64,000 nt of DNA from positions 1 to 64,000 of the forward strand of contig JAKCWG010000823.1 of assembly GCA_021464415.1 (NCBI GenBank). The letters are read 5' to 3'. The notes beneath the pieces were generated by a model that worked only from the letters and a program-made list of their open reading frames with translations, had not been told where the DNA came from and made no database searches. Within the stretch, counting starts at the first letter, position 1. Each line of letters opens with the position of its first letter. The position numbers and the translations under genes are program-made. This DNA is from Lonicera japonica (lineage: Eukaryota > Streptophyta > Magnoliopsida > Dipsacales > Caprifoliaceae). Positions 1 to 64,000 of this stretch are shown piece after piece.

Positions 1-462
1 TTTAATCATTTAAATTTCTCTTGTTTTATCATTAGATATTTAAAGTTCAATTCATTTTATTTTGATATTTAAAATTTGAGTTGCGTCGTCTCACTTTCAT
101 TTTAAATTATGTCCAGTCAATTTTTTTGAACAAATAATTCAGTTTTTAGATGGAGTATCAAGTTTAATTAGTACTAAATTACTACATTTTCTGCATAACT
201 AACGAAGAAAAATTAGTACTACTATATCTTAATTTTAGTATTATGGGGCCGATTAATGCTAGTAGTTAACTTTTAAAAATTTAAGAGAGGCAAATTAACT
301 TGTATGTATATTTGTAATTTTTAGAAGTACCTTTAATTGGCAAAATAGTAATTCTTTTAAAATTTAGGGCTGGGGACAATTGTTTCTTTATTAATATTTT
401 TATGTTGCCATACCTTTCGGCACAGACAATATATAGTTTTAAATAAAAGTAATATGCATAAT
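1..462. repeat. AT-rich intergenic DNA with a partial R1 repeat copy
   Basis: No gene is visible. Positions about 20-350 match the dispersed non-coding repeat called R1 here. Its recognisable phrases are 'atggagtatcaagttt', 'gattaatgctagtagttaac' and 'tttaaaaatttaagagaggc'. The copy ends where the solo LTR begins. Confidence 0.6.
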
Positions 463-1697
463 TGTGAGAATCATCAAATGCGATCCTCGGGTCTCAACCT
501 CTAATTTAGGAGTCTGAAATGTTTGGAAATGATTTCATTATTTCATTTGCTTCTATGTATGGATAATGCATATGGTGTGTCCCGCTATCCTATTTTAAAT
601 ATAGGAGGGTTCGTTTCAGAGTCGCCAGTATGTTTTACGAGAAAACGGACAAAAGAGGGATGTGAAGGGAAATTAAGGTTATAGATAAGCCTTTTTCTTA
701 CACTGTTGTCTACGAAACCATGATTATATAGGGTTCGAGAACCATATTATGGATTGGGAAGGTGTTAAGCACCCGTTCCGCCCTTTCGGTCTCTAATGGT
801 ATTATATGTTTATTTTATGTTCAGAAACTTGGATGTTTTTACTAATATTCTACTACTTTTTGAAAATATCTCATAAAAAACTTATTTCGGGGAGAAATAG
901 GAAAAGGGATGAAAACCTTGTATTCCGTGGTCTGATGTTTTGGTTTTGTCGAAGTCTGATTACTAGTGACAAAAATTTATATTATCTGTTTTGAAATGAG
1001 AGTGATTCGGTATCATTTTCTCAGATAACAATATCAATTATCTCGATCGATTAATTTGGAAAAGATCGGATCTTATCGGAATTGATTTGATATGGAATTT
1101 AATTCTTAAGGAGAGTGTATCAGGTATATTACAATCTATACGCTAAGGAAACTTTATTAGTTCGGATTTTGAAAACTTGGTTTTATCTAGATAATAAATG
1201 ACTTTACTTCTTCTGATTTTTGCAAATGTTTTTATCTTTTTTTTTTTTTTTTTTTTTTTTTTAAGAAGAGGTTTTGATTGAAAATGGTAAATTATCAATA
1301 ACTTGACAATACGTTTATCCAATTAGAAAGTGAACAGAATAACATATATAACAAGTAACTAATAAGGATGATTACGATAAAACAAGTACACATATATATA
1401 ACTTAATCACTAGAAGAGACTTTAATTACCTTCCCAATGATATATTAAAAAAAAAGATAAAATATAATGCGACAGAAGATACTTTGACGGATATTAACTT
1501 TTTTTCTCCAGCTATTTTCGAGAATTCGACTCCAGAATACAACACGTCGGGCGTTAAGAAAGGACTCGGGAATTCCTCGAGAATTAGACGAGACTATAAT
1601 TTAAACTTTATGATATTTGACAAAAATAGAAATTTAAAAAGAATAATATCACTTTTTAAAGCAAGGTTGTTGTCCTCAAACCCTTAGGGTATTGGCC

Positions 1698-1705
1698 TAT
1701 TTATA
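1698..1705 (-). promoter_or_regulatory. TATA box of the solo LTR
   Basis: TATAAATA on the minus strand is followed by GGCC, matching the TATAAATAGGACC of the LTRs at 44384 and 63286. It lies between the U3-like and U5-like parts of the solo LTR, where a retrotransposon promoter is expected. Confidence 0.65.
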
Positions 1706-1868
1706 GTGCTCGGGAAGGTTTATCGCGTGATATTTCTCAAGAAAATGGAAATGTCGTGCGATAAATGGCCATATGTCATACAACAAACGGTTGAAGTGAT
1801 GTTCCTGACAGATTGATGTGTCAGAAAGTGGATGGTTTGTGTTTGAGAAACTTTTCGCCCGACAAATA

Positions 1869-1892
1869 GGGGTTTGTCGTGCGACAAACCCC
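1869..1892. promoter_or_regulatory. 24-bp palindrome in the U3 of the solo LTR
   Basis: Two perfect 11-nt arms (GGGGTTTGTCG and CGACAAACCCC) face each other across two bases. They lie upstream of the minus-strand TATA box. Shorter relatives (gtcgtgcgataaa, tttatcgcgtgat, cgcccgacaaa) occur nearby at 1720-1870. A U3 enhancer made of repeated palindromes is inferred by analogy with the CCGTACGG clusters of element A. Confidence 0.5.
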
Positions 1893-2084
1893 TTCTAGAA
1901 ACAAGTTTGTTTGGACAACAAAACTTTCCGAAGTAGTTTCTAAAGTGTGGGTGAGCCCTGGACTCCAAAAGGTGTTTTTTCCGAAAGTTTTAGGGTTCTT
2001 GCGGGGGTCATGGATTGGGGTGTCTACAATAACCGTAAGAGGTTACCTGAGTGGTAAGGGCATACTTGTGATTGAGTGATTTGG

Positions 2085-3900
2085 TGCATGATCTCAAGTT
2101 CGACGAATGGGTAATTCAAGTTTTACCTGCATAAACTTTGCTTTTATTATCATTTCGGTCTTTAAATTTTATTTTATTTTTATTTTGGTATTCAGAGTTT
2201 GAGTTGCTTCTATTTTTTTTCCTTTTAATTGAGATGTCACGTTATTCTTTTGAACGGAAAATCTATTTTTGAATTAATTATCCATGTGCCACATGTAGGG
2301 GCAGAGCTATACATTTTTTCAAGGAGGGAAAGTTTAATACTAAATTACAATACTCACTTTTTGCAAAATTGAAGAAACATATTTTGTGCTAATATTATTT
2401 TTGTTCAATACTAGGGGATCAATACATACTAGTAGCCAGCTTTTAAAAATTTAAGGGAGGCAAACTTAACTAAATCACATTTAAATTTTTGAGTATAATG
2501 GTGAATGATTACATATGGTAAAAATGATATTCTTATCTTCTTTATTTATCGAATAATTATACTAGATGTATTAATAAATTTTAAACTTTGGAAATGTTCA
2601 AACTATATATATATAATATATATATATATATATTTGGTACATCTAGTTTGATTATTCAATAAATAAAGACAATGAATATAGTATTATTATATATGATATA
2701 ATACACGGTCTCCATTCATAGGGAGGTTGAGAGTTGAATAATATTCGATCAAAAGGTGCCTTTCACAATCACCTTTGAATTTTGGTGTGGTTCAAATAGA
2801 ATAGAATAGCATAATAGAATAAACTGGTCTCCATTCATTGGCTGCTTCAGATTGCTATATGATAAGCTTTACTTGGTGCATTTTATTTTTAACATCAAAA
2901 TCGCAAAAGCAGCCAAACAAAACACTAAAAAGACATAGAAAGCCATGTTAAGCCATAGAATTTTCAGGCTTCTAGTTTTCATGTGTTGTGTATTTAAGTA
3001 AGTGTATGTTAATATTATGAATTTATACATCTTTTAATTATGAAATATTTTTTTTGCCATTAAAAATAATTTTAAAATATTAAAATCTTTTTTTTTTATA
3101 TAAAATACTAATATTATTGTTTGTTAATAAAAAGATAATAATTTCATGATTTAATATGATACTTGAAAGAGAAATGAAGACAGGCCTAATAATACACCCC
3201 GCGAGAAATTGACATAAAGTTGAAACGGACGTGAAGGACCCGCATCATTAATCATCAAGACAATAATGCAAAATAATTAAAGTCGAACGCACCAACGAAG
3301 CACCTTCCTCCTAACCACTGTGCTACGAAAGGGCAATTGACATTTTACCTGTTTAAAGTTTCCTAGCTTTCTCATTTCGGTCTTTAAAATTAGATTCATC
3401 TCTTTTTACTATTTAAAATTTAAGTTGCATCTTACTTTCTTTTTAACTTAAACATCCCGTTGCTTTTTCAAACGAAAAATCAATTATTTGAACTTAATAT
3501 CCATAGGTCACATGCAGGTACATAGCAATAAAGATGAAAATTTATTACTTATATTTTTTTTTACTCATTATTAGTGGGACGATTAATACTATTAGTTAGC
3601 TTTTAAGAATTTAGGGAAGGCAAACTTAACTAGTTTGCATATATTTGTAACTTTTAAAAGTAATTAGCAATTTTTGAAAATTTAGTGGGTATCAAATTTA
3701 ATACTAAATAAATACAAATTTTTTGCATAATTAACGAAGAAAATTTTGTGCTAATATCATTTTATTTCAATATTAAGGGGGCGATTAATACTAATAGTTA
3801 GCTTTTAAAAATTTAAGGGAGGCAAAGTTAACTAATATGCATATATTTGTAATTTTTGAAGTAACTTTTAAAAATTGTTTCCTTATTAATATATTTAGGA
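2085..3900. repeat. R1/R1-Y repeat block, copy 1 (non-coding)
   Basis: This is the longest continuous copy of the local repeat. Phrases in order include 'tttacctgcataaactttgc', 'catttcggtctttaaa', 'ggggcagagctatac', 'tttaagggaggcaaactta', 'ctccattcattggctgcttc', 'gtgtatgttaatattatg' and 'cctaaccactgtgctacg'. The same order recurs at 15540-18175 and in part at 4120-4900 and 14340-15540. No coding potential is seen. A (TA)n run lies at about 2597-2632. Confidence 0.7.
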
Positions 3901-4119
3901 CACAATCTCAGTTTTGATTTTTTGTTGTGTCAAGATTTTTTGGACCAATGCAGTTTCTCATGATCGATAAACGTCAGTCTTATGGAATTAGTTGGATGGG
4001 CTCAAATATCCACAAATACTCAAAAAAAGAATAAAAAAATTAAATAAATAAAAAAAAATTGATATGCTTTCAAACTTAAACTTAAATAATGCATCTAAAT
4101 AACGTAGAACCAACCAATT

Positions 4120-4900
4120 AGGCACCGTCGTCTTAAACTGCTATGCGACAAATAGGTAATTGATATTTCCCCTGCATGAATTTTGCTTTTTTTTTTACTC
4201 ATTTCGGTCTTTAAAATTTTATTTCATTTTATTTCTCAAAATTTGGACTGTGTTTCTTTCACTTTTTAATTTAGATATGTTACGTCATTTTTTGGAACAA
4301 AAAATCTATTTTTTTTGGACTAAATATCCATGTACCACATGCAGGGAAGGAACAATAATTTTTTTTAAAAGGGTAAGTTTAAACTAAATTACTAAAGTCA
4401 CTTTTTTAAAAATTAATGAAACAAATTTTGTGCTAATATTATTTTTGTTCAATGTTAGGGACACAATTAATACTTGTAGTTAGCTTTTAAAGATTTAAGG
4501 GAGGCAAACTTAACTAAATCGCATTTAAATTTTTGAATATAATAGTAAGTGATCAGGGATGGTAAAAATTATATTCTTACTTGCTTTATTTACCAAATAA
4601 TTATACTTGGTATATTAATAAATTGTAAACTTCGGGAATGTCCAAACTATATACTGATGTATTCAATAAATAAAGCCAGTAAATATAATATTATTGTATA
4701 TGATATAATATGCTCATCTCCATTATTGGCCACTTGCGAAAAGAATAATCTACAATCAAAATGTACCTTTAACAATCAACTTTGAATTTTAATGTGATTT
4801 GGATAAAATTGAAGATAATGGTCTCCATTCATTGGCCGCCTCAGATTGCTATAGGATGCTTTACTTGGTGTATTTTATTTTAATGTGTAGTGGCACTATA
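4120..4900. repeat. R1 repeat, copy 2 (partial)
   Basis: This diverged copy corresponds to 2100-2880. Its markers are 'cctgcatgaattttgc', 'catttcggtctttaaa', 'tttaagggaggcaaactta', 'tctccattcattggccgcc' and 'gctttacttggtg'. The open frames here are short, AT-driven and not conserved between copies. Confidence 0.6.
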
Positions 4901-7844
4901 TTGTGATGGTAATGTTCTACCACATTCATTTTCTTTTATTGAAAAATATAAATAGCAGTTAGTCATATATTGTTATAGTTATTTGAAAGGTCTAATTAAT
5001 AAAGTGTGTGCATGTGTCCCATAATAAGTTATACTACATTATTATTTACTACAAATTAGTAACAACATCCGGTGAGTATCATATTCAACATTCGTGATAT
5101 AGTTCATAAAGCAATATTTCAAGAATAATTTCCCTTAAATAAAAAAAAAAACGCATTAAAATAAAAAGGTATTGACCATAAGTTTTAGTGGGAAGGACCT
5201 CTATTGCGTTACCTATATATATATATATATGAAATTTTTTGAGAGATGCTATTGCCAATTCCTTTCCGGAACAAACCATCTCAATTTTATTGCTTTTAAC
5301 TTGGTATAAAATTATTTTGGCAGAGAATTGTTATTTTGTATTGTATTTCCAAAATTTTATATGAATAAGAATGAAGATTTCTCGTTAAAAGAAGAAAAAG
5401 AATTTTATGATTTAAGAAGTGCTTTGAAAGACAAATGAACAAAGACCTAATAATTTTATGAAAAAGACTTCGAGAGTAATGTATCCCCCGTGAAATCTCC
5501 TCGTCAAAGACCCGCGCCAGAAATCGTCAAGACAATAATGCATCAAAATGGAGTTTAGGCACTTAAAGTTCGCTTGTTTTCTCATTTCAATATTTAAAGT
5601 TCATTTCATTTTATTTTAGTACTTAAGATTTGAGTTGCATCTCACGTTCATTTAATTATGCCCTGAACGAAGAATTCAGTTTTTAGAAAGAGTATCAAGT
5701 TCAATGCTAAATTACTACACTTTCTTAAGAATTAACAAAGAAAATTTAGTATTAAAATAATTTTATTTCAAAAATTAGGGGTGGCAATTAATACTAGTTG
5801 TTAGCTTTTAAAAATTTAAGTGAGGCAAACTTAACTTATATGCATATATTTGTAATTTTTAGAAGTAATTATAATAGGTAAAATAGAAAAAACTTCAAAA
5901 TAAATTACAATTTGTTAATTTACAATAAAACAATTACAAATAAGATAATTTATACAATCAAATGAGCACTAAATTAATTAGGACACAACTACATCCTCTA
6001 AATTGATCTGGAAAATTGAGAATGAGGAAAAAGTGAAACATCTTATCTAAGTAAACATAACTTTCTCCATTCCCACCTCTACGAGTCCACACACGTCTAA
6101 TGTGGTGGTCACCATGCATTAAATTTAGTGAAATCAATTTATGGAGTAGACTTCGTGGTGGCACATTCTATAAACAAGCATATGATTTTCACGATGCGCA
6201 ACATTTTAAATTTTTATCATCAAAATACTAGTTGTAAAAAGTGTAATACATAAAATATTTTAATTATGAATAATCATAAGAAAAAAATAAACAAATTAAT
6301 AGAAACTTCATAAGCACAACTAACAAGTACTGTCTTTCAAGAATGATAAGTACAACATATATATATAATGTTCCACTTACACCGAGTGTAAAATAAAAAA
6401 GTTTTACACCCATCGATCAATAACTTTTTTCAACTTCCTAATTCATCAATATTCTATTTATTAGATTAGATAACTATTATATTAAACAATTTGTCTTCCT
6501 CATGTTTTGTGATAATTATATATGGTAGGGAAACCCTTTTACATTCTTCCAAACTGGTGAACCTGACCATTTAAATTTTTGAAGGGCCATTTCTTTTTAA
6601 CCTATGACTCAAGTGATTTTATCAAAATAGATAAAAAAATCTTGACTTCGCCACTGGGCGAAACTATACATTTACATTTTTTTTAAAAGGGCAAGTTTAA
6701 TACTAAATTACTGAAGTCACTTTTTGCAAAATTAATAGTAAAAAAAAATGTTTTACTAATATTATTTTTATTCAATATTAAGAGCATGATTAATAATAGT
6801 AGTTAGCTTTTAAAAATTTAAGAGAGACAAATTTAACTAATGTGTATAAATTGTAATTTTCAAAAGTACATAATTTTAATAGCCAATGAGGGTTAATTGA
6901 GTTGATAATGATTCGAATACTTCGCTTGTAAGGGTTAGGATCAAAGAACTACTATAAATACTCATTGAGTCTGGTGGCATGCCTTAATCCTGTATTGGAG
7001 AGAAGCCTTTCCTCGCCCAAACTTTTTTTCTGCAAAAATAAAATAAAATAATTTTAATAATTAATAAAATAGCAATTTAGCGTTTGTGCTTTACATGATT
7101 TTTATTTCCGAAAAAATACGTTTCTCCCTTCAAATCTCACCATTTTATTTTTCATAACTCAAAAAGAAATGCAAGAAGTCAAAGAAAAGTTTATAGAAAA
7201 CTGTTGATATTGCGTGCAATTTATTGAAATTGGAATCGAAGAGGACGTATTTTGCTCTCTAGCTTTTCTCGGGCCATTTCTTTATCATTCTGGAATTAGC
7301 ATTTCTACTTGTATAGTATTATCATATAGAAGTGTAAATATATTATGTTTTTATTATATATGCAATTATTCCTCATTTTCTGTTGCCTCTTTTTTCTTAT
7401 ATATTGTAGAATTTATCTTCTAATTCATCAATTTGGTATTTTTCATACTGGAATTCCATGATTTGGGCTCATTGTATTTTCTTTGAACTGCAATTATATA
7501 TGCCAATTGTAATTTGTATCCAACACTAGCCGAGTTTACTGAATTACTGGTATAAGAACATCTCTAAAAGTATATTATCATATGGTAGTTTTGTACTCGT
7601 ATAAAATTTGGAAAAACTAATAAGATGTCATCAACACATATTAAATGTTACTTTTATGCAATTTTTATTGTTTTTTTCTTGCATTATCTATACATAATTT
7701 TATAATTACAATAAAGCTATGAAGCTATCCATGTCTTTGAAGCTCACAATCATATGTGGCTAAAATACACGGTGAAACCCAAAAAGAATAGGGCTTGTAT
7801 GAAAAAAAATTCTATAAAAGATCCATGGAATAATATTTTTTTAA

Positions 7845-8290
7845 ATTAAGTGCCTATATTTGACCAAATTCCAAAAAGAATGCAAAGTTATCTCTGCAAT
7901 AAATTTTTAAATTGTATTTTTTTATGAAATCATGTAAAATCAAGTTTGCACTATATGTTTTTTAGCATATTACTACTATAAAAATAAGTGTTTAATTGAC
8001 AGTGATTTAGAATAATTTTAACAAATTATATATTCAAAACCTATTTATTAATAAAACGCACATAATAATTTTTTCAAAGTTATGCAAAGTTAAGTTTGCG
8101 CTCTTTATTTTCTAAAATATTACTATGTATATATTTGTATTTATTTGACGTTGTTTTAAAGTTTTATGAATGAAATATAAGAATATACTTGTTAAAAAAT
8201 ATAAACACATTATTCAAAACAAATTTGTACCAAATTTTTTTATTGCTAAGTTAAGTTTGCACTCAACACAATTTTGTGCAAAGTAAACTC
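7845..8290 (-). repeat. R2 repeat copy (inverted relative to 24690-25085)
   Basis: The stretch 'ctatatttgaccaaattcc' followed by 'gcaaagttatctctgcaat' is the reverse complement of the end of the repeat at 24690-25085. A third copy is at about 19195-19395. No coding sequence is seen. Terminal structure was not resolved, so the class is unknown. Confidence 0.5.
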
Positions 8291-8833
8291 TTTTTAGAAA
8301 TCACATTTAAATTTTTGAATATAATGGTGAATGATTCCATTCAATCATCAAATACTCCCACTGTCTCACTAACAACCTTACATCCTCCACCATCACCACC
8401 ACCTGATTCTCCGATTGTATCGGCGGGAAGAGTGAAATTCTCATCTTTTTTTTTTGCAGGGGCAATCATAAAACAAATATAACTTTTGATTGAATCGTTG
8501 AATTTAGATTATTTTTGAATATGCTGTTCGGAAGACAAAGTTACAATACTTGTGTGAAAATCAAGATGATCAGATGTCGTTTTGCTATCGAAATCGACCA
8601 ATTTTGACAGCCTAGCGGGATTTTAAAAAAATATCTGATTGTTCCTCTTATTTTTTTTTTTTTACGAACCCTACGTCGATCCATATATATATATACACAT
8701 ATAAATAGAGTGAATGTTGATCTCATTAATTTTGTTATTCTATGTTTTATAATAGTGCTAAAATCATTTTACCACTTTATGGTTGTTGTCCAAGTAGTGC
8801 TACTTTCTGATTGTTGTCCAAGTGGTGGTAAAT

Positions 8834-8879
8834 GCATTTAGCACCTTCTGGTGGTTTTTGTTCAGAAGGTGTTAAATGC
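8834..8879. other. Imperfect 17-bp inverted repeat (hairpin)
   Basis: The arms 8834-8850 (gcatttagcaccttctg) and 8863-8879 (cagaaggtgttaaatgc) pair with one mismatch, which would be a G-U pair in RNA. The loop is 12 nt. The preceding 80 bp contain 'ggttgttgtccaagtagtg' and a similar second phrase, so this is probably the core of a small decayed transposable element. A small-RNA precursor is possible but unsupported. Confidence 0.35.
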
Positions 8880-10129
8880 TGGTTGTTGTTAGTGTCATAA
8901 TGAGACATGAGATGTTATAAGGAATGGGTATTAGTATCTTTTTTTGTACAGTATCCTTAATTTACACGGCTAATTTTTAAGTATTCTTTATAATTATGTT
9001 ATTATTAGAATGAATTCTTATGCCTAATTGCCCCTATTTTTATTTATTATTAAAATTTTCATAAGTTTTGTACTCTTTAATATAGTTAGTTAACTAAATA
9101 CCTATTATTATTATCAATATTATCAACATGGCATAATAATTATGAGACGTTGGATTAAAAGATAAACATCCACATTAAATCTAAACCACTAGTTGAAAAT
9201 ATAAAGATAAAGAGCCATATTATATTAGGACTGACCTGATTTATTAATATATATATATATATATATATAATTATTATAATATGATTTCCTACAACTTTTA
9301 GACATATATATTGGTGTGCCGTATTTTTGATAAAATCATAATATGAAAGATTTGACATATGTTAATGCATAACCTGAATTGTATTTTAGTAAGAGATTAT
9401 TATTAGAACCCCTTTTAGTTTCTTTTTACCGCTCTAGATAAAAATATTAAATTCTAACAAAACAACAAAATTTTGAGAAATGCTATTTTCAAAGCGCAAT
9501 AAATTCTTATAAGATCAAAACACTTTATTTTTATTTCTTTTAAATTGACACAAAATTATTTTAGCAGAAGTTTGTTATTTTGTATTGTATTTCCAAAATT
9601 TATGCGATTGAGAATTAAGATTTTTCGTTAAATTAATTAATTAATTAAAAAAAAAACGTATTTTTGTGATTTGATATTGGAAAGACAAAATAAAAAAAAA
9701 TACCAAAGACTTCAAGAGTAGTGCCTCAATAAATAGATAATGGTCGAATAATGCAATGATTTAACATAACGTTAAAACATTAACAATAAATAAATAAATA
9801 AATATGAAAACGTTATTTTATGATTTGATATCGGAAGGATGGAAAGACAAAATAAAAAAAAGACCAAAGACTCGGAGAGTAGTGCCTCGTCAAAAAGATA
9901 AGGTCCAATAATGCATGCACTGATTTTTTAATATAAAGCAAGTTGAAATTAAATAATTAAACTTGAACCCACCAAGTTTGTCCCGAATTTTATAAAATCT
10001 TTGCTTATTCATTCGTTTTCATCTTTGCCAAAAAGACAAAGTCAAAAATAAATAATGCATTTAAATGATTAAACTTGAACCCACCAAATAAATACCTTTG
10101 TCCTGAATTTTATAAAGGATTTTATAAAA

Positions 10130-10480
10130 AGTTTGCTTGTTTACTCATTTCAATCTTTAAAATTCTATCAGTTTTATTTTAGTATTCAAAATTTAAATTC
10201 CGGTTTAGTTTTATTTTAACATAAACATCTTGTCTCTTTTTAGAAAGGAAAATTCATTATTCGGACTAAATATTCATATGTCACATGCAGGGGCAAATCT
10301 ATAAAAATAAAAATTAACAAGATAAATTTAGTACTAATATTCTTTTTATTCAATATTAAAAAGATGATTAATATTAATTGTTAGCTTTTAAAAATTTAAA
10401 GAGGCAAATTTAACTAATTAATATGCATATATTTGTAAAAATAATAGTAATAGTAAAATAGCAATTTTTTAAAATTTAGG
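10130..10480. repeat. R1 repeat fragment
   Basis: This is a diverged R1 copy, recognised by 'catttcaatctttaaa', 'gtcacatgcaggggcaaat', 'gttagcttttaaaaattt' and 'atgcatatatttgta'. It lies next to the left end of the Helitron. Confidence 0.5.
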
Positions 10481-10576
10481 ATGGTGGGGGGCAATTAGTC
10501 CCTTAGTTTGCCTTTCCTTCTGCTACTGCCCACATAAATTTTCTATCCAAAAAATTAATAAAAAAATAATCTATTA

Positions 10577-12604
10577 TCTATATTATAAAACACCAAGTTT
10601 GACCAAATTTATTTTCAAAAAGTATAAAAATCTAATGGTTAAAAATGTACATGTTATGGTGTGCATTAACTTTACACCATTGGATGAGTTTTATACATAC
10701 ATCAAGATGTCACATCAAAGTTAAAACACTCACACCAATAATATACACACAATAAATTCTCACATACCAAATTTTTTTTCTATATTAAAAATGATATAAC
10801 TTAAAATAAAAAATTCAAAATTTAATAAAAATTTAATATTTAAAATCTACTAATCAAGATCAATTAAACAATATCCATCATGACTATAGAATTATGTAAA
10901 AAAAATAAAAAATTATTAAGTAACATTTAACACTAATAATATACACAAAAGTATAATCTCACATACCAATAAATATTTAAACTCTACTAATCAAGAAATT
11001 TAATATTTAATATTTAAAATATACTAATCAACAAATTTCATAAAAAAATAATATTTAAATCTACTAATCAAGATCAATTAAACAAGATTCATCACAACTA
11101 TAGAATTATCTAAAAAAAAAATAAGAAAAATTATTGAGTAACATTTAACACCAATAATATACACACAATAAACTCTCACATATCAATCATTTTTTCTACA
11201 TTAAAATGTCATAACTTAAAATAAAAAATTCAAAATTTAATATTTAAAATCTACTAATTAAAATCAATTAAACGAGATCCATCATGATTATAGAATTATG
11301 TAAAAAAAATAAAAATTTATTAAGTAACATTTAACACTAATAATATACACAAAATTAAACTCTCACACTCCAATAAATATTTTTACATTAAAAATGCCAT
11401 AACTTAAAATAAAACTAATTCAAAATTTAATATTTAAACTCTACTAATCAAGAAATTTAATAAAAAATTAATATTTAAATATAATAATCAAGATTAATTA
11501 AACAAGATTCATCTTAAATAAAAAAAATTTAATATTTAAAATATACTAATCAACAAATTTCATAAAAATATAATATTTAAATCTACTAATCAAGATTAAT
11601 TAAACAATATTCATCATGAGTATAGAATTATGTAGTCACCAAAAAAAAAGACTATTGAATTATTTAAAAAAAATAAAAAATTATTAAGTAACATTTAACA
11701 CTAATAATATACACAAAAGTATACTCTCACACACCAATAAATATTTTTACATTAAAAATGCCATAACTTAAAAAAAAATTCAAAATTTAATATTTAAACT
11801 CTACTAATAAAGAAATTTAATAAAAATTTAATATTTAAATATAATAATCAAGATTAATTAAACAAGATTCATCTTAAATAAAAAATATTTAATATTTAAT
11901 ATTTAAAATATACTAATCAACAAATTTCATAAAAAAATAATATTTAAATATACTAATCAAGATCAATTAAACAAGATTCATCACGACTATAGAACTATCT
12001 AAAAAAATAAGAAAAATTATTGAGTAACATTTAACACCAATAATATACACACAATAAACTCTCACATATCAATCGTTGTTTCTACATTAAAATGTCATAA
12101 CATTAAATAAAAAATTCAAAATTTAATATTTAAAATCTACTAATTAAGATCAATTAAACGAGATCCATCATGACTATAGAATTATGTAAAAAAAATTTAA
12201 TAAAAATTATTGAATAACATTTAACAACGTATTTTATATGTTTGTACATTATTGATCATCTTAGTAAATCGTTTTTAGGAGTGTTTACAATACATTAGTC
12301 AAATTTTTGAACTATTTTCAAATCATAGCAACAGAGGTGATTGAATTATTTTCACATATGGCCTTGAGTTTAATTTGTTAAAAACTTATTTTGCTGAGAT
12401 CAAAATAAGATCAAAAAATATGATTAAAAGATTCTTTAAAAATTAAAAACAAATCGCTTCAATCCAATCTACTTTTAGTTGTTCTAGCATGAAGATATAT
12501 TGAACCTAAGTTTGTCGATTTAGATTCATCACACGTTACTCACTTTTATCTTATTATCAATTTTTATTTAATTTATCGTGCCGAATGGCACGGGTATACC
12601 CTAG
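10577..12604 (+). mobile_element. Non-autonomous Helitron with AT-rich internal repeats
   Basis: The 5' end is TCTATATTATAAAACACC after an A (10576). The 3' end is CTAG (12601-12604) before a T (12605), giving the usual A/T insertion point. Just inside the 3' end is the hairpin CGTGCC-GAAT-GGCACG (12577-12592), eight bases from CTAG. These are the defining marks of plant Helitrons. There is no Rep/helicase frame, so it is non-autonomous. From about 10750 to 12230 it is filled with irregular copies of a repeat containing 'taacatttaacactaataat', 'tactaatcaaga' and 'caaaatttaatatttaaa', at spacings of roughly 180-360 bp. Confidence 0.77.
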
Positions 12605-12650
12605 TATAATAATAAAATGAAGGAAGTTACTTCATAATTATTATATTAAT

Positions 12651-12840
12651 TAGGGATGGTAAAAGAGTCTAATCTAGCACTAATAAGGCGGCAAGACGAA
12701 TTGTGTTTAATTGTAAAATTCACCTCAGTTGCATCTGATCGGAGATTCATTAAGTAGCTCGAGTCTGGATTTATCAAACCATTTCAATCTATGATAGATT
12801 GTTTATGTGGGTTTATTAAAACCCGGCCTATTGCCATCCC
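12651..12840. mobile_element. Short GGGATGG-ended MITE (hAT-like?)
   Basis: The ends are TAGGGATGGTAA at the left and TTGCCATCCC at the right, nearly perfect terminal inverted repeats around 190 bp. The interior ('aattgtaaaattcacctcagt') recurs inverted at about 19030-19190. GGGATGGCAA-type ends are common in short plant hAT-related elements. No clear 8-bp target duplication is seen, so the class is tentative. Confidence 0.45.
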
Positions 12841-13689
12841 GGTAATAATAATTTTTAATTCATGACTTTGCAGTTTTATTGTATAAATTTTTGAATATGT
12901 AATTTTTTTAATGTATTTTTTAGATCGTTGCCCATACATTTTTTTCCAATCTTAATATTTTTATATTATTAATATTTTTTATATCACCGTACCGTTTGAT
13001 ATAATTTTTCAATAAAAGTGATTTATGATTTAAACTTTATTTACTAATATATATATATATATATATATATCTTTAGAACTTCAAGCACCGAAGTACAGTA
13101 AAGTGAAAAAAAAAAAGGCAAAAAAGGACAAACTTAACAGGCTGGAAGAATCAATCACTTAGACAAATGACAGACCCTACCGTGGGCGCTGGCAATTTAT
13201 TGAGGGCAATAAATATCTATACACCACATGTCTGGCCGGAGCTATAATTGTTTTTCTTTTTTTGAAAGAGGGCAAGTTTTATACTAAATTACTAATTAAA
13301 GTCACATTTTGCAAAATTAAAGAAACTAATTTTATGCTAATATTATTTTTGTTTAATATTAGCGGCATAATTAATACTACTAGTTAGCTTTTAAAAATTT
13401 AAGGGAGGCAAACTTACGGAATATAAATAATTTGCAATTTTCAAAAGTAATTTTAATAATAAAATAATAATTTAAATGGATGCCAAAACCATATGCGGCA
13501 TAATTCTAACGTTAGTTTTTAAGAAAATATATTACTTTTCTATACGAAATTACTAAGAATGATATTATATGTTTATAATTAAAATTTTGAAAATGTATTA
13601 TATTGTTGTATTAATAATTTTTCATTTTATTGACAATATGACAAGTAATTCTTTTTATAAAAGCAATGTTATTTTCACTCAAAATGTGT
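12841..13689. other. Intergenic DNA with an R1 fragment
   Basis: No gene is seen. A (TA)n run lies at about 13050-13071. An R1 copy occupies about 13215-13430 ('aagtcacattttgcaaaa', 'tttaagggaggcaaactta'). Confidence 0.5.
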
Positions 13690-14310
13690 CACAAATATCC
13701 TCTCTAAAATTTAATTAAAAATACGTTTTAACATCCCTTATTTATCACAAACACTCCTCTCTATTGTCTATTGAGCTTAGCAACACATTCTCCTCATTTG
13801 AAACGAGTTAATGTAAGTGCATTCACTTTTCATTAGATGAGTCTTATTTGAAAAAATATCTTAGCAATTCATTGTCTAATATTAGGCGAGTTTTTATCAA
13901 CAGACTCTCCTCATATAGGTCGAATGTATGTAATTATACTCATCTTTCATTAAACGAGTCTTAAAAATTATTAGTGCTAATAAATCTATCATAAAATAAT
14001 TTTTGTAATAAAATAAATATTTGTGATAAATATAATTGACATAAATAACATTACTCTAAAAAAATGACATAACATCAAAGTTAAAAGGAAAAAGAGAAGC
14101 TAACTCAAATTTTAAATAAAATGAATAGAATTTTAAAGATGGAAATGAGAGTAGTAAAATATCAATTACTCATTTGTTGCATTAGTGGTTTAGTTGCATT
14201 ATTGTCCTGACATTGTGCAGAAGGGCGACATAAAAGAGGCTCAATAAATGCCAACGCTAACGTTAGGGTCACTCTTTCATTTGTCTAGGTGTAAATTAAG
14301 TTTGTTCGGC
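13690..14310. repeat. R3 duplicated segment, copy 1
   Basis: This segment is paired with 18190-18760. Shared phrases include 'gttaatgtaagtgcattcac', 'catttgttgcat', 'cattgtgcagaagggcgaca' and 'aagaggctcaataaatgc'. It is non-coding. The pair lies at matching ends of two long R1-containing blocks, so it is part of a tandem segmental duplication. Confidence 0.6.
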
Positions 14311-14339
14311 GGTCGAAGTTCTTAAGACAACTTGACATA

Positions 14340-15540
14340 AAGTAAGTGTATGTTAATATTATGAATTTATACATCTTTTAATTATGAAATATTTGTTTTT
14401 CCCATTAAAAATAATTTTAAAATATTAAAAAAAAATTTATATAAAAACTAATATTATTGTTTGTTAATAAAAAATAATAATTTTACGATTTAATATGATA
14501 CTCAAAAGAGAAATGAAGAAGGGATTAATAATGTACCCCGCGTGAAATTGACATAAAGTTGAAATAAACATGAAGGACCCGCATCATTAATCATCAAGAC
14601 AGTAATGCAAAATAATTAAAATCGAACGCACCAGGGAAGCACCTTCCTCCTAACCACTGAGCTACGGAAGGGCAATTGACATTTTACCTGTTTAAAGTTT
14701 CATAACTTTCTCATTTCGGTCTTTAAAATTAGATTTGTCTCTTTTTACTATTTAAAATTTAAGTTGCATCTTACTTTCTTTTTAACTTAAACATCTTTTC
14801 AAACGAAAAATCAATTATTTGAACTTAATATCCATAGGTCACATGCAGGGACATAGCAATAAAGATGAAAATTTATTACTTATATTTTTTTTTACTCATT
14901 ACTAGTGGGACGATTAATACTAGTAGTTAGCTTTTAAGAATTTAGGGAAGGCAAACTTCACTAGTTTGCATATATTTGTAACTTTTAAAAGTAATTAGCA
15001 ATTTTTGAAAATTTAGTGGAGTATCAAATTTAATACTAAATTACAAAATTTTCTGCATAATTAACGAAGAAAATTTTGTGCTAATATCATTTTATTTCAA
15101 TATTAAGGGGGCGATTAATACAAATAGTTACGTTTTAAAAATTTAAGGGACGCGAAGTCAACTAATATGCATATATTTGTAATTTTTAGAAGTAACTTTA
15201 ATTGGTAAAATAGTATTTTTAAAAATAAAATAAAAACAATTGTTTCCTTATTATTTTATTTTGCACACAATATCAGGTTTGATTTCTCATTGTGTCAAGA
15301 TTTTTGGGACCAATACAATTTCTTGTTGTCGATAAACGCCAAATTAATTGGATGGGCTCAAGTATCCACAAATACTCAAAAAAAGAAGGAAAAAAAAGTA
15401 AATAAATAAATAAAATTAACAAGTGATATGCGTTCAAATGTACGTACAGTCACCTTGACCATATATTGAGCTACTTTGATGTCACACTTTCACACATTGT
15501 TAGGACAATAATGCATCTAAATAAAGTAGAACGTACCAAG
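14340..15540. repeat. R1-Y repeat block, copy 3
   Basis: This corresponds closely to 2996-4130 ('gtgtatgttaatattatg', 'gaaggacccgcatcattaat', 'cctaaccactgagctacgg', 'cactagtttgcatatatttg'). The minus strand at about 14621-14664 reads 'TAGCTCAGTGGTTAGGAGG' and then 'GTGCGTTCGAT', which resembles the A and B boxes of a tRNA-derived promoter. The same stretch occurs at about 3280-3335 and 16672-16730. It may be a SINE-like head. Confidence 0.55.
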
Positions 15541-18175
15541 TAATCAACTTCATGCGACAAATGGGTAATCCACAATTTATCCACATAAACTTTGCTTTTA
15601 TTATCATTTTGGTCTTTTAAAAATTTCATTTATTTAATTTTAGTATTCAAAATTTGAGTTGCTTATTTTTTTATTTTTAATTGAGATGTCATGTTATCTT
15701 TTAAAACAAAAAATATATTTTTGTAATAAATATCCATGTTCCACGTGTAGGGGCGGAGCTATACATAAGTTTAATACTGAATTACAAAAGTCACTTTTTC
15801 CAAAATTAAAGAAACTAATTTTGTGCTAATATTGTTTTTGTTCAATATTAGGAACACGATTAATACTAGTATTTAGCTTTTAAAAATTTAAGGGAGGCGA
15901 ACTTAACTAAATTCCATTTAAATTTTTGAATATAATAGTGAATGATTTGGGATGGTAAAAATAATATTCTTACCTGTTTTATTTATCGAATATTTATACT
16001 AGGTGTATTAATAAATTTTAAATCTTGGAAATGTCCAAACTATATACATATATATTGATACATCCAGTTTGATTATTCAATAAATAAAGACAATGAATAT
16101 AGTATTAGTATATATATGATATAATACGTAGTGTCCATTCATTGGGAGCTTGAGAGTAGAATAATGTTCGATCAAAAGGTTCCTGTCACAATCATCTTTG
16201 AATTTTGTTGTGGCTCGAATAGAATATAATATACTGGTGTTCATTCATTGGTGCTTTAGATTGCTATATGATAAGCTTTACTTGGTGCATTTTATTTTGA
16301 ACATCAAAACCGCAGAGGCAGCCAAACAAAACACTACAAAAACTTTGAAAGCCATGCTGAGCCATAGAATTTTCAGGCTTCTAGTTTCCTTGTGTTGTGT
16401 TTTTAAGCAAGTGTATGTTAATATTATGAATTTATACATCTTTTAATTATTAAATATTTTTTTTGCCATTAAAAATAATTTTAAAAAAAATATATTTTTT
16501 TATAAAACACTAATATCACTATTTGTTAATAATTTTTTTTTATGACTTAATATGATATTCGAAAGAGAAATGAAAACGGGCCTAATAATGCACCCCACGT
16601 GAAATTAACATAAAGTTGAAACGGACATCAAGGACCCGTGTCATTAATCATCAAGGCAATAATGCATCTAAATAATTAAAGTTGAATGCCCCAATGAAGC
16701 ACCTTCGTCCTAACCACTGTGCTACAGATGGGCAATTGACATTTTACCTGTTTAAAGTTTCCTAGCTTTCTCAATTTCGTCTTTAAAATTAGATCATCTC
16801 ATTTTAATTTTTAAAATTTAAGGGGGGTGTATTGGATTTAGAATCTATAGGATTTTAATGGAGTCTTTTAAAATCTTGATGTATTCAATTGATATTTTAA
16901 AAAGTCTTTTAAAATCTTGATGTATTCAATTAAGATTTTAAAAAATCCATCTAAATCTTATGGTATTCAAAAGTCTAATAACTTAGTAGGATTTTAATTA
17001 GTGGTAGATTTTAGTGGATTGTAAATCCTTTTTTATACATAAAAATCTATCTTGAAATCTTCTCACTTACCCAGAGATTTCAGATGGATTTCTAATTCTT
17101 TTAAGAACTTTACTCAACATTCTCCCCCTCCCCCTCCCCCTCGCCCCCCTTCCCCCCCTCCCCCTCTCTCTCTCTCAAAATTCAAATTTCTTATTATGTG
17201 ATGAACGCATTATAATTTTCTCTTCGTCCCTATAAAGTATTTATTCTCTCTTTTACTAATGTAGTTATCACGCATTAACATAATTTCAAATGGTTAGACT
17301 GCTAATTATCGTTCAAATTTTTAAAAACAATTCATATCAATTTCATTAAAAAATACTAGTGCGTGAGAAGTCTAATTTTGTGGGTGCAGTATGAATTTTT
17401 ATAATGTATTTCGTTAATTGTCTTTACATTTTTGATAATGTTACTTTAAACTAATAATTAATTTATTTTATTGTTTGTCTTTTGTCTTTTGATTTTTGAT
17501 TTTTTTTTGATGAACTTATTAAAATTTGCATAAATCCATGGACTTATTAAAATCTGCAAAAATCCATGGACTTATTAAAATATGCAGAAATCCAAAAGAA
17601 TCCATACATTAAAATCTGTCAGATTCTGTATGGATTTAAAACAATCCATAGACTTAACAGAATCCACGAATTTTAAAAAGTCAGTTAGAATCTTTTAAAA
17701 TCTGAATTGAATACACCCCCTAAGTTGCATCTTACTTTCTTTTTAACTTAAACGTCCTGTCACTTTTTCAAACGAAAAATCCATTACTTGAACTAAATAT
17801 CCATAGGTCACATGCAGGGACAGAGCAATAAAGAAAAAAAAAATATTACTAATATTATTTTTACTCAATATTAGAGGGATGATTAATCCTCGTAGTTAGC
17901 TTTTAAAAATTTAAGGAAGATAAACTTAACTAGTTTGCATATATTTTTAATTTTTAAAAGTAATATATTAACAGTTTTTGAAAATTTCATGGAGTATCAA
18001 GTTTAATACTAAATTACTGCACTTTCTGCAAAATTAACAAAGAAAGTTTAGTACTAAAATCATTTTATTTCAATATTAAGGGGGCAATTAATACTAGTAG
18101 TTAGCTTTTAAAAATTTAATGGAGGCAAAGTTAACTAATATGCATATATTTGTAATTTTTAGAAGTAACTTTAAT
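15540..18175. repeat. R1/R1-Y repeat block, copy 4, interrupted by a Tourist element
   Basis: The order of sequence is the same as in 2085-3900 once the 899-bp element at 16822-17720 and one TAA are removed. Shared landmarks are 'ccacgtgtaggggcggagct', 'gctttacttggtgcatttta', 'cctaaccactgtgctacag' and 'gggggcaattaatactagta'. It is non-coding. Confidence 0.65.
16822..17720. mobile_element. Tourist-like (PIF/Harbinger-type) non-autonomous element
   Basis: The left end is GGGGGGTGTATTGGATTTAG. The right end reads, in reverse complement, GGGGGTGTATTCAATTCAG. It is flanked by TAA on both sides (16819-16821 and 17721-17723), the 3-bp duplication of PIF/Harbinger elements. Related R1 copies at about 3410-3435 and 14750-14772 show the empty site with a single TAA. 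The interior has paired 'ttttaaaatcttgatgtatt' phrases and a CCCCCT/CT-rich tract at about 17121-17177. No transposase frame is seen. Confidence 0.82.
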
Positions 18176-18189
18176 TGATAAAATAGCAT

Positions 18190-18760
18190 CCTTTATTTAT
18201 CACAAACACTTCCTAATTCTATTGTATGATGTTAGGCGAAAAATTAGTAACACATTCTCCCCATTAGAGACGAGTTAATGTAAGTGCATTCACTTTTCAT
18301 TAGACGAGTCTTATTTGAAAAAACATTTTAGCATTTCATTGTCTGATATTAAGTGAATTTTTATCAACAAACTCTCCTCATGTAGGTCGAGTGTATATAA
18401 CTACACTCATCTTTCATTAGACGAATCTTAAAAATTATTAATACTAATAAATTATCATAAAATAATTTTAATAATAAAATAAATATTTATGATAAATATA
18501 AATAACGTAAATAACATTACTTTTAAAAAAATGACATAACATCGAAGTTAAAAGGAAAAAGAGGTGCAACTCAAATTTTAAATAAAATGAATAGAATTTT
18601 AAAGATGGAAATGGGAGTAGTAAAATATCAATTACTCATTTGTTGCATAGTGGTTTAGTTGCATTATTGTCCGGACATTGTGCAGAAGGGTGACATAAAA
18701 GAGGCTCAATAAATGCTAACGCCAGAGTCACTCATTCATTCGTCTAGGTGTAAAGTTTTT
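18190..18760. repeat. R3 duplicated segment, copy 2
   Basis: This matches 13690-14310 over most of its length, including 'gagttaatgtaagtgcattc' and 'cattgtgcagaagggtgaca'. No gene is supported. The 84-codon open frame here reads into AT-rich non-coding sequence and has no conserved counterpart in the other copy. Confidence 0.6.
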
Positions 18761-19029
18761 TCGGTGGCAGAGTTCTTAGGAAAAAAATTATTATTTTATT
18801 ATCTAAAATTTAAAACGCATATTACTTTTATTGAAAAAATAGGTAGCCATTATATTAAAAGGCATGATGACATAAAAAATATTAGTGATATAAAAATATT
18901 AAAATTGGGAAAAAAATATGTGTTTGAATTTCAACTCAAAATATATATCAAAAAACTACAAATTTAAAAATCATACAACATAATATCAAAGTCACAAATT
19001 AAAAATTGTTATTCTCGGAGTGGAAATAA

Positions 19030-19395
19030 ACCGTATTTTATTAAATCTACATAAATGATCTATCATAAATATAGATTGTTTGGTAAATTCAGATTTGAGT
19101 TACTTAATGAATGTCTGATTAAACTCGACTGAGGTGGATTTTACAATTAAACCCAACTCGTCTTGCTGTCTCATTGGTTAGGCTTTTGTGTATTTTATTA
19201 ATAAATGAGTTGTAAATATGTAATTTGTTAAAATTATTATAAAACATTGTCAATTAAATATTTATTTATAATAATATGTTAAAAGAACATGTACTTCAAA
19301 TTTAATTTTGCACGATTTCATAAAAAGTTACAATTTAAAAATAAACTGCGAAATTAACTTTACATTCTTTTTAAAATTTGGTCAAATATAAATTT
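19030..19395. repeat. Inverted MITE remnant and R2 copy upstream of the CNL gene
   Basis: Positions 19030-19190 are related, in reverse, to the MITE at 12651-12840 ('ttttacaattaaacccaact'). Positions 19195-19395 match the R2 repeat at 24890-25085 in the same orientation, so R2 copies flank the resistance gene on both sides. The remaining 19396-19669 is AT-rich and presumably holds the CNL promoter and 5' UTR; no decisive motif is seen. Confidence 0.45.
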
Positions 19396-19669
19396 TTAAT
19401 TTACCAAAATATTATTTTCTAATTATTTTATAATTTTTTTTCAAATAAACCACAATTTTCAATATCGGAACAAAAAGAAGTACACGTTAAATACGCGAAA
19501 ACTTTCAGCACGACAGCAAGGAAATAAGGTAAAAGTGAATAAATGAAAAGGAGAAGGATGTCAATTCTCAAGTAAAGAAACAAATGATATAGATAGAGCT
19601 CCTCATCCTCATATATTGCATCAAATCAAATATAATTGAGAGTTCATAATTTCAATTCCACAAAGAAAA

Positions 19670-22600
19670 ATGGCCGAACAGGTTGTTACGTCCGTTTTTA
19701 GAAAAGTTGGAGAGCTGCTGACTAATGAAGTAAGATTCATGTTCGGAGTGCGCGACCGAATTCAAGAACTTCAAACAGAACTCGGGCTGATGCGTTGCTT
19801 CCTAAAAGATGCGGATGGACGACAAGAGGAGAGCGAGACTCTCCAATACTTGGTGATAGAGATAAGGAAAGTCGCTTACGATGCTGAGGACGTGCTTGAA
19901 ATTTTCGACTTCAGAGTCTCATCCAGGAGGAGGAGAAGAGGTATAATAAACGTCCTCGTGAGATTTGCTTGCATCTTCAACGAGTGGATTGCCATGTACA
20001 CGGTTGGCTCAAAGATAGACAGAATCAAAACCAAAATCAGCAATCTCACTGCAAGCTTGCAAAGGTATGGCATAAGAGCAGTAAGGGAAGGAGGAGAAGG
20101 TCCGAGCTCTAGTCACGAAACACTAAATCAGGTAAGGAAGTCTTATTCCCATTTTATCGAAGAGGATTTTGTGGGATTTGATGAAGACATCAAGACATTG
20201 GTTAGGGAATTGGTCAATCAATACACAGATCGTCGAGTTGTTTCCATTTTTGGCATGGGTGGTTTGGGAAAGACCACTCTTGCTACGAAAGTTTATCATC
20301 ACCATGACGTTAGACGCCATTTTGAGAGTTTCGCTTGGGTTTTTATCTCCCAGAAGTTGGAAAAGATGGATGTTTTAAAAAAACTTCTAGAAAAACTTAG
20401 CCCATTACCGAAGTTAGAGATCAAAGAAATGATAGAAGACGACTTAGTAAAGGAACTTTGTCAGATCCAACAGCAGAAAAAATGTTTGGTGGTTCTTGAT
20501 GACATTTGGGACAATGATGTTTGGGACGCCTTACGTCAAGCCTTTCCATGTGGATACACTGGTAGCAGAATATTGATCACCACGCGTATGAAGGCTGTGG
20601 CTTACCACATTGATCCAAATGCTTTTTTGCATCAACTGGGGTTCCTAAACAACGAAGAGAGTTGGCGGTTGCTATTGAAGAAAGCATTCCGAGGAAGAAG
20701 AGGTACAGGTAAGTTCATAACCCAATGTTTCTAAAAGGCAATATGCGAACCTAAGGTAGTCATTGAGCATTTGAGCGTCTAAGCACTAGGCACTCATTGC
20801 TTTGAAATATATATACGGAATACTAGTTTAATGTAATATGAGATGAAACATAGTCATTAGGTTCAATTCACTAAAAAAACAAGATTGGAGCAAAGGTTCC
20901 CATTCATTTGAAACTATCAATATTTCAAGCAACAATAAAAAAGCCTGTGAAAAAAATAAGAAAGAAAGAAAGACGCTACAATAGAAAGAAAAATGGAAGA
21001 AAATTCAAGATAAGGTTGAGCAAATAATGTTTATTCCCTTCCGTTCTCTTAAATCACAATGGTTTTTTTCTTTTTTAACAAACATAAAAAATGGCCGCCC
21101 TTAAAATATAGAGAGAAAAAAAAAGGAAAAAGAAAAGAAACTCGTTTATCTACGTAGCCCGCCTAACACGATTAAGCGGCCACCTCAATCCGCCTAATTC
21201 ATCAAGAGATTAACCAATTGCATAAGCACAGTCTAGAGCCTCAGTGCCGCTTGGGCACCACCTTTTGTAACACTTATATAATCCTGTTAAAATATTAGTT
21301 TAAGGTAGTTTTTGTCTATACCTTCTAATGCTCAATGGAAGTCTATTCAATATTAAATGGTATATCTGTTATTTTTTTCTCACCTCTTAATGCTTAATTG
21401 AATTAAAATTTAACATTCAACATTAAAAAGTAAGCTATGTACGTGTTGAATGCTTAATTTTTATGTTAATTATTATGGTTCCCAATGTTGCCCTTGTTCT
21501 TTCTATTCTCTAATTATTGATGTATACCGTAGTGATAAGGTTTAAATTGTAAAATGTGATCTATCCAACCTTCAGACCCAAATAAAATCAGGGGCGAAGC
21601 TGTGTGGGGGTAGGTGCCTCTCCTTGGTCTGGGGCAATTTTTTAAAAAATAAAAATTTGGGGACATATGTGATAAAAATAAACAAAAACTTAAGGAATAA
21701 TTTGTAAATAGCAAACCTAATTAATCACATAGCTGCCGTCTGCCACACATTTCTTTTCTTTCTTCTTGCTTCACCATTAATTTCACCATTTCTTTACTCA
21801 CCTCTCTAACCTCTCTTTATCTACTCCATTTTACCATTTCTTCACCACCACGCCACCACAGGTCCACAGCCCATATACCCACCACCACTTCTCCATTTCA
21901 TAGGTATATTTTTCAGATCTAATTTTTAAAATTAGGGATTATTTTATTTCTTAAATACTTGCATAATATTAGTTGTATTTTTTTATTATTTGCATAATAC
22001 TAAGTGTATATCTTGAACTATTTATTAATTATTGAATATTTAGTGATTTAGTTTTGAATTTCTAATTGTTGAATATTATATTAGTTATATTATTGATTAA
22101 TTGCATAATAATAGTTGTGTTTCTTTATTAATTACATAATGTTTAGCGTATTTATTGAACTATTTATTAATTATTGAATATTTACTGATTTAGTTTTGAA
22201 TTTCTAATTTTTGAATATTATGTTGGTTATATTATTGATTAATTGCATAATAATAGTTGTGTTTCTTTATTAATTACATAATATAAAGTGTACTTATTGA
22301 ACTATTTATTAATTATTGAATATTTTTTTTGATTTAGGTCTAAATTCCTAATTATTGAATATTAGATATATACTTATAATCATTGAATACTTAATAGTTT
22401 TTCAATAACATTGATAAGGAGGAAATATTGCAATGCTTTCAAAATATTAAAAGCCGTAGAATATTATTGTAATTTATCATAATTATTCGTATTTGTTATT
22501 TCAGTTGTATGAACTATTATTATTAATACTATTGTGTTAGTGTTCAAATTTTATGGCTTTAAATATGATTTAGTATGTTTTGATCGATTTTCGACCAAAT

Positions 22601-24517
22601 TTTGTCCCCCCATTAGTCTAATTCCTGACTTCGCCACTGAATAAAATCAAATATATTTCTTCTATCAAAGTTCTATTCAGTATTAAGAATGCAGAGTTAT
22701 TCAGTTTTCAACATCCAGAGGTTAAAAAAAAACATTCCCTAAAACATTTTTTGTGAATAATTGGTTACAATCACCTCGTAATCTCATTAGCTTCCTAACA
22801 AACAAAAAATGTGCATCAATTTTATTCTTAAATTGCCATTCATTCTTGTTATCCAGAGCGTAGTGTTGAAACTCAGATAGAGAAGAAAGGGAGGGAAATG
22901 CTACGACCATGCGGGGGTGTGCCACTTGCTATTGTTGTGCTCGGGGGACTATTGGCCAATAGACATACCTTATATGAGTGGAAGAGGGTGCATTATAGTC
23001 TTAATCAGTATTTGATGGGGGAAGGCATTGATAAACCAGACCAAAGAGTTCAACAAGTGCTTGCTTTAAGTTACAAGGACTTGCCATATCAATTAAAGTC
23101 TTGCTTTCTTTATATGGGGAATTTCCAAGAAGATTGTAGTATGAGCATTGAAAAACTATGTCTTTTATGGATTGCTGAAGGAATGGTAGATCCTAAAGAG
23201 AAAGTGGAAGGAGAAACAATGATGGATGTAGCAGAACGCTATTTGGGTGAACTAGCACAAAGGAGCATGGTCCAAGTTAAATCATCAATTGTCATATCGG
23301 GGTTTAGAAAGGTAGAAGAGAAAACTACTTGTCGTCTTCATGACCTCATGCGAGAACTATGCCTCTCAAAGAGAATGGGGGAAGATTCTCAATCATACGA
23401 AAATGTACATGATTCATCTTCTTCATCTACGGGTATCACTAAAACACGTAAACTTGCAATTTATTTCGGTTTGCGAATAGATTTCCCAAATCTCAAGGAA
23501 TTCAAATTACTTAGAGTTTTAGATTTTGAGGGGTATAGGTTTAATGAAAAGAGGCTTCCAGAGGGAATCGGGAAACTAATCCACTTGAAGTACTTGAGTT
23601 TTAGAGACTGCTGGTATTGGGAGTTGCCATCATCAATAGGCAACTTGCAATTCTTGCAAATCCTTGATATACGTGGTAGACGTATTATTATACCGAATGT
23701 ATTATGGAAGTTGGAAAGCCTAAGACATCTATATCTTCCATATCTTCCTCATACTATTCGCAAAAATGAAAAATTAACATTGGATGGCCTGAGCCGTCTA
23801 GAGATATTGGAGAATTTTGATACAAGTGTGTGTGTCCCGAAAGATCTCTTTACATTGCCCGATTTGCGAAATTTGAAAGCAAAAGTTAAGGTGAGGTGTA
23901 TGAAGGACATGGAAACAATCATCAACTATCTAAATGGTACTTCACACCACTTACGACGTACATACCTTGATATTATACTTAGTTCTCAAGAAGAAGAGCC
24001 GTTTCTTGTCTCAAGAAAAGTGTTTGCGATCCATAGTCTTGAGAGACTGTTGCTAAATGGGAAAATAGGTAACTTACCAGAATATCATCACGACCATTTC
24101 TCTGTGAGCCTTACCAGAATATATTTAGTGAACACTGGACTTACGGAAGACCCAATGACAACACTAGAGAAGCTCCCAAACTTGAAATCTCTTAAATTAG
24201 GGCATGAATCGTATGTTGGAAATGAAATGGTTTGTTCTGCTGGGGGTTTCCCTCAACTTAGAAACCTAATTTTTTGGTCGTTGACTAAATTAGAGAATTG
24301 GCGAGTGGATGAAGGAGCTTTACCTGTTCTTTCTTCTTTAATTCTTCATTACTGCAAGGAAATGAAGAGACTTTCTGAAGGACTGAAATTTCTCACTAAC
24401 CTCCAAAATTTGTATATTAGTGATATGCTCAAGGCATTCAGAGATAAGGTTGAAGGAGAAGACTCTAACATAATCCGACACGTGCCTTCTGTCAAATTCG
24501 GTTTCGAGCATCCTTGA
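19670..24517 (+). CDS. CC-NBS-LRR (CNL) disease-resistance protein, RPP13-like, two exons
   Basis: The exons are 19670-20708 and 22857-24517, joined by a GT-AG phase-1 intron, giving 899 codons and a TGA stop. The start fits the context AAAAATGGC. The N-terminus is an Rx-type coiled coil (residues 1 to about 120) with an EDVID-like motif (YDAEDVLEIF, about 70-79). NB-ARC motifs follow: P-loop GMGGLGKTT (about 195), kinase-2 LVVLDDIWD (about 273), RNBS-B GSRILITTR (about 298), GLPL as CGGVPLA (about 365), RNBS-D CFLYMG (about 429) and an MHD-position LHD (about 507). Degenerate leucine-rich repeats fill residues 530 to about 890. Proteins of this family are intracellular receptors that bind ADP/ATP and trigger effector-induced immunity. 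The length is usual. The intron splits NB-ARC before GLPL and holds a hAT-like element. The joined frame was deduced by eye; function and expression are not proven. Confidence 0.9.
20709..22856 (+). other. Intron of the CNL gene (2148 bp)
   Basis: The donor is ACAG|GTAAGT and the acceptor is TTGTTATCCAG|AG. The size is swollen by the hAT-like insertion at 21589-22639. The rest is AT-rich with an A-rich stretch at about 20925-21130. No gene lies inside it. Confidence 0.8.
21589..22639. mobile_element. Non-autonomous hAT-like element in the CNL intron
   Basis: The ends are CAGGGGCGAAGC (left) and CTTCGCCACTG (right), which form short terminal inverted repeats. The 8-bp direct repeat AATAAAAT flanks the element at 21581-21588 and 22640-22647, as expected for hAT transposition. 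The interior is AT-rich and contains three diverged direct repeats around 'gaactatttattaattattg' (about 22015, 22157 and 22299). There is no transposase frame. A similar right end occurs at about 6642-6654. Confidence 0.75.
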
Positions 24518-26052
24518 TGAATTGGAGAGGCAGGAACCAGGTACTATTTTTCTTAATTATCCTATGAGCTGTTTTTTTGTAAATATTTTTTGGAAATAAC
24601 GTAAAAAGTTTTACGTGATAATATTTTTTGCAAAAAAATTAACGACTAATATGTTTTATCATTATGAATCTAGAATAAGGGCTTGTTTATCAATCTAAAA
24701 AAAATTGATGCAAATTTAGTTTGCATGATGTGCTTATATTTTTTGACAAATATATTCTTATGTTTCATTCATAAAATTTTAAAATAACGTCAAACAAATA
24801 CAAATACTTAGTAATGCTTTAGAAAATAGAGAGTGCAAACTTAACTTTGCATAATTTCGAAAACATTATTAAGTGCATTTTATTAATAAATAGGTTTTGA
24901 ATATGTAATTTGTTAAAATTATTCTAAAGCATCATCGATTGAACACTTATTTATAATAATATGCTAAAAACATATAGTACAAACATAAATTTGTACGATT
25001 ACATTAAAAAATACAATTTAAAAATCTATTGCAAAGTTAACTTTGCACTCATTTTGGAGTTTGATCAAATATAGACCCTTAATTTACAAAAATATTATTC
25101 ACTGATTCTTTTACATAAAACTTTTTCAAATAAGCCTTATTTTTTAATATCCCGAAATATTTTTCACTTATCAAATAATTATTGTATATATGTATATTAC
25201 TTAAAACAGGTAGCAGAAGCATATTTATGGGCCACAGTGGATCATTGCAAGCACACCAAGGCCAAAAAAGTAATGACCCCAGAATCATGTGGACCATAAT
25301 ATTTTGACCCAAAATAGCCTAGAAAATTCATGTTACTGCCGATGGACGTTATTTTTTGGCCAAATTCCTTCATTTAGGCTTCTTAATCCTCGAATTCACT
25401 GTTTATAGCATGTTTGAATTTGCTAATAGCTAAGTTATGAATGTCAGATTTGACTTTGATCAAATCTGGCATGATTATCCCACGATGTTTCCAAATTTTT
25501 TATTTTTGGGAGTTATTTTGAATTTATTCCCTCACTTGCAATTATGTTACCTATAAGAGGGTTTCTTTGTAATCATTAAGGTAGACTACTATTAAACAAA
25601 ATTATGAGTGTTTTTGTTTATATTGAGTGTTTATTGCTTGCTTAACCAAGATTTGTCAATTTCATAACTTTTCGCTACATCAATTTTTTATTTATTTTTA
25701 CTTAAAGTCAATTTCAAATTTAATAGAATCCGTGTTATTGTAAAACTAGACTCATATTATTGAATGAAAGATTTCTCTCTCGCACTTTAGTAGAGAACTA
25801 CACCCAAGGAAATAATATATTAAGACCAATGGTGTGTTTGTGTACTTTGAATTGCGATTTTCAATATTTCAATTTCAAATATTTGCAGTTATATTCTTTG
25901 GTGAATTTACTAATTTCAATTACAATTATAAATATCTTGATTATATGTAAAAGTAGTAGCCAAATATCAAAGAAAAAGGTACATTCAAACTTTTTGATGA
26001 TAAATAATACTTCGGGACACTTTTTGATGAACTTTTGTGCTGTTTGCAAATA
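24518..26052. other. Intergenic DNA downstream of the CNL gene, with an R2 repeat
   Basis: No gene is supported. The R2 repeat occupies about 24690-25085 and contains the perfect 18-bp palindrome TGCAAAGTTAACTTTGCA (25030-25047). The open frame around 25760-26149 runs across the element B boundary at 26058 and is not a gene. The target duplication CTTGC of element B is at 26053-26057. Confidence 0.55.
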
Positions 26053-26057
26053 CTTGC

Positions 26058-28267
26058 TGATGATTCAAATTAGTGACATAATTTACTCCCCCCCAACCAT
26101 GAGCAAACACGTGGCTCCTACATCAGCGGCATCACCACCCTTCAGCTAACGAAGACTGGGAGCTCTGATCAAGACGTATCCAGGAGCTAGAGCTCCGACC
26201 AACAGTTCTTCCAGTTCGGAGGATTATGCTTGAGAAATGGATTTGCAGAGCTCAAAAGACAGAGCTCTCCCAATGAGCTCCAAGCTCCCTGGCTGACCAC
26301 TATGTCAGGAAAGGCACAGACAGCATGGGCGACTGCTGTCAACTCTGTTGGACGCCGCAGAACCTCTCTCACCTTTATTAAATGCATACCCACTGCATTT
26401 AATGCGTCGAAATTCCTGGGGAGACAATGTCAGGGTTGATGGGAGTGAGGGATGGCTTTGGACCTGCTCCGCAGAGTTTCCTCCACACGTCTACTATGTC
26501 TCATATATATAGAGAATAAGCATTTACTTCTCAAAACAACTTCTGAACAAGCAAGAACTGTTAGTAAATTAGGGCAGTAATCATGCATCGCATACACTAA
26601 TTTACGCACTAATCATTGAATCCTATGATCTATGCAGTTCAATAAAATCGACAGATGACATACCTTAATCGAGATTTGATGTCAATGAAACGAACAGGAT
26701 GGATCTGATCCTTCTGTTGTTGTCGTCCTTAGCGTAGAAAACACAACGCCTCTACGGTATGCACACACGAACGAGATGAGATCTTGCTTGGTGTACTAGC
26801 GCCCTCTAGGGTTCTCTCTGCTATTTCGAATTTTCTTGCCTCTCTCAATTTCGTTGACGGCCAAGAAGAACAAAGGTTCCCTTTTATAAGGGAACCCTAG
26901 TGAGAACCCTAAGCAACAAACGAACTGGGCCCAAGTCCAACTTGGCCCGTTTTAATTCGTTTTGATCCAACTCGTTTTGGTGTGCGACCCTGTAGGTTTT
27001 ACACTCTTTGGCCGTACAATTAAAACCCGTTTTATTATACGAACAGTAAGCGGTTTCTAGTAAAACATTACTATTATCCAAAGGGTATAAAGGTCAAAAA
27101 CGACACAACCTTAAATTGATATTTCACACATTAACTCCTTTTGTCAATCGATATCTAGATTGAACACAAGACTAGGCAAGTGTCATTCTTGTATAGTTCA
27201 ATCTTTATTTCTTGATTTCTAAGTATAATTAATCCAAAACAAATGACATATCATTTGTGCATGGCCATGCAAATATTAATTACACTTATCAAGGGGCCCA
27301 ACGATATCTCTCTCAATATATGAGAGTGACAAATCCCATCTTGATCAACCACATACCGCTACATAGTTCATAGTATGCTCGGTCATCATCTTTATAATTA
27401 CTCGGTCAAGAGCAACGTTTGATAATGCCTGACATGCTAATCCCTATGTTGGTAACCATGGCGATCTCAGGTCTGAGGATAATACGATATCACAAATGGG
27501 GAACATCACTGATGACATTATGTAACACTCCTCGCAGTGTCCCCAAAGCGGGTCAGTCCAATACTTTGTTCCCTAACAAGTATCAGTATGTTCAGCTTGA
27601 TATCTCCATATCCATGACTTGTGGAACATAGTCATCAGCTGACCCATACTCTAATCATTATATCAATGTGATCCTAGGTTATTGATACATGATTAGGGAC
27701 ATCTAAACAATATTATTATTACATTACTAGCATCCCACAATCTAGTCACGTACTTGATGAACTAGTATTAATAAATATTATTTACAAGAGATTATAAAGT
27801 AAAATAAATAAACTTTATTAATAACAATAAGCATAAGATATCCAAGTACAAATCATAATCTATGAATAGTCTTAGGACATATCTCTTTCAAGAACAACAT
27901 TGAGAGAACAGCAAAAAGCGTGAGCAATAAAGAGAGATAGAGATACTGAGCACACGACAAAGCTCTCGACATAAAAAAGCTAGAATTTGTGTAACTCAAG
28001 GCATACTCTCATTGTAATATTGTGAGGATAGGCTATTTAGGGAGATCTTTGTGAGTTTGTAATAGCCACTCAATTATATTAATAACAAGGAAAAATCGAG
28101 CCTCTAGCTCTATTCTACAGAGGATGATTAACCCGTATCTTCATATAAGGCCAACCTGCTCTATACGTCCTTGACTATTTTAGCTTATTGCCTTTATTAG
28201 TCTAATCATTTGATCTAATTATTTAATCGTGTGGTCAAAACTACACTTCTAGTTTCCAGCACCAACA
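26058..28267 (+). mobile_element. 5' LTR of element B (split by a solo LTR)
   Basis: It matches the 3' LTR at 42407-43213 on both sides of the insertion at 26559-27890 ('cagacagcatgggcgact', 'gagaacagcaaaaagcgtga', 'tctagtttccagcaccaaca'). Without the insertion and one duplicated target it is about 873 bp. Repeated AGAGCTC/GAGCTC words are notable at 26160-26290. Confidence 0.85.
26559..27890 (-). mobile_element. 1332-bp solo LTR, copy 1 (family S)
   Basis: The ends are TGTTAGTAAATT and ATCTCTTTCA, with AGAAC duplicated at 26554-26558 and 27891-27895. The minus strand has a promoter-like TATAAAAGGG within 'cccttttataagggaaccc' (about 26880-26902), so transcription would run leftwards. It is about 99.5% identical to copy 2 at 36863-38194 (about six differences counted by eye), so both inserted recently. 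Lineage is probably copia-like from size and ends, but no internal domain is present to confirm it. Confidence 0.85.
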
Positions 28268-28276
28268 GGTTGGCGC
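28268..28276 (+). other. Left part of the primer-binding site of element B
   Basis: GGTTGGCGC directly follows the 5' LTR. The phrase 'gccgtctgtgggaa', usual in plant gypsy elements right after TTGGCGC, is found at about 31500-31513. The site therefore seems split by the segment in between. Confidence 0.55.
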
Positions 28277-29189
28277 TGTGAAAGAGCAATTTTTCTGTCA
28301 CAAGAAAAACACTAATTCAAAAAACCCTTATTTTACTACATTACATTAACAACGCAGATAGTGGAAGTACGGGGTCGAATCCACAGGAAATGAAAGTTTA
28401 GAATTTATGTTAATATAATTTACTTTATTGCAATAATAAAAATAAAATTACAAACTAATATAATAAAAATTTAAAAATAAATACTAATTCCTAAGATAGA
28501 TGGCTAAAATTTCAAATTATCATATGCTTTGAATTGCATTTGCTACTGAGAACCTTCCACAGACTCGAACGTGAAAATTTCTTCATTTCCTAACCTTGAC
28601 AATACAACTTCAATGACGAGAATATTTGTTCTTCCAAAAATACAATAGCCTCACCACCTAATATCATATCACGAAAATCAAGACTCGAAATCTCATTATG
28701 TTCTTCCATCGTAAAGATTAATTTGTTCTTTAAAAAACATAAACAACCTAAACGAGGTTTCACATAATAAAAATTAGGAGTTTTTAGAACTCTCACCATG
28801 TTTCTCTCAATGAAAGATACATCTGTTAAAATTGCAAACAATCTCTCAAAAATAGTTGCACAATAGGAGTTGAGAGTTTTGGTTAAATTGAATTTTTTTT
28901 ATGAAGAAGGATTCTATAAATAAGAAAAGAGTTTGAGTTTAATGAACACAAGAGTCGAAGTTTAAAGAGGAAAAGAGTTGGAGTTTAATAAGGAAAATAT
29001 AAAAAGAGGTTGAATAAGGATTGGATTGTAAAGGAGTAAGGAGCAAGAAATTAAATGGAGGCTACACATCTTAATTTTCGTTATTGTGCACTGGCAGTAG
29101 GTTTGGGATTGTTTTCGGCAATGTAAACCTCTGAATTTGAGAAAACTCAAAACACGAAAGTTGAAGTTCTTCGAATTTTCTTTCCAACC

Positions 29190-31217
29190 TGTGAGAACCC
29201 ACGTTCTCGACACTTGAGTCCTTGTGGGCGGTGATTCCGTGCTGCTTTGAAATTCGATTTTGAAAAGAATAAGATTCACCAGTTTGTTTTACTAAAAAAA
29301 CAAAAGGTTTGTGTAAAAGAGACATATTTATGGACTAAATATCCTCTTATACACATTATATGCGAAACCAGTTATTTCGAAGGTTCGGGAATTAAGTTAC
29401 GAATCAAAAAGTTGTTAGGCACCCAATTTGTCTTTTTGGTCTCTTAAGTAGGATATGTGTGTTATAATTCGGTCCTTGTATACTATTGCTATTACTTTAC
29501 AACTTTCCATGCTTACCTTAGAAACCGAAATTTTGGGGATAGGATGAAAACGATGTGTTTCCTTGCTCGCCCAGGATTTTAAAAATAAGTGTGTGTGTGA
29601 TTTGAAAAAGAGAGTTTGACAATAGTAGATGTAATGAAATAAGTGATTTTGTAAAGCTTTTGGCTTTTCGAAAACTGATTCGATGTGGAATCTTATATTC
29701 GATATAATATAAAGCGAGTTAACCGATCGTTTACTATAGTCTATTGACTAAACATGTATAGATGGTAATAGTGCTCTCATAATCGAGTTTCCATCACATA
29801 TACACCACAATCTACGAGTTAGATTGAATATATAGCGATTATCAATTTCTTTGTATAACAATGCCGCTAATCCGGGCTTTTGAAAAAGTAAGAAAATAAT
29901 AATACTATTTTGGAATTGAATTATGGTTTATTATATGCCTTTGGTTTTGAAAAAAGGTCTTGAAAAGTTATCAAGTGATAAAAATTATGCGGACAAGAAT
30001 ATGAATTATAAAACTGACGAATAAATAAAATAGAAAAGAGAAAATTATACCTGAACCTCCTTGGATGGAGAGAATAAGGGCCTCTTGGTGTGTACCATTA
30101 CATTCCCTTGATTGTTGATGAATATGAATGGAGGAGGGGGTTCTATTCATAGTTGAAAAATGCTTGGAGAGCAAGAAAATAGATTGTAACATGGACTCTT
30201 CGAGCTTATCTTGAACACTTTCCACCATTGGATCATGCTGATTTTTGGATATGTCTTGGAAATTGAAGTATTCTAGACCATGTAAAAATTTGAGGTCGAT
30301 CGGAGTTCGGGAATGACTCTTTTTCTTTGATTTCTACAAAGAGTTTGTTTCCACGTAAGAAAGATACTTGTTATAGACAAGGTCACTTATTCTATGACAA
30401 GTCAAGTTCTAGCAGTTGAATGATGCTGACTTTTGGATATGTATTGAAAATAGAAATCTTCTAGACCCTATCAAAATTTGAAGACGATAGGAGTTCGGGA
30501 AGGACTCGGTTTTCTTAAATTGGTACAAAGAGTTTTTCCTGCGTAGGAAACGTACTCGCACACAAAATGCTCACTTGTTGTACTACAATTGAAGTTCTAG
30601 CTGTTGGATTTTCCTAATTTTTGGATATGTTTTCCTCCAAATGTTTTCTATCTTGTATCCAAATTTGAGATCGATCGGAGTTCAGGAAGGTCTCCATTTA
30701 CTCTACTTTCTACTAATGATATTTTGACTATAATTGGACGATAAATGAATTAATTCTTAACGATCCCATGCCCAATAAATCTGAGTTTTGGATATGTTCT
30801 TCCCCACAACAATACATATATACTGACCAAATTTGAGCTTATTTTGGCTTCGCGAAGGCCTCCATTTGATCACTCAAAATGAACTCCTGGTTTTCTGAAT
30901 TCCTGAAGATCCGACCGTTGGATTGAGCTGATTTTCAAGTATACTACTCCTTATGGAATTATCTACTAGCCTTAAGTTTTAGGATGATCAGAATTGGGTA
31001 AGTCTCATTGTACAAGTTTTCACAAGATTGATGGCTTCCGATTCCGGTAGTTTTTGGTAACTTTTATAACTTTTCGACCGGGTGTCCTTTCGACTTCCTT
31101 CTTTAACCTGTATCACATGTACATAGCATGTGTATCTAGGAATACTCGTGCATGCATGCATGTTCACTTTCCCAGAGATTAGATCTCTTGCAAGGGTCTC
31201 AAAATGAGGTGTTCACA
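29190..31217 (-). mobile_element. 2028-bp solo LTR, Tat/Ogre-like, reverse orientation
   Basis: On the minus strand it begins TGTGAACACC and ends GTTCTCACA. The 5-bp repeat CAACC flanks it exactly (29185-29189 and 31218-31222). Positions 29270-29445 are the reverse complement of the R/U5-like region of the element A LTR ('agaccnnnanggcgaattgggtgcc' type sequence). There is no internal region. Confidence 0.87.
30230..31010 (-). repeat. Tandem repeats of about 180 bp in the U3 of the solo LTR
   Basis: Four to five diverged units are marked by 'ttttggatatgt' at about 30242, 30430, 30616 and 30791, with a more decayed one near 30930. Each also has 'tcggagttcgggaa'-like text. They lie upstream of the LTR's likely transcription start on the minus strand. 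Confidence 0.6.
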
Positions 31218-31499
31218 CAACCATATAAAGAACTCCAAAATTCGAGTTCTGAGCGAGAAGATATGATCAAAATACCGAATTGCTACATATCTTTCTCAAA
31301 TACGATTCTTGTTTCGAAATTGCTTCGATTCGCTTTTTCTTGACTTAAATACTTTATTCACTCAATTCAACCCTTTTTTGATCTTTTCTTCACTAACTCT
31401 ATAATTATTACAATATATTAAAAATAAATAAACTAAATAGCTTTTAATACCTAAAACGGTGAAACAAAGATAAGTAAGAGGTCTAAAATAGGCACAACA

Positions 31500-32990
31500 T
31501 GCCGTCTGTGGGAAAGGCACTTTCTCAAGTCATATACACTCCCTTTCAAACAAAAAAAATAGCTCCAAAAATCACCATGTCTTTAAGACACATTTAGCTA
31601 GACGCCCTGCTGGCATTGCAAGAGCAACACGCTACCCTCCAAGTCCGAATACCTAAACAAGAAAGGACCCCCATGTGTATGTGGTTCGAGAGAGGAGCTT
31701 GGAGGGAGCTTCTCAGCGTCAGAGCCAAAGTAGAGGAGCCCGAACTACCCTTCCTTTAGTCCGAATACCTAAACGAAAAACAGATATCAGACCTCGAGGG
31801 TCCATGTTCGAAAAGAGGCTGATGTCAGAGATGAAAGCTCAAATGGCCGAAATGATGAAAACAATGGGCTATCTAGGGGGAGCTCAGCCATAGCTCTAAT
31901 TAGAGACTCCAAATCTCCATTCACGAAACATATTCAGATCTGTCAGGTCCCCGAAAAATTCAAGCTCCCAACGTTGAGTCATATGATTGAACCACCGATC
32001 ATGTGGACCATTCGCAACAATATGGGAATATAATGGGGCTGTAGAATGGTTTAAATGATATAGTATACAAGCTTTTGTCACCACTCTTAAGGGAGGGAGT
32101 CTGAATATGGTGCAATAGCTTGCTCCCAGGGTCGATCCAGAGCTCACAAAAGCTCGGAACCAAGTTCATCTCCTATTTTCTTGGGACCCAGAAATAGTCC
32201 AAATCCTCCACCTATCTCTTCACCATTAAACAGATGTTGACAAGAGCTTGAAAGAGTATGCTTACCAATTCAATCAAGAGAGCCTCATGATCACAAACCT
32301 CAACGAATAGGGTAGCAATGGCAGCCTTCATGGAAGGAGTGAGTTCCCCATACTGTCTGATGACTTTGGTAAGAATGGCTCCTAAGACCATGTCTAAGCT
32401 TTTGGACAAGGTCAACAAACAGATCGTCTTGGAAGAAACCTTGCAGGGAAGCGACCTATCAGGCTTGTCAGCTCTCCTACCCTCCTCCAAGTGCCAAAGG
32501 GGACATAGTCCCCCCCCCCCCGGCCAAGAGAGAGGGGGCAAGAAGGGTAAGAAGGGCAAGAAAGGCTTGAACAAGTTCGAACCAAGCGAAGGCAGAGCTC
32601 GCCAGTAGTTCACTCCCTTAATAGCTCCTTTAGGTGAGGTTTACGCCCAGTTGGAACCAGGGCAGGTCCTAGAGCCCCAAAATATGAAAACTTCGGAGAA
32701 GAAAAGGGATACGACTAAGTACCCTAAGGATCATGGTCATGAGAGTGACGACTACTGGAAACTAAATGAGGAGATTAAAAAGTTAATCCAGAGGGTACAA
32801 CTCTATCAATATGTGGATAAAAAGCAGGAAGTTCCCCAAAGGCAAAAGGAAAAGAGCAAACCAACAAAATCTACATGATTGAAGAGGGGCTCGTTTTTCT
32901 CAGGCAATAACAACAGGTCCAAAAAGGCCTACATTAGACAGGCCAAGTCGTCGAGCTCAGAGATGGAGTGCTTCAGTTTCAGGCTTACAA
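31500..32990 (+). pseudogene. Decayed gag region of element B
   Basis: The phrase 'gccgtctgtgggaaag' marks the element leader. Gag-like sequence is visible in broken frames. A region near 31675-31890 contains 'SMFEKRLMSEMKAQM'. A capsid-like stretch lies at about 32230-32440 and is followed by a lysine/glycine-rich tail. Several stops and frame changes interrupt it. A C-run lies at 32510-32521. It cannot encode a working Gag. Confidence 0.6.
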
Positions 32991-34640
32991 AAATGGTGAA
33001 ATTTGATGTCAAAGAGATCACCTTCACGGACGAAGACATAAATGGGGTAGAGTTCCCATATGGTGACATTTTGGTGGTAGCAGCTATGGCGGGCAATCAC
33101 AATGTCCATTGGATTCTCATTCACACCAGGGCTACCTCGAACCTCATGTATTATAGTGCTTTCAAAGCTGTGGGCCTCACTACCAAGCTCCAGACACATT
33201 CAACAGTCACACTAGTCAGTTTTTCTGGAAAAAAAGACCAAGTTCTTAGGAACTGTCAAGCTCACTGTGAGTTTAGAAATAGCTTCAAAGCAAGTCATCA
33301 CTATTGCAGAATTCCTGATATTGGACAAGATTTCCCACTACAATGCCATCCTAGGAAGGTGTACCCTTAAAGAAATCAGCACTACCATTTCGACTTGCAA
33401 TTCTACCATGAGGTTCCCAACCCCCCATGGAGTTGGGGAGGTCAGAGGAAACCAAGTGGAAGCTCGATACTACCAATTCGGTGGTCTGAAGGAGGTCAAA
33501 ACCGTTGATATTACAGTTGTAGAGCTCCAAGTCGCAGTTATCGAGGAATGTTTAACACAAAAAGGCCTCATGATTTAGAAAAGTCAGAAATTGATACTCT
33601 AAACCCCTAAGATGAAGAGAAAGAGTTCAGAGGCAAGCCAATTGAAGATATAGAGGATCCTCTCTTGGACCCACTATAGCCTGATAAGGTGTTAAAAATT
33701 GTTAATCAGCTCAGCCTAGAGGTTAAAAGGGAGCTATCCCAATGCCTACGAGCTAATGTTGACATCTTTGCCTGGTCCCACGATGACATGAAGGGGATGA
33801 ACCTAGAAGTTTTGGTGCACCGAATCAACGCTAGCCCAGCCTTTAAGCCGGTGAGGCAGAAAAAGAGAAGTTTTGTAGTAGAAAAAAACTTGGCTGTAAA
33901 AGAAGAGGTTCAGAAACTCCTTCGAGCTAGTTTTATTCAGGAAATCCATTATCCTAGGTGGCTTTCCAACGTGGTGCTCATGAAGAAGCACAGCAGGAAG
34001 TGGAGATTGTGTGTCGACTTCAAAGACCTCAACAAGGCCTGCCTAAAACACAACTTCCTATTCCCAAAGATTGATCAACTTGTGGATGCAATCATGGGCC
34101 ACAAGATGCTGAGCTTCATGGATGCTTACTCCGGTTATAATTAGGTCAAGATCGTCCCTGAAGACGAATAAAAGACCTCATTTATTACCAATGAGGGCAC
34201 GTATTATTACAAGGCCATATCGTTTGGTTTGAAGAACATTGGAGTTACTTACCATAGGGTTATGTGCACATTGTTCAAGGATCAGATAGGCAGAAATATA
34301 GAAGTTTACGTTGATGACATGCTAGTCAAGAGTCTTAAAGCTTCCAGCCACGTGGCAGACCTCAATGAAGCCTTCTCCATACTCAGGTAAAATGGTATGT
34401 CCCTCAACCCAGCTAAATGTGCTTTTGGAGTGAGAGGGGGGAATTCCTAGGTTTCATGGTAACACAAAGAGGAATCGAAGTCAACCCTGAGAAAATACAA
34501 GCTCTAATCGATATAAGATCCATAACCAAAACAAAAGAGGTCCAAAGCCTGGCAGGGAGGGTGGCAGCTTTAGACATATTAATTTCCAAGGTAATAAACA
34601 AGTATAATCCCTTCTTCAATTCTCTCAAGGAAGCCTTCTA
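32991..34640 (+). pseudogene. Protease and reverse transcriptase remnants of element B
   Basis: A protease-like segment (about 33000-33370) reads IHTRATSN where an active retropepsin has a D-T-G triad, so catalytic residues are lost. Reverse transcriptase starts near 33690 (FAWSHDDM..., then LCVDFKDLNKAC). It keeps YVDD at 34307-34318, but in-frame stops occur at 34142-34144, near 34168 and near 34388. Many stops fit C-to-T change, as expected for methylated, silenced copies. Confidence 0.8.
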
Positions 34641-35580
34641 ATGGATAGAGGAGTGCGAGCTGGCATTTCAAAAGCTCAAAAAATACCTGGGAGCTCCTCC
34701 TTTTCTTAGCTTACCAAAGAAATAGGAAATTTTGAGCTTGTATCTAACAGTATCGCACACAGCGGTCAATTTAACTCTTATGAGAAATGAAGAAGGGGCA
34801 CAACTACCAATCTACTACACAAACAGAACAATCCATGCTGCTGAACTGAATTATCCAAAGTTGAAGAAGTTGGCCTACGCACTCCTCTTCACCTCCAGAA
34901 AACTGAGGCTTCACTTCCAGGCCCACACGATTGTTATGCTCACAGATCAGCCATTGTGAAGGGTTTTTGACAAGCTAGAGCAGTCAGGAAGATTAGATAA
35001 TTGGGCTGTAGAGCTTGGTTAGTTTGTAATCAATTACAAGCCTCGAACCTTGATTAAAGGCCAGGCCGTGATAGACTTCATAGCATAGTTCACTTATGAT
35101 GAGGAGCAGATCCCTAAACCACCAGAATTACTGCCACCGGTGGACCCAAGCACCTTAAGACCTACTGCCCTATCGAACTTGCAACCATAAATTCCCATAT
35201 AAAAAATTCATGTAGATAGAGCTTCCAATTTGAAAGGCTCTGATGCTGGTTTAATACTGATCACTCCTGAGGTTAATACCCTAGAGATAGCTTTAAAATT
35301 CCTCTTCAAAGACTCCACTAATAAGGCTGAGTACGAGGCCATCATATCAGGTCTTAGGATAGCTGGTGATTTAGGGGCAAGACATATGGTGGTTTATAAC
35401 GATTCTGCCATCGTAGTTGGCCAAATACTTGGCCATAACATAGCAAAGGAAGATCACATGGCTGCTTATTTGGCTAAGCTTAGGGTAGCAGCTTAGAAGT
35501 ACACAAACATGGTCTTTGTCAAGGTCCAGCAAGCTCAGAATAATAAAGCAGACCACCTGGACAAACTTACATCATCCTAA
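34641..35580 (+). pseudogene. Dual RNase H remnants of element B
   Basis: The first RNase H (about 34700-34960) shows the Ty3 pattern 'YYTNRTIHAAELNYPKLKK'. The second (about 35200-35570) shows HVDRASN, NKAEYEAIISGLRIA and VYNDSAIVVGQI. That is the archaeal-type RNase H added in the Tat lineage. Stops interrupt both. Confidence 0.75.
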
Positions 35581-35639
35581 AAAATACCCAGTGGCGTTCA
35601 CATAGAGTACATAGAAAGAAAGGCTACCGAGGAATTCGT

Positions 35640-36857
35640 AGAGCTAGATTTCGCCCTAGTGCAGGTCTGCAAATGCTGGATTAACCCAATTTTAGACTAC
35701 GTCACGAGTGGAGTTCTTCCTAAAGATAAAAAGATGGCCAAAAGGATAAAATATATTTTCAACAGATACGTGGTCATTGAGGCAACACTGTACAAACGTA
35801 GGTATGTTCTTTCATTCCTGCTCTACCTGCATCCCCACCAAGCCTAGGTAGCTTTGTTATAAATTCATAAAGGGTTGTGTGGAAGGCACCCAGTAGCTCG
35901 CTCACTAGCCCTCAAAGTTGGATGGCAAGGCTACTTCTGGTCAACTATCCTATAAAATGCCAATGAATTGGTAAAAAAGTATGAAAAGTGCCAACGATTT
36001 GCTAACGTCCAATAGCTCCCAGTAGAGCTGATGACCCCTGTCAACAGCCCATGGCTCTTTTCTCAGTAGGGCATGGACATAGTCGGGCATTTTCCCTTAG
36101 GTAAAGATATACAAAATTTGTTGTAGTAGCTATTGATTACTTTACCAAGTGGGCTGAGGCAAAGGCACTGACCACAATCACCAACATGAAAATCCAGAGC
36201 TTCGTGTAGAAGAACATTATTTGTCATTTTGGTCTCCCAAAGGTGCTAATCACTAACAATGGAAAGCAATTCGCTTGCGACCTTTTCATAGACTTTTGTG
36301 AAGGTTATGGAATAAAAAACCATTACAGCTCTCCAGTACATCCCCAAGCCAACGGCCGAGCAGAGCTCACTAACAGAACCCTACTGAGCTCATTGAAGAG
36401 AAAACTTAATGATGTCAAGGAAAACTAGTCTGAAGAGCTCCTGTCAGTTTTATAGGCTTACAGGACCACCATCAGAGCTTCGACTGGTGAAACTCCTTTT
36501 TACCTAACCTACACAACTGAAGAAGTTATTCTAGTGGAGATAAGAGTACCAACTTACATAATCAACCATCATAACCTAGCTCGTAACAATGAAGGCCTAC
36601 TTGCTAACTTGACTTCCTTGAAAAAAAGAAAGAGCAAGCTCGAATCAAGGAAGAGGCCTATAAAAGAACATAGTCAAAGGTTACAACAAGAAGGTCAAGC
36701 ACAAAAGTCTGAATGTGGGTGACTTGGTACTTCGAAAAGTCATCTTAGCCACCAAGAAATCTGAACATGGCAAGCTCGCTGCTAAATGCGAAGGTCCAAT
36801 CGTGGTCACCAAGGTCAGCAAGCCTAGCACATACAATCTAAGGACTATAGACGGCAT
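35640..36857 (+). pseudogene. Integrase remnant of element B
   Basis: Pieces of the zinc-binding domain (about 35870-36010), of the catalytic core ('VVAIDYFTKWAEAK' near 36125, then ITNNGKQF and SPVHPQANGRAE near 36245-36370) and of the C-terminus (about 36700-36860) are recognisable in changing frames. The SDNG-type aspartate position reads TNNG, so a catalytic Asp appears lost. The end is interrupted by solo LTR copy 2. Confidence 0.75.
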
Positions 36858-36862
36858 GGAAC

Positions 36863-38194
36863 TGTTAGTAAATTAGGGCAGTAATCATGCATCGCATACA
36901 CTAATTTACGCACTAATCATTGAATCCTATGATCTATGCAGTTCAATAAAATCGACAGATGACATACCTTAATCGAGATTTGATGTCAATGAAACGAACA
37001 GGATGGATCTGATCCTTCTGTTGTTGTCGTCCTTAGCGTAGAAAACACGACGCCTCTACGGTATGCACACACGAACGAGATGAGATCTTGCTTGGTGTAC
37101 TAGCGCCCTCTAGGGTTCTCTCTGCTATTTCGAATTTTCTTGCCTCTCTCAATTTCGTTGACGGCCAAGAAGAACAAAGGTTCCCTTTTATAAGGGAACC
37201 CTAGTGAGAACCCTAAGCAACAAACGAACTGGGCCCAAGTCCAACTTGGCCCGTTTTAATTCGTTTTGATCCAACTCGTTTTGGTGTGCGACCCTGTAGG
37301 TTTTACACTCTTTGGCCGTACAATTAAAACCCGTTTTATTATACGAACAGTAAGCGGTTTCTAGTAAAACATTACTATTATCCAAAGGGTATAAAGGTCA
37401 AAAACGACACAACCTTAAATTGATATTTCACACATTAACTCCTTTTGTCAATCGATATCTAGATTGAACACAAGACTAGGCAAGTGTCATTCTTGTATAG
37501 TTCAATCTTTATTTCTTGATCTCTAAGTATAATTAATCCAAAACAAATGACATCTCATTTGTGCATGGCCATGCAAATATTAATTACACTTATCAAGGGG
37601 CCCAACGATATCTCTCTCAATATATGAGAGTGACAAATCCCATCTTGATCAACCACATACCTCTACATAGTTCATAGTATGCTCGGTCATCATCTTTATA
37701 ATTACTCGGTCAAGAGCAACGTTTGATAATGCCTGACATGCTAATCCCTATGTTGGTAACCATGGCGATCTCAGGTCTGAGGATAATACGATATCACAAA
37801 TGGGGAACATCACTGATGACATTATGTAACACTCCTCGCAGTGTCCCCAAAGCGGGTCAGTCCAATACTTTGTTCCCTAACAAGTATCAGTATGTTCAGC
37901 TTGATATCTCCATATCCATGACTTGTGGAACATAGTCATCAGCTGACCCATACTCTAATCATTATATCAATGTGATCCTAGGTTATTGATACATGATTAG
38001 GGACATCTAAACAATATTATTATTACATTACTAGCATCCCACAATCTAGTCACGTACTTGATGAACTAGTATTAATAAATATTATTTACAAGAGATTATA
38101 AAGTAAAATAAATAAACTTTATTAATAAAAATAAGCATAAGATATCCAAGTACAAATCATAATCTATGAATAGTCCTAGGACATATCTCTTTCA
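36863..38194 (-). mobile_element. 1332-bp solo LTR, copy 2 (family S)
   Basis: The ends and length are the same as copy 1 (26559-27890). It has its own target duplication GGAAC (36858-36862 and 38195-38199), which shows an independent insertion and not a duplication of the surrounding DNA. It sits in the integrase end of element B. Confidence 0.86.
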
Positions 38195-38199
38195 GGAAC

Positions 38200-39522
38200 T
38201 TATAAGACCATGGAACATAGAACACCTCAAGAAATACTATCCTTGAGATGAAACAGACTGTACTTTTGTAATAGTTATTTCCAAATATATATATATATAT
38301 ATGAAATGTTTTGTTTTGATACTTCATTACTTATAAAGTGCACTCTGAGAAAAATCCTCTCAAAAAGGGGTCAGTTTAGTAAGTGCCTACCTCATTGAGC
38401 ACACTTGCATGCTGCAAAAATTATCTCATGAGAATGTCGGTTTAGTAAGTGCCCAGCTCGCAAAAGCGCGCTTACACTCTGTAAAAACTCTCTCAAAAAG
38501 AACTCGGTTTGATAACTGAAGAGGTTTGGTGATAAATGAGAAAACTGTCATAATTTGGCCAAGTCAAAAGGGGGTAAGACTCTACTCTAAACTTAGCCAA
38601 AATAATAGGTTTATTTTTAAAAACTCCAAAGACTTTGAAAAAATTCCTTTCACCATATAGGTCAGTCACTGAGTATAAAAGGTCCTCAATAGAAGCCTAC
38701 TGAGAACTGAACAAATTCCTCTTGCAAAGAGGTTCGCATAGTAACTGATTAGCTCAATAAGCACTTTTACACACTGAGGAGTCCAACTAACACCGAGAAT
38801 TCTTAATAAACTTTGCTTAAAGTCTAGGGGCATGAATTTTATAGACTTAACCAAAATAACAAGAAATCCACTTGTACTGAAAGACCCACGAACTAGTTCA
38901 ACAAGCTCAAACAGGCCCTTGACTTCTAGTGAATATGGTAAAGACCTCTTTGGAGGCAAATTTTTTATCTTGCTTAATTTTGTTAAGCCTTTTTCTACAT
39001 TGTGGGGGCATTAGAGTATCACATAGCTCATTACATCTCACATTACAACTTAGACAAAAGAAAAAGACAGGAATTAAAGAAAAATAAAACGGAGAAATTT
39101 TGAAGCAAACATCTTTATTCATTAAAGAAAAATGATTACAGGGGTCCTAAAGCTTCTACTACAAAAAGAAATAGGAAAATAGGAAAGCCTACAACTACAG
39201 CTGCTAAAGTTACTGAGCGTCCCCCCCAACATCACCATTAGCTTCATCCCCAAAGGGCGAGGGTTTGCCAATTTCCCACTTTTCCAGTAGATCGACTTCT
39301 TTTTCTCTGATCAGCTGAAGAATAGCAAGAACATCCCCTCACTTCTCCAATTAATATTCTAGCCTCAAGCTCTAGAGTGACACCCATATCAGTTAAGAGC
39401 TCGATATCCTCGAGATTGTCATCCTGTTGAAGAGCGAGTTCCTAACACTTGAAGAAGCCTACCATATACGCATCATTGATCTTGGCAAGTGGTCCTCCTT
39501 GAGCACAAAATTTTTCTATGTC
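38200..39522 (+). repeat. 3' untranslated region of element B with imperfect tandem repeats
   Basis: A (TA)n run is at 38286-38302. At about 38335-38790 a unit of roughly 90 bp recurs in diverged form ('ggtttagtaagtgcc', 'cttacactctg', 'actctctcaaaaag'). No plus-strand gene is seen. Confidence 0.5.
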
Positions 39523-41830
39523 TCAAAGCTCGAGGGAACGAATAGAGTTCTTGAGATCCTGGACCTTCTTTCCCAGGTTAGAAACTTGGTCCCTTAGGGC
39601 CCCATTCTGATGAAGAACGCTAGATAGCTCATCTCTCTTACCGGCCAACTCAGCTTGGAGCTCTTCAATAGCTCTACTGGCCTCCTCCCTTCCCTGGAGT
39701 CCGAGCTCTGTTAGTTTTTGAGCTCCCTCCCTCCCTTTGTGCTTAAACTCTAACAACACCTTCAGATTTGTAGACTCATTTTCAGCCATCCCAACTCGGG
39801 CCACTGCTACATCGTGATCAGCTTGCAACTCCCTAATATCATTTTTGAATTTCTCCAAAGCAATAGTGAGAGGCCAATGGTCAATGCCCACCTTGGCCAC
39901 GTGAAGAGTTGAATAAAAGAAGGAGATGGCCAAAAGATCGAGAATTAATGTTACCATTATAGTTCAAAGGACAAAAGAAGAATAAAAAATAAGAAATGAG
40001 CGATACAGAGGCAAATTACCTGGCTTATGTGGAAGCCAAACTTGTTAGCTACCTTGCTGGTACCTGCCTCCCTAGCGTTCTAAAGCATACCTCACCCAGA
40101 GGGGGCAGGGTCACCTCTAGTATGAAGAACCTAGAACCGTCCCCATTGGTTTTGAAGGTTGTGGAACCTGGTGGGCTGTGACAAGATCAATCTTATGTAT
40201 ATCCTCATCCTTATACACCACCTGCTTGTATGCATCTCTGGAGGATGCAGCTCCGGAGGATGAGGCCCCTCTGGGAGAGCTGGGCGTGACGCTTTCGTCA
40301 TGGAGCTCTTTAACGCTCTTCAACCCTACCTCTTACAAGTTGAGAGGTAGGAGATCTGTCAAAGGACCTGTCATTAGCTCAATGTATGAGCCAATGGTCC
40401 TCTCCGTTTCAGTACCCTGCTCTGTGGTCGACGCTTGGGGCAAATAAGGAGGGGCAATGGATCCACTTATCGTTTTGGGCCTTTTGGTTGGTTGGGAGCT
40501 CCCCTGGAGTGTTGTCTTCCTCCTGGGAGCTCTATTCAAATTAATCAATAGGGGCCTATCTATAACATATATAAGAATAATGTCAGCTATCGGTAAAGGG
40601 ATTAGCTCCGAATGAGCTACGAACAGTCTCACAAGGATAATTACACTTGCTAGAAGAAGACATGAGAGTGACTTGGCGTATGGGGAGGATGCTCAGAGGG
40701 GTAGCCTTGGTGGAGCCAATTACTGGCTATTTGGTTTTCCTTTTTTGGAGTCCCCCCCGTCCTCTTCTTCCTCATCCTCTGGCTCTTTGATAATTAAGGG
40801 AACTGTGGGCGCTCTTTTGGAGGCCTTGTCCACGATAGCAGACGTGGCAACGTCCTCGACCATTGGGAAGGGTCTGTTAAGCTCAATGTATTGAATAGTC
40901 TGGATGGCTAAGTCCAATTTTTGTAGGCCTGGGACCCAGCCTAAAACGCCACAGCATTTTTGGAGATGTAATCTCCGCATAGTTCTTTAGTGAGAACAAC
41001 TTGGCGTCGTTTATCCATTCTTGGGGGACATCCTCGGTAGTTTTCCTCTTTGCAAGAAGCAAGACAAAACAAATAGCTAGCTCGAATATAAAAGAATATG
41101 AATAAGAACGACGCAAAGTTAACAGTTACGAAGGAAGTTCGGCTTAGTGAACTAAGTCTTCAGGTTAATGACACTGGGCCCCCTGGCTAGTGCACCTAAC
41201 CCATGCTAGATACTAAGAAGAATCTCCTCTTCCAGTTGGATATGCTATTGGGGAGGTCTTGAATGAGCTTGGAAGCTCCCAGCCTGGAGGAACAATTGGG
41301 AGTCCCTCTATTCCTGCCACCTACGACCTTGCATTAGAACAAGGACAGGAACTCGTCCAAGATCTCCTTATGGAAATGGCCCTAAATATCAAAATGGACC
41401 TGATTAGATAGCTCTACATGTTTAAAGGGACTTGCACTGGGGCGAGGTCTAGGGTGGCCAAGAGCTACCTCAGATGATTGTCTATTGGGAAGCGGAGCTC
41501 GTGCTCGAAAGTAGACTCGTATAAACACACTGCTCCATGAAAAAAGTAATAAGCCCTCTCATCTAGGTCGGGAGCTTTGATTCTCACCTTATCGAGGATT
41601 TGGTTCCTATTCCTAAATATGGGAATATCTGGTGTGGAGAACATGAATGGGATGAAGAAAAGGGACATAGTGCTTAGATGCTTTGTATACGCCCCGATGG
41701 CCTTCTTAGTATTTTTAATAATAGGAGAAAGGTAAATGGTGACCTCTTTCAGGTCGTTATTAAGGATACATATGTTATTGACAAGCGGTCTCCCCTTGGG
41801 TTGCGATTTATAGGTTTTGTCCATACTCAA
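39523..41830 (-). pseudogene. Antisense accessory gene remnant of element B (Transposase_28-like?)
   Basis: The minus strand holds open pieces at 41830-41465, 41116-40883, 40980-40720, 40632-40333 and 39957-39523. The first ends with 'CLYESTFEHELRFPI', similar to the conserved start of the plant 'putative gypsy type transposon' family (PF04195). The last is a heptad-like coiled coil ('RAIEELQAELAGKRDELSS'). Between them are stops and degenerate sequence. Its place between pol and the 3' LTR, antisense, is where Tat elements are known to carry extra frames. The family match is from memory of motif shape and is moderate. Confidence 0.5.
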
Positions 41831-42406
41831 TGAAATGATCCATGAGAAAGGCTAGGGTATGAAGAGAGGTGGAAGGAGCAAAATAAGGAATGAATTCGAT
41901 GAAGTTCTCTAAAGAAACACTCGAAAATCTCATAAAAGAATGTTATGAAGGGGGCTAGTAGGCCAGACTAGTAAGAAGAAGAAACAATTCGAGGCTTCTG
42001 GGCTCTAAGGTACTTAGGGTTTATGAAAAATGAAATGGAATTTCTACTAAAGCAAAAGGGGTTTATAGAGAGTGTGTGGGAGAAGCTAATTATCCCCTCA
42101 AGCCTTATCTTCCCACTCACAGCCCACAACCACATGTTTGCACATCTTCCAAGAAATGTGAAATTAGTAGGCACAATTTTTCCAAAATGGTAACTGCCAG
42201 ATGAAGAGCTTTAGTAGTGGGAAATAAATGAGTTTTTTGAAGTCTAGTATTCAACCTTTCAAAATTGATAACCTAGAATGGTCATCAAGAGCTTGTGCTG
42301 TGAATAGCTCAAACCATCAGAGCTTCTAATTGTTATTGACTCTGAATTGTGGGTTAATCCTCCGCATTGAGCTCTTCTAAGCTAAAAGGCAAAAATAGGG
42401 GGCAAT
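41831..42406. other. Element B sequence between the antisense gene and the 3' LTR
   Basis: Nothing is clearly coding. It presumably holds the promoter of the antisense gene. The purine-rich tract 'aaaaggcaaaaatagggggc' (42384-42403) directly before the 3' LTR is the likely polypurine tract. Confidence 0.5.
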
Positions 42407-43213
42407 TGATGGTGCAATTTAGTTAGATAATTGACCTGCTAACCACGAGCAGACACGTGGCCTCCTAGTTAGCGGCATCACCACACCCTTCCGCTAACAA
42501 AGACTAGGAGCTCTGATCAAGAGATATCCAGGAGCCAAAGTTCCAACCAACGGTTCTTCAGCTCCGAGCTCCCTAGCTGACCACTGTGTCAGGAAAAGCA
42601 CAGACAGCATGGGCGACTTTTGTTAACTCTGTTAGACGCTATAAAACCTCCCTCACTTTTATTAAATACATACTCACTGCATTTAATGCACCAGAATCTT
42701 TGGGGAGGCAAAGTCAAGGTTGATGGGAATGAGAGATGGCTTTAGACCTGCTCCACAAAGCTTCCTTCACATGTTTACTATGTATTATATATATAAAGAA
42801 TAATCATTTACTTCTCAAAATAACTTTTGAACAACCAAGAACAAAACTGAGAGAACAGCAAAAAGCGTGAGCAATCAAAAGAGATTGAGATACTGAGCAC
42901 ACGACTGAGCTTTCAACATAGAGAAGCCAGAATTTATGTAACTTAAGGCATACTCTCATTGTAATATTGTGATGATAGGCTAGCTAGAAAGATCTTTGTA
43001 AATTTGTAATAACCACTCAATTATATCAATAACAAGGCAAAACCGAGCTCTTAGCTCTATTCCACAGAGGAGGACTAACCTGTACCTTCATACGAGACCA
43101 ACCTCCTCCATACGTCCTTGACTCTTTTAGCTTATTGCGTTTATTATTCCAATAATTTGATCTAATCATTTGACCGTGTGGTTAAAATCACCTTCTAGTT
43201 TCCAACACCAACA
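42407..43213 (+). mobile_element. 3' LTR of element B
   Basis: This 807-bp LTR starts TGATGGTGCAATTT and ends CACCAACA. It is followed by CTTGC (43214-43218), the duplicated target. It lacks roughly 60 bp present in the 5' LTR (the GAGCTC-rich stretch). Confidence 0.87.
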
Positions 43214-43218
43214 CTTGC

Positions 43219-43927
43219 TAATCATTTTGAGTGTTGAATTATTTGATGAGATAATAACTATACCTTGTAATAAATTGCCTTGGATAATAGATTGAATGAG
43301 GCGGTTTGTATACATTTATGGGTCGAAGATTAAAAGTAAATGAATAAAGAAAAAAGCAAATTATAAGTTTTTGTTAAAGTTTAAAAAAACATTACAGTGA
43401 ACTAATCCAATTGTTGCGACACTTTTATCTTTGGTGCTCATTCAGTTCAAATTTTACTTCATTCCTGAAATGCTAAAATTGTAAATACAATTCACACTAT
43501 AACTTTTTTGTAATTCATGTCAAGAGGTTGAATTATAAATTGATGAAATTCAAATTTTCAATGTGAAATTATTATTTTGAATTTAAGAAACGAACAAAAA
43601 TTCGAAACAAACGTGGCATTATTGCATGTGATACTCATTCACATAGTATAAAAATATTTTTTTAATACTAATTAATTGCAATTAGTATAATTAATTTAAT
43701 CTTTTAAGCATTTTTCGTGATGATGGATTTGAGATTTATATATAATTTTTTGTGTATATTTTCTGGCGATATGCATTGTAATACCCCATTGATTAATTCA
43801 ATGTTAATCACGTTCTTTAATCGCGCTTATGTCAAATTCTAACTTTGAGTGATCATCTTTGATTCTGAATGCTTTCTGATGATTCAGACACTCTAAACAA
43901 ATCATGTTAGTCATATTACACACATGT
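43219..43927. other. Spacer between elements B and A
   Basis: No gene. A possible LTR start, TGTAATACCCCATTG, lies at 43777, and its continuation could be beyond element A at 62733. Positions 43923-43927 are CATGT, the target duplication of element A. Confidence 0.5.
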
Positions 43928-44189
43928 TGTGAACACCCCAATCCACGACTCTCGTGCGAATACTGATTTTCTTTAAGCATCCTGCATTTAATCATGAATC
44001 ATCATACATGTAGAAAGACTGATAGGAAAGACTCCAATTTTGGACGCGTTGGGAGTCTAAGATAACCCTAGTTGCCTCTTCGCTTACTAGGACGGGGATC
44101 GACCTGACCGGTCAGGTCGCGGGGTGCGGGGCAGCGCCCCGTTAGAAAATTTGGTTTTTTCCGAGCGCTCCTGCGCATTTTTTTATGAG

Positions 44190-44350
44190 CGAGCCGCACC
44201 CCCCTGTCGCACGCCCAACCGTACGGTTGGCACCTCCTAACCGCACCCCCTAGCCGCACGCCCAACCGTACGGCTACCTGCCAGCCGTACGGCTGGCACA
44301 CCCCTGTCGCACGCCCCAGCCGCACCCCATGCGGCTACCCCTGCGGTTGG
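44190..44350 (+). promoter_or_regulatory. GC-rich palindrome cluster in LTR U3
   Basis: CCGTACGG occurs at 44219, 44266 and 44285. The first is the core of the 16-bp palindrome CCAACCGTACGGTTGG (44215-44230) and the third of CCAGCCGTACGGCTGG (44281-44296). They are separated by 'agccgcacgccc' words. The cluster ends about 35 bp upstream of the TATA box. CGTAC is the core of SBP-box (SPL) factor sites, so SPL-type control is possible but unproven. Confidence 0.6.
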
Positions 44351-44383
44351 CCTCTTTTGGAGCGTTTTTGGCGCAAATGTTGC

Positions 44384-44391
44384 TATAAATA
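44384..44391 (+). promoter_or_regulatory. TATA box of the element A 5' LTR
   Basis: TATAAATA within 'ttgctataaataggaccc'. Transcription of gag-pol should start roughly 30 bp downstream. The identical phrase is in the third LTR at 63286. Confidence 0.75.
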
Positions 44392-45224
44392 GGACCCTTG
44401 GGATCCCATTTTGGGATCATCAACATTGAATAGTATTTTGGGTAAGTAGGAGCTTTGTCAAAGTCTCTAGAAAGTCATTTTTAGAGAAATTCTGAGAGAA
44501 GGCTAGTGAGAGAGAAGGCTAGTGAGAGAAAGCTCTAGAGAGAGAAAACTTTAGAGAGAGAAGGAAGTCAAGGCAAAGTCCTCCTATCTTCTTCAAGCGC
44601 AGCAGGTATAACTTTCTACCAAATCCTTAATTTCAGTACTGCATTTAATTTTAATACAGAAAATTAGATAACTTGCAAAGAAGTTCACTGCTTTCAAAAC
44701 AAATCCTTTCTAAGTTTTACAAGAAATCTAAAACCTGTTTTGACACGTTTTCAAAACAAACAAAAATACAAAAACAGTTTCCAAAAGAAAGGAACTACGA
44801 GACTCTGATTTCATTCTACGAATGAATACGTAGGCGCTCGAAAAGCTCGAGTCTGATTTCAAAATATTATTTTAAACTGAATTTATCCGGAAAGGACTAT
44901 TCTGAAAACCATTCGAACTATTTGCAAGATATCTAAAAATAGGAATTAAATACATGATCCATTAAGAGACCGAAAGGGCGAATTGGGTGCCTAACACCTT
45001 CCCAATTCGTAACGTAGTTCCCGAACCCTAGCAAAGTCAATTTTCAAAATAAATCTCTGGTTTCAAATGTATGAAAGATAGTTCGTTTTCGAATTATCCT
45101 TCGTACGACCTTTTGTTTGTTTTCTCGTAAAACAAACTGGCGACTCTACAAAACAAGTTTTCAAATGAAACCGAGAACGTGGACTCTTTTCTTCTTCTCG
45201 GGGTATGGGTCCTGATTCTCACAG

Positions 45225-45242
45225 TGGCGACTCCGCTGGGGA
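45225..45242 (+). other. Primer-binding site of element A
   Basis: TGGCGACTCCGCTGGGGA begins two bases after the LTR end. Sites of the form TGGCGACTC...GGGGA are typical of Tat/Ogre elements, where a tRNA-Arg primer has been reported. Confidence 0.7.
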
Positions 45243-46258
45243 TGTCGAGAACTAAGCTCTGTTATAATGGATCATATGTTTAATTCCTATTATTTGTTAG
45301 ATATAGGGTTGCAAGCCTTAGTCCTAGGATAACATAGAAGCGATCTAGGTGGATACCCTAATACCTTTATTTGGTAATTATGTGAGGAAAATCTTTTTCA
45401 TAATTAAAATTGTGTAAATTACAGTAACAAACCCTAAAGCATTGATAAATAATGAACTGCCATATTGTTATTTTGCACGCACCCACGTCTTATCATGCAT
45501 TTTCGCGAGTGTGAAATTTACCCTATCAACCTCGGGACCAGAGTCGTGACTAGGCTGTGGACTTGCGGGTCTGCACTAGCCAAAAGCGCCTGGGACCACT
45601 CTCCTTGGCCAAGTACTTACCGAGGTATATAGAGTGACGAGAACACTCACGTACCCGGGATGTATATCAAAAGGTCCTTACACGTACCTGCGCTCTTGAG
45701 GTATATCGTAAGACCTGCCAAATAGGAGGGAGCCTTAAACCTTACCCTCTTCAGCCACGCTTGCATATAGGGGAGTCATCTTAGAACACAAAGATTTTCT
45801 GCATGATTTTAATGACCAACAGTCGTGAGAATCTAGTGAGCGGAAGCCCTGATTCCATGAACAAAGCAACTCATGAGGAGAGACCTTCCCATATTTTCAA
45901 ATGATTTTTCGAAAAAAATTCTTTTCAAAATGATTTCCCAAAACTATAGACGGTCAGGGAACCCATGGAATTCTATTCCTACCCTACCGCTATACGGGAC
46001 TCTCAAGTTGTCGCCGTTGGTCTGTTTTCAATCTCACCTAAAGAAAAACTTTTTTTTGTGTGTTTATTTTCGTCCCGATCGATGTATTTCTGGATAAGGT
46101 CCGGCAATTTCTAAATGATATATTGTTGTTATTTTCCGGGGGAATGCGCGCGATCGAATTTGTCCTTTTTTCCGCAACAGCAGATATTCATCCTGGCCTC
46201 TGTGTGGGCTGGAAGAGATAGCACCGGGAGACTCGTCAGACCAGATTCCTCTGAAAAC
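45243..46258 (+). other. Untranslated leader of element A
   Basis: About 1 kb between the primer-binding site and the gag start. An open frame extends upstream of gag to 46115 in the same frame, but its composition is unlike Gag. The methionine at 46259 is followed directly by Gag-like sequence. Confidence 0.55.
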
Positions 46259-48250
46259 ATGGATCAGAATACCCCGAACCGGAATGTGAACAACCAATTG
46301 AACAATGCAGCGGATCCGCCGCCCGGTCCTTTTTACCCAAACCCGGGAATGCCGCAGAATAATACTGTTGGGGGTCAGCCGCTACATCATACTCCATCTT
46401 TGAATGTTGATCCAAACCTAGCCAGTTCAAGCGGAAACATGAATGCTCCGTTACCGAATCCCGAAGATATGTATCGAATGTTGATGAACTTGAACCAAAG
46501 CATGACCATGTTATTAAGTGACAATAAAAATACTCGTGCCAAGTTGGACGAGTTGGCTAAAGGGCGCATGACAGAATCACCAAGAGAAACTCCGGTTATT
46601 CTACCACCACCGCCGCCACTCTCAATTCATACCGAAGTACCACCGCCATATGAACAGTTGAACCAACCCAAACCCATGCCTGATCCGGTCGGCAATTGGT
46701 TACAACAGGACCTGACCAATCAAGTCCCTCCACAGATGCAACCGGTCCATGAACCATACCACGATCCGTATTATGACCCAATGAGAAGGCCCATGAGTAT
46801 CCAAGGGGAGGGCCCCACGCCAATAGAAACTCACCGGGGGGATAGAGACTTGTCTGAGCTTAAGGAGCAGTTGAAAGCACTTACCCAAAAAGTAGCTGAG
46901 AGTTCGAACGATTTGACCCAGATGCAAAGTTACAACTTATACCCTGAGGCTCGTTATCCCGTGGGTTTTAAGATGCCCTCCATCCCAAAATTTACAGGCA
47001 CTACACCACCAGAACTCCATCTGAAATCTTATGTCCGTTCAATGAGAATTTATGATCTCGGTGAGGCTGAATTAGCCAATTCCTTTCACCTCACTTTGGC
47101 AGGACCAGCCCAGAGTTGGTTTTTGAACCTTGAAAAGCATCGTGTTAGATCATGGTCCGCCATTGTACAAGAGTTTGTGTCACAGTACAAAACTAATGAG
47201 GAACTTAAAGTTACAAGGAAACATCTAGAGATGGCTAAGCAGAAGGAGAATGAGAGTATTAGTGAGTTTGTAACAAGATGGAGGGAACTGGCCGCCCAAA
47301 TGGTGGAGCGCCTAGATGAAGAGGAACAACTCGGAATGATTGTGAAGAATTTGAAACCAGATATTCGGACCCAAATGGGACACCAGTTCTTTGGCAGGTT
47401 CAAAGCCCTACTCCACGTAGGCAACGAAATTGAGGAGGAATTAGCCAAGCAGGCTGAAATCAAAAAATCCGCTTCACAGTACAAGAAGACTTCCACGTCT
47501 GCCATCAATCAAGTTACGTCTTCTGGGTCCTACGGTCGGGGGTATTCCGGCAACCCCTTTGGTCAAAACTCTGTGAAAAACATTGGGGATTTGGGATATC
47601 GTAACAACAACAACAGTAATTTCAGGACATTTGATCAGAATCGCTCATGAGATAGACATTTTTCGCAATTACCGGGACCGTTGGGAAAGGTTTTCGAACA
47701 ACTAAAAGAAGCCGGGATTATGTATCCCATGAATCCGAGGCCATTACCACAACAGATACCACCTCATTGGAACATGAATGAACATTGCGAATATCACCAA
47801 GGCTTCGGACACACTACCGATAGTTGTATGGCCCTGCGACATGCTATCCAGAACTTAATTGATAACAAAAGGATTCCTGACCCGTCAGCCCCGAATGTTG
47901 CAAGGAATCCCCTCCCCAATCACCGGATAAATGCTATCGAGGAGGATTCAGATTTACCAGACCCTGTACTCTTGATTAAACCCGCCGGGAATGCAGAAAA
48001 TGTCGAAGTTTGGAAATTCAGCTGTCCAAAGCCTTCGCCCACAGTCATTCAATATACTCCACCAAGGTCCCAGAAATCCGTTGAAGAAGTCGAGGATGAA
48101 ACATTGTTGGGGTTATCCGTTGATGAAACATGCACCATGCAGTCACAAGAGATAGTTAGCCCAAAAGTTATGGGCTGGATGAAACAAATGCAGTTCATAC
48201 CAGGTTTTGGGCTCGGTAAACAGAATCAAGGGATCGCCCACTTTCCATAG
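46259..48250 (+). pseudogene. gag of element A with one internal stop
   Basis: The frame starts with MDQNTPNRN and has a proline-rich, disordered N-terminus. The capsid (retrotrans_gag-type) domain lies at about 46960-47450, with 'LAGPAQSWFLNLEKHRVRSW' and 'ISEFVTRWRELAAQM'. A TGA at 47648-47650 interrupts it; a CGA-to-TGA change at a CpG is likely. The same frame continues with a zinc-knuckle-like CEYHQGFGHTTDSC (about 47795) and a G-patch-like motif (FIPGFGLGKQNQGI) before a TAG at 48248-48250. Gag would form the virus-like particle. Confidence 0.82.
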
Positions 48251-51200
48251 TTTAAAGGCAACCCGAGGCGACAAGGGCTCGGGTATAACCAAGGAAAAAC
48301 AATAAAAAAGAACACCCATCCAAGAAAGAATTGCTCACAGATAAACATGATCACCTTCAACTGGAACACAGTTTCGCAAGTCAATGAAAGGTCGCCTCCA
48401 ACTCTAGTTGAAACACCTGAAGGGGCAAGTGATCCAGTCGCGACATGGGTCCAACAATTGACCCGTTCTGGGAGAGTGTACCAACCGCCAAATACCAAGC
48501 AACCTATTGATGTCGCTCTTCCCAACGAACCTGCAAAAGACCCGGAAGAAGGGCGTGTTGTTGAACAGTTAAAGAAAACACAAGCCCAAATTTCAATCTG
48601 GGGACTCCTGGTAGCATCCAAGCCACATCGTATGGCACTAATGAGAATGTTAGATGAATCGGTTGTTCCTTTTGAAGCCACCCCAAATGAGTTAACAGCG
48701 ATGATCGCTTCAATGGGGATACAAAAACAAGTTCTTGGGTTTTCTGATGAAGATTTATCACCACTGGGTCGGGATCATAACCAAGCTCTACATATCACCG
48801 TTGTTGCTTATGGAATGTCTATACCGTATGTGCTTGTGAATAACGGTTCTACAATTAACGTATGCCCGTTGAAAACTGCTGTTCGTTTGGGTATTGATTT
48901 AACTGCCATGGAAGAATCACCAGTCACAGTACGAGCATACGATAATACCAAGAGGGAGGTATTAGGTTCCGTCATGCTGAGTATGCAAATAGGACCGGCT
49001 TCATTCACCACTGAGTTTCAAGTCATAGATATCCCTTCGAGCTTTAATTTGTTGTTGGGACGAGTTTGGTTGCATGAGGTTGGCGCACTGCCTTCTTCCC
49101 TTCATCAAAAAATGAAAATACCCTTCAACGGGGATATCATCATCATCAAGGGAGATCCTGAAAGGACAATAGTCCCAAAAAACTCGCCAGTATTGGGAAT
49201 CGGAAGCCAAGATGTCCAACTCGGGGGATTTTCGTATGAGCCAAAGGTGCAAACTCTTACCACACAGACTGTGAATTATCTGCCCCCTGATGATATGTCG
49301 ACCATGAATACGCAAGTAATAAAGATGATGAGGAAAATGGAATTTTTACCGGGGATTGGTTTGGGAAAATATCAAGCCGGCATTGCCCAAATGATCGAAC
49401 CATTCCAACAACCGAGTCCTCTTGCCGGGTTGGGATATGTGGGAGATGTTAGCCGAATGAAAAGTGCCGTATCTGCCGATAGTTCGTTAAACGGATGGTT
49501 CATAAAAGAGGGTGAAGACTTTCCTTACTGCGGGTTTCAGGAACCATGGGTAAATGAAGAAGGGAAAAGACAACCGGGATTAGAAATTTTCTATGAAGAA
49601 GACTTATATATCAGTGAAGGATTTACTCACACCTTCTCATCTCGGTTAAAGATTACCCGGCCACCTGTCGAGCCACTGGAAGAGGAAGATATGCTGGGTA
49701 ATATGTTTGAGGTCATGGCAATTGAGGAAGATTACCTTGGGGATCCTGTGCATCTTATACGCCCTATCGAAAGAAAAAATGAGCAGAGAGAGAGAGATAT
49801 TGATAGAAATGTACGAAATTTAGAATGTATGCTATCTGTGCAAAGTGATGTTTCTATCAATAAAACTGCCAATCTTTTCCCTTACTTTGATTCTTGTGAT
49901 GTTGAAATTATGAATGAAAATTTGAATGATGAGCAGCGAATACAACCCATTGAAGGAGACACGGCCACAATAAATTTGGGAACAACCGATGATATAAAAG
50001 AAATAAAAATTGGGGCCGAATTAAGCCATGATGAAAAAACAGACTTAGAAAATTTGTTGAAAGAGTTTGTTAATGTTTTCGCTTGGTCATATGCTGATAT
50101 GCCGGGTTTAGATGCCATTATTGTGATGCATGAAATACACACTAAACCCGAATGCAAACCTGTCAAGCAAAAGTTAAGAAAACTAGTACCTGAATGGTCG
50201 CTCAAAGTTAAAGAAGAAGTCACAAAGCAATTGGATGTCGGATTCATACGGGTTGTTGAATACCCTACTTGGTTGGCCAACATGGTGCCGGTGCCAAAAG
50301 CCAATGGCAAAGTACGGGTTTGTGTTGATTATCGCAATTTAAATGCTGCATGTCCAAAAGATGATTTTCCACTGCCAAACATTGATCTCATTGTCGACAA
50401 CACTGCAAATCATGCTTTAAAATCATTCGTCGATGGATTTGCCGGGTATAATCAGATCAAAATGCATCCTGATCATCAGGAAAAGACAGCCTTTATCACA
50501 CCATGGGGTACTTATTGTTACACTGTCATGCCATTTGGATTGAAAAATGCCGGGGCCACATATCAGAGAGCCACAACTACTCTATTTCATGATCTGATTC
50601 ATAAGGAAGTAGAAGTGTATGTCGACGACATGATCATCAAATCATTGGACCGGGCAAGTCATGTGGAAACTCTTCGTATTTTCTTTGAACGGCTTATGCA
50701 ATTTCAGATGCGTTTGAATCCTCAGAAATGTGTATTCGGGGTCACCAAAGGCAAGATGCTGGGGTATATAGTCAGCAGAAAGGGAATCGAGGTTGATCCG
50801 GCAAAAGTTAAGGCTATTCAAGAAATGCCAGTTCCTAAAACTGAAAGGGAAATTCGGGGTTTCCTCGGGAGGTTACAGTTCATCAGCAGATTTATTTCAC
50901 AATTGACTCGAACATGTGAACCAATTTTTAAGCTACTCCAAAAGAGTTCGGATGGGCAGTGGAATGAGCAATGCCAGGAAGCGTTCAATAAGATCAAGCA
51001 ATATTTGTCTAATCCGCCACTCTTAGCACCTCCCCAAGTAGGCATTCCATTGATACTATACATGTCAGTCAATGACTCCTCAGTTGGAGCAATGTTGGCA
51101 CAGCATTTGTTGAAAACAAGAACTGAGCAGGCAATATATTACCTCAGTAAAAAGCTTTCTCTGGGAGAACAAAATTATACAGCTTTAGAGAAATCATGCG

Positions 51201-53231
51201 CTGCGTTAGTTTGGGCTACCCAGAAGTTGCGACATTATATGTTGGTATTTTCCGTGATCTTGATCTCTCGTCTAGATCCCTTGCGGTACTTGTTCGAAAA
51301 GCCGATGTTGACTAATCGAATGGCTAAATGGATGTTCCTGCTTTCAGAATTCGACATTTCTTATGTCACTCAAAAAGCCGTCAAAGGGCAAGTCATAGCA
51401 GATCACTTAGCAGGCAATCCAATCATTGATGCCGAGCTACAGGATTTCGAATTTCCCGATGAAAGTATCATGGAGATTACCAAAGACGATGAATGGAAAA
51501 TGTATTTTGATGGGGCTTGTAATCGGAATGGGAATGGAATTGGGATCCTGTTAATTTCGCCAGACCAGACACATGCACCTATGTCTTTTCGATTAGAATT
51601 TCCCTGTACCAACAATATCGCGGAATACGAAGCTTGTATTGTCGGGTTAGAAATTGCTTTGCAGAAAGGGGTTCGTAAAATTCAAGTGTTTGGGGATTCC
51701 GCTCTCATTATTCATCAGATCTTGAAAAAATGGAAGATCAAAGAGGAAAAACTTGTGCCCTTCTTAACCCAACTCGAAGAAACTTCTGAGAAATTTGAGT
51801 GCATTGAATTCTTCTACATCCCAAGAACACAGAACAATTTTGCTGATGCCTTAGCTACTCTGGCCTCGATGATTGAAATTCCGGGGGAGAAAGAAGAAAT
51901 TCAGATTCAGATTCAAAGGCGAATAAATCCGGTATTTTGCCTATCACTCGATGTTGAACGTGGAAATAAGATCGATCAGAAGGTTTGGTACTACGATATC
52001 TGGAAATTACTCAAGCATAATGAATACCCATCACATGCTGACAAAACCACTCGGGTCACGCTTCGCCGCCTCGCATCCCGGTTTATCATTTGTGCCGGAA
52101 AACTATACCGAAGAAATGATGACGGTATACACCTTCAATGCCTCGATGAAGAAAAGTCCCGAGCAATGATGGAACAAATCCACAGTGGAGAGTGTGGCCC
52201 ACATATGAGCGGTCATACATTGGCACGAAAGATAGTTCGTCAAGGGTATTACTGGTTAACGATGCAAAAAGATTGTTTTGAATACGTCAAAGGGTGTCAC
52301 CAATGTCAAATATACGCCAAGGCACAGAAGCTCCCTCCAAAAGAATTATACCCTATGACATCTCCTTGGCCGTTTTCAATCTGGGGTATTGACATAATCG
52401 GTAAGATCTCGCCAAAAGGAAGTAATGGGCATGAATACATCCTAGTAGCTATCGACTATTTCACCAAATAGGTTGAGGCCGAGTCTTACAAGGATTTGAA
52501 TGCCCGAAAGGTGGCACGATTCATCCGACACAACATCATATGCCGATACGGGGTATCGCATGAGATAATATCCGATAATGGTACGCATTTTGAAGGCACA
52601 GCCAACGAAATCATGGAAGAATATGGAATCAAACGCCACAAATCCTCACCATACCGCCCACAAACTAATGGGGCCGTGGAGGCTGCTAATAAGAATTTGA
52701 AGAATATCATTAGCAAAATGGTTAAATCCGGTAGAGATTGGCCCGAAAAGCTCCCGTACGCACTTTGGGGATATCGAACTACTGAGAGGGTTTCTACGGG
52801 ATCAACGCCTTTTTCACTTACATATGGCATGGAAGCGGTTTTACCAGTGGAAATGGAAATACCTTCTTTACGGGTTATCCTGGAAAATCAAGTTACTGAG
52901 AGTAATTGGGTAAAGGCTCGGTATGAAGAGTTGGCAATGATTGATGAAAACCGATTGAGGGCTTCATATCAACATCAAGGGTATCAAAAACGTGTTGCCA
53001 AAGCCTTTAATAAAAAAAATCCGAGACAGAAGCATCATACTTGGAGACTTAGTCCTCAAAGAAATTCGTGAACCAGCCCGAGACCCAAGAGGAAAATTCT
53101 CGCCAAAGTGGACAGGCCCTTATATTGTTACTAAAATCCTATCCGGGGGTGCCGTTCTCCTTACCGACATTGATGGCCAAGAGTTAAACTTACCAGTCAA
53201 CCTCGACCGATTGAAGAAATACTATCAGTAA
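48251..53231 (+). pseudogene. pol of element A (protease, RT, two RNases H, integrase) with lesions
   Basis: The frame is the same as gag. Protease: YVLVNNGSTINVCPL near 48830 has Asn (48839-48841) where the catalytic Asp is expected. A second G-patch-like motif (FLPGIGLGKYQAGI) is near 49350. Reverse transcriptase spans about 50040-50780, with VCVDYRNLNAACPKDDFPLP and YVDD at 50618-50629. The Ty3-type RNase H lies at about 51050-51400. The archaeal-type RNase H lies at about 51490-51860 (MYFDGACN, NIAEYEACIVGLEIA, VFGDSALII, NNFADALA). Integrase: zinc-binding domain at about 52170-52320 and core with GIDIIG, SDNGTHFEG and QTNGAVEAANK. TAG at 52469-52471 replaces the Trp of the DYFTKW-type motif. 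An extra base in the A-run at about 53012-53020 shifts the frame; the C-terminus with WTGPYIV continues to 53231. Confidence 0.88.
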
Positions 53232-53510
53232 AAAATTGTATCCATGAACTACGAAGACCTGAGCCCCGAAAAAAAAAAAAAAAAAAAAAAAACGGGGAAA
53301 CGTAGGCAACCTGAATATCAGGCCCGGTCTATTCATTGTAATAATATTCATTCATTTGGATGCAAGAAGAAAGGCAGAAAGAGATTTTCCATACATCAAA
53401 AAGTTCTTTCGTACAAGATAACCTACATCAGTTCTTACATACTTTCCCTATATATTTTACCTACCTAATCCCAGAAAACTTTCATAAAGAAGCTGCCTAC
53501 CACACCTAAC
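53232..53510. other. Spacer after pol with an A24 run
   Basis: An A-run (53269-53292) followed by CGGGGAAACG follows the pol stop. The rest is non-coding and lies just beyond the 3' end of the antisense gene. Confidence 0.6.
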
Positions 53511-54746
53511 CTAACCGTCATCAGCAGAATATAAGATCCTCTCTCGATCCATGGTCTGATATGAAGCAAGCACTGTCTCATCAGTCACCGGCGAATCTGC
53601 AAACCGAAACCACCTCATCATCATAGGCTCATGCTCAGTGGTCTGTCGAACTCGACGCCAAATATGCAGCACAATATCAGAACGGGTCACCTGGGTCATG
53701 CCAACCTCTCCTCCATGAAATCGCCGAACAAAGCGGGTAGACCAAAGACCTCGTAGGGTCGTCTCTAGTCTCGGGGTAATAGGAAGAGCGATCGAAGAAA
53801 AGTCTCTCAGCGGAAGGGGTATACTCAGGGGAACACCGAACTGCCTCGTCAGCCGTCCGGGGATGTAGAATGATGTCTCTCTCAAACCACGAAACCGAAG
53901 GTAGTTCTGCCCACCCATACTCATGATCATGGTCCTCATACGCCACCATGGAACCTCCCAACGAATCGAAGAAGAGGACTCAGAAAAACGAACAACCCAA
54001 TCATATGATGACAGACGATGAATCTGGGCGTAATCAGGACGCTGGAAGAAGTGCCGAGAATCCCAGGGAAGCCGAGTCTCCAGATACCGAAACCTCTCAG
54101 TAACCCACATGTACAGTAGATATGGGCTACCTCGAAAATGACTAAGTCGAGACTGAACCACGGCATCCAAACCATTCAGTGTCTCCGCCAGTAAGATGGG
54201 AGTCACCAAATGGCCGCGTCTAGCCTCAGATACAACTCGGATAATCAGAGGGTCTACCAGAATAGCATCATCGGTAACCAAGAGCATCTGAGAAAAAGCA
54301 AAAATCATACAAGCAGAAGTCCGACCTGAATAATAAGCCGGGTCGTCGCCATGATGAAGGAAAAAATCTGCCAAGTGACGCAGATGGAGTTGACCGTCGA
54401 CTATCATAGGCCGGCACTCACTCTCCCGCAGACCCAGAAACTCCGCCAGCATAACACGAGGACTCCTAGCATCTCGCAAGGAAGCCAGTGGCCATGAAAC
54501 ATCCTGCCGCATCAGTAGTGTGAACTCCTCAATCGTCGGACACAACTCGTCCAAACCGATGCGGAAACAGTGGTCCTCAGGATCCCAGAACTCAGCAATA
54601 CCAAGCAAAAAAGAAAAGTTGATGTCATGAGAACACCAGCGATGGAGGTGGCTCAGATCGCCCCAGTTGAGACCACAGTCGGCCTCAGCCAAGGACACGA
54701 AATCAGACAAAAGGGAGAAAGAAGCGTGGGTATGAAAGGTAGACAT
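53511..54746 (-). CDS. Antisense 411-aa PMD/DUF7745-like protein of element A
   Basis: A single exon of 411 codons, uninterrupted, antisense to gag-pol. The N-terminal third has a short tract with 'LLGIAEFWDPEDHCFRIG' and then 'LCPTIEEFTLLM', the pattern of plant proteins related to the mobile-domain (PMD/aminotransferase-like) superfamily and annotated as DUF7745. The C-terminal half is Arg/Trp-rich ('WEVPWWRMRTMIMSM'). There is no signal peptide or membrane segment. The start is 73 bp downstream of a minus-strand TATAAATA, itself next to a CCGTACGG cluster. Family membership is by motif resemblance. Biochemical function is unknown; cellular PMD proteins (MAIN, MAIL1) act in silencing and genome stability. 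Confidence 0.65.
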   Translation of the reverse strand: MSTFHTHASFSLLSDFVSLAEADCGLNWGDLSHLHRWCSHDINFSFLLGIAEFWDPEDHCFRIGLDELCPTIEEFTLLMRQDVSWPLASLRDARSPRVMLAEFLGLRESECRPMIVDGQLHLRHLADFFLHHGDDPAYYSGRTSACMIFAFSQMLLVTDDAILVDPLIIRVVSEARRGHLVTPILLAETLNGLDAVVQSRLSHFRGSPYLLYMWVTERFRYLETRLPWDSRHFFQRPDYAQIHRLSSYDWVVRFSESSSSIRWEVPWWRMRTMIMSMGGQNYLRFRGLRETSFYIPGRLTRQFGVPLSIPLPLRDFSSIALPITPRLETTLRGLWSTRFVRRFHGGEVGMTQVTRSDIVLHIWRRVRQTTEHEPMMMRWFRFADSPVTDETVLASYQTMDRERILYSADDG

Positions 54747-54818
54747 GGTAATAAAGAAAGAAGAAGCTATAGGGTGAATAGTGACTTTGATGATGGAAAA
54801 AAGGACAAATTCGCGCTC

Positions 54819-54826
54819 TATTTATA
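54819..54826 (-). promoter_or_regulatory. TATA box of the 411-aa antisense gene
   Basis: On the minus strand 'gctataaatagagcgc' shares GCTATAAATAG with the LTR promoter. It is 73 bp upstream of the start codon at 54746. Confidence 0.7.
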
Positions 54827-54837
54827 GCATAACTGCA

Positions 54838-54950
54838 CATGCCAACCGCACGGTTGGGCCCCAACCGTACGGCTGGCTGGCCAACCGTGCGGCTGGCTCC
54901 CAACCGTACGGCTACCCCATGCGGGTGGGGCGTGCGGTTGGCTCTCCCCC
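54838..54950 (-). promoter_or_regulatory. CCGTACGG cluster upstream of the 411-aa antisense gene
   Basis: CCGTACGG occurs at 54865 and 54904, with near relatives (CCAACCGCACGGTTGG, CCAACCGTGCGGCTGG). It sits directly upstream of the minus-strand TATA box, like the cluster in the LTR. This suggests a duplicated U3 module. Confidence 0.6.
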
Positions 54951-55426
54951 TTTGGTTAAAATCTTCCATTTTTCAAATCTTCTTTACAATACATCATGAC
55001 ACGAATATTGCCAGACTTTGTTCAGGAAGAACGATCCATCATAGCATGCATATAGATTTGATAATTACTTGCCAACATATGTACTTAACCATTTTTTGCA
55101 ATTTAACTTGATTACACTTAATCGCATTCTTTCAACGCATAATCAAATAAGTAATAACTTCGCCACCACATAATCATTTTTCAATTGCACTCACAAATAA
55201 CATTTACATCACGTCACACACAAACATATTTTCAAAATAAACATAAATATTTTATTCATAAATTAAAACCGAACACATCGATAAACCAACATTTTTCTTA
55301 ACAAATAAACATATTTAAATTAACCACTAAATTAAAATAAGTTTTTCCTAAAAATAAAATACGCCTAAGTTAACTACCTAAATTAAAATAGTTTTTTCTA
55401 AACCAAACGCCGAGCCGTCAGAACCA
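54951..55426. other. AT-rich spacer between the two antisense genes
   Basis: No coding sequence. It is AT-rich in contrast to the GC-rich genes on either side and probably includes the 3' UTR of the PMD gene. Confidence 0.5.
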
Positions 55427-58400
55427 TCAACGCTGAGGAGAAGGAGGAGGATCCATCGTCCGCGGGCGCTTCGCCTCTGTCTCTCCAGCACCCTCCGCTG
55501 GACTCTCTGAAACCGTGCGACCTGCGCCCTGATGAGAAGAAGCAAGCCGGGAGGTGCGCCTCGACTGCTGAACCGACTGAGAAGGAACCGCCGATCGGGA
55601 CCGCGAACGTGACGGATGGTAGGTAGCAGTCGTATCGCCCGCCAAGCGTCTGCTGTACCGCCCCATGTACTCCACCGGGAAAGGAGCCGCAAACGTCAGC
55701 AGTCTGTACATGTTGAAGTAGCTCCTCAGTAACTCAGCTACCTCGCGAAGAAGGAATGAGCCCCTCTGTCAAAACCAAATTACCAATCAGTAACATTCAT
55801 AAATCAACACATATGCTTAACTGTTTAAAAGAAACCTTACCTCCTCGCCCGAGACGTGTGCTAAGACCCCCATCCGCTCATCGCCCTCAGGTATGTCAGG
55901 GATCCGGTATTGCTTGGGTAGACCGAAATCCAAGTAAGGGATATCCCGAGGGTACTCCGGGATCGAGTACGACGCCAACGCCCCACCCTCCGGAGCCTGT
56001 GACGGACCAGCTCCGCCAGCGCCACCTACCGGGGGTATGTCCTCCCCGGTGTCCTCTCCCGTCTCCAACTCGGGCGCCACCGCCTTCCCCTTCCCTTTGT
56101 CGCCACCCTCACCCACCGGCGTCTGGCCTATGCCTGCTTCCGCCCCTAACTGCACTTCCCTCTCTCCTAGCTCCCGGAAGACGATCCCACGGGCCGCACC
56201 TGATGATGGGGTCGACAGAGAGTACGGCCTCAATCCCACCGACCCGGCACCTGGCGACCCGACAGGCGTGCGCAGCAACGGCGAGAAGGACACATGATGA
56301 ACCCAATCCATGTCGCCCGACCCATACACGGGTGATGATCCCGACATCGACCCACGACCCCCGGGTGTCTGCGCCGACTCCAGCATCTGCCGTATATCCT
56401 CCGACGACAACTGCGGTGTCCTCCCCATGGCCGGTGAGATAGGTGGCCTAGACACGGGACTCCGCCCTCCGACCGGACTCCTCCCACCCCTACTCGCCCT
56501 ACCTCGTCCAGGCGAAACCGCAGCAGCCAGCTCCTCCCCTACTCCCCCGCCGGGCCCTACTGGGGGCGCCCCACCGTTGCCCCCTCCCAACGGAACCTCC
56601 TCCGAACCCTCGTCATCCTCCTCCTCCACCTGCGGCGGCTCCACGTCCCTCTCCCCATGCGGATCCTCATCATATGAATCCGCAATCCCCTTGGCCCTCC
56701 GGTTCGGCGCCGGTGCAGGCTGCTGTGGGACCCGTTGCGAGATGTACAACTGCCCCCGGATATACATCGTGTCTCCCCCGAGGGCCGCATACCTCGCATA
56801 TATCACCCTGCCTCGCACCCCCTTCATCTCCCTCATCAGGTACCGGTGAGCAAACATCCCGTACTCCCCCTCCACCAACAGACCCTCCATCGGTACGCCT
56901 CCCAGGAACAGAGCTCTCTCCTCCGCAGTCAGCATGATCGGCCGCCTCATCGCCACTGGGGGCCATGCCGGAACCCGGAATCCCAACCCAGGAGTATGCT
57001 GCCGCACCACGCGCTCCCCCAGGTAGAACGTAGCGCCATACTCATGCACGAATAAACGCCTCGAACGTGCCGCAACCAACGCATCTGCATACCCCCACTG
57101 CTGCGTCACGTATGCCGGCCATGGGCTCCACTGAACCTGCCACGTCAAACATACACCAACCATAACTTAACTGTTCTTTTTAAATTTCATTAATTTCATT
57201 TCATACCTGGTCAAGCTGTAGCCCAGAAACGTCGCCTGCACTGACGTCCGGGGTCAGATATCGATACACCCCAACTATGTTCCCGCTGTAGTATCGTCGG
57301 AAAAGCGGGAACTCATCTGCGAAAGTCGGATGCAGGTGGATCTGACCAATACCCTGGTGGGTATGCGCAATAAACCACATCTGTCACAAATTACCACAAT
57401 TAATAAAACCGTCGGTTTTTATATAATAATCACATTCTTTCCTCGTAAAAAGATAAATGAATTTTTAAATAACTTACCTCCCAAAGCGTGACCAACCCGC
57501 GGTGGTTCAGCTCCATGTGACGGCACACTAGGTCCATCGACTCATACAGCACCGCCAGTACGTATCCTCCCCAGGCAAAAGTGTACAGCTGGTCGAAGAA
57601 CCGCAGATAAGGCAGCCACCACAACCGTAGGTTGTCGCCGCCCCGCGCATAGAAGAAATCATGCAGCACGAGCAGCAGAAAGCATCGGGATAGCTGCCGC
57701 ACCTCCTGGCGTGTCATCGGACCATCGCCAAACCTCCCACTCTCGGCCTCGATATGCTGCACCATCGCCGTGTGAGATATCCCATCCGCCACAATCCTGC
57801 TAGGCCTCCATCCTAGTGCCGCTCCCATACCATCTAGAGTAATGCGTACGCGGGGGTTAGGCACCAGAGCCTCCCCCCCAAATGGCAGCCCCGTCAACAC
57901 GAACACGTCCTCGGGGGTCAACGTCATCTCTCCCCAACTCCAATGGAACGTGTGTGTAGTATCCCACCATCTCTCCCCCAACACCGTCGGCAGGCTCACT
58001 GATCTCTGGAACTCTCCACCCGGAAGCACCTCGATAAACCTCCCAAATGGGGTCGCACTCAGATATGCTCTCACCAGCGGCGGTAGCTGATCCCGAAGCT
58101 CAGGCGCAGCGCGCGTGATGCCACGACAACGCCCGATCCTCTGTTACATCACGGATTTTAATAAGGCTCACTAACAAACATTTTTCAAAAATAAATTATG
58201 TTGAGCATATCTATTATGGCAAGTAATTATTAAATCTACCACATTTCATGCATATCTCTTCATTGCATTCTTTCAAAAATCACATAATTTGAAATACTAA
58301 TATTAGAGCATACCCTAGTCCGGCGGCGGATCTCGTGTGCCGCAGGCTCCATCAACAGCCACTCTCGCCCCTCTCCCGACGAGATTAAGGGCACGTCCCG

Positions 58401-58619
58401 GTACATCGCCCGCTGTAGCGATCCGTCTGCCCCCAGTGGCCCCTCCCAGGCCACACCCTCCCAGTCGTCATGATGTGACGCGCAGATCAGGCGCCCATCC
58501 ATCATCGCGGTGATCGACTCCACCTCGTCCCCCGGGAGTAGCTCCGGCACCTCCCCTCCCTCTGGTGGGCCTCCCATCATCATATACACGAAGATCGAAA
58601 GTAGTCTCGCAAATGCCAT
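55427..58619 (-). CDS. Five-exon antisense plant mobile domain (PMD)-like gene of element A, intact frame
   Basis: Exons on the minus strand: 58619-58314, 58140-57478, 57380-57207, 57136-55841 and 55765-55427. All four introns (173, 97, 70 and 75 bp) are GT-AG and phase 0. The joined frame has 925 codons and no internal stop. Exon 2 carries the PMD core: a 'RWWDTTHTFHW' stretch, then GEMTLTPEDVFVLTGLPFGG, then a helical region with 'LLVLHDFFYARGGDNLRLWW' and 'GYVLAVLYESMDL'. Exon 3 (58 codons) and the start of exon 4 continue the domain. The rest is Gly/Pro/Ser/acid-rich and probably disordered, and exon 5 ends Arg/Ser-rich with 'AKRPRTMDPPPSPQR'. PMD proteins such as MAIL1/MAIN act in silencing, and PMD sequences are known inside plant retrotransposons. 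It is GC- and CpG-rich, unlike its surroundings. The function in this element is unknown. Confidence 0.82.
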
Positions 58620-58729
58620 CGCTCACACTCGTCTCAAATACTCACTAAATGTTTTTGAAAAATCAGATATTTATATGCTAGAGAGAAAGATCGCAAGAAG
58701 AAGTGACGAACATGCTTTGAACAGGCCAC

Positions 58730-58737
58730 TATTTATA
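58730..58737 (-). promoter_or_regulatory. TATA box of the five-exon PMD gene
   Basis: The minus strand reads 'ttttctataaatagtggcc', with TATAAATAG as in the LTR. It lies about 111 bp upstream of the start codon at 58619. Confidence 0.7.
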
Positions 58738-58744
58738 GAAAATA

Positions 58745-58920
58745 GGGGCCAGCCGCAGGCTAGCCAACCGTACGGCTAGCCCCCAACCGTGCGGTTGGCT
58801 GCCAGCCGTACGGCTGGGGGGTCAAACCCTGCGGCTACCTCGTGCGGCTAGCCCGTGCGGCTACCACCAACCGCACGCCCTAGCCGCACACCCTGCGGCT
58901 ACCCCGTGCGACTACCCTCA
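58745..58920 (-). promoter_or_regulatory. CCGTACGG cluster upstream of the PMD gene
   Basis: CCGTACGG occurs at 58768 and 58806 (the latter in CCAGCCGTACGGCTGG), with many 'agccgcacgccc' and 'tgcggctacc' words. It begins about 8 bp upstream of the TATA box. Composition and words match the LTR U3 cluster. Confidence 0.62.
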
Positions 58921-58935
58921 ATTTTGACCAGTTTG

Positions 58936-58976
<41 letters not shown>

Positions 58977-58988
58977 GGGTGGGGACAG
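58936..58988 (+). other. A38 run followed by a G-rich purine tract
   Basis: Thirty-eight A residues (58936-58973) run into GGGGGGTGGGGACAGA. The whole resembles a polypurine tract. It marks the boundary between the PMD promoter region and the 3' untranslated region. It may be an internal plus-strand primer site or simple slippage. Confidence 0.4.
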
Positions 58989-59796
58989 ACTTTGAATCAA
59001 CTCTTCCCAAGACACAAGAGGACCAAGACTCACACACACACGCACGAGATGACTAATCAATGCCCGAAGTTTGGCACTCTAAAGTCTGTGGAGGAACCGA
59101 AATTCAATAGGATGGATCCATTGTCCGGAAGGCTCGAATCTGATTAATAAACAGGGAAGGTGTAAAAGAGGAATCGGGTACCAGAAAAAATTGAAAAAGT
59201 AGAAAAGGGAAAATCCCGTTGGTCCAAGAGAGGGAAAAGTAAGATAAACAGAAATGACGAAAATCGACAGGGAGAGCCACACTAAGAGCGACAGCTGTGC
59301 CAAAAGGCGGAGGGCTACATCTTAGGTGAGTAAGGCTCCTGTTTTGGAAAAATCCGCGAAAGAAAAAGCAAGGAAAATCCGAAAGCCCAAAAAATATAAG
59401 GCCGGATAATCAAAAGAGGGAGCAATAAGGGTATCGAAAAACAGAAAACGATACAGGACCAGCATCTTCCCTGTGAAAAAAATCAGAGAATAGCTTGAAG
59501 GCTATTGAGAATTCCAGACGAATTTCCATCCCCATGACCAAAGAGAAGAAAACTGAGGGTAGAGAGATGCCAAATCCCAAAAATCCATGCACAGCGGTCT
59601 GAAAGTTGCTGCAAAAAAAAAAAAAAAAAAAAAAAAAAAGTTGATTCAGAAGTCCGATTCCCAATAAAGGCCAAAACTGAGGGTAGAAAGGAAAGGAACG
59701 AAAAGCACTTCCCCTCGCAAGCAATTCTCTCTAACATATCTTTTTTCGGAAAATCAAACAAGGCAGTGTATGAGTGATAGAATCATGGCAACAAGG
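58989..59796. other. Non-coding 3' region of element A before the tandem array
   Basis: No gene is supported. Another A-run (27 bases, 59613-59639) is present. The minus-strand open frames here are short and low in complexity. Confidence 0.5.
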
Positions 59797-60990
59797 CCAA
59801 GAAGGGAATTTTTCGAATTCCTGAAAAGATAGGAATTCTTCGCATTCCCCACGAAGGGAATTTTTCGAATCCCTGAAAAGATAGGAATTCTTCGCATTCC
59901 CCACGATGGGAATTTTTTCGAAACCCCTTTCCCCAAGAAGGGAAATAACGACTCCACGTGTTCCCCACGAAGGGAATTTTTCGAATTCCTGAAAAGATAG
60001 GAATTCTTCGCATTCCCCACGATGGGAATTTTTCCGAAACCCCTTTCCCCAAGAAGGGAAATAACGACTCCACGTGTTCCCCACGAAGGGAATTTTTCGA
60101 ATTCCTGAAAAGATAGGAATTCTTCGCATTCCCCACGATGGGAATTTTTCCGAAACCCCTTTCCCCAAGAAGGGAAATAACGACTCCACGTGTTCCCCAC
60201 GAAGGGAATTTTTCGAATCCCTGAAAAGATAGGAATTCTTCGCATTCCCCACGATGGGAATTTTTCCGAAACCCCTTTCCCCAAGAAGGGAAATAACGAC
60301 TCCACGTGTTCCCCACGAAGGGAATTTTTCGAATCCCTGAAAAGATAGGAATTCTTCGCATTCCCCACGATGGGAATTTTTCCGAAACCCCTTTCCTCAA
60401 GAAGGGAAATAACGACTCCACGTGTTCCCCACGAAGGGAATTTTTCGAATTCCTGAAAAGATAGGAATTCTTCGCATTCCCCACGATGGGAATTTTTTCG
60501 AAACCCCTTTCCCCAAGAAGGGAAATAACGACTCCACGTGTTCCCCAAGAAGGGAATTTTTTGAATTCCTGAAAAGATAGGAATTCTTCGCATTCCCCAC
60601 GATGGGAATTTTTCCGAAACCCCTTTCCCCAAGAAGGGAAATAACGACTCCACGTGTTCCCCAAGAAGGGAATTTTTTGAATTCCTAAAAAGATAGGAAT
60701 TCTTCGCATTCCCCACGATGGAAATTTTTTCGAAACCCCTTTCCCCAAGAAGGGAAAAAACGACTCCACGTGTTCCCCAAGAAGGGAATTTTCCGGATTC
60801 CTGAAAAAGTAAGAATTCTTCGCATTCCCCACGATGGGAATTTTCTCCGATCCCCTTTCCCCATGAAGGGAAATAACCTTTACTGCGCATTCCCCATGAA
60901 AGGAATGGCTTTATCCACACATTCCCCACGAAGGGAATCTGATTCACATTTCTCCCAAAGATTGAAATTTCTCTTAGTACCATACCCCAC
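59797..60990 (+). repeat. 116-bp tandem array in the 3' region of element A
   Basis: 'TTCCCC' unit starts occur at 59845, 59961, 60077, 60193, 60309, 60425, 60541, 60657 and 60773, exactly 116 bp apart. Degenerate copies flank the array. Each unit contains three related sub-blocks ('ttccccacgaagggaa', 'ttccccacgatgggaa', 'ccccaagaagggaaat') and the inverted repeat GAATTCCT/AGGAATTC. The array is open in all three minus-strand frames, giving a 435-codon repeat polypeptide, which I treat as a by-product. Such 3' UTR arrays in Tat/Ogre elements are a known source of satellite DNA. Confidence 0.88.
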
Positions 60991-61316
60991 GAAAGGATAC
61001 ACCACAAGACCAAGAATATTCTCTCACTTCTCCCTAAGAAATGGGAAAACTTCAAGAACACTCATTTTTCACCACGATCATTTGGATTCGGTAAAATGCC
61101 AAGCCCCCCTCGTGTAGTCCTACACACTGAGGGTGGTGTGCTGTGACGCCCTGAGTGATGAGTACTCCCTTGTGTGGAGGAATGGTAGCTCGAGCGATGA
61201 GTACTCCCTTGTGTGGAGGAATGGTAGCTCAAAGGGGGCATCCACACCGGAAGTTGGGGGATCCTTGGAGACCCATATAAGTAAGATATGGTCGCTAATT
61301 AAGTACGAGGCCTTTT

Positions 61317-61425
61317 GGGTAGCTCACTGGCTTCGGATCCCATGAGAACTCCGAAGTTAAGCGTGCTTGGACCAGAGCAATCCAGGGATGGGTGACCCCC
61401 TGGGAAGCTAGTCGTGAGCTCCCAG
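61317..61425 (+). ncRNA. 5S rRNA-like segment, Cassandra 5' LTR
   Basis: This resembles plant 5S rRNA from 'cggatcccatgagaactccg' onward. The internal Pol III promoter is visible: A box AGTTAAGCGTGCTTGG (61355-61370), intermediate element GATGGGTGACC (61387-61397) and C box CTGGGAAG (61401-61408). The 5' part and 3' end differ from true 5S, so this is a TRIM promoter and not a ribosomal gene. Confidence 0.85.
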
Positions 61426-61593
61426 AAACAAAGACGTGAGGGTAGATGTCCTGGGGCTGAGGCCTGGCTAGGACGCTACCCAGAGCGGACAATATCGTAC
61501 TGAGGTGCGACCGGGTCGTTACAAATGGTATCAGAGCGGACCCCATAGAGTACGGTGTGTCGACGAGGACGTCGATTCCCTTGGGGGGAAGGA

Positions 61594-61721
61594 TGTGACG
61601 CCCTGAGTGATGAGTACTCCCTTGTGTGGAGGAATGGTAGCTCGAGCGATGAGTACTCCCTTGTGTGGAGGAATGGTAGCTCGAGCGATGAGTACTCCCT
61701 TGTGTGGAGGAATGGTAGCTC
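61594..61721 (+). repeat. 39-bp tandem repeats in the Cassandra LTR
   Basis: The unit 'gatgagtactcccttgtgtg...gagc' occurs three times here and twice at the same place in the 5' LTR (61142-61230). The two LTRs therefore differ in length by exactly 39 bp. Confidence 0.85.
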
Positions 61722-61807
61722 AAAGGGGGCATCCACACCGGAAGTTGGGGCATCCTTGGAGACCCATATAAGTAAGATATGGTCGCTAATTAAGTACGAG
61801 GCCTTTT

Positions 61808-61916
61808 GGGTAGCTCACTGGCTTCGGATCCCATGAGAACTCCGAAGTTAAGCGTGCTTGGACCAGAGCAATCCAGGGATGGGTGACCCCCTGGGAAGCT
61901 GGTCGTGAGCTCCCAG
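61808..61916 (+). ncRNA. 5S rRNA-like segment, Cassandra 3' LTR
   Basis: The same segment as in the 5' LTR, with one base change ('gaagctggtcg' for 'gaagctagtcg'). Both copies keep the A, intermediate and C boxes, so Pol III initiation remains possible. Confidence 0.85.
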
Positions 61917-62019
61917 AAACAAAGCCGTGAGGGTAGATGTCCTGGGGCTGAGGCCTGGCTAGGACGCTACCCAGAGCGGACAATATCGTACTGAGGTGCG
62001 ACCGGGTCGTTACATGTGC

Positions 62020-62239
62020 CACTGAGAGTAATCTGTCACCGAGGGTAGATGGAAGAAAAGGTTGATGTATCGTGTCGCCCGGCCAAAAGGAAAGGGGCAA
62101 TTTTTGGGTTGCATCACCTGAAGCACAAAAGAATCCGCATGCCAGAAAGGGTATACTTTGATTCACCCGAGAGTCGTGAATCGTTGTCTTCTTATCATCC
62201 CAGTATTCTTGGGGACAAGAATCCCGGGACGAGAGGGTC
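62020..62239 (+). other. End of the element A internal region with polypurine tract
   Basis: Non-coding. The purine-rich stretch 'gggacgagagggtc' immediately precedes the LTR start at 62240 and is the likely polypurine tract. Confidence 0.6.
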
Positions 62240-62732
62240 TGTGAACACCCCAATCCACGACTCTCGTGCGAATACTGATTTTCTTTAAGCATCCTGCATT
62301 TAATCATGAATCATCATACATGTAGAAAGACTGATAGGAAAGACTCCAATTTTGGACGCGTTGGGAGTCTAAGATAACCCTTGTTGCCTCTTCGCTTACT
62401 AGGACGGGGATCGAGCGCTAGGGGGTGCGGTAGCCGCATGGGGTGCGGCTGGGGCGTACGACAGGGGTGTGCCAGCCGTACGGCTGGCAGGTAGCCGTAC
62501 GGTTGGGCGTGCGGCTAAGGGGTGCGGTTAGGAGGTGCGGCTAGGGGGTGCGGTTAGGAGGGCGTGCGGCTAGTAAGCGAAGAGGCAACAAGGGTTATCT
62601 TAGACTCCCAACGCGTCCAAAATTGGAGTCTTTCCTATCAGTCTTTCTACATGTATGATGATTCATGATTAAATGCAGGATGCTTAAAGAAAATCAGTAT
62701 TCGCACGAGAGTCGTGGATTGGGGTGTTCACA
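62240..62732. repeat. Foldback 3' end of element A (inverted LTR starts)
   Basis: Positions 62240-62402 repeat the first 163 bp of the LTR in the forward direction. Positions 62570-62732 are the exact reverse complement of those 163 bp. The 167-bp middle is an inverted copy of the U3 CCGTACGG cluster region with rearranged edges. R and U5 are missing. Both arms read 'cccttgttgcc' where the 5' LTR has 'ccctagttgcc', so the arms were copied from each other. The target duplication CATGT follows directly at 62733. Confidence 0.9.
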
Positions 62733-62864
62733 CATGTGTAGGTTCGAAATGCACTTCAGGTAGCCGTAGGAAAGTTTGGCGTGCTAACGGCTAGAATTGG
62801 AGATTTTGGAGTTCGAAATCCATTTGTTCAATTTGAAACCTTGTCTATTGTATTATAGCCCATC
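62733..62864. other. Short spacer between element A and the next LTR
   Basis: It begins with the CATGT duplication. No gene. It may continue the sequence that ends at 43927. Confidence 0.5.
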
Positions 62865-64000
62865 TGTGAACACTCCAATCCACGACTCTCGTGTGAACCT
62901 AACAAGCATTCCGCATCAAGTGTTGAGTCATCATGCATATAGAAGACCATTAGGAAAAATCCTTATTTTTCGAGCGCGCCGGGAATCTACCACAACCTGG
63001 TTGCCACTTCGCTTACTAGGATGGGGATCGACCTGCCCGGACAGGTCGCGGGGTGCGGGGCAGCAAGCCCGAGCCGCACGCCCTAGCCGCACAGTCGCCT
63101 CCTAGCTGCATACCCTAGCCGCACAGTTGGCTCCCAACCGTACGGTTGGCTTCGAGTCGCACGCCCCAGCCGCACGCCCCAGCCGCATGCCCTAGCCACA
63201 CGCCCCAACCGCACGCCCTAGCGGCACCCCCTGCGGCTACCCCCTGATGTTGGTCTCCTTTGGAGCGTTTTTGGCGGATTTTTGCTATAAATAGGACCCT
63301 TGGGATCCCATTTGAAAGCATCAACACTCGATAGTGTTTCTAGTAAGTGGAGATTCTGTCAAAATTACTAGAGAGTCATTTTTAGAGAATTTCTGAGAGA
63401 GAAAGTTTTAAAGAGAGAATCTTAGAGAGAGAAAGTCTAGAGAGAGAAATGAGCAAACAAGCAGATTTTCTTCTTCAAGCGCATCAGGTACGCTTTTCTA
63501 CAACTTTTCTAATTTCAATATCCGTTTTAATATAGAAAATTAGATAACTTGCAAAGAAGTTCATTGCTTTCAAGATAAATCCTTTCTAAGTTTTTACAAA
63601 GAAATCTAAAATCCGTTTTGACACGTTTTCAAAACAAAACAAAATACCAAAACAGTTTCCAAACAAACCGAACTACGAGACTCTGATTCCATTCTACGAA
63701 TGAATACGTAGGCGCTCGCAAAGCTCGAGTCTGATTTCAAAATATAATTTTAAACTAAATCTATCCGAAAAGGACTATTCTGAAAACTATTTAAACTACT
63801 TGCAAGATATCTAAAATAGGAATTAAATACATGATCCATTAAGAGACCGAAAGGGCGAATTGGGTGCCTAACACCTTCCCAATTCGTAACGTAGTTCCCG
63901 AACCCTAGAAAAGTAAATGTTTAAATGAATCTCTGGTTTTAAACGTATGAACAATAATTCGTCTTCGCATTATCCTTCGTGCGATCTTTTGTTTGTTTTC
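62865..64000 (+). mobile_element. Third LTR of the same family, cut by the window edge
   Basis: It starts TGTGAACACTCCAATCC and follows the element A LTR throughout, with substitutions and small gaps, up to the 'cttttgtttgttttc' that matches 45110-45124. The right end is outside the window, so it could be the 5' LTR of another element or a solo LTR. CCGTACGG occurs at 63138 within CCAACCGTACGGTTGG (63134-63149). Confidence 0.85.
63286..63293 (+). promoter_or_regulatory. TATA box of the third LTR
   Basis: TATAAATA in 'ttgctataaataggaccctt', identical in context to 44384. The GC-rich U3 cluster lies upstream at about 63065-63240. Confidence 0.7.

What the first reader, a model, noticed from the sequence alone, without database searches (positions are those of the whole stretch)
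55427..58619. Intact five-exon PMD gene on the antisense strand of a retrotransposon whose gag-pol is broken
Seen: five exons with four GT-AG phase-0 introns join into 925 uninterrupted codons, with a TATA box and start codon in the right places. The gag-pol of the same element has three stops, a frameshift and a mutated protease site. Retained CpG content over 3 kb is unusual for a silenced element. Known: PMD proteins (MAIN, MAIL1) act in plant silencing, and PMD sequences occur in retrotransposons. Inference: the captured gene is under selection, or was captured recently, and may counter host silencing or serve the mobility of non-autonomous copies.
Basis: partly seen in the sequence, partly recalled or inferred. 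Interest (0 to 1): 0.87.

Follow-up and report, generated by a model that had tools for sequence, protein, structure and literature searches.

The report
Retrotransposon with shared promoter motif arrays
A plant retrotransposon carries two backward-facing genes of a transposon-linked protein family, and the start sites of both genes and of the element itself share the same unusual DNA motif array, which hints that the element may run its own control circuit.

Summary
On the minus strand, five exons with four GT-AG phase-0 introns encode 925 codons; the spliced protein matches Pfam PMD (2.4e-25); a TATA box lies 119 nt before the ATG. gag-pol has three in-frame stops and a frame change. PMD genes are an established feature of Ogre elements (57% in one survey), so recent capture is unlikely. 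The insertion looks young (3 differences in 285 bp of LTR sequence), so intact PMD beside broken gag-pol is unremarkable and shows no selection in this copy.

All ten CCGTACGG sites in the window lie in these arrays or in LTR pieces (0.12 expected); 26 8-mers occur in all three promoters (random triples: at most 3). This suggests an element-wide regulon, perhaps read by its own antisense proteins, as with VANC anti-silencing. Binding, expression and other copies are untested: genome search and structure prediction were never available.

The parts
43923..43927 (.). target-site duplication CATGT, left copy (the other copy is at 62733-62737)
   Evidence: identical 5-mers at both ends of 43928-62732
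43928..45134 (+). 5' LTR, starts TGTGAACACC; end approximate
   Evidence: matches 62240-62414 (174 of 175) and, less closely, 62865-64000; PBS-like TGGCGACTC at 45138
44190..44345 (+). U3 motif array (CCGYACGG palindromes and RCCGYAC half-sites) upstream of the LTR TATA box at 44383-44392
   Evidence: 10 half-sites in the 260 bp before the TATA box against 0.38 in shuffles, none of 2000 as high
45138..45146 (+). primer-binding-site-like TGGCGACTC; tRNA-Arg assignment rests on recall
   Evidence: PBS of Ogre elements reported as tRNA-Arg in PMC9289625 (passage)
46115..53071 (+). gag-pol, stop-to-stop stretches; order RT, RNase H, second RNase H (RVT_3), integrase; three in-frame stops, frame change near 53.0 kb
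53511..54746 (-). second antisense gene: 411 aa, DUF7745 (PF24924), weak PMD similarity; single open frame
   Evidence: 8.5e-10 for DUF7745, 9.2e-6 for PMD, the latter below its cut-off (on the stop-to-stop frame 53511-54821)
54818..54827 (-). TATA box CTATAAATAG of the DUF7745 gene, 81 nt before its first in-frame ATG
54842..54937 (-). motif array of the DUF7745 promoter, 19-bp units
   Evidence: TRF period 19 at 54842-54913; 7 half-sites against 0.15 in shuffles, none of 2000 as high
55427..55765 (-). PMD gene exon 5, stop included
55841..57136 (-). PMD gene exon 4
57207..57380 (-). PMD gene exon 3
57478..58140 (-). PMD gene exon 2, core of the PF10536 match
   Evidence: 1.5e-23 for its stop-to-stop frame alone
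58314..58619 (-). PMD gene exon 1 with ATG
58729..58738 (-). TATA box CTATAAATAG of the PMD gene
58764..58917 (-). motif array of the PMD promoter, 19-bp and 13-bp units
   Evidence: TRF; 9 half-sites against 0.20 in shuffles, none of 2000 as high
59845..60877 (+). [quoted passage not shown]
62240..62732 (.). 3' terminus: start of the 3' LTR (62240-62414) followed by inverted U3 pieces (62429-62538, 62570-62732), ending in the inverted LTR start
   Evidence: arms 163 of 163 identical; TSD at 62733-62737
62865..64000 (+). related diverged LTR (78%), probably of a second element cut by the window end; carries the same kind of array and TATA box (63285)

Best explanation
This is a young, probably non-autonomous copy of an Ogre-like Tat-clade Ty3/gypsy retrotransposon. 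Between pol and the 3' LTR it carries two antisense genes, a five-exon PMD gene and a one-exon DUF7745 gene, each with its own promoter. Those two promoters and the LTR promoter share one architecture: an array of CCGYACGG palindromes (commonest 16-bp form CCARCCGYACGGYTGG) and half-sites, then CTATAAATAG, then the presumed start site. Shown: the gene models, the arrays, and their position on the upstream side of the TATA box whichever strand is transcribed. Inferred: one or both antisense proteins, alone or with host partners, recognise the array and keep all three promoters active or unmethylated. Because such a factor would act in trans on the array, a copy with broken gag-pol could still supply it or benefit from it. 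The introns can persist because they read as introns only in the antisense transcript, while the element replicates through the sense RNA.
For: Gene model, and PMD match running across two exon junctions. Second antisense gene. 31 shared 9-mers for LTR-PMD and 31 for LTR-DUF7745 upstream segments; at most 4 for 3000 random element segments, at most 7 and 6 in 500 shuffles each. CCGTACGG: 10 sites in 64 kb, 0.12 expected, none of 100 shuffles as high, all 10 in arrays or LTR pieces. 44 of 52 RCCGYAC half-sites lie in the arrays and LTR pieces. 26 8-mers common to the three promoters, 17 of them found nowhere else outside the promoters and the 3' LTR regions; at most 3 in 4462 random triples; flanks share only 0-3 9-mers per pair. 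Zero half-sites in the 260 bp downstream of each TATA box, 4 of 4 promoters, the second LTR included. Literature: antisense proteins of Tat-type elements proposed as regulators (PMC11963269; PMC7264820). VANC anti-silencing proteins bind short motifs arrayed in non-coding regions of their own transposon (PMC5735166, passages). MAIN, MAIL1 and PP7L are needed for expression of genes with a promoter motif (PMC7156037, PMC9899485, passages).
Against: No binding, expression, methylation or splicing data. No second copy of the element's internal region could be examined. 8 of the 52 half-sites lie outside the arrays: four in the PMD coding region, one in each LTR of the other element in the window, two elsewhere. 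Only 8 of the 14 full sites listed fit the 16-bp form exactly (my count). The palindrome contains the GTAC core bound by host SBP-box factors (PMC7560695, passage), so the factor may be the host's. The Arabidopsis 'DOWN' motif CATGCAGTTT linked to PMD proteins is absent from the window (0 exact; 3 one-mismatch sites, none in the arrays). The arrays also fold strongly as RNA (z -4.2, -6.2, -3.3). No DNA binding by a PMD protein is shown in what I read.
Confidence: 0.42

Rival explanations
1. The arrays are binding sites for a host transcription factor, for example SBP-box (SPL) proteins. The element uses one host factor to switch on all three promoters together, and the antisense proteins do something else.
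For: The palindrome centre is CGTACG with the GTAC core of SBP-box sites (PMC7560695, passage). All three promoters and a second LTR share the arrays.
Against: Many sites are CCGCACGG or AGCCGCAC and lack GTAC. The 16-bp dyad is longer than a GTAC core. CCGTACGG occurs nowhere else in the window, the NLR gene region included.
Confidence: 0.27
2. The arrays are a tandem-repeat family that spread inside the element by slippage and template switching and have no regulatory role.
For: 19-bp and 13-bp tandem units. Part of the LTR array is the worst-aligned 100-bp block between the two LTRs (42 of 90 identical columns), which suggests fast turnover.
Against: The arrays lie on the transcription-upstream side of the TATA box in 4 of 4 cases, with zero half-sites in the 260 bp downstream. 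Flanks are not shared. Palindromes are spaced 19-20 bp in the DUF7745 promoter (3 of 3 spacings) and mostly in the PMD promoter (2 of 3, the third 47).
Confidence: 0.13
3. The arrays act as RNA structures in the sense genomic RNA, for example packaging or dimerisation, because all three would lie in its 3' part.
For: Strong hairpins, z -4.2, -6.2 and -3.3; none of 200 shuffles of each folds as well.
Against: A palindrome array would be expected to fold well anyway. This reading does not predict the position just upstream of each TATA box on both strands.
Confidence: 0.1
4. One reading: a PMD gene captured recently, or kept intact in this copy by selection for countering silencing.
For: Intact 925-codon gene beside a broken gag-pol.
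Against: PMD is a frequent feature of Ogre elements. Intactness in a young copy is expected by chance.
Confidence: 0.08

Closest known systems
Ogre and Retand elements (Tat clade, Ty3/gypsy) with antisense extra ORFs (PMC6317226, PMC11963269, PMC7264820)
   Same: Second RNase H between RNase H and integrase, long pol-3'LTR region with antisense ORFs and tandem repeats; PMD domain frequent in Ogre
   Different: Two antisense PMD-like genes, one with four introns, and a motif array shared by LTR and both antisense promoters, which I did not see described in the parts read; no intron-like spacer between gag-pro and pol
Maize Grande gene23 (recounted in PMC7264820)
   Same: Antisense gene between pol and 3' LTR with its own upstream promoter; nuclear protein reported
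   Different: No PMD named and no array shared with the LTR mentioned in the parts read
VANDAL/VANC anti-silencing (PMC5735166 passages, PMC10398659 abstract)
   Same: Short motif arrayed as tandem repeats in the non-coding DNA of the transposon that encodes (there) or might encode (here) its reader; arrays turn over fast
   Different: VANDAL is a DNA transposon (recalled); binding shown there, not here; different motif; no sequence comparison of the proteins was made
MAIN/MAIL1/PP7L (PMC7156037, PMC9899485, passages)
   Same: PMD proteins linked to promoters with a DNA motif and to transposon silencing
   Different: Host genes; DOWN motif CATGCAGTTT absent here; whether they touch chromatin is stated to be unknown

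Membership tests
Plant mobile domain family (PF10536) | Profile match above the gathering score | tested here: met
   89.9 bits against 34.9, 2.4e-25
DUF7745 (PF24924), second antisense gene | Profile match above the gathering score | tested here: met
   38.6 bits against 26; its PMD match (25.5 bits) is below that family's cut-off of 34.9
Tat clade Ty3/gypsy (Ogre/Retand branch) | Second (archaeal-type) RNase H between RNase H and integrase | tested here: met
   RT_RNaseH 933-1034, RVT_3 1086-1204, Integrase_H2C2 1300-1355 in the pol frame; defining order from PMC6317226. That RVT_3 equals the aRH domain is my reading
Ogre lineage | Position in RT/RH/INT phylogeny | not testable with these tools
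   No plant reference domains reached
Ogre lineage | gag-pro and pol ORFs separated by an intron-like spacer | tested here: not met
   gag and pol lie in one frame apart from stops; hence filed only as Ogre-like
Ogre lineage | PBS for tRNA-Arg | tested here: inconclusive
   TGGCGACTC at 45138; tRNA sequence recalled, no tRNA gene found in the window
VANC-type anti-silencing system | Motif arrayed in the element's non-coding regions and rare elsewhere | tested here: met
   within this window only
VANC-type anti-silencing system | Element protein binds the motif and causes loss of methylation | not testable with these tools
   needs EMSA, ChIP-seq, bisulfite data

The most novel reading that the evidence does not exclude
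A retrotransposon with a self-contained regulon: antisense PMD-superfamily proteins read a palindrome array present at the LTR and at their own promoters. They thereby activate or un-silence the whole family in trans, including copies that cannot make gag-pol. This would give the antisense genes of Tat-clade elements a function.
Probability: 0.35. Interest if true: 0.83.

Novelty: new variant of a known kind. Interest (0 to 1): 0.6.

Why it matters
Antisense genes are frequent in plant Tat-clade retrotransposons, and the papers I read state that their function is unknown (PMC7264820; PMC11963269). A motif array shared by the LTR and by both antisense promoters gives a concrete cis target to test. 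If the antisense proteins read it, this would be a retrotransposon counterpart of VANC anti-silencing. It would also suggest what TE-derived host PMD proteins, whose mode of action is called largely unclear (PMC9899485), originally did.

Tried and rejected
Relatives: the search for homologous proteins with the PMD protein scored 8000 candidates, 0 at E<=0.001. Viral-contig scans for PMD and DUF7745 and a genome-contig scan for PMD gave 11, 7 and 81 pattern matches and 0 confirmed relatives; the tool warns that records of the window's own genome may be left out. PDB sequence search with exon 2: 3 rows, best E 0.22. So no dN/dS or cross-copy test was possible.

Rejected: recent capture; selection inferred from intactness; the DOWN motif as the shared site (0 exact). 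Not supported: direct sequence similarity between the DUF7745 protein and PMD exon 2 (best BLASTP E 0.27; only a weak profile link). Also rejected: 62865-64000 as this element's own 3' LTR. It is 78% identical overall with no purine-rich tract before it, while 62240-62414 is 99.4% identical to the 5' LTR and a 5-bp TSD fits 43928-62732. The TSD reading is likely, not certain, because ACATGT is itself palindromic and the inverted match runs a few bases into the left flank.

Prior-art searches: 2 papers; 18; 1; 3; DUF7745, 0 papers; 143, 15 listed; 150 hold one of the strings, 20 listed, none by title on a retrotransposon promoter; 19, 12 listed. Neither these listings (titles and abstract starts) nor the passages I read describe the shared array. 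Steinbauerova et al. 2011 and Gomez-Orte et al. 2013 were not seen, only cited by others. A bacterial-type promoter/terminator scan is uninformative for a plant.

Full report
WHAT IS THERE. The five-exon gene is real as a sequence feature. Shuffled exons of the same dinucleotide content would carry about 29 in-frame stops in total, against none observed. The spliced protein matches Pfam PMD from residue 151 to 428 (2.4e-25), running across the exon 2-3 and 3-4 junctions. That supports those two junctions modestly: 89.9 bits against 84 for exon 2 alone, and exons 3 and 4 alone match nothing. Exons 1 and 5 have no domain match, so their support is the open frame and the splice sites. Exons are GC-rich and introns AT-rich. 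A TATA box precedes the ATG by 119 nt and AATAAA follows the stop at 55256.

THE ELEMENT. The host DNA is plant: NLR-type ORFs (Rx_N, NB-ARC, LRR) lie at 19640-24517. The element has a 5' LTR from 43928, a PBS-like TGGCGACTC at 45138, and gag-pol on the plus strand with RT, RNase H, a second RNase H (RVT_3) and an integrase zinc-binding domain in that order. This is the order reported for Ogre and Retand elements (PMC6317226, passages). Then follow the antisense DUF7745 gene, the antisense PMD gene, a 116-bp tandem array, and a 3' end at 62732. The 3' end is odd: the LTR start (62240-62414) is followed by inverted U3 pieces and ends in the inverted LTR start, flanked by a CATGT duplication. 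A second, 78% identical LTR starts at 62865 and leaves the window.

AGE AND THE INTACTNESS ARGUMENT. The non-redundant part of the LTR comparison covers 285 bp with 3 differences, about 1%. The stretch is short, so by my estimate the true value could be several-fold lower or up to about 3%. With a recalled plant rate of 1.3e-8 per site per year, 1% is about 0.4 million years. At per-copy divergences of 0.4 to 1% the model gives 0.4-1.2 expected stops in PMD (P of none 0.29-0.68), 0.2-0.8 in DUF7745 and 1.1-3.9 in gag-pol. Three stops in gag-pol and none in PMD is therefore unremarkable. The long open frame does imply constraint in the lineage before this insertion, but says nothing about this copy. 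CpG retention is likewise uninformative: o/e is 0.95 in the PMD locus and 0.71-0.77 in three gag-pol pieces, but 0.98 in the integrase end and 1.01 in the 5' LTR.

THE SHARED PROMOTER MODULE. The text upstream of the PMD gene, the DUF7745 gene and the LTR start site is built from the same words. CTATAAATAG occurs five times in the window: 5' LTR, second LTR, PMD, DUF7745, and one unrelated site at 1697-1706. CCGTACGG occurs ten times, 0.12 expected: three in the 5' LTR, two at each antisense promoter, two in the 3' U3 piece, one in the second LTR. The wider half-site RCCGYAC occurs 52 times, 44 of them in these arrays and LTR pieces; the other eight are four in the PMD coding region, one in each LTR of the 26.5-38.2 kb element, and one each at 12986 and 61550. 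Without choosing any motif, the 260 bp upstream of the TATA boxes share 31 9-mers (LTR-PMD), 31 (LTR-DUF7745) and 34 (PMD-DUF7745). 3000 random element segments share at most 4 with the LTR, and 500 shuffles each at most 7 and 6. 26 8-mers occur in all three promoters, against at most 3 in 4462 random triples. Regions further upstream, or downstream of the TATA boxes, share only 0-3 9-mers per pair. Half-sites lie 18-212 bp upstream of the TATA boxes in 4 of 4 promoters, with none in the 260 bp downstream. Full palindromes are spaced 19, 20 and 19 bp in the DUF7745 promoter and 47, 19 and 19 bp in the PMD promoter. Of the 14 full sites listed there, 8 fit CCARCCGYACGGYTGG exactly (my count). 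TRF finds 19-bp and 13-bp units independently. Between the two LTRs, part of the array is the worst-aligned 100-bp block (42 of 90 identical columns); the next block of the array has 58 of 83, and a block outside it (44528) 60 of 95. Both LTRs nevertheless hold the same words in the same place.

HOW IT MOST LIKELY WORKS. The three promoters are most simply read as responding to one factor. The most economical candidate is a protein encoded by the element, PMD or DUF7745 or both, because within the window the full sites are confined to this element's promoters and LTR pieces and to a related LTR. That is the logic of VANC proteins, which bind short motifs arrayed in the non-coding DNA of their own transposon and remove silencing (PMC5735166, passages; PMC10398659, abstract). 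Host PMD proteins MAIN and MAIL1, with PP7L, are needed for expression of genes whose promoters carry a motif; whether they touch DNA is unknown (PMC7156037 and PMC9899485, passages). That motif, CATGCAGTTT, is absent here, so the analogy is of kind, not of site. A host SBP-box factor with a GTAC core (PMC7560695, passage) is the main rival; an RNA role is possible because the arrays fold strongly. Antisense transcripts could also feed small RNAs: PMD genes of tea yield phased siRNAs (PMC10673657, passages).

KNOWN VERSUS NEW. Known: PMD in 57% of Ogre elements; antisense ORFs and tandem repeats between pol and 3' LTR (PMC11963269, parts 1-3 of 5; PMC7264820, parts 1-2 of 3); an own promoter for an antisense gene (Grande, recounted). 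Not seen in the parts I read or in the listings: two PMD-like antisense genes on one element, four introns in one of them, and an array shared by the LTR and both antisense promoters. Two central older papers were not seen, so priority is uncertain.

LIMITS. One copy, one window. The genome search and the structure predictor were never available. No relatives were found in the collections searched, which are mainly prokaryotic and viral by their descriptions.

Noticed in passing
62240-62737: The element's 3' end is an inverted U3-to-U3 structure (arms 163 of 163 identical) flanked by a CATGT duplication, as if an aberrant cDNA with a U3 end at both sides had been integrated.
   Followed up: partly
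61319-61413 and 61800-61913: Two 5S rRNA-like stretches (35.6 and 39.1 bits, gathering score 38) inside two 371-bp blocks of the element's 3' region that are 98.9% identical.
   Followed up: partly
53511-54746: Second antisense gene (DUF7745) with its own TATA box, ending about 440 bp from the last gag-pol stop-to-stop stretch.
   Followed up: yes
62865-64000: Diverged related LTR (78%) about 130 bp beyond the element's end, with the same kind of motif array and TATA box; the rest of its element would lie outside the window.
   Followed up: partly
59845-60877: 116-bp tandem repeat, 8.9 copies, 96% matches.
   Followed up: no
26555-27895 and 36859-38199: Another direct-repeat pair (99.5% identical), probably LTRs; two ORFs between them had no Pfam match. 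It has no CCGTACGG and one half-site per repeat.
   Followed up: partly
19640-24517: NLR disease-resistance-like ORFs (Rx_N, NB-ARC, LRR) separated by about 2 kb.
   Followed up: partly
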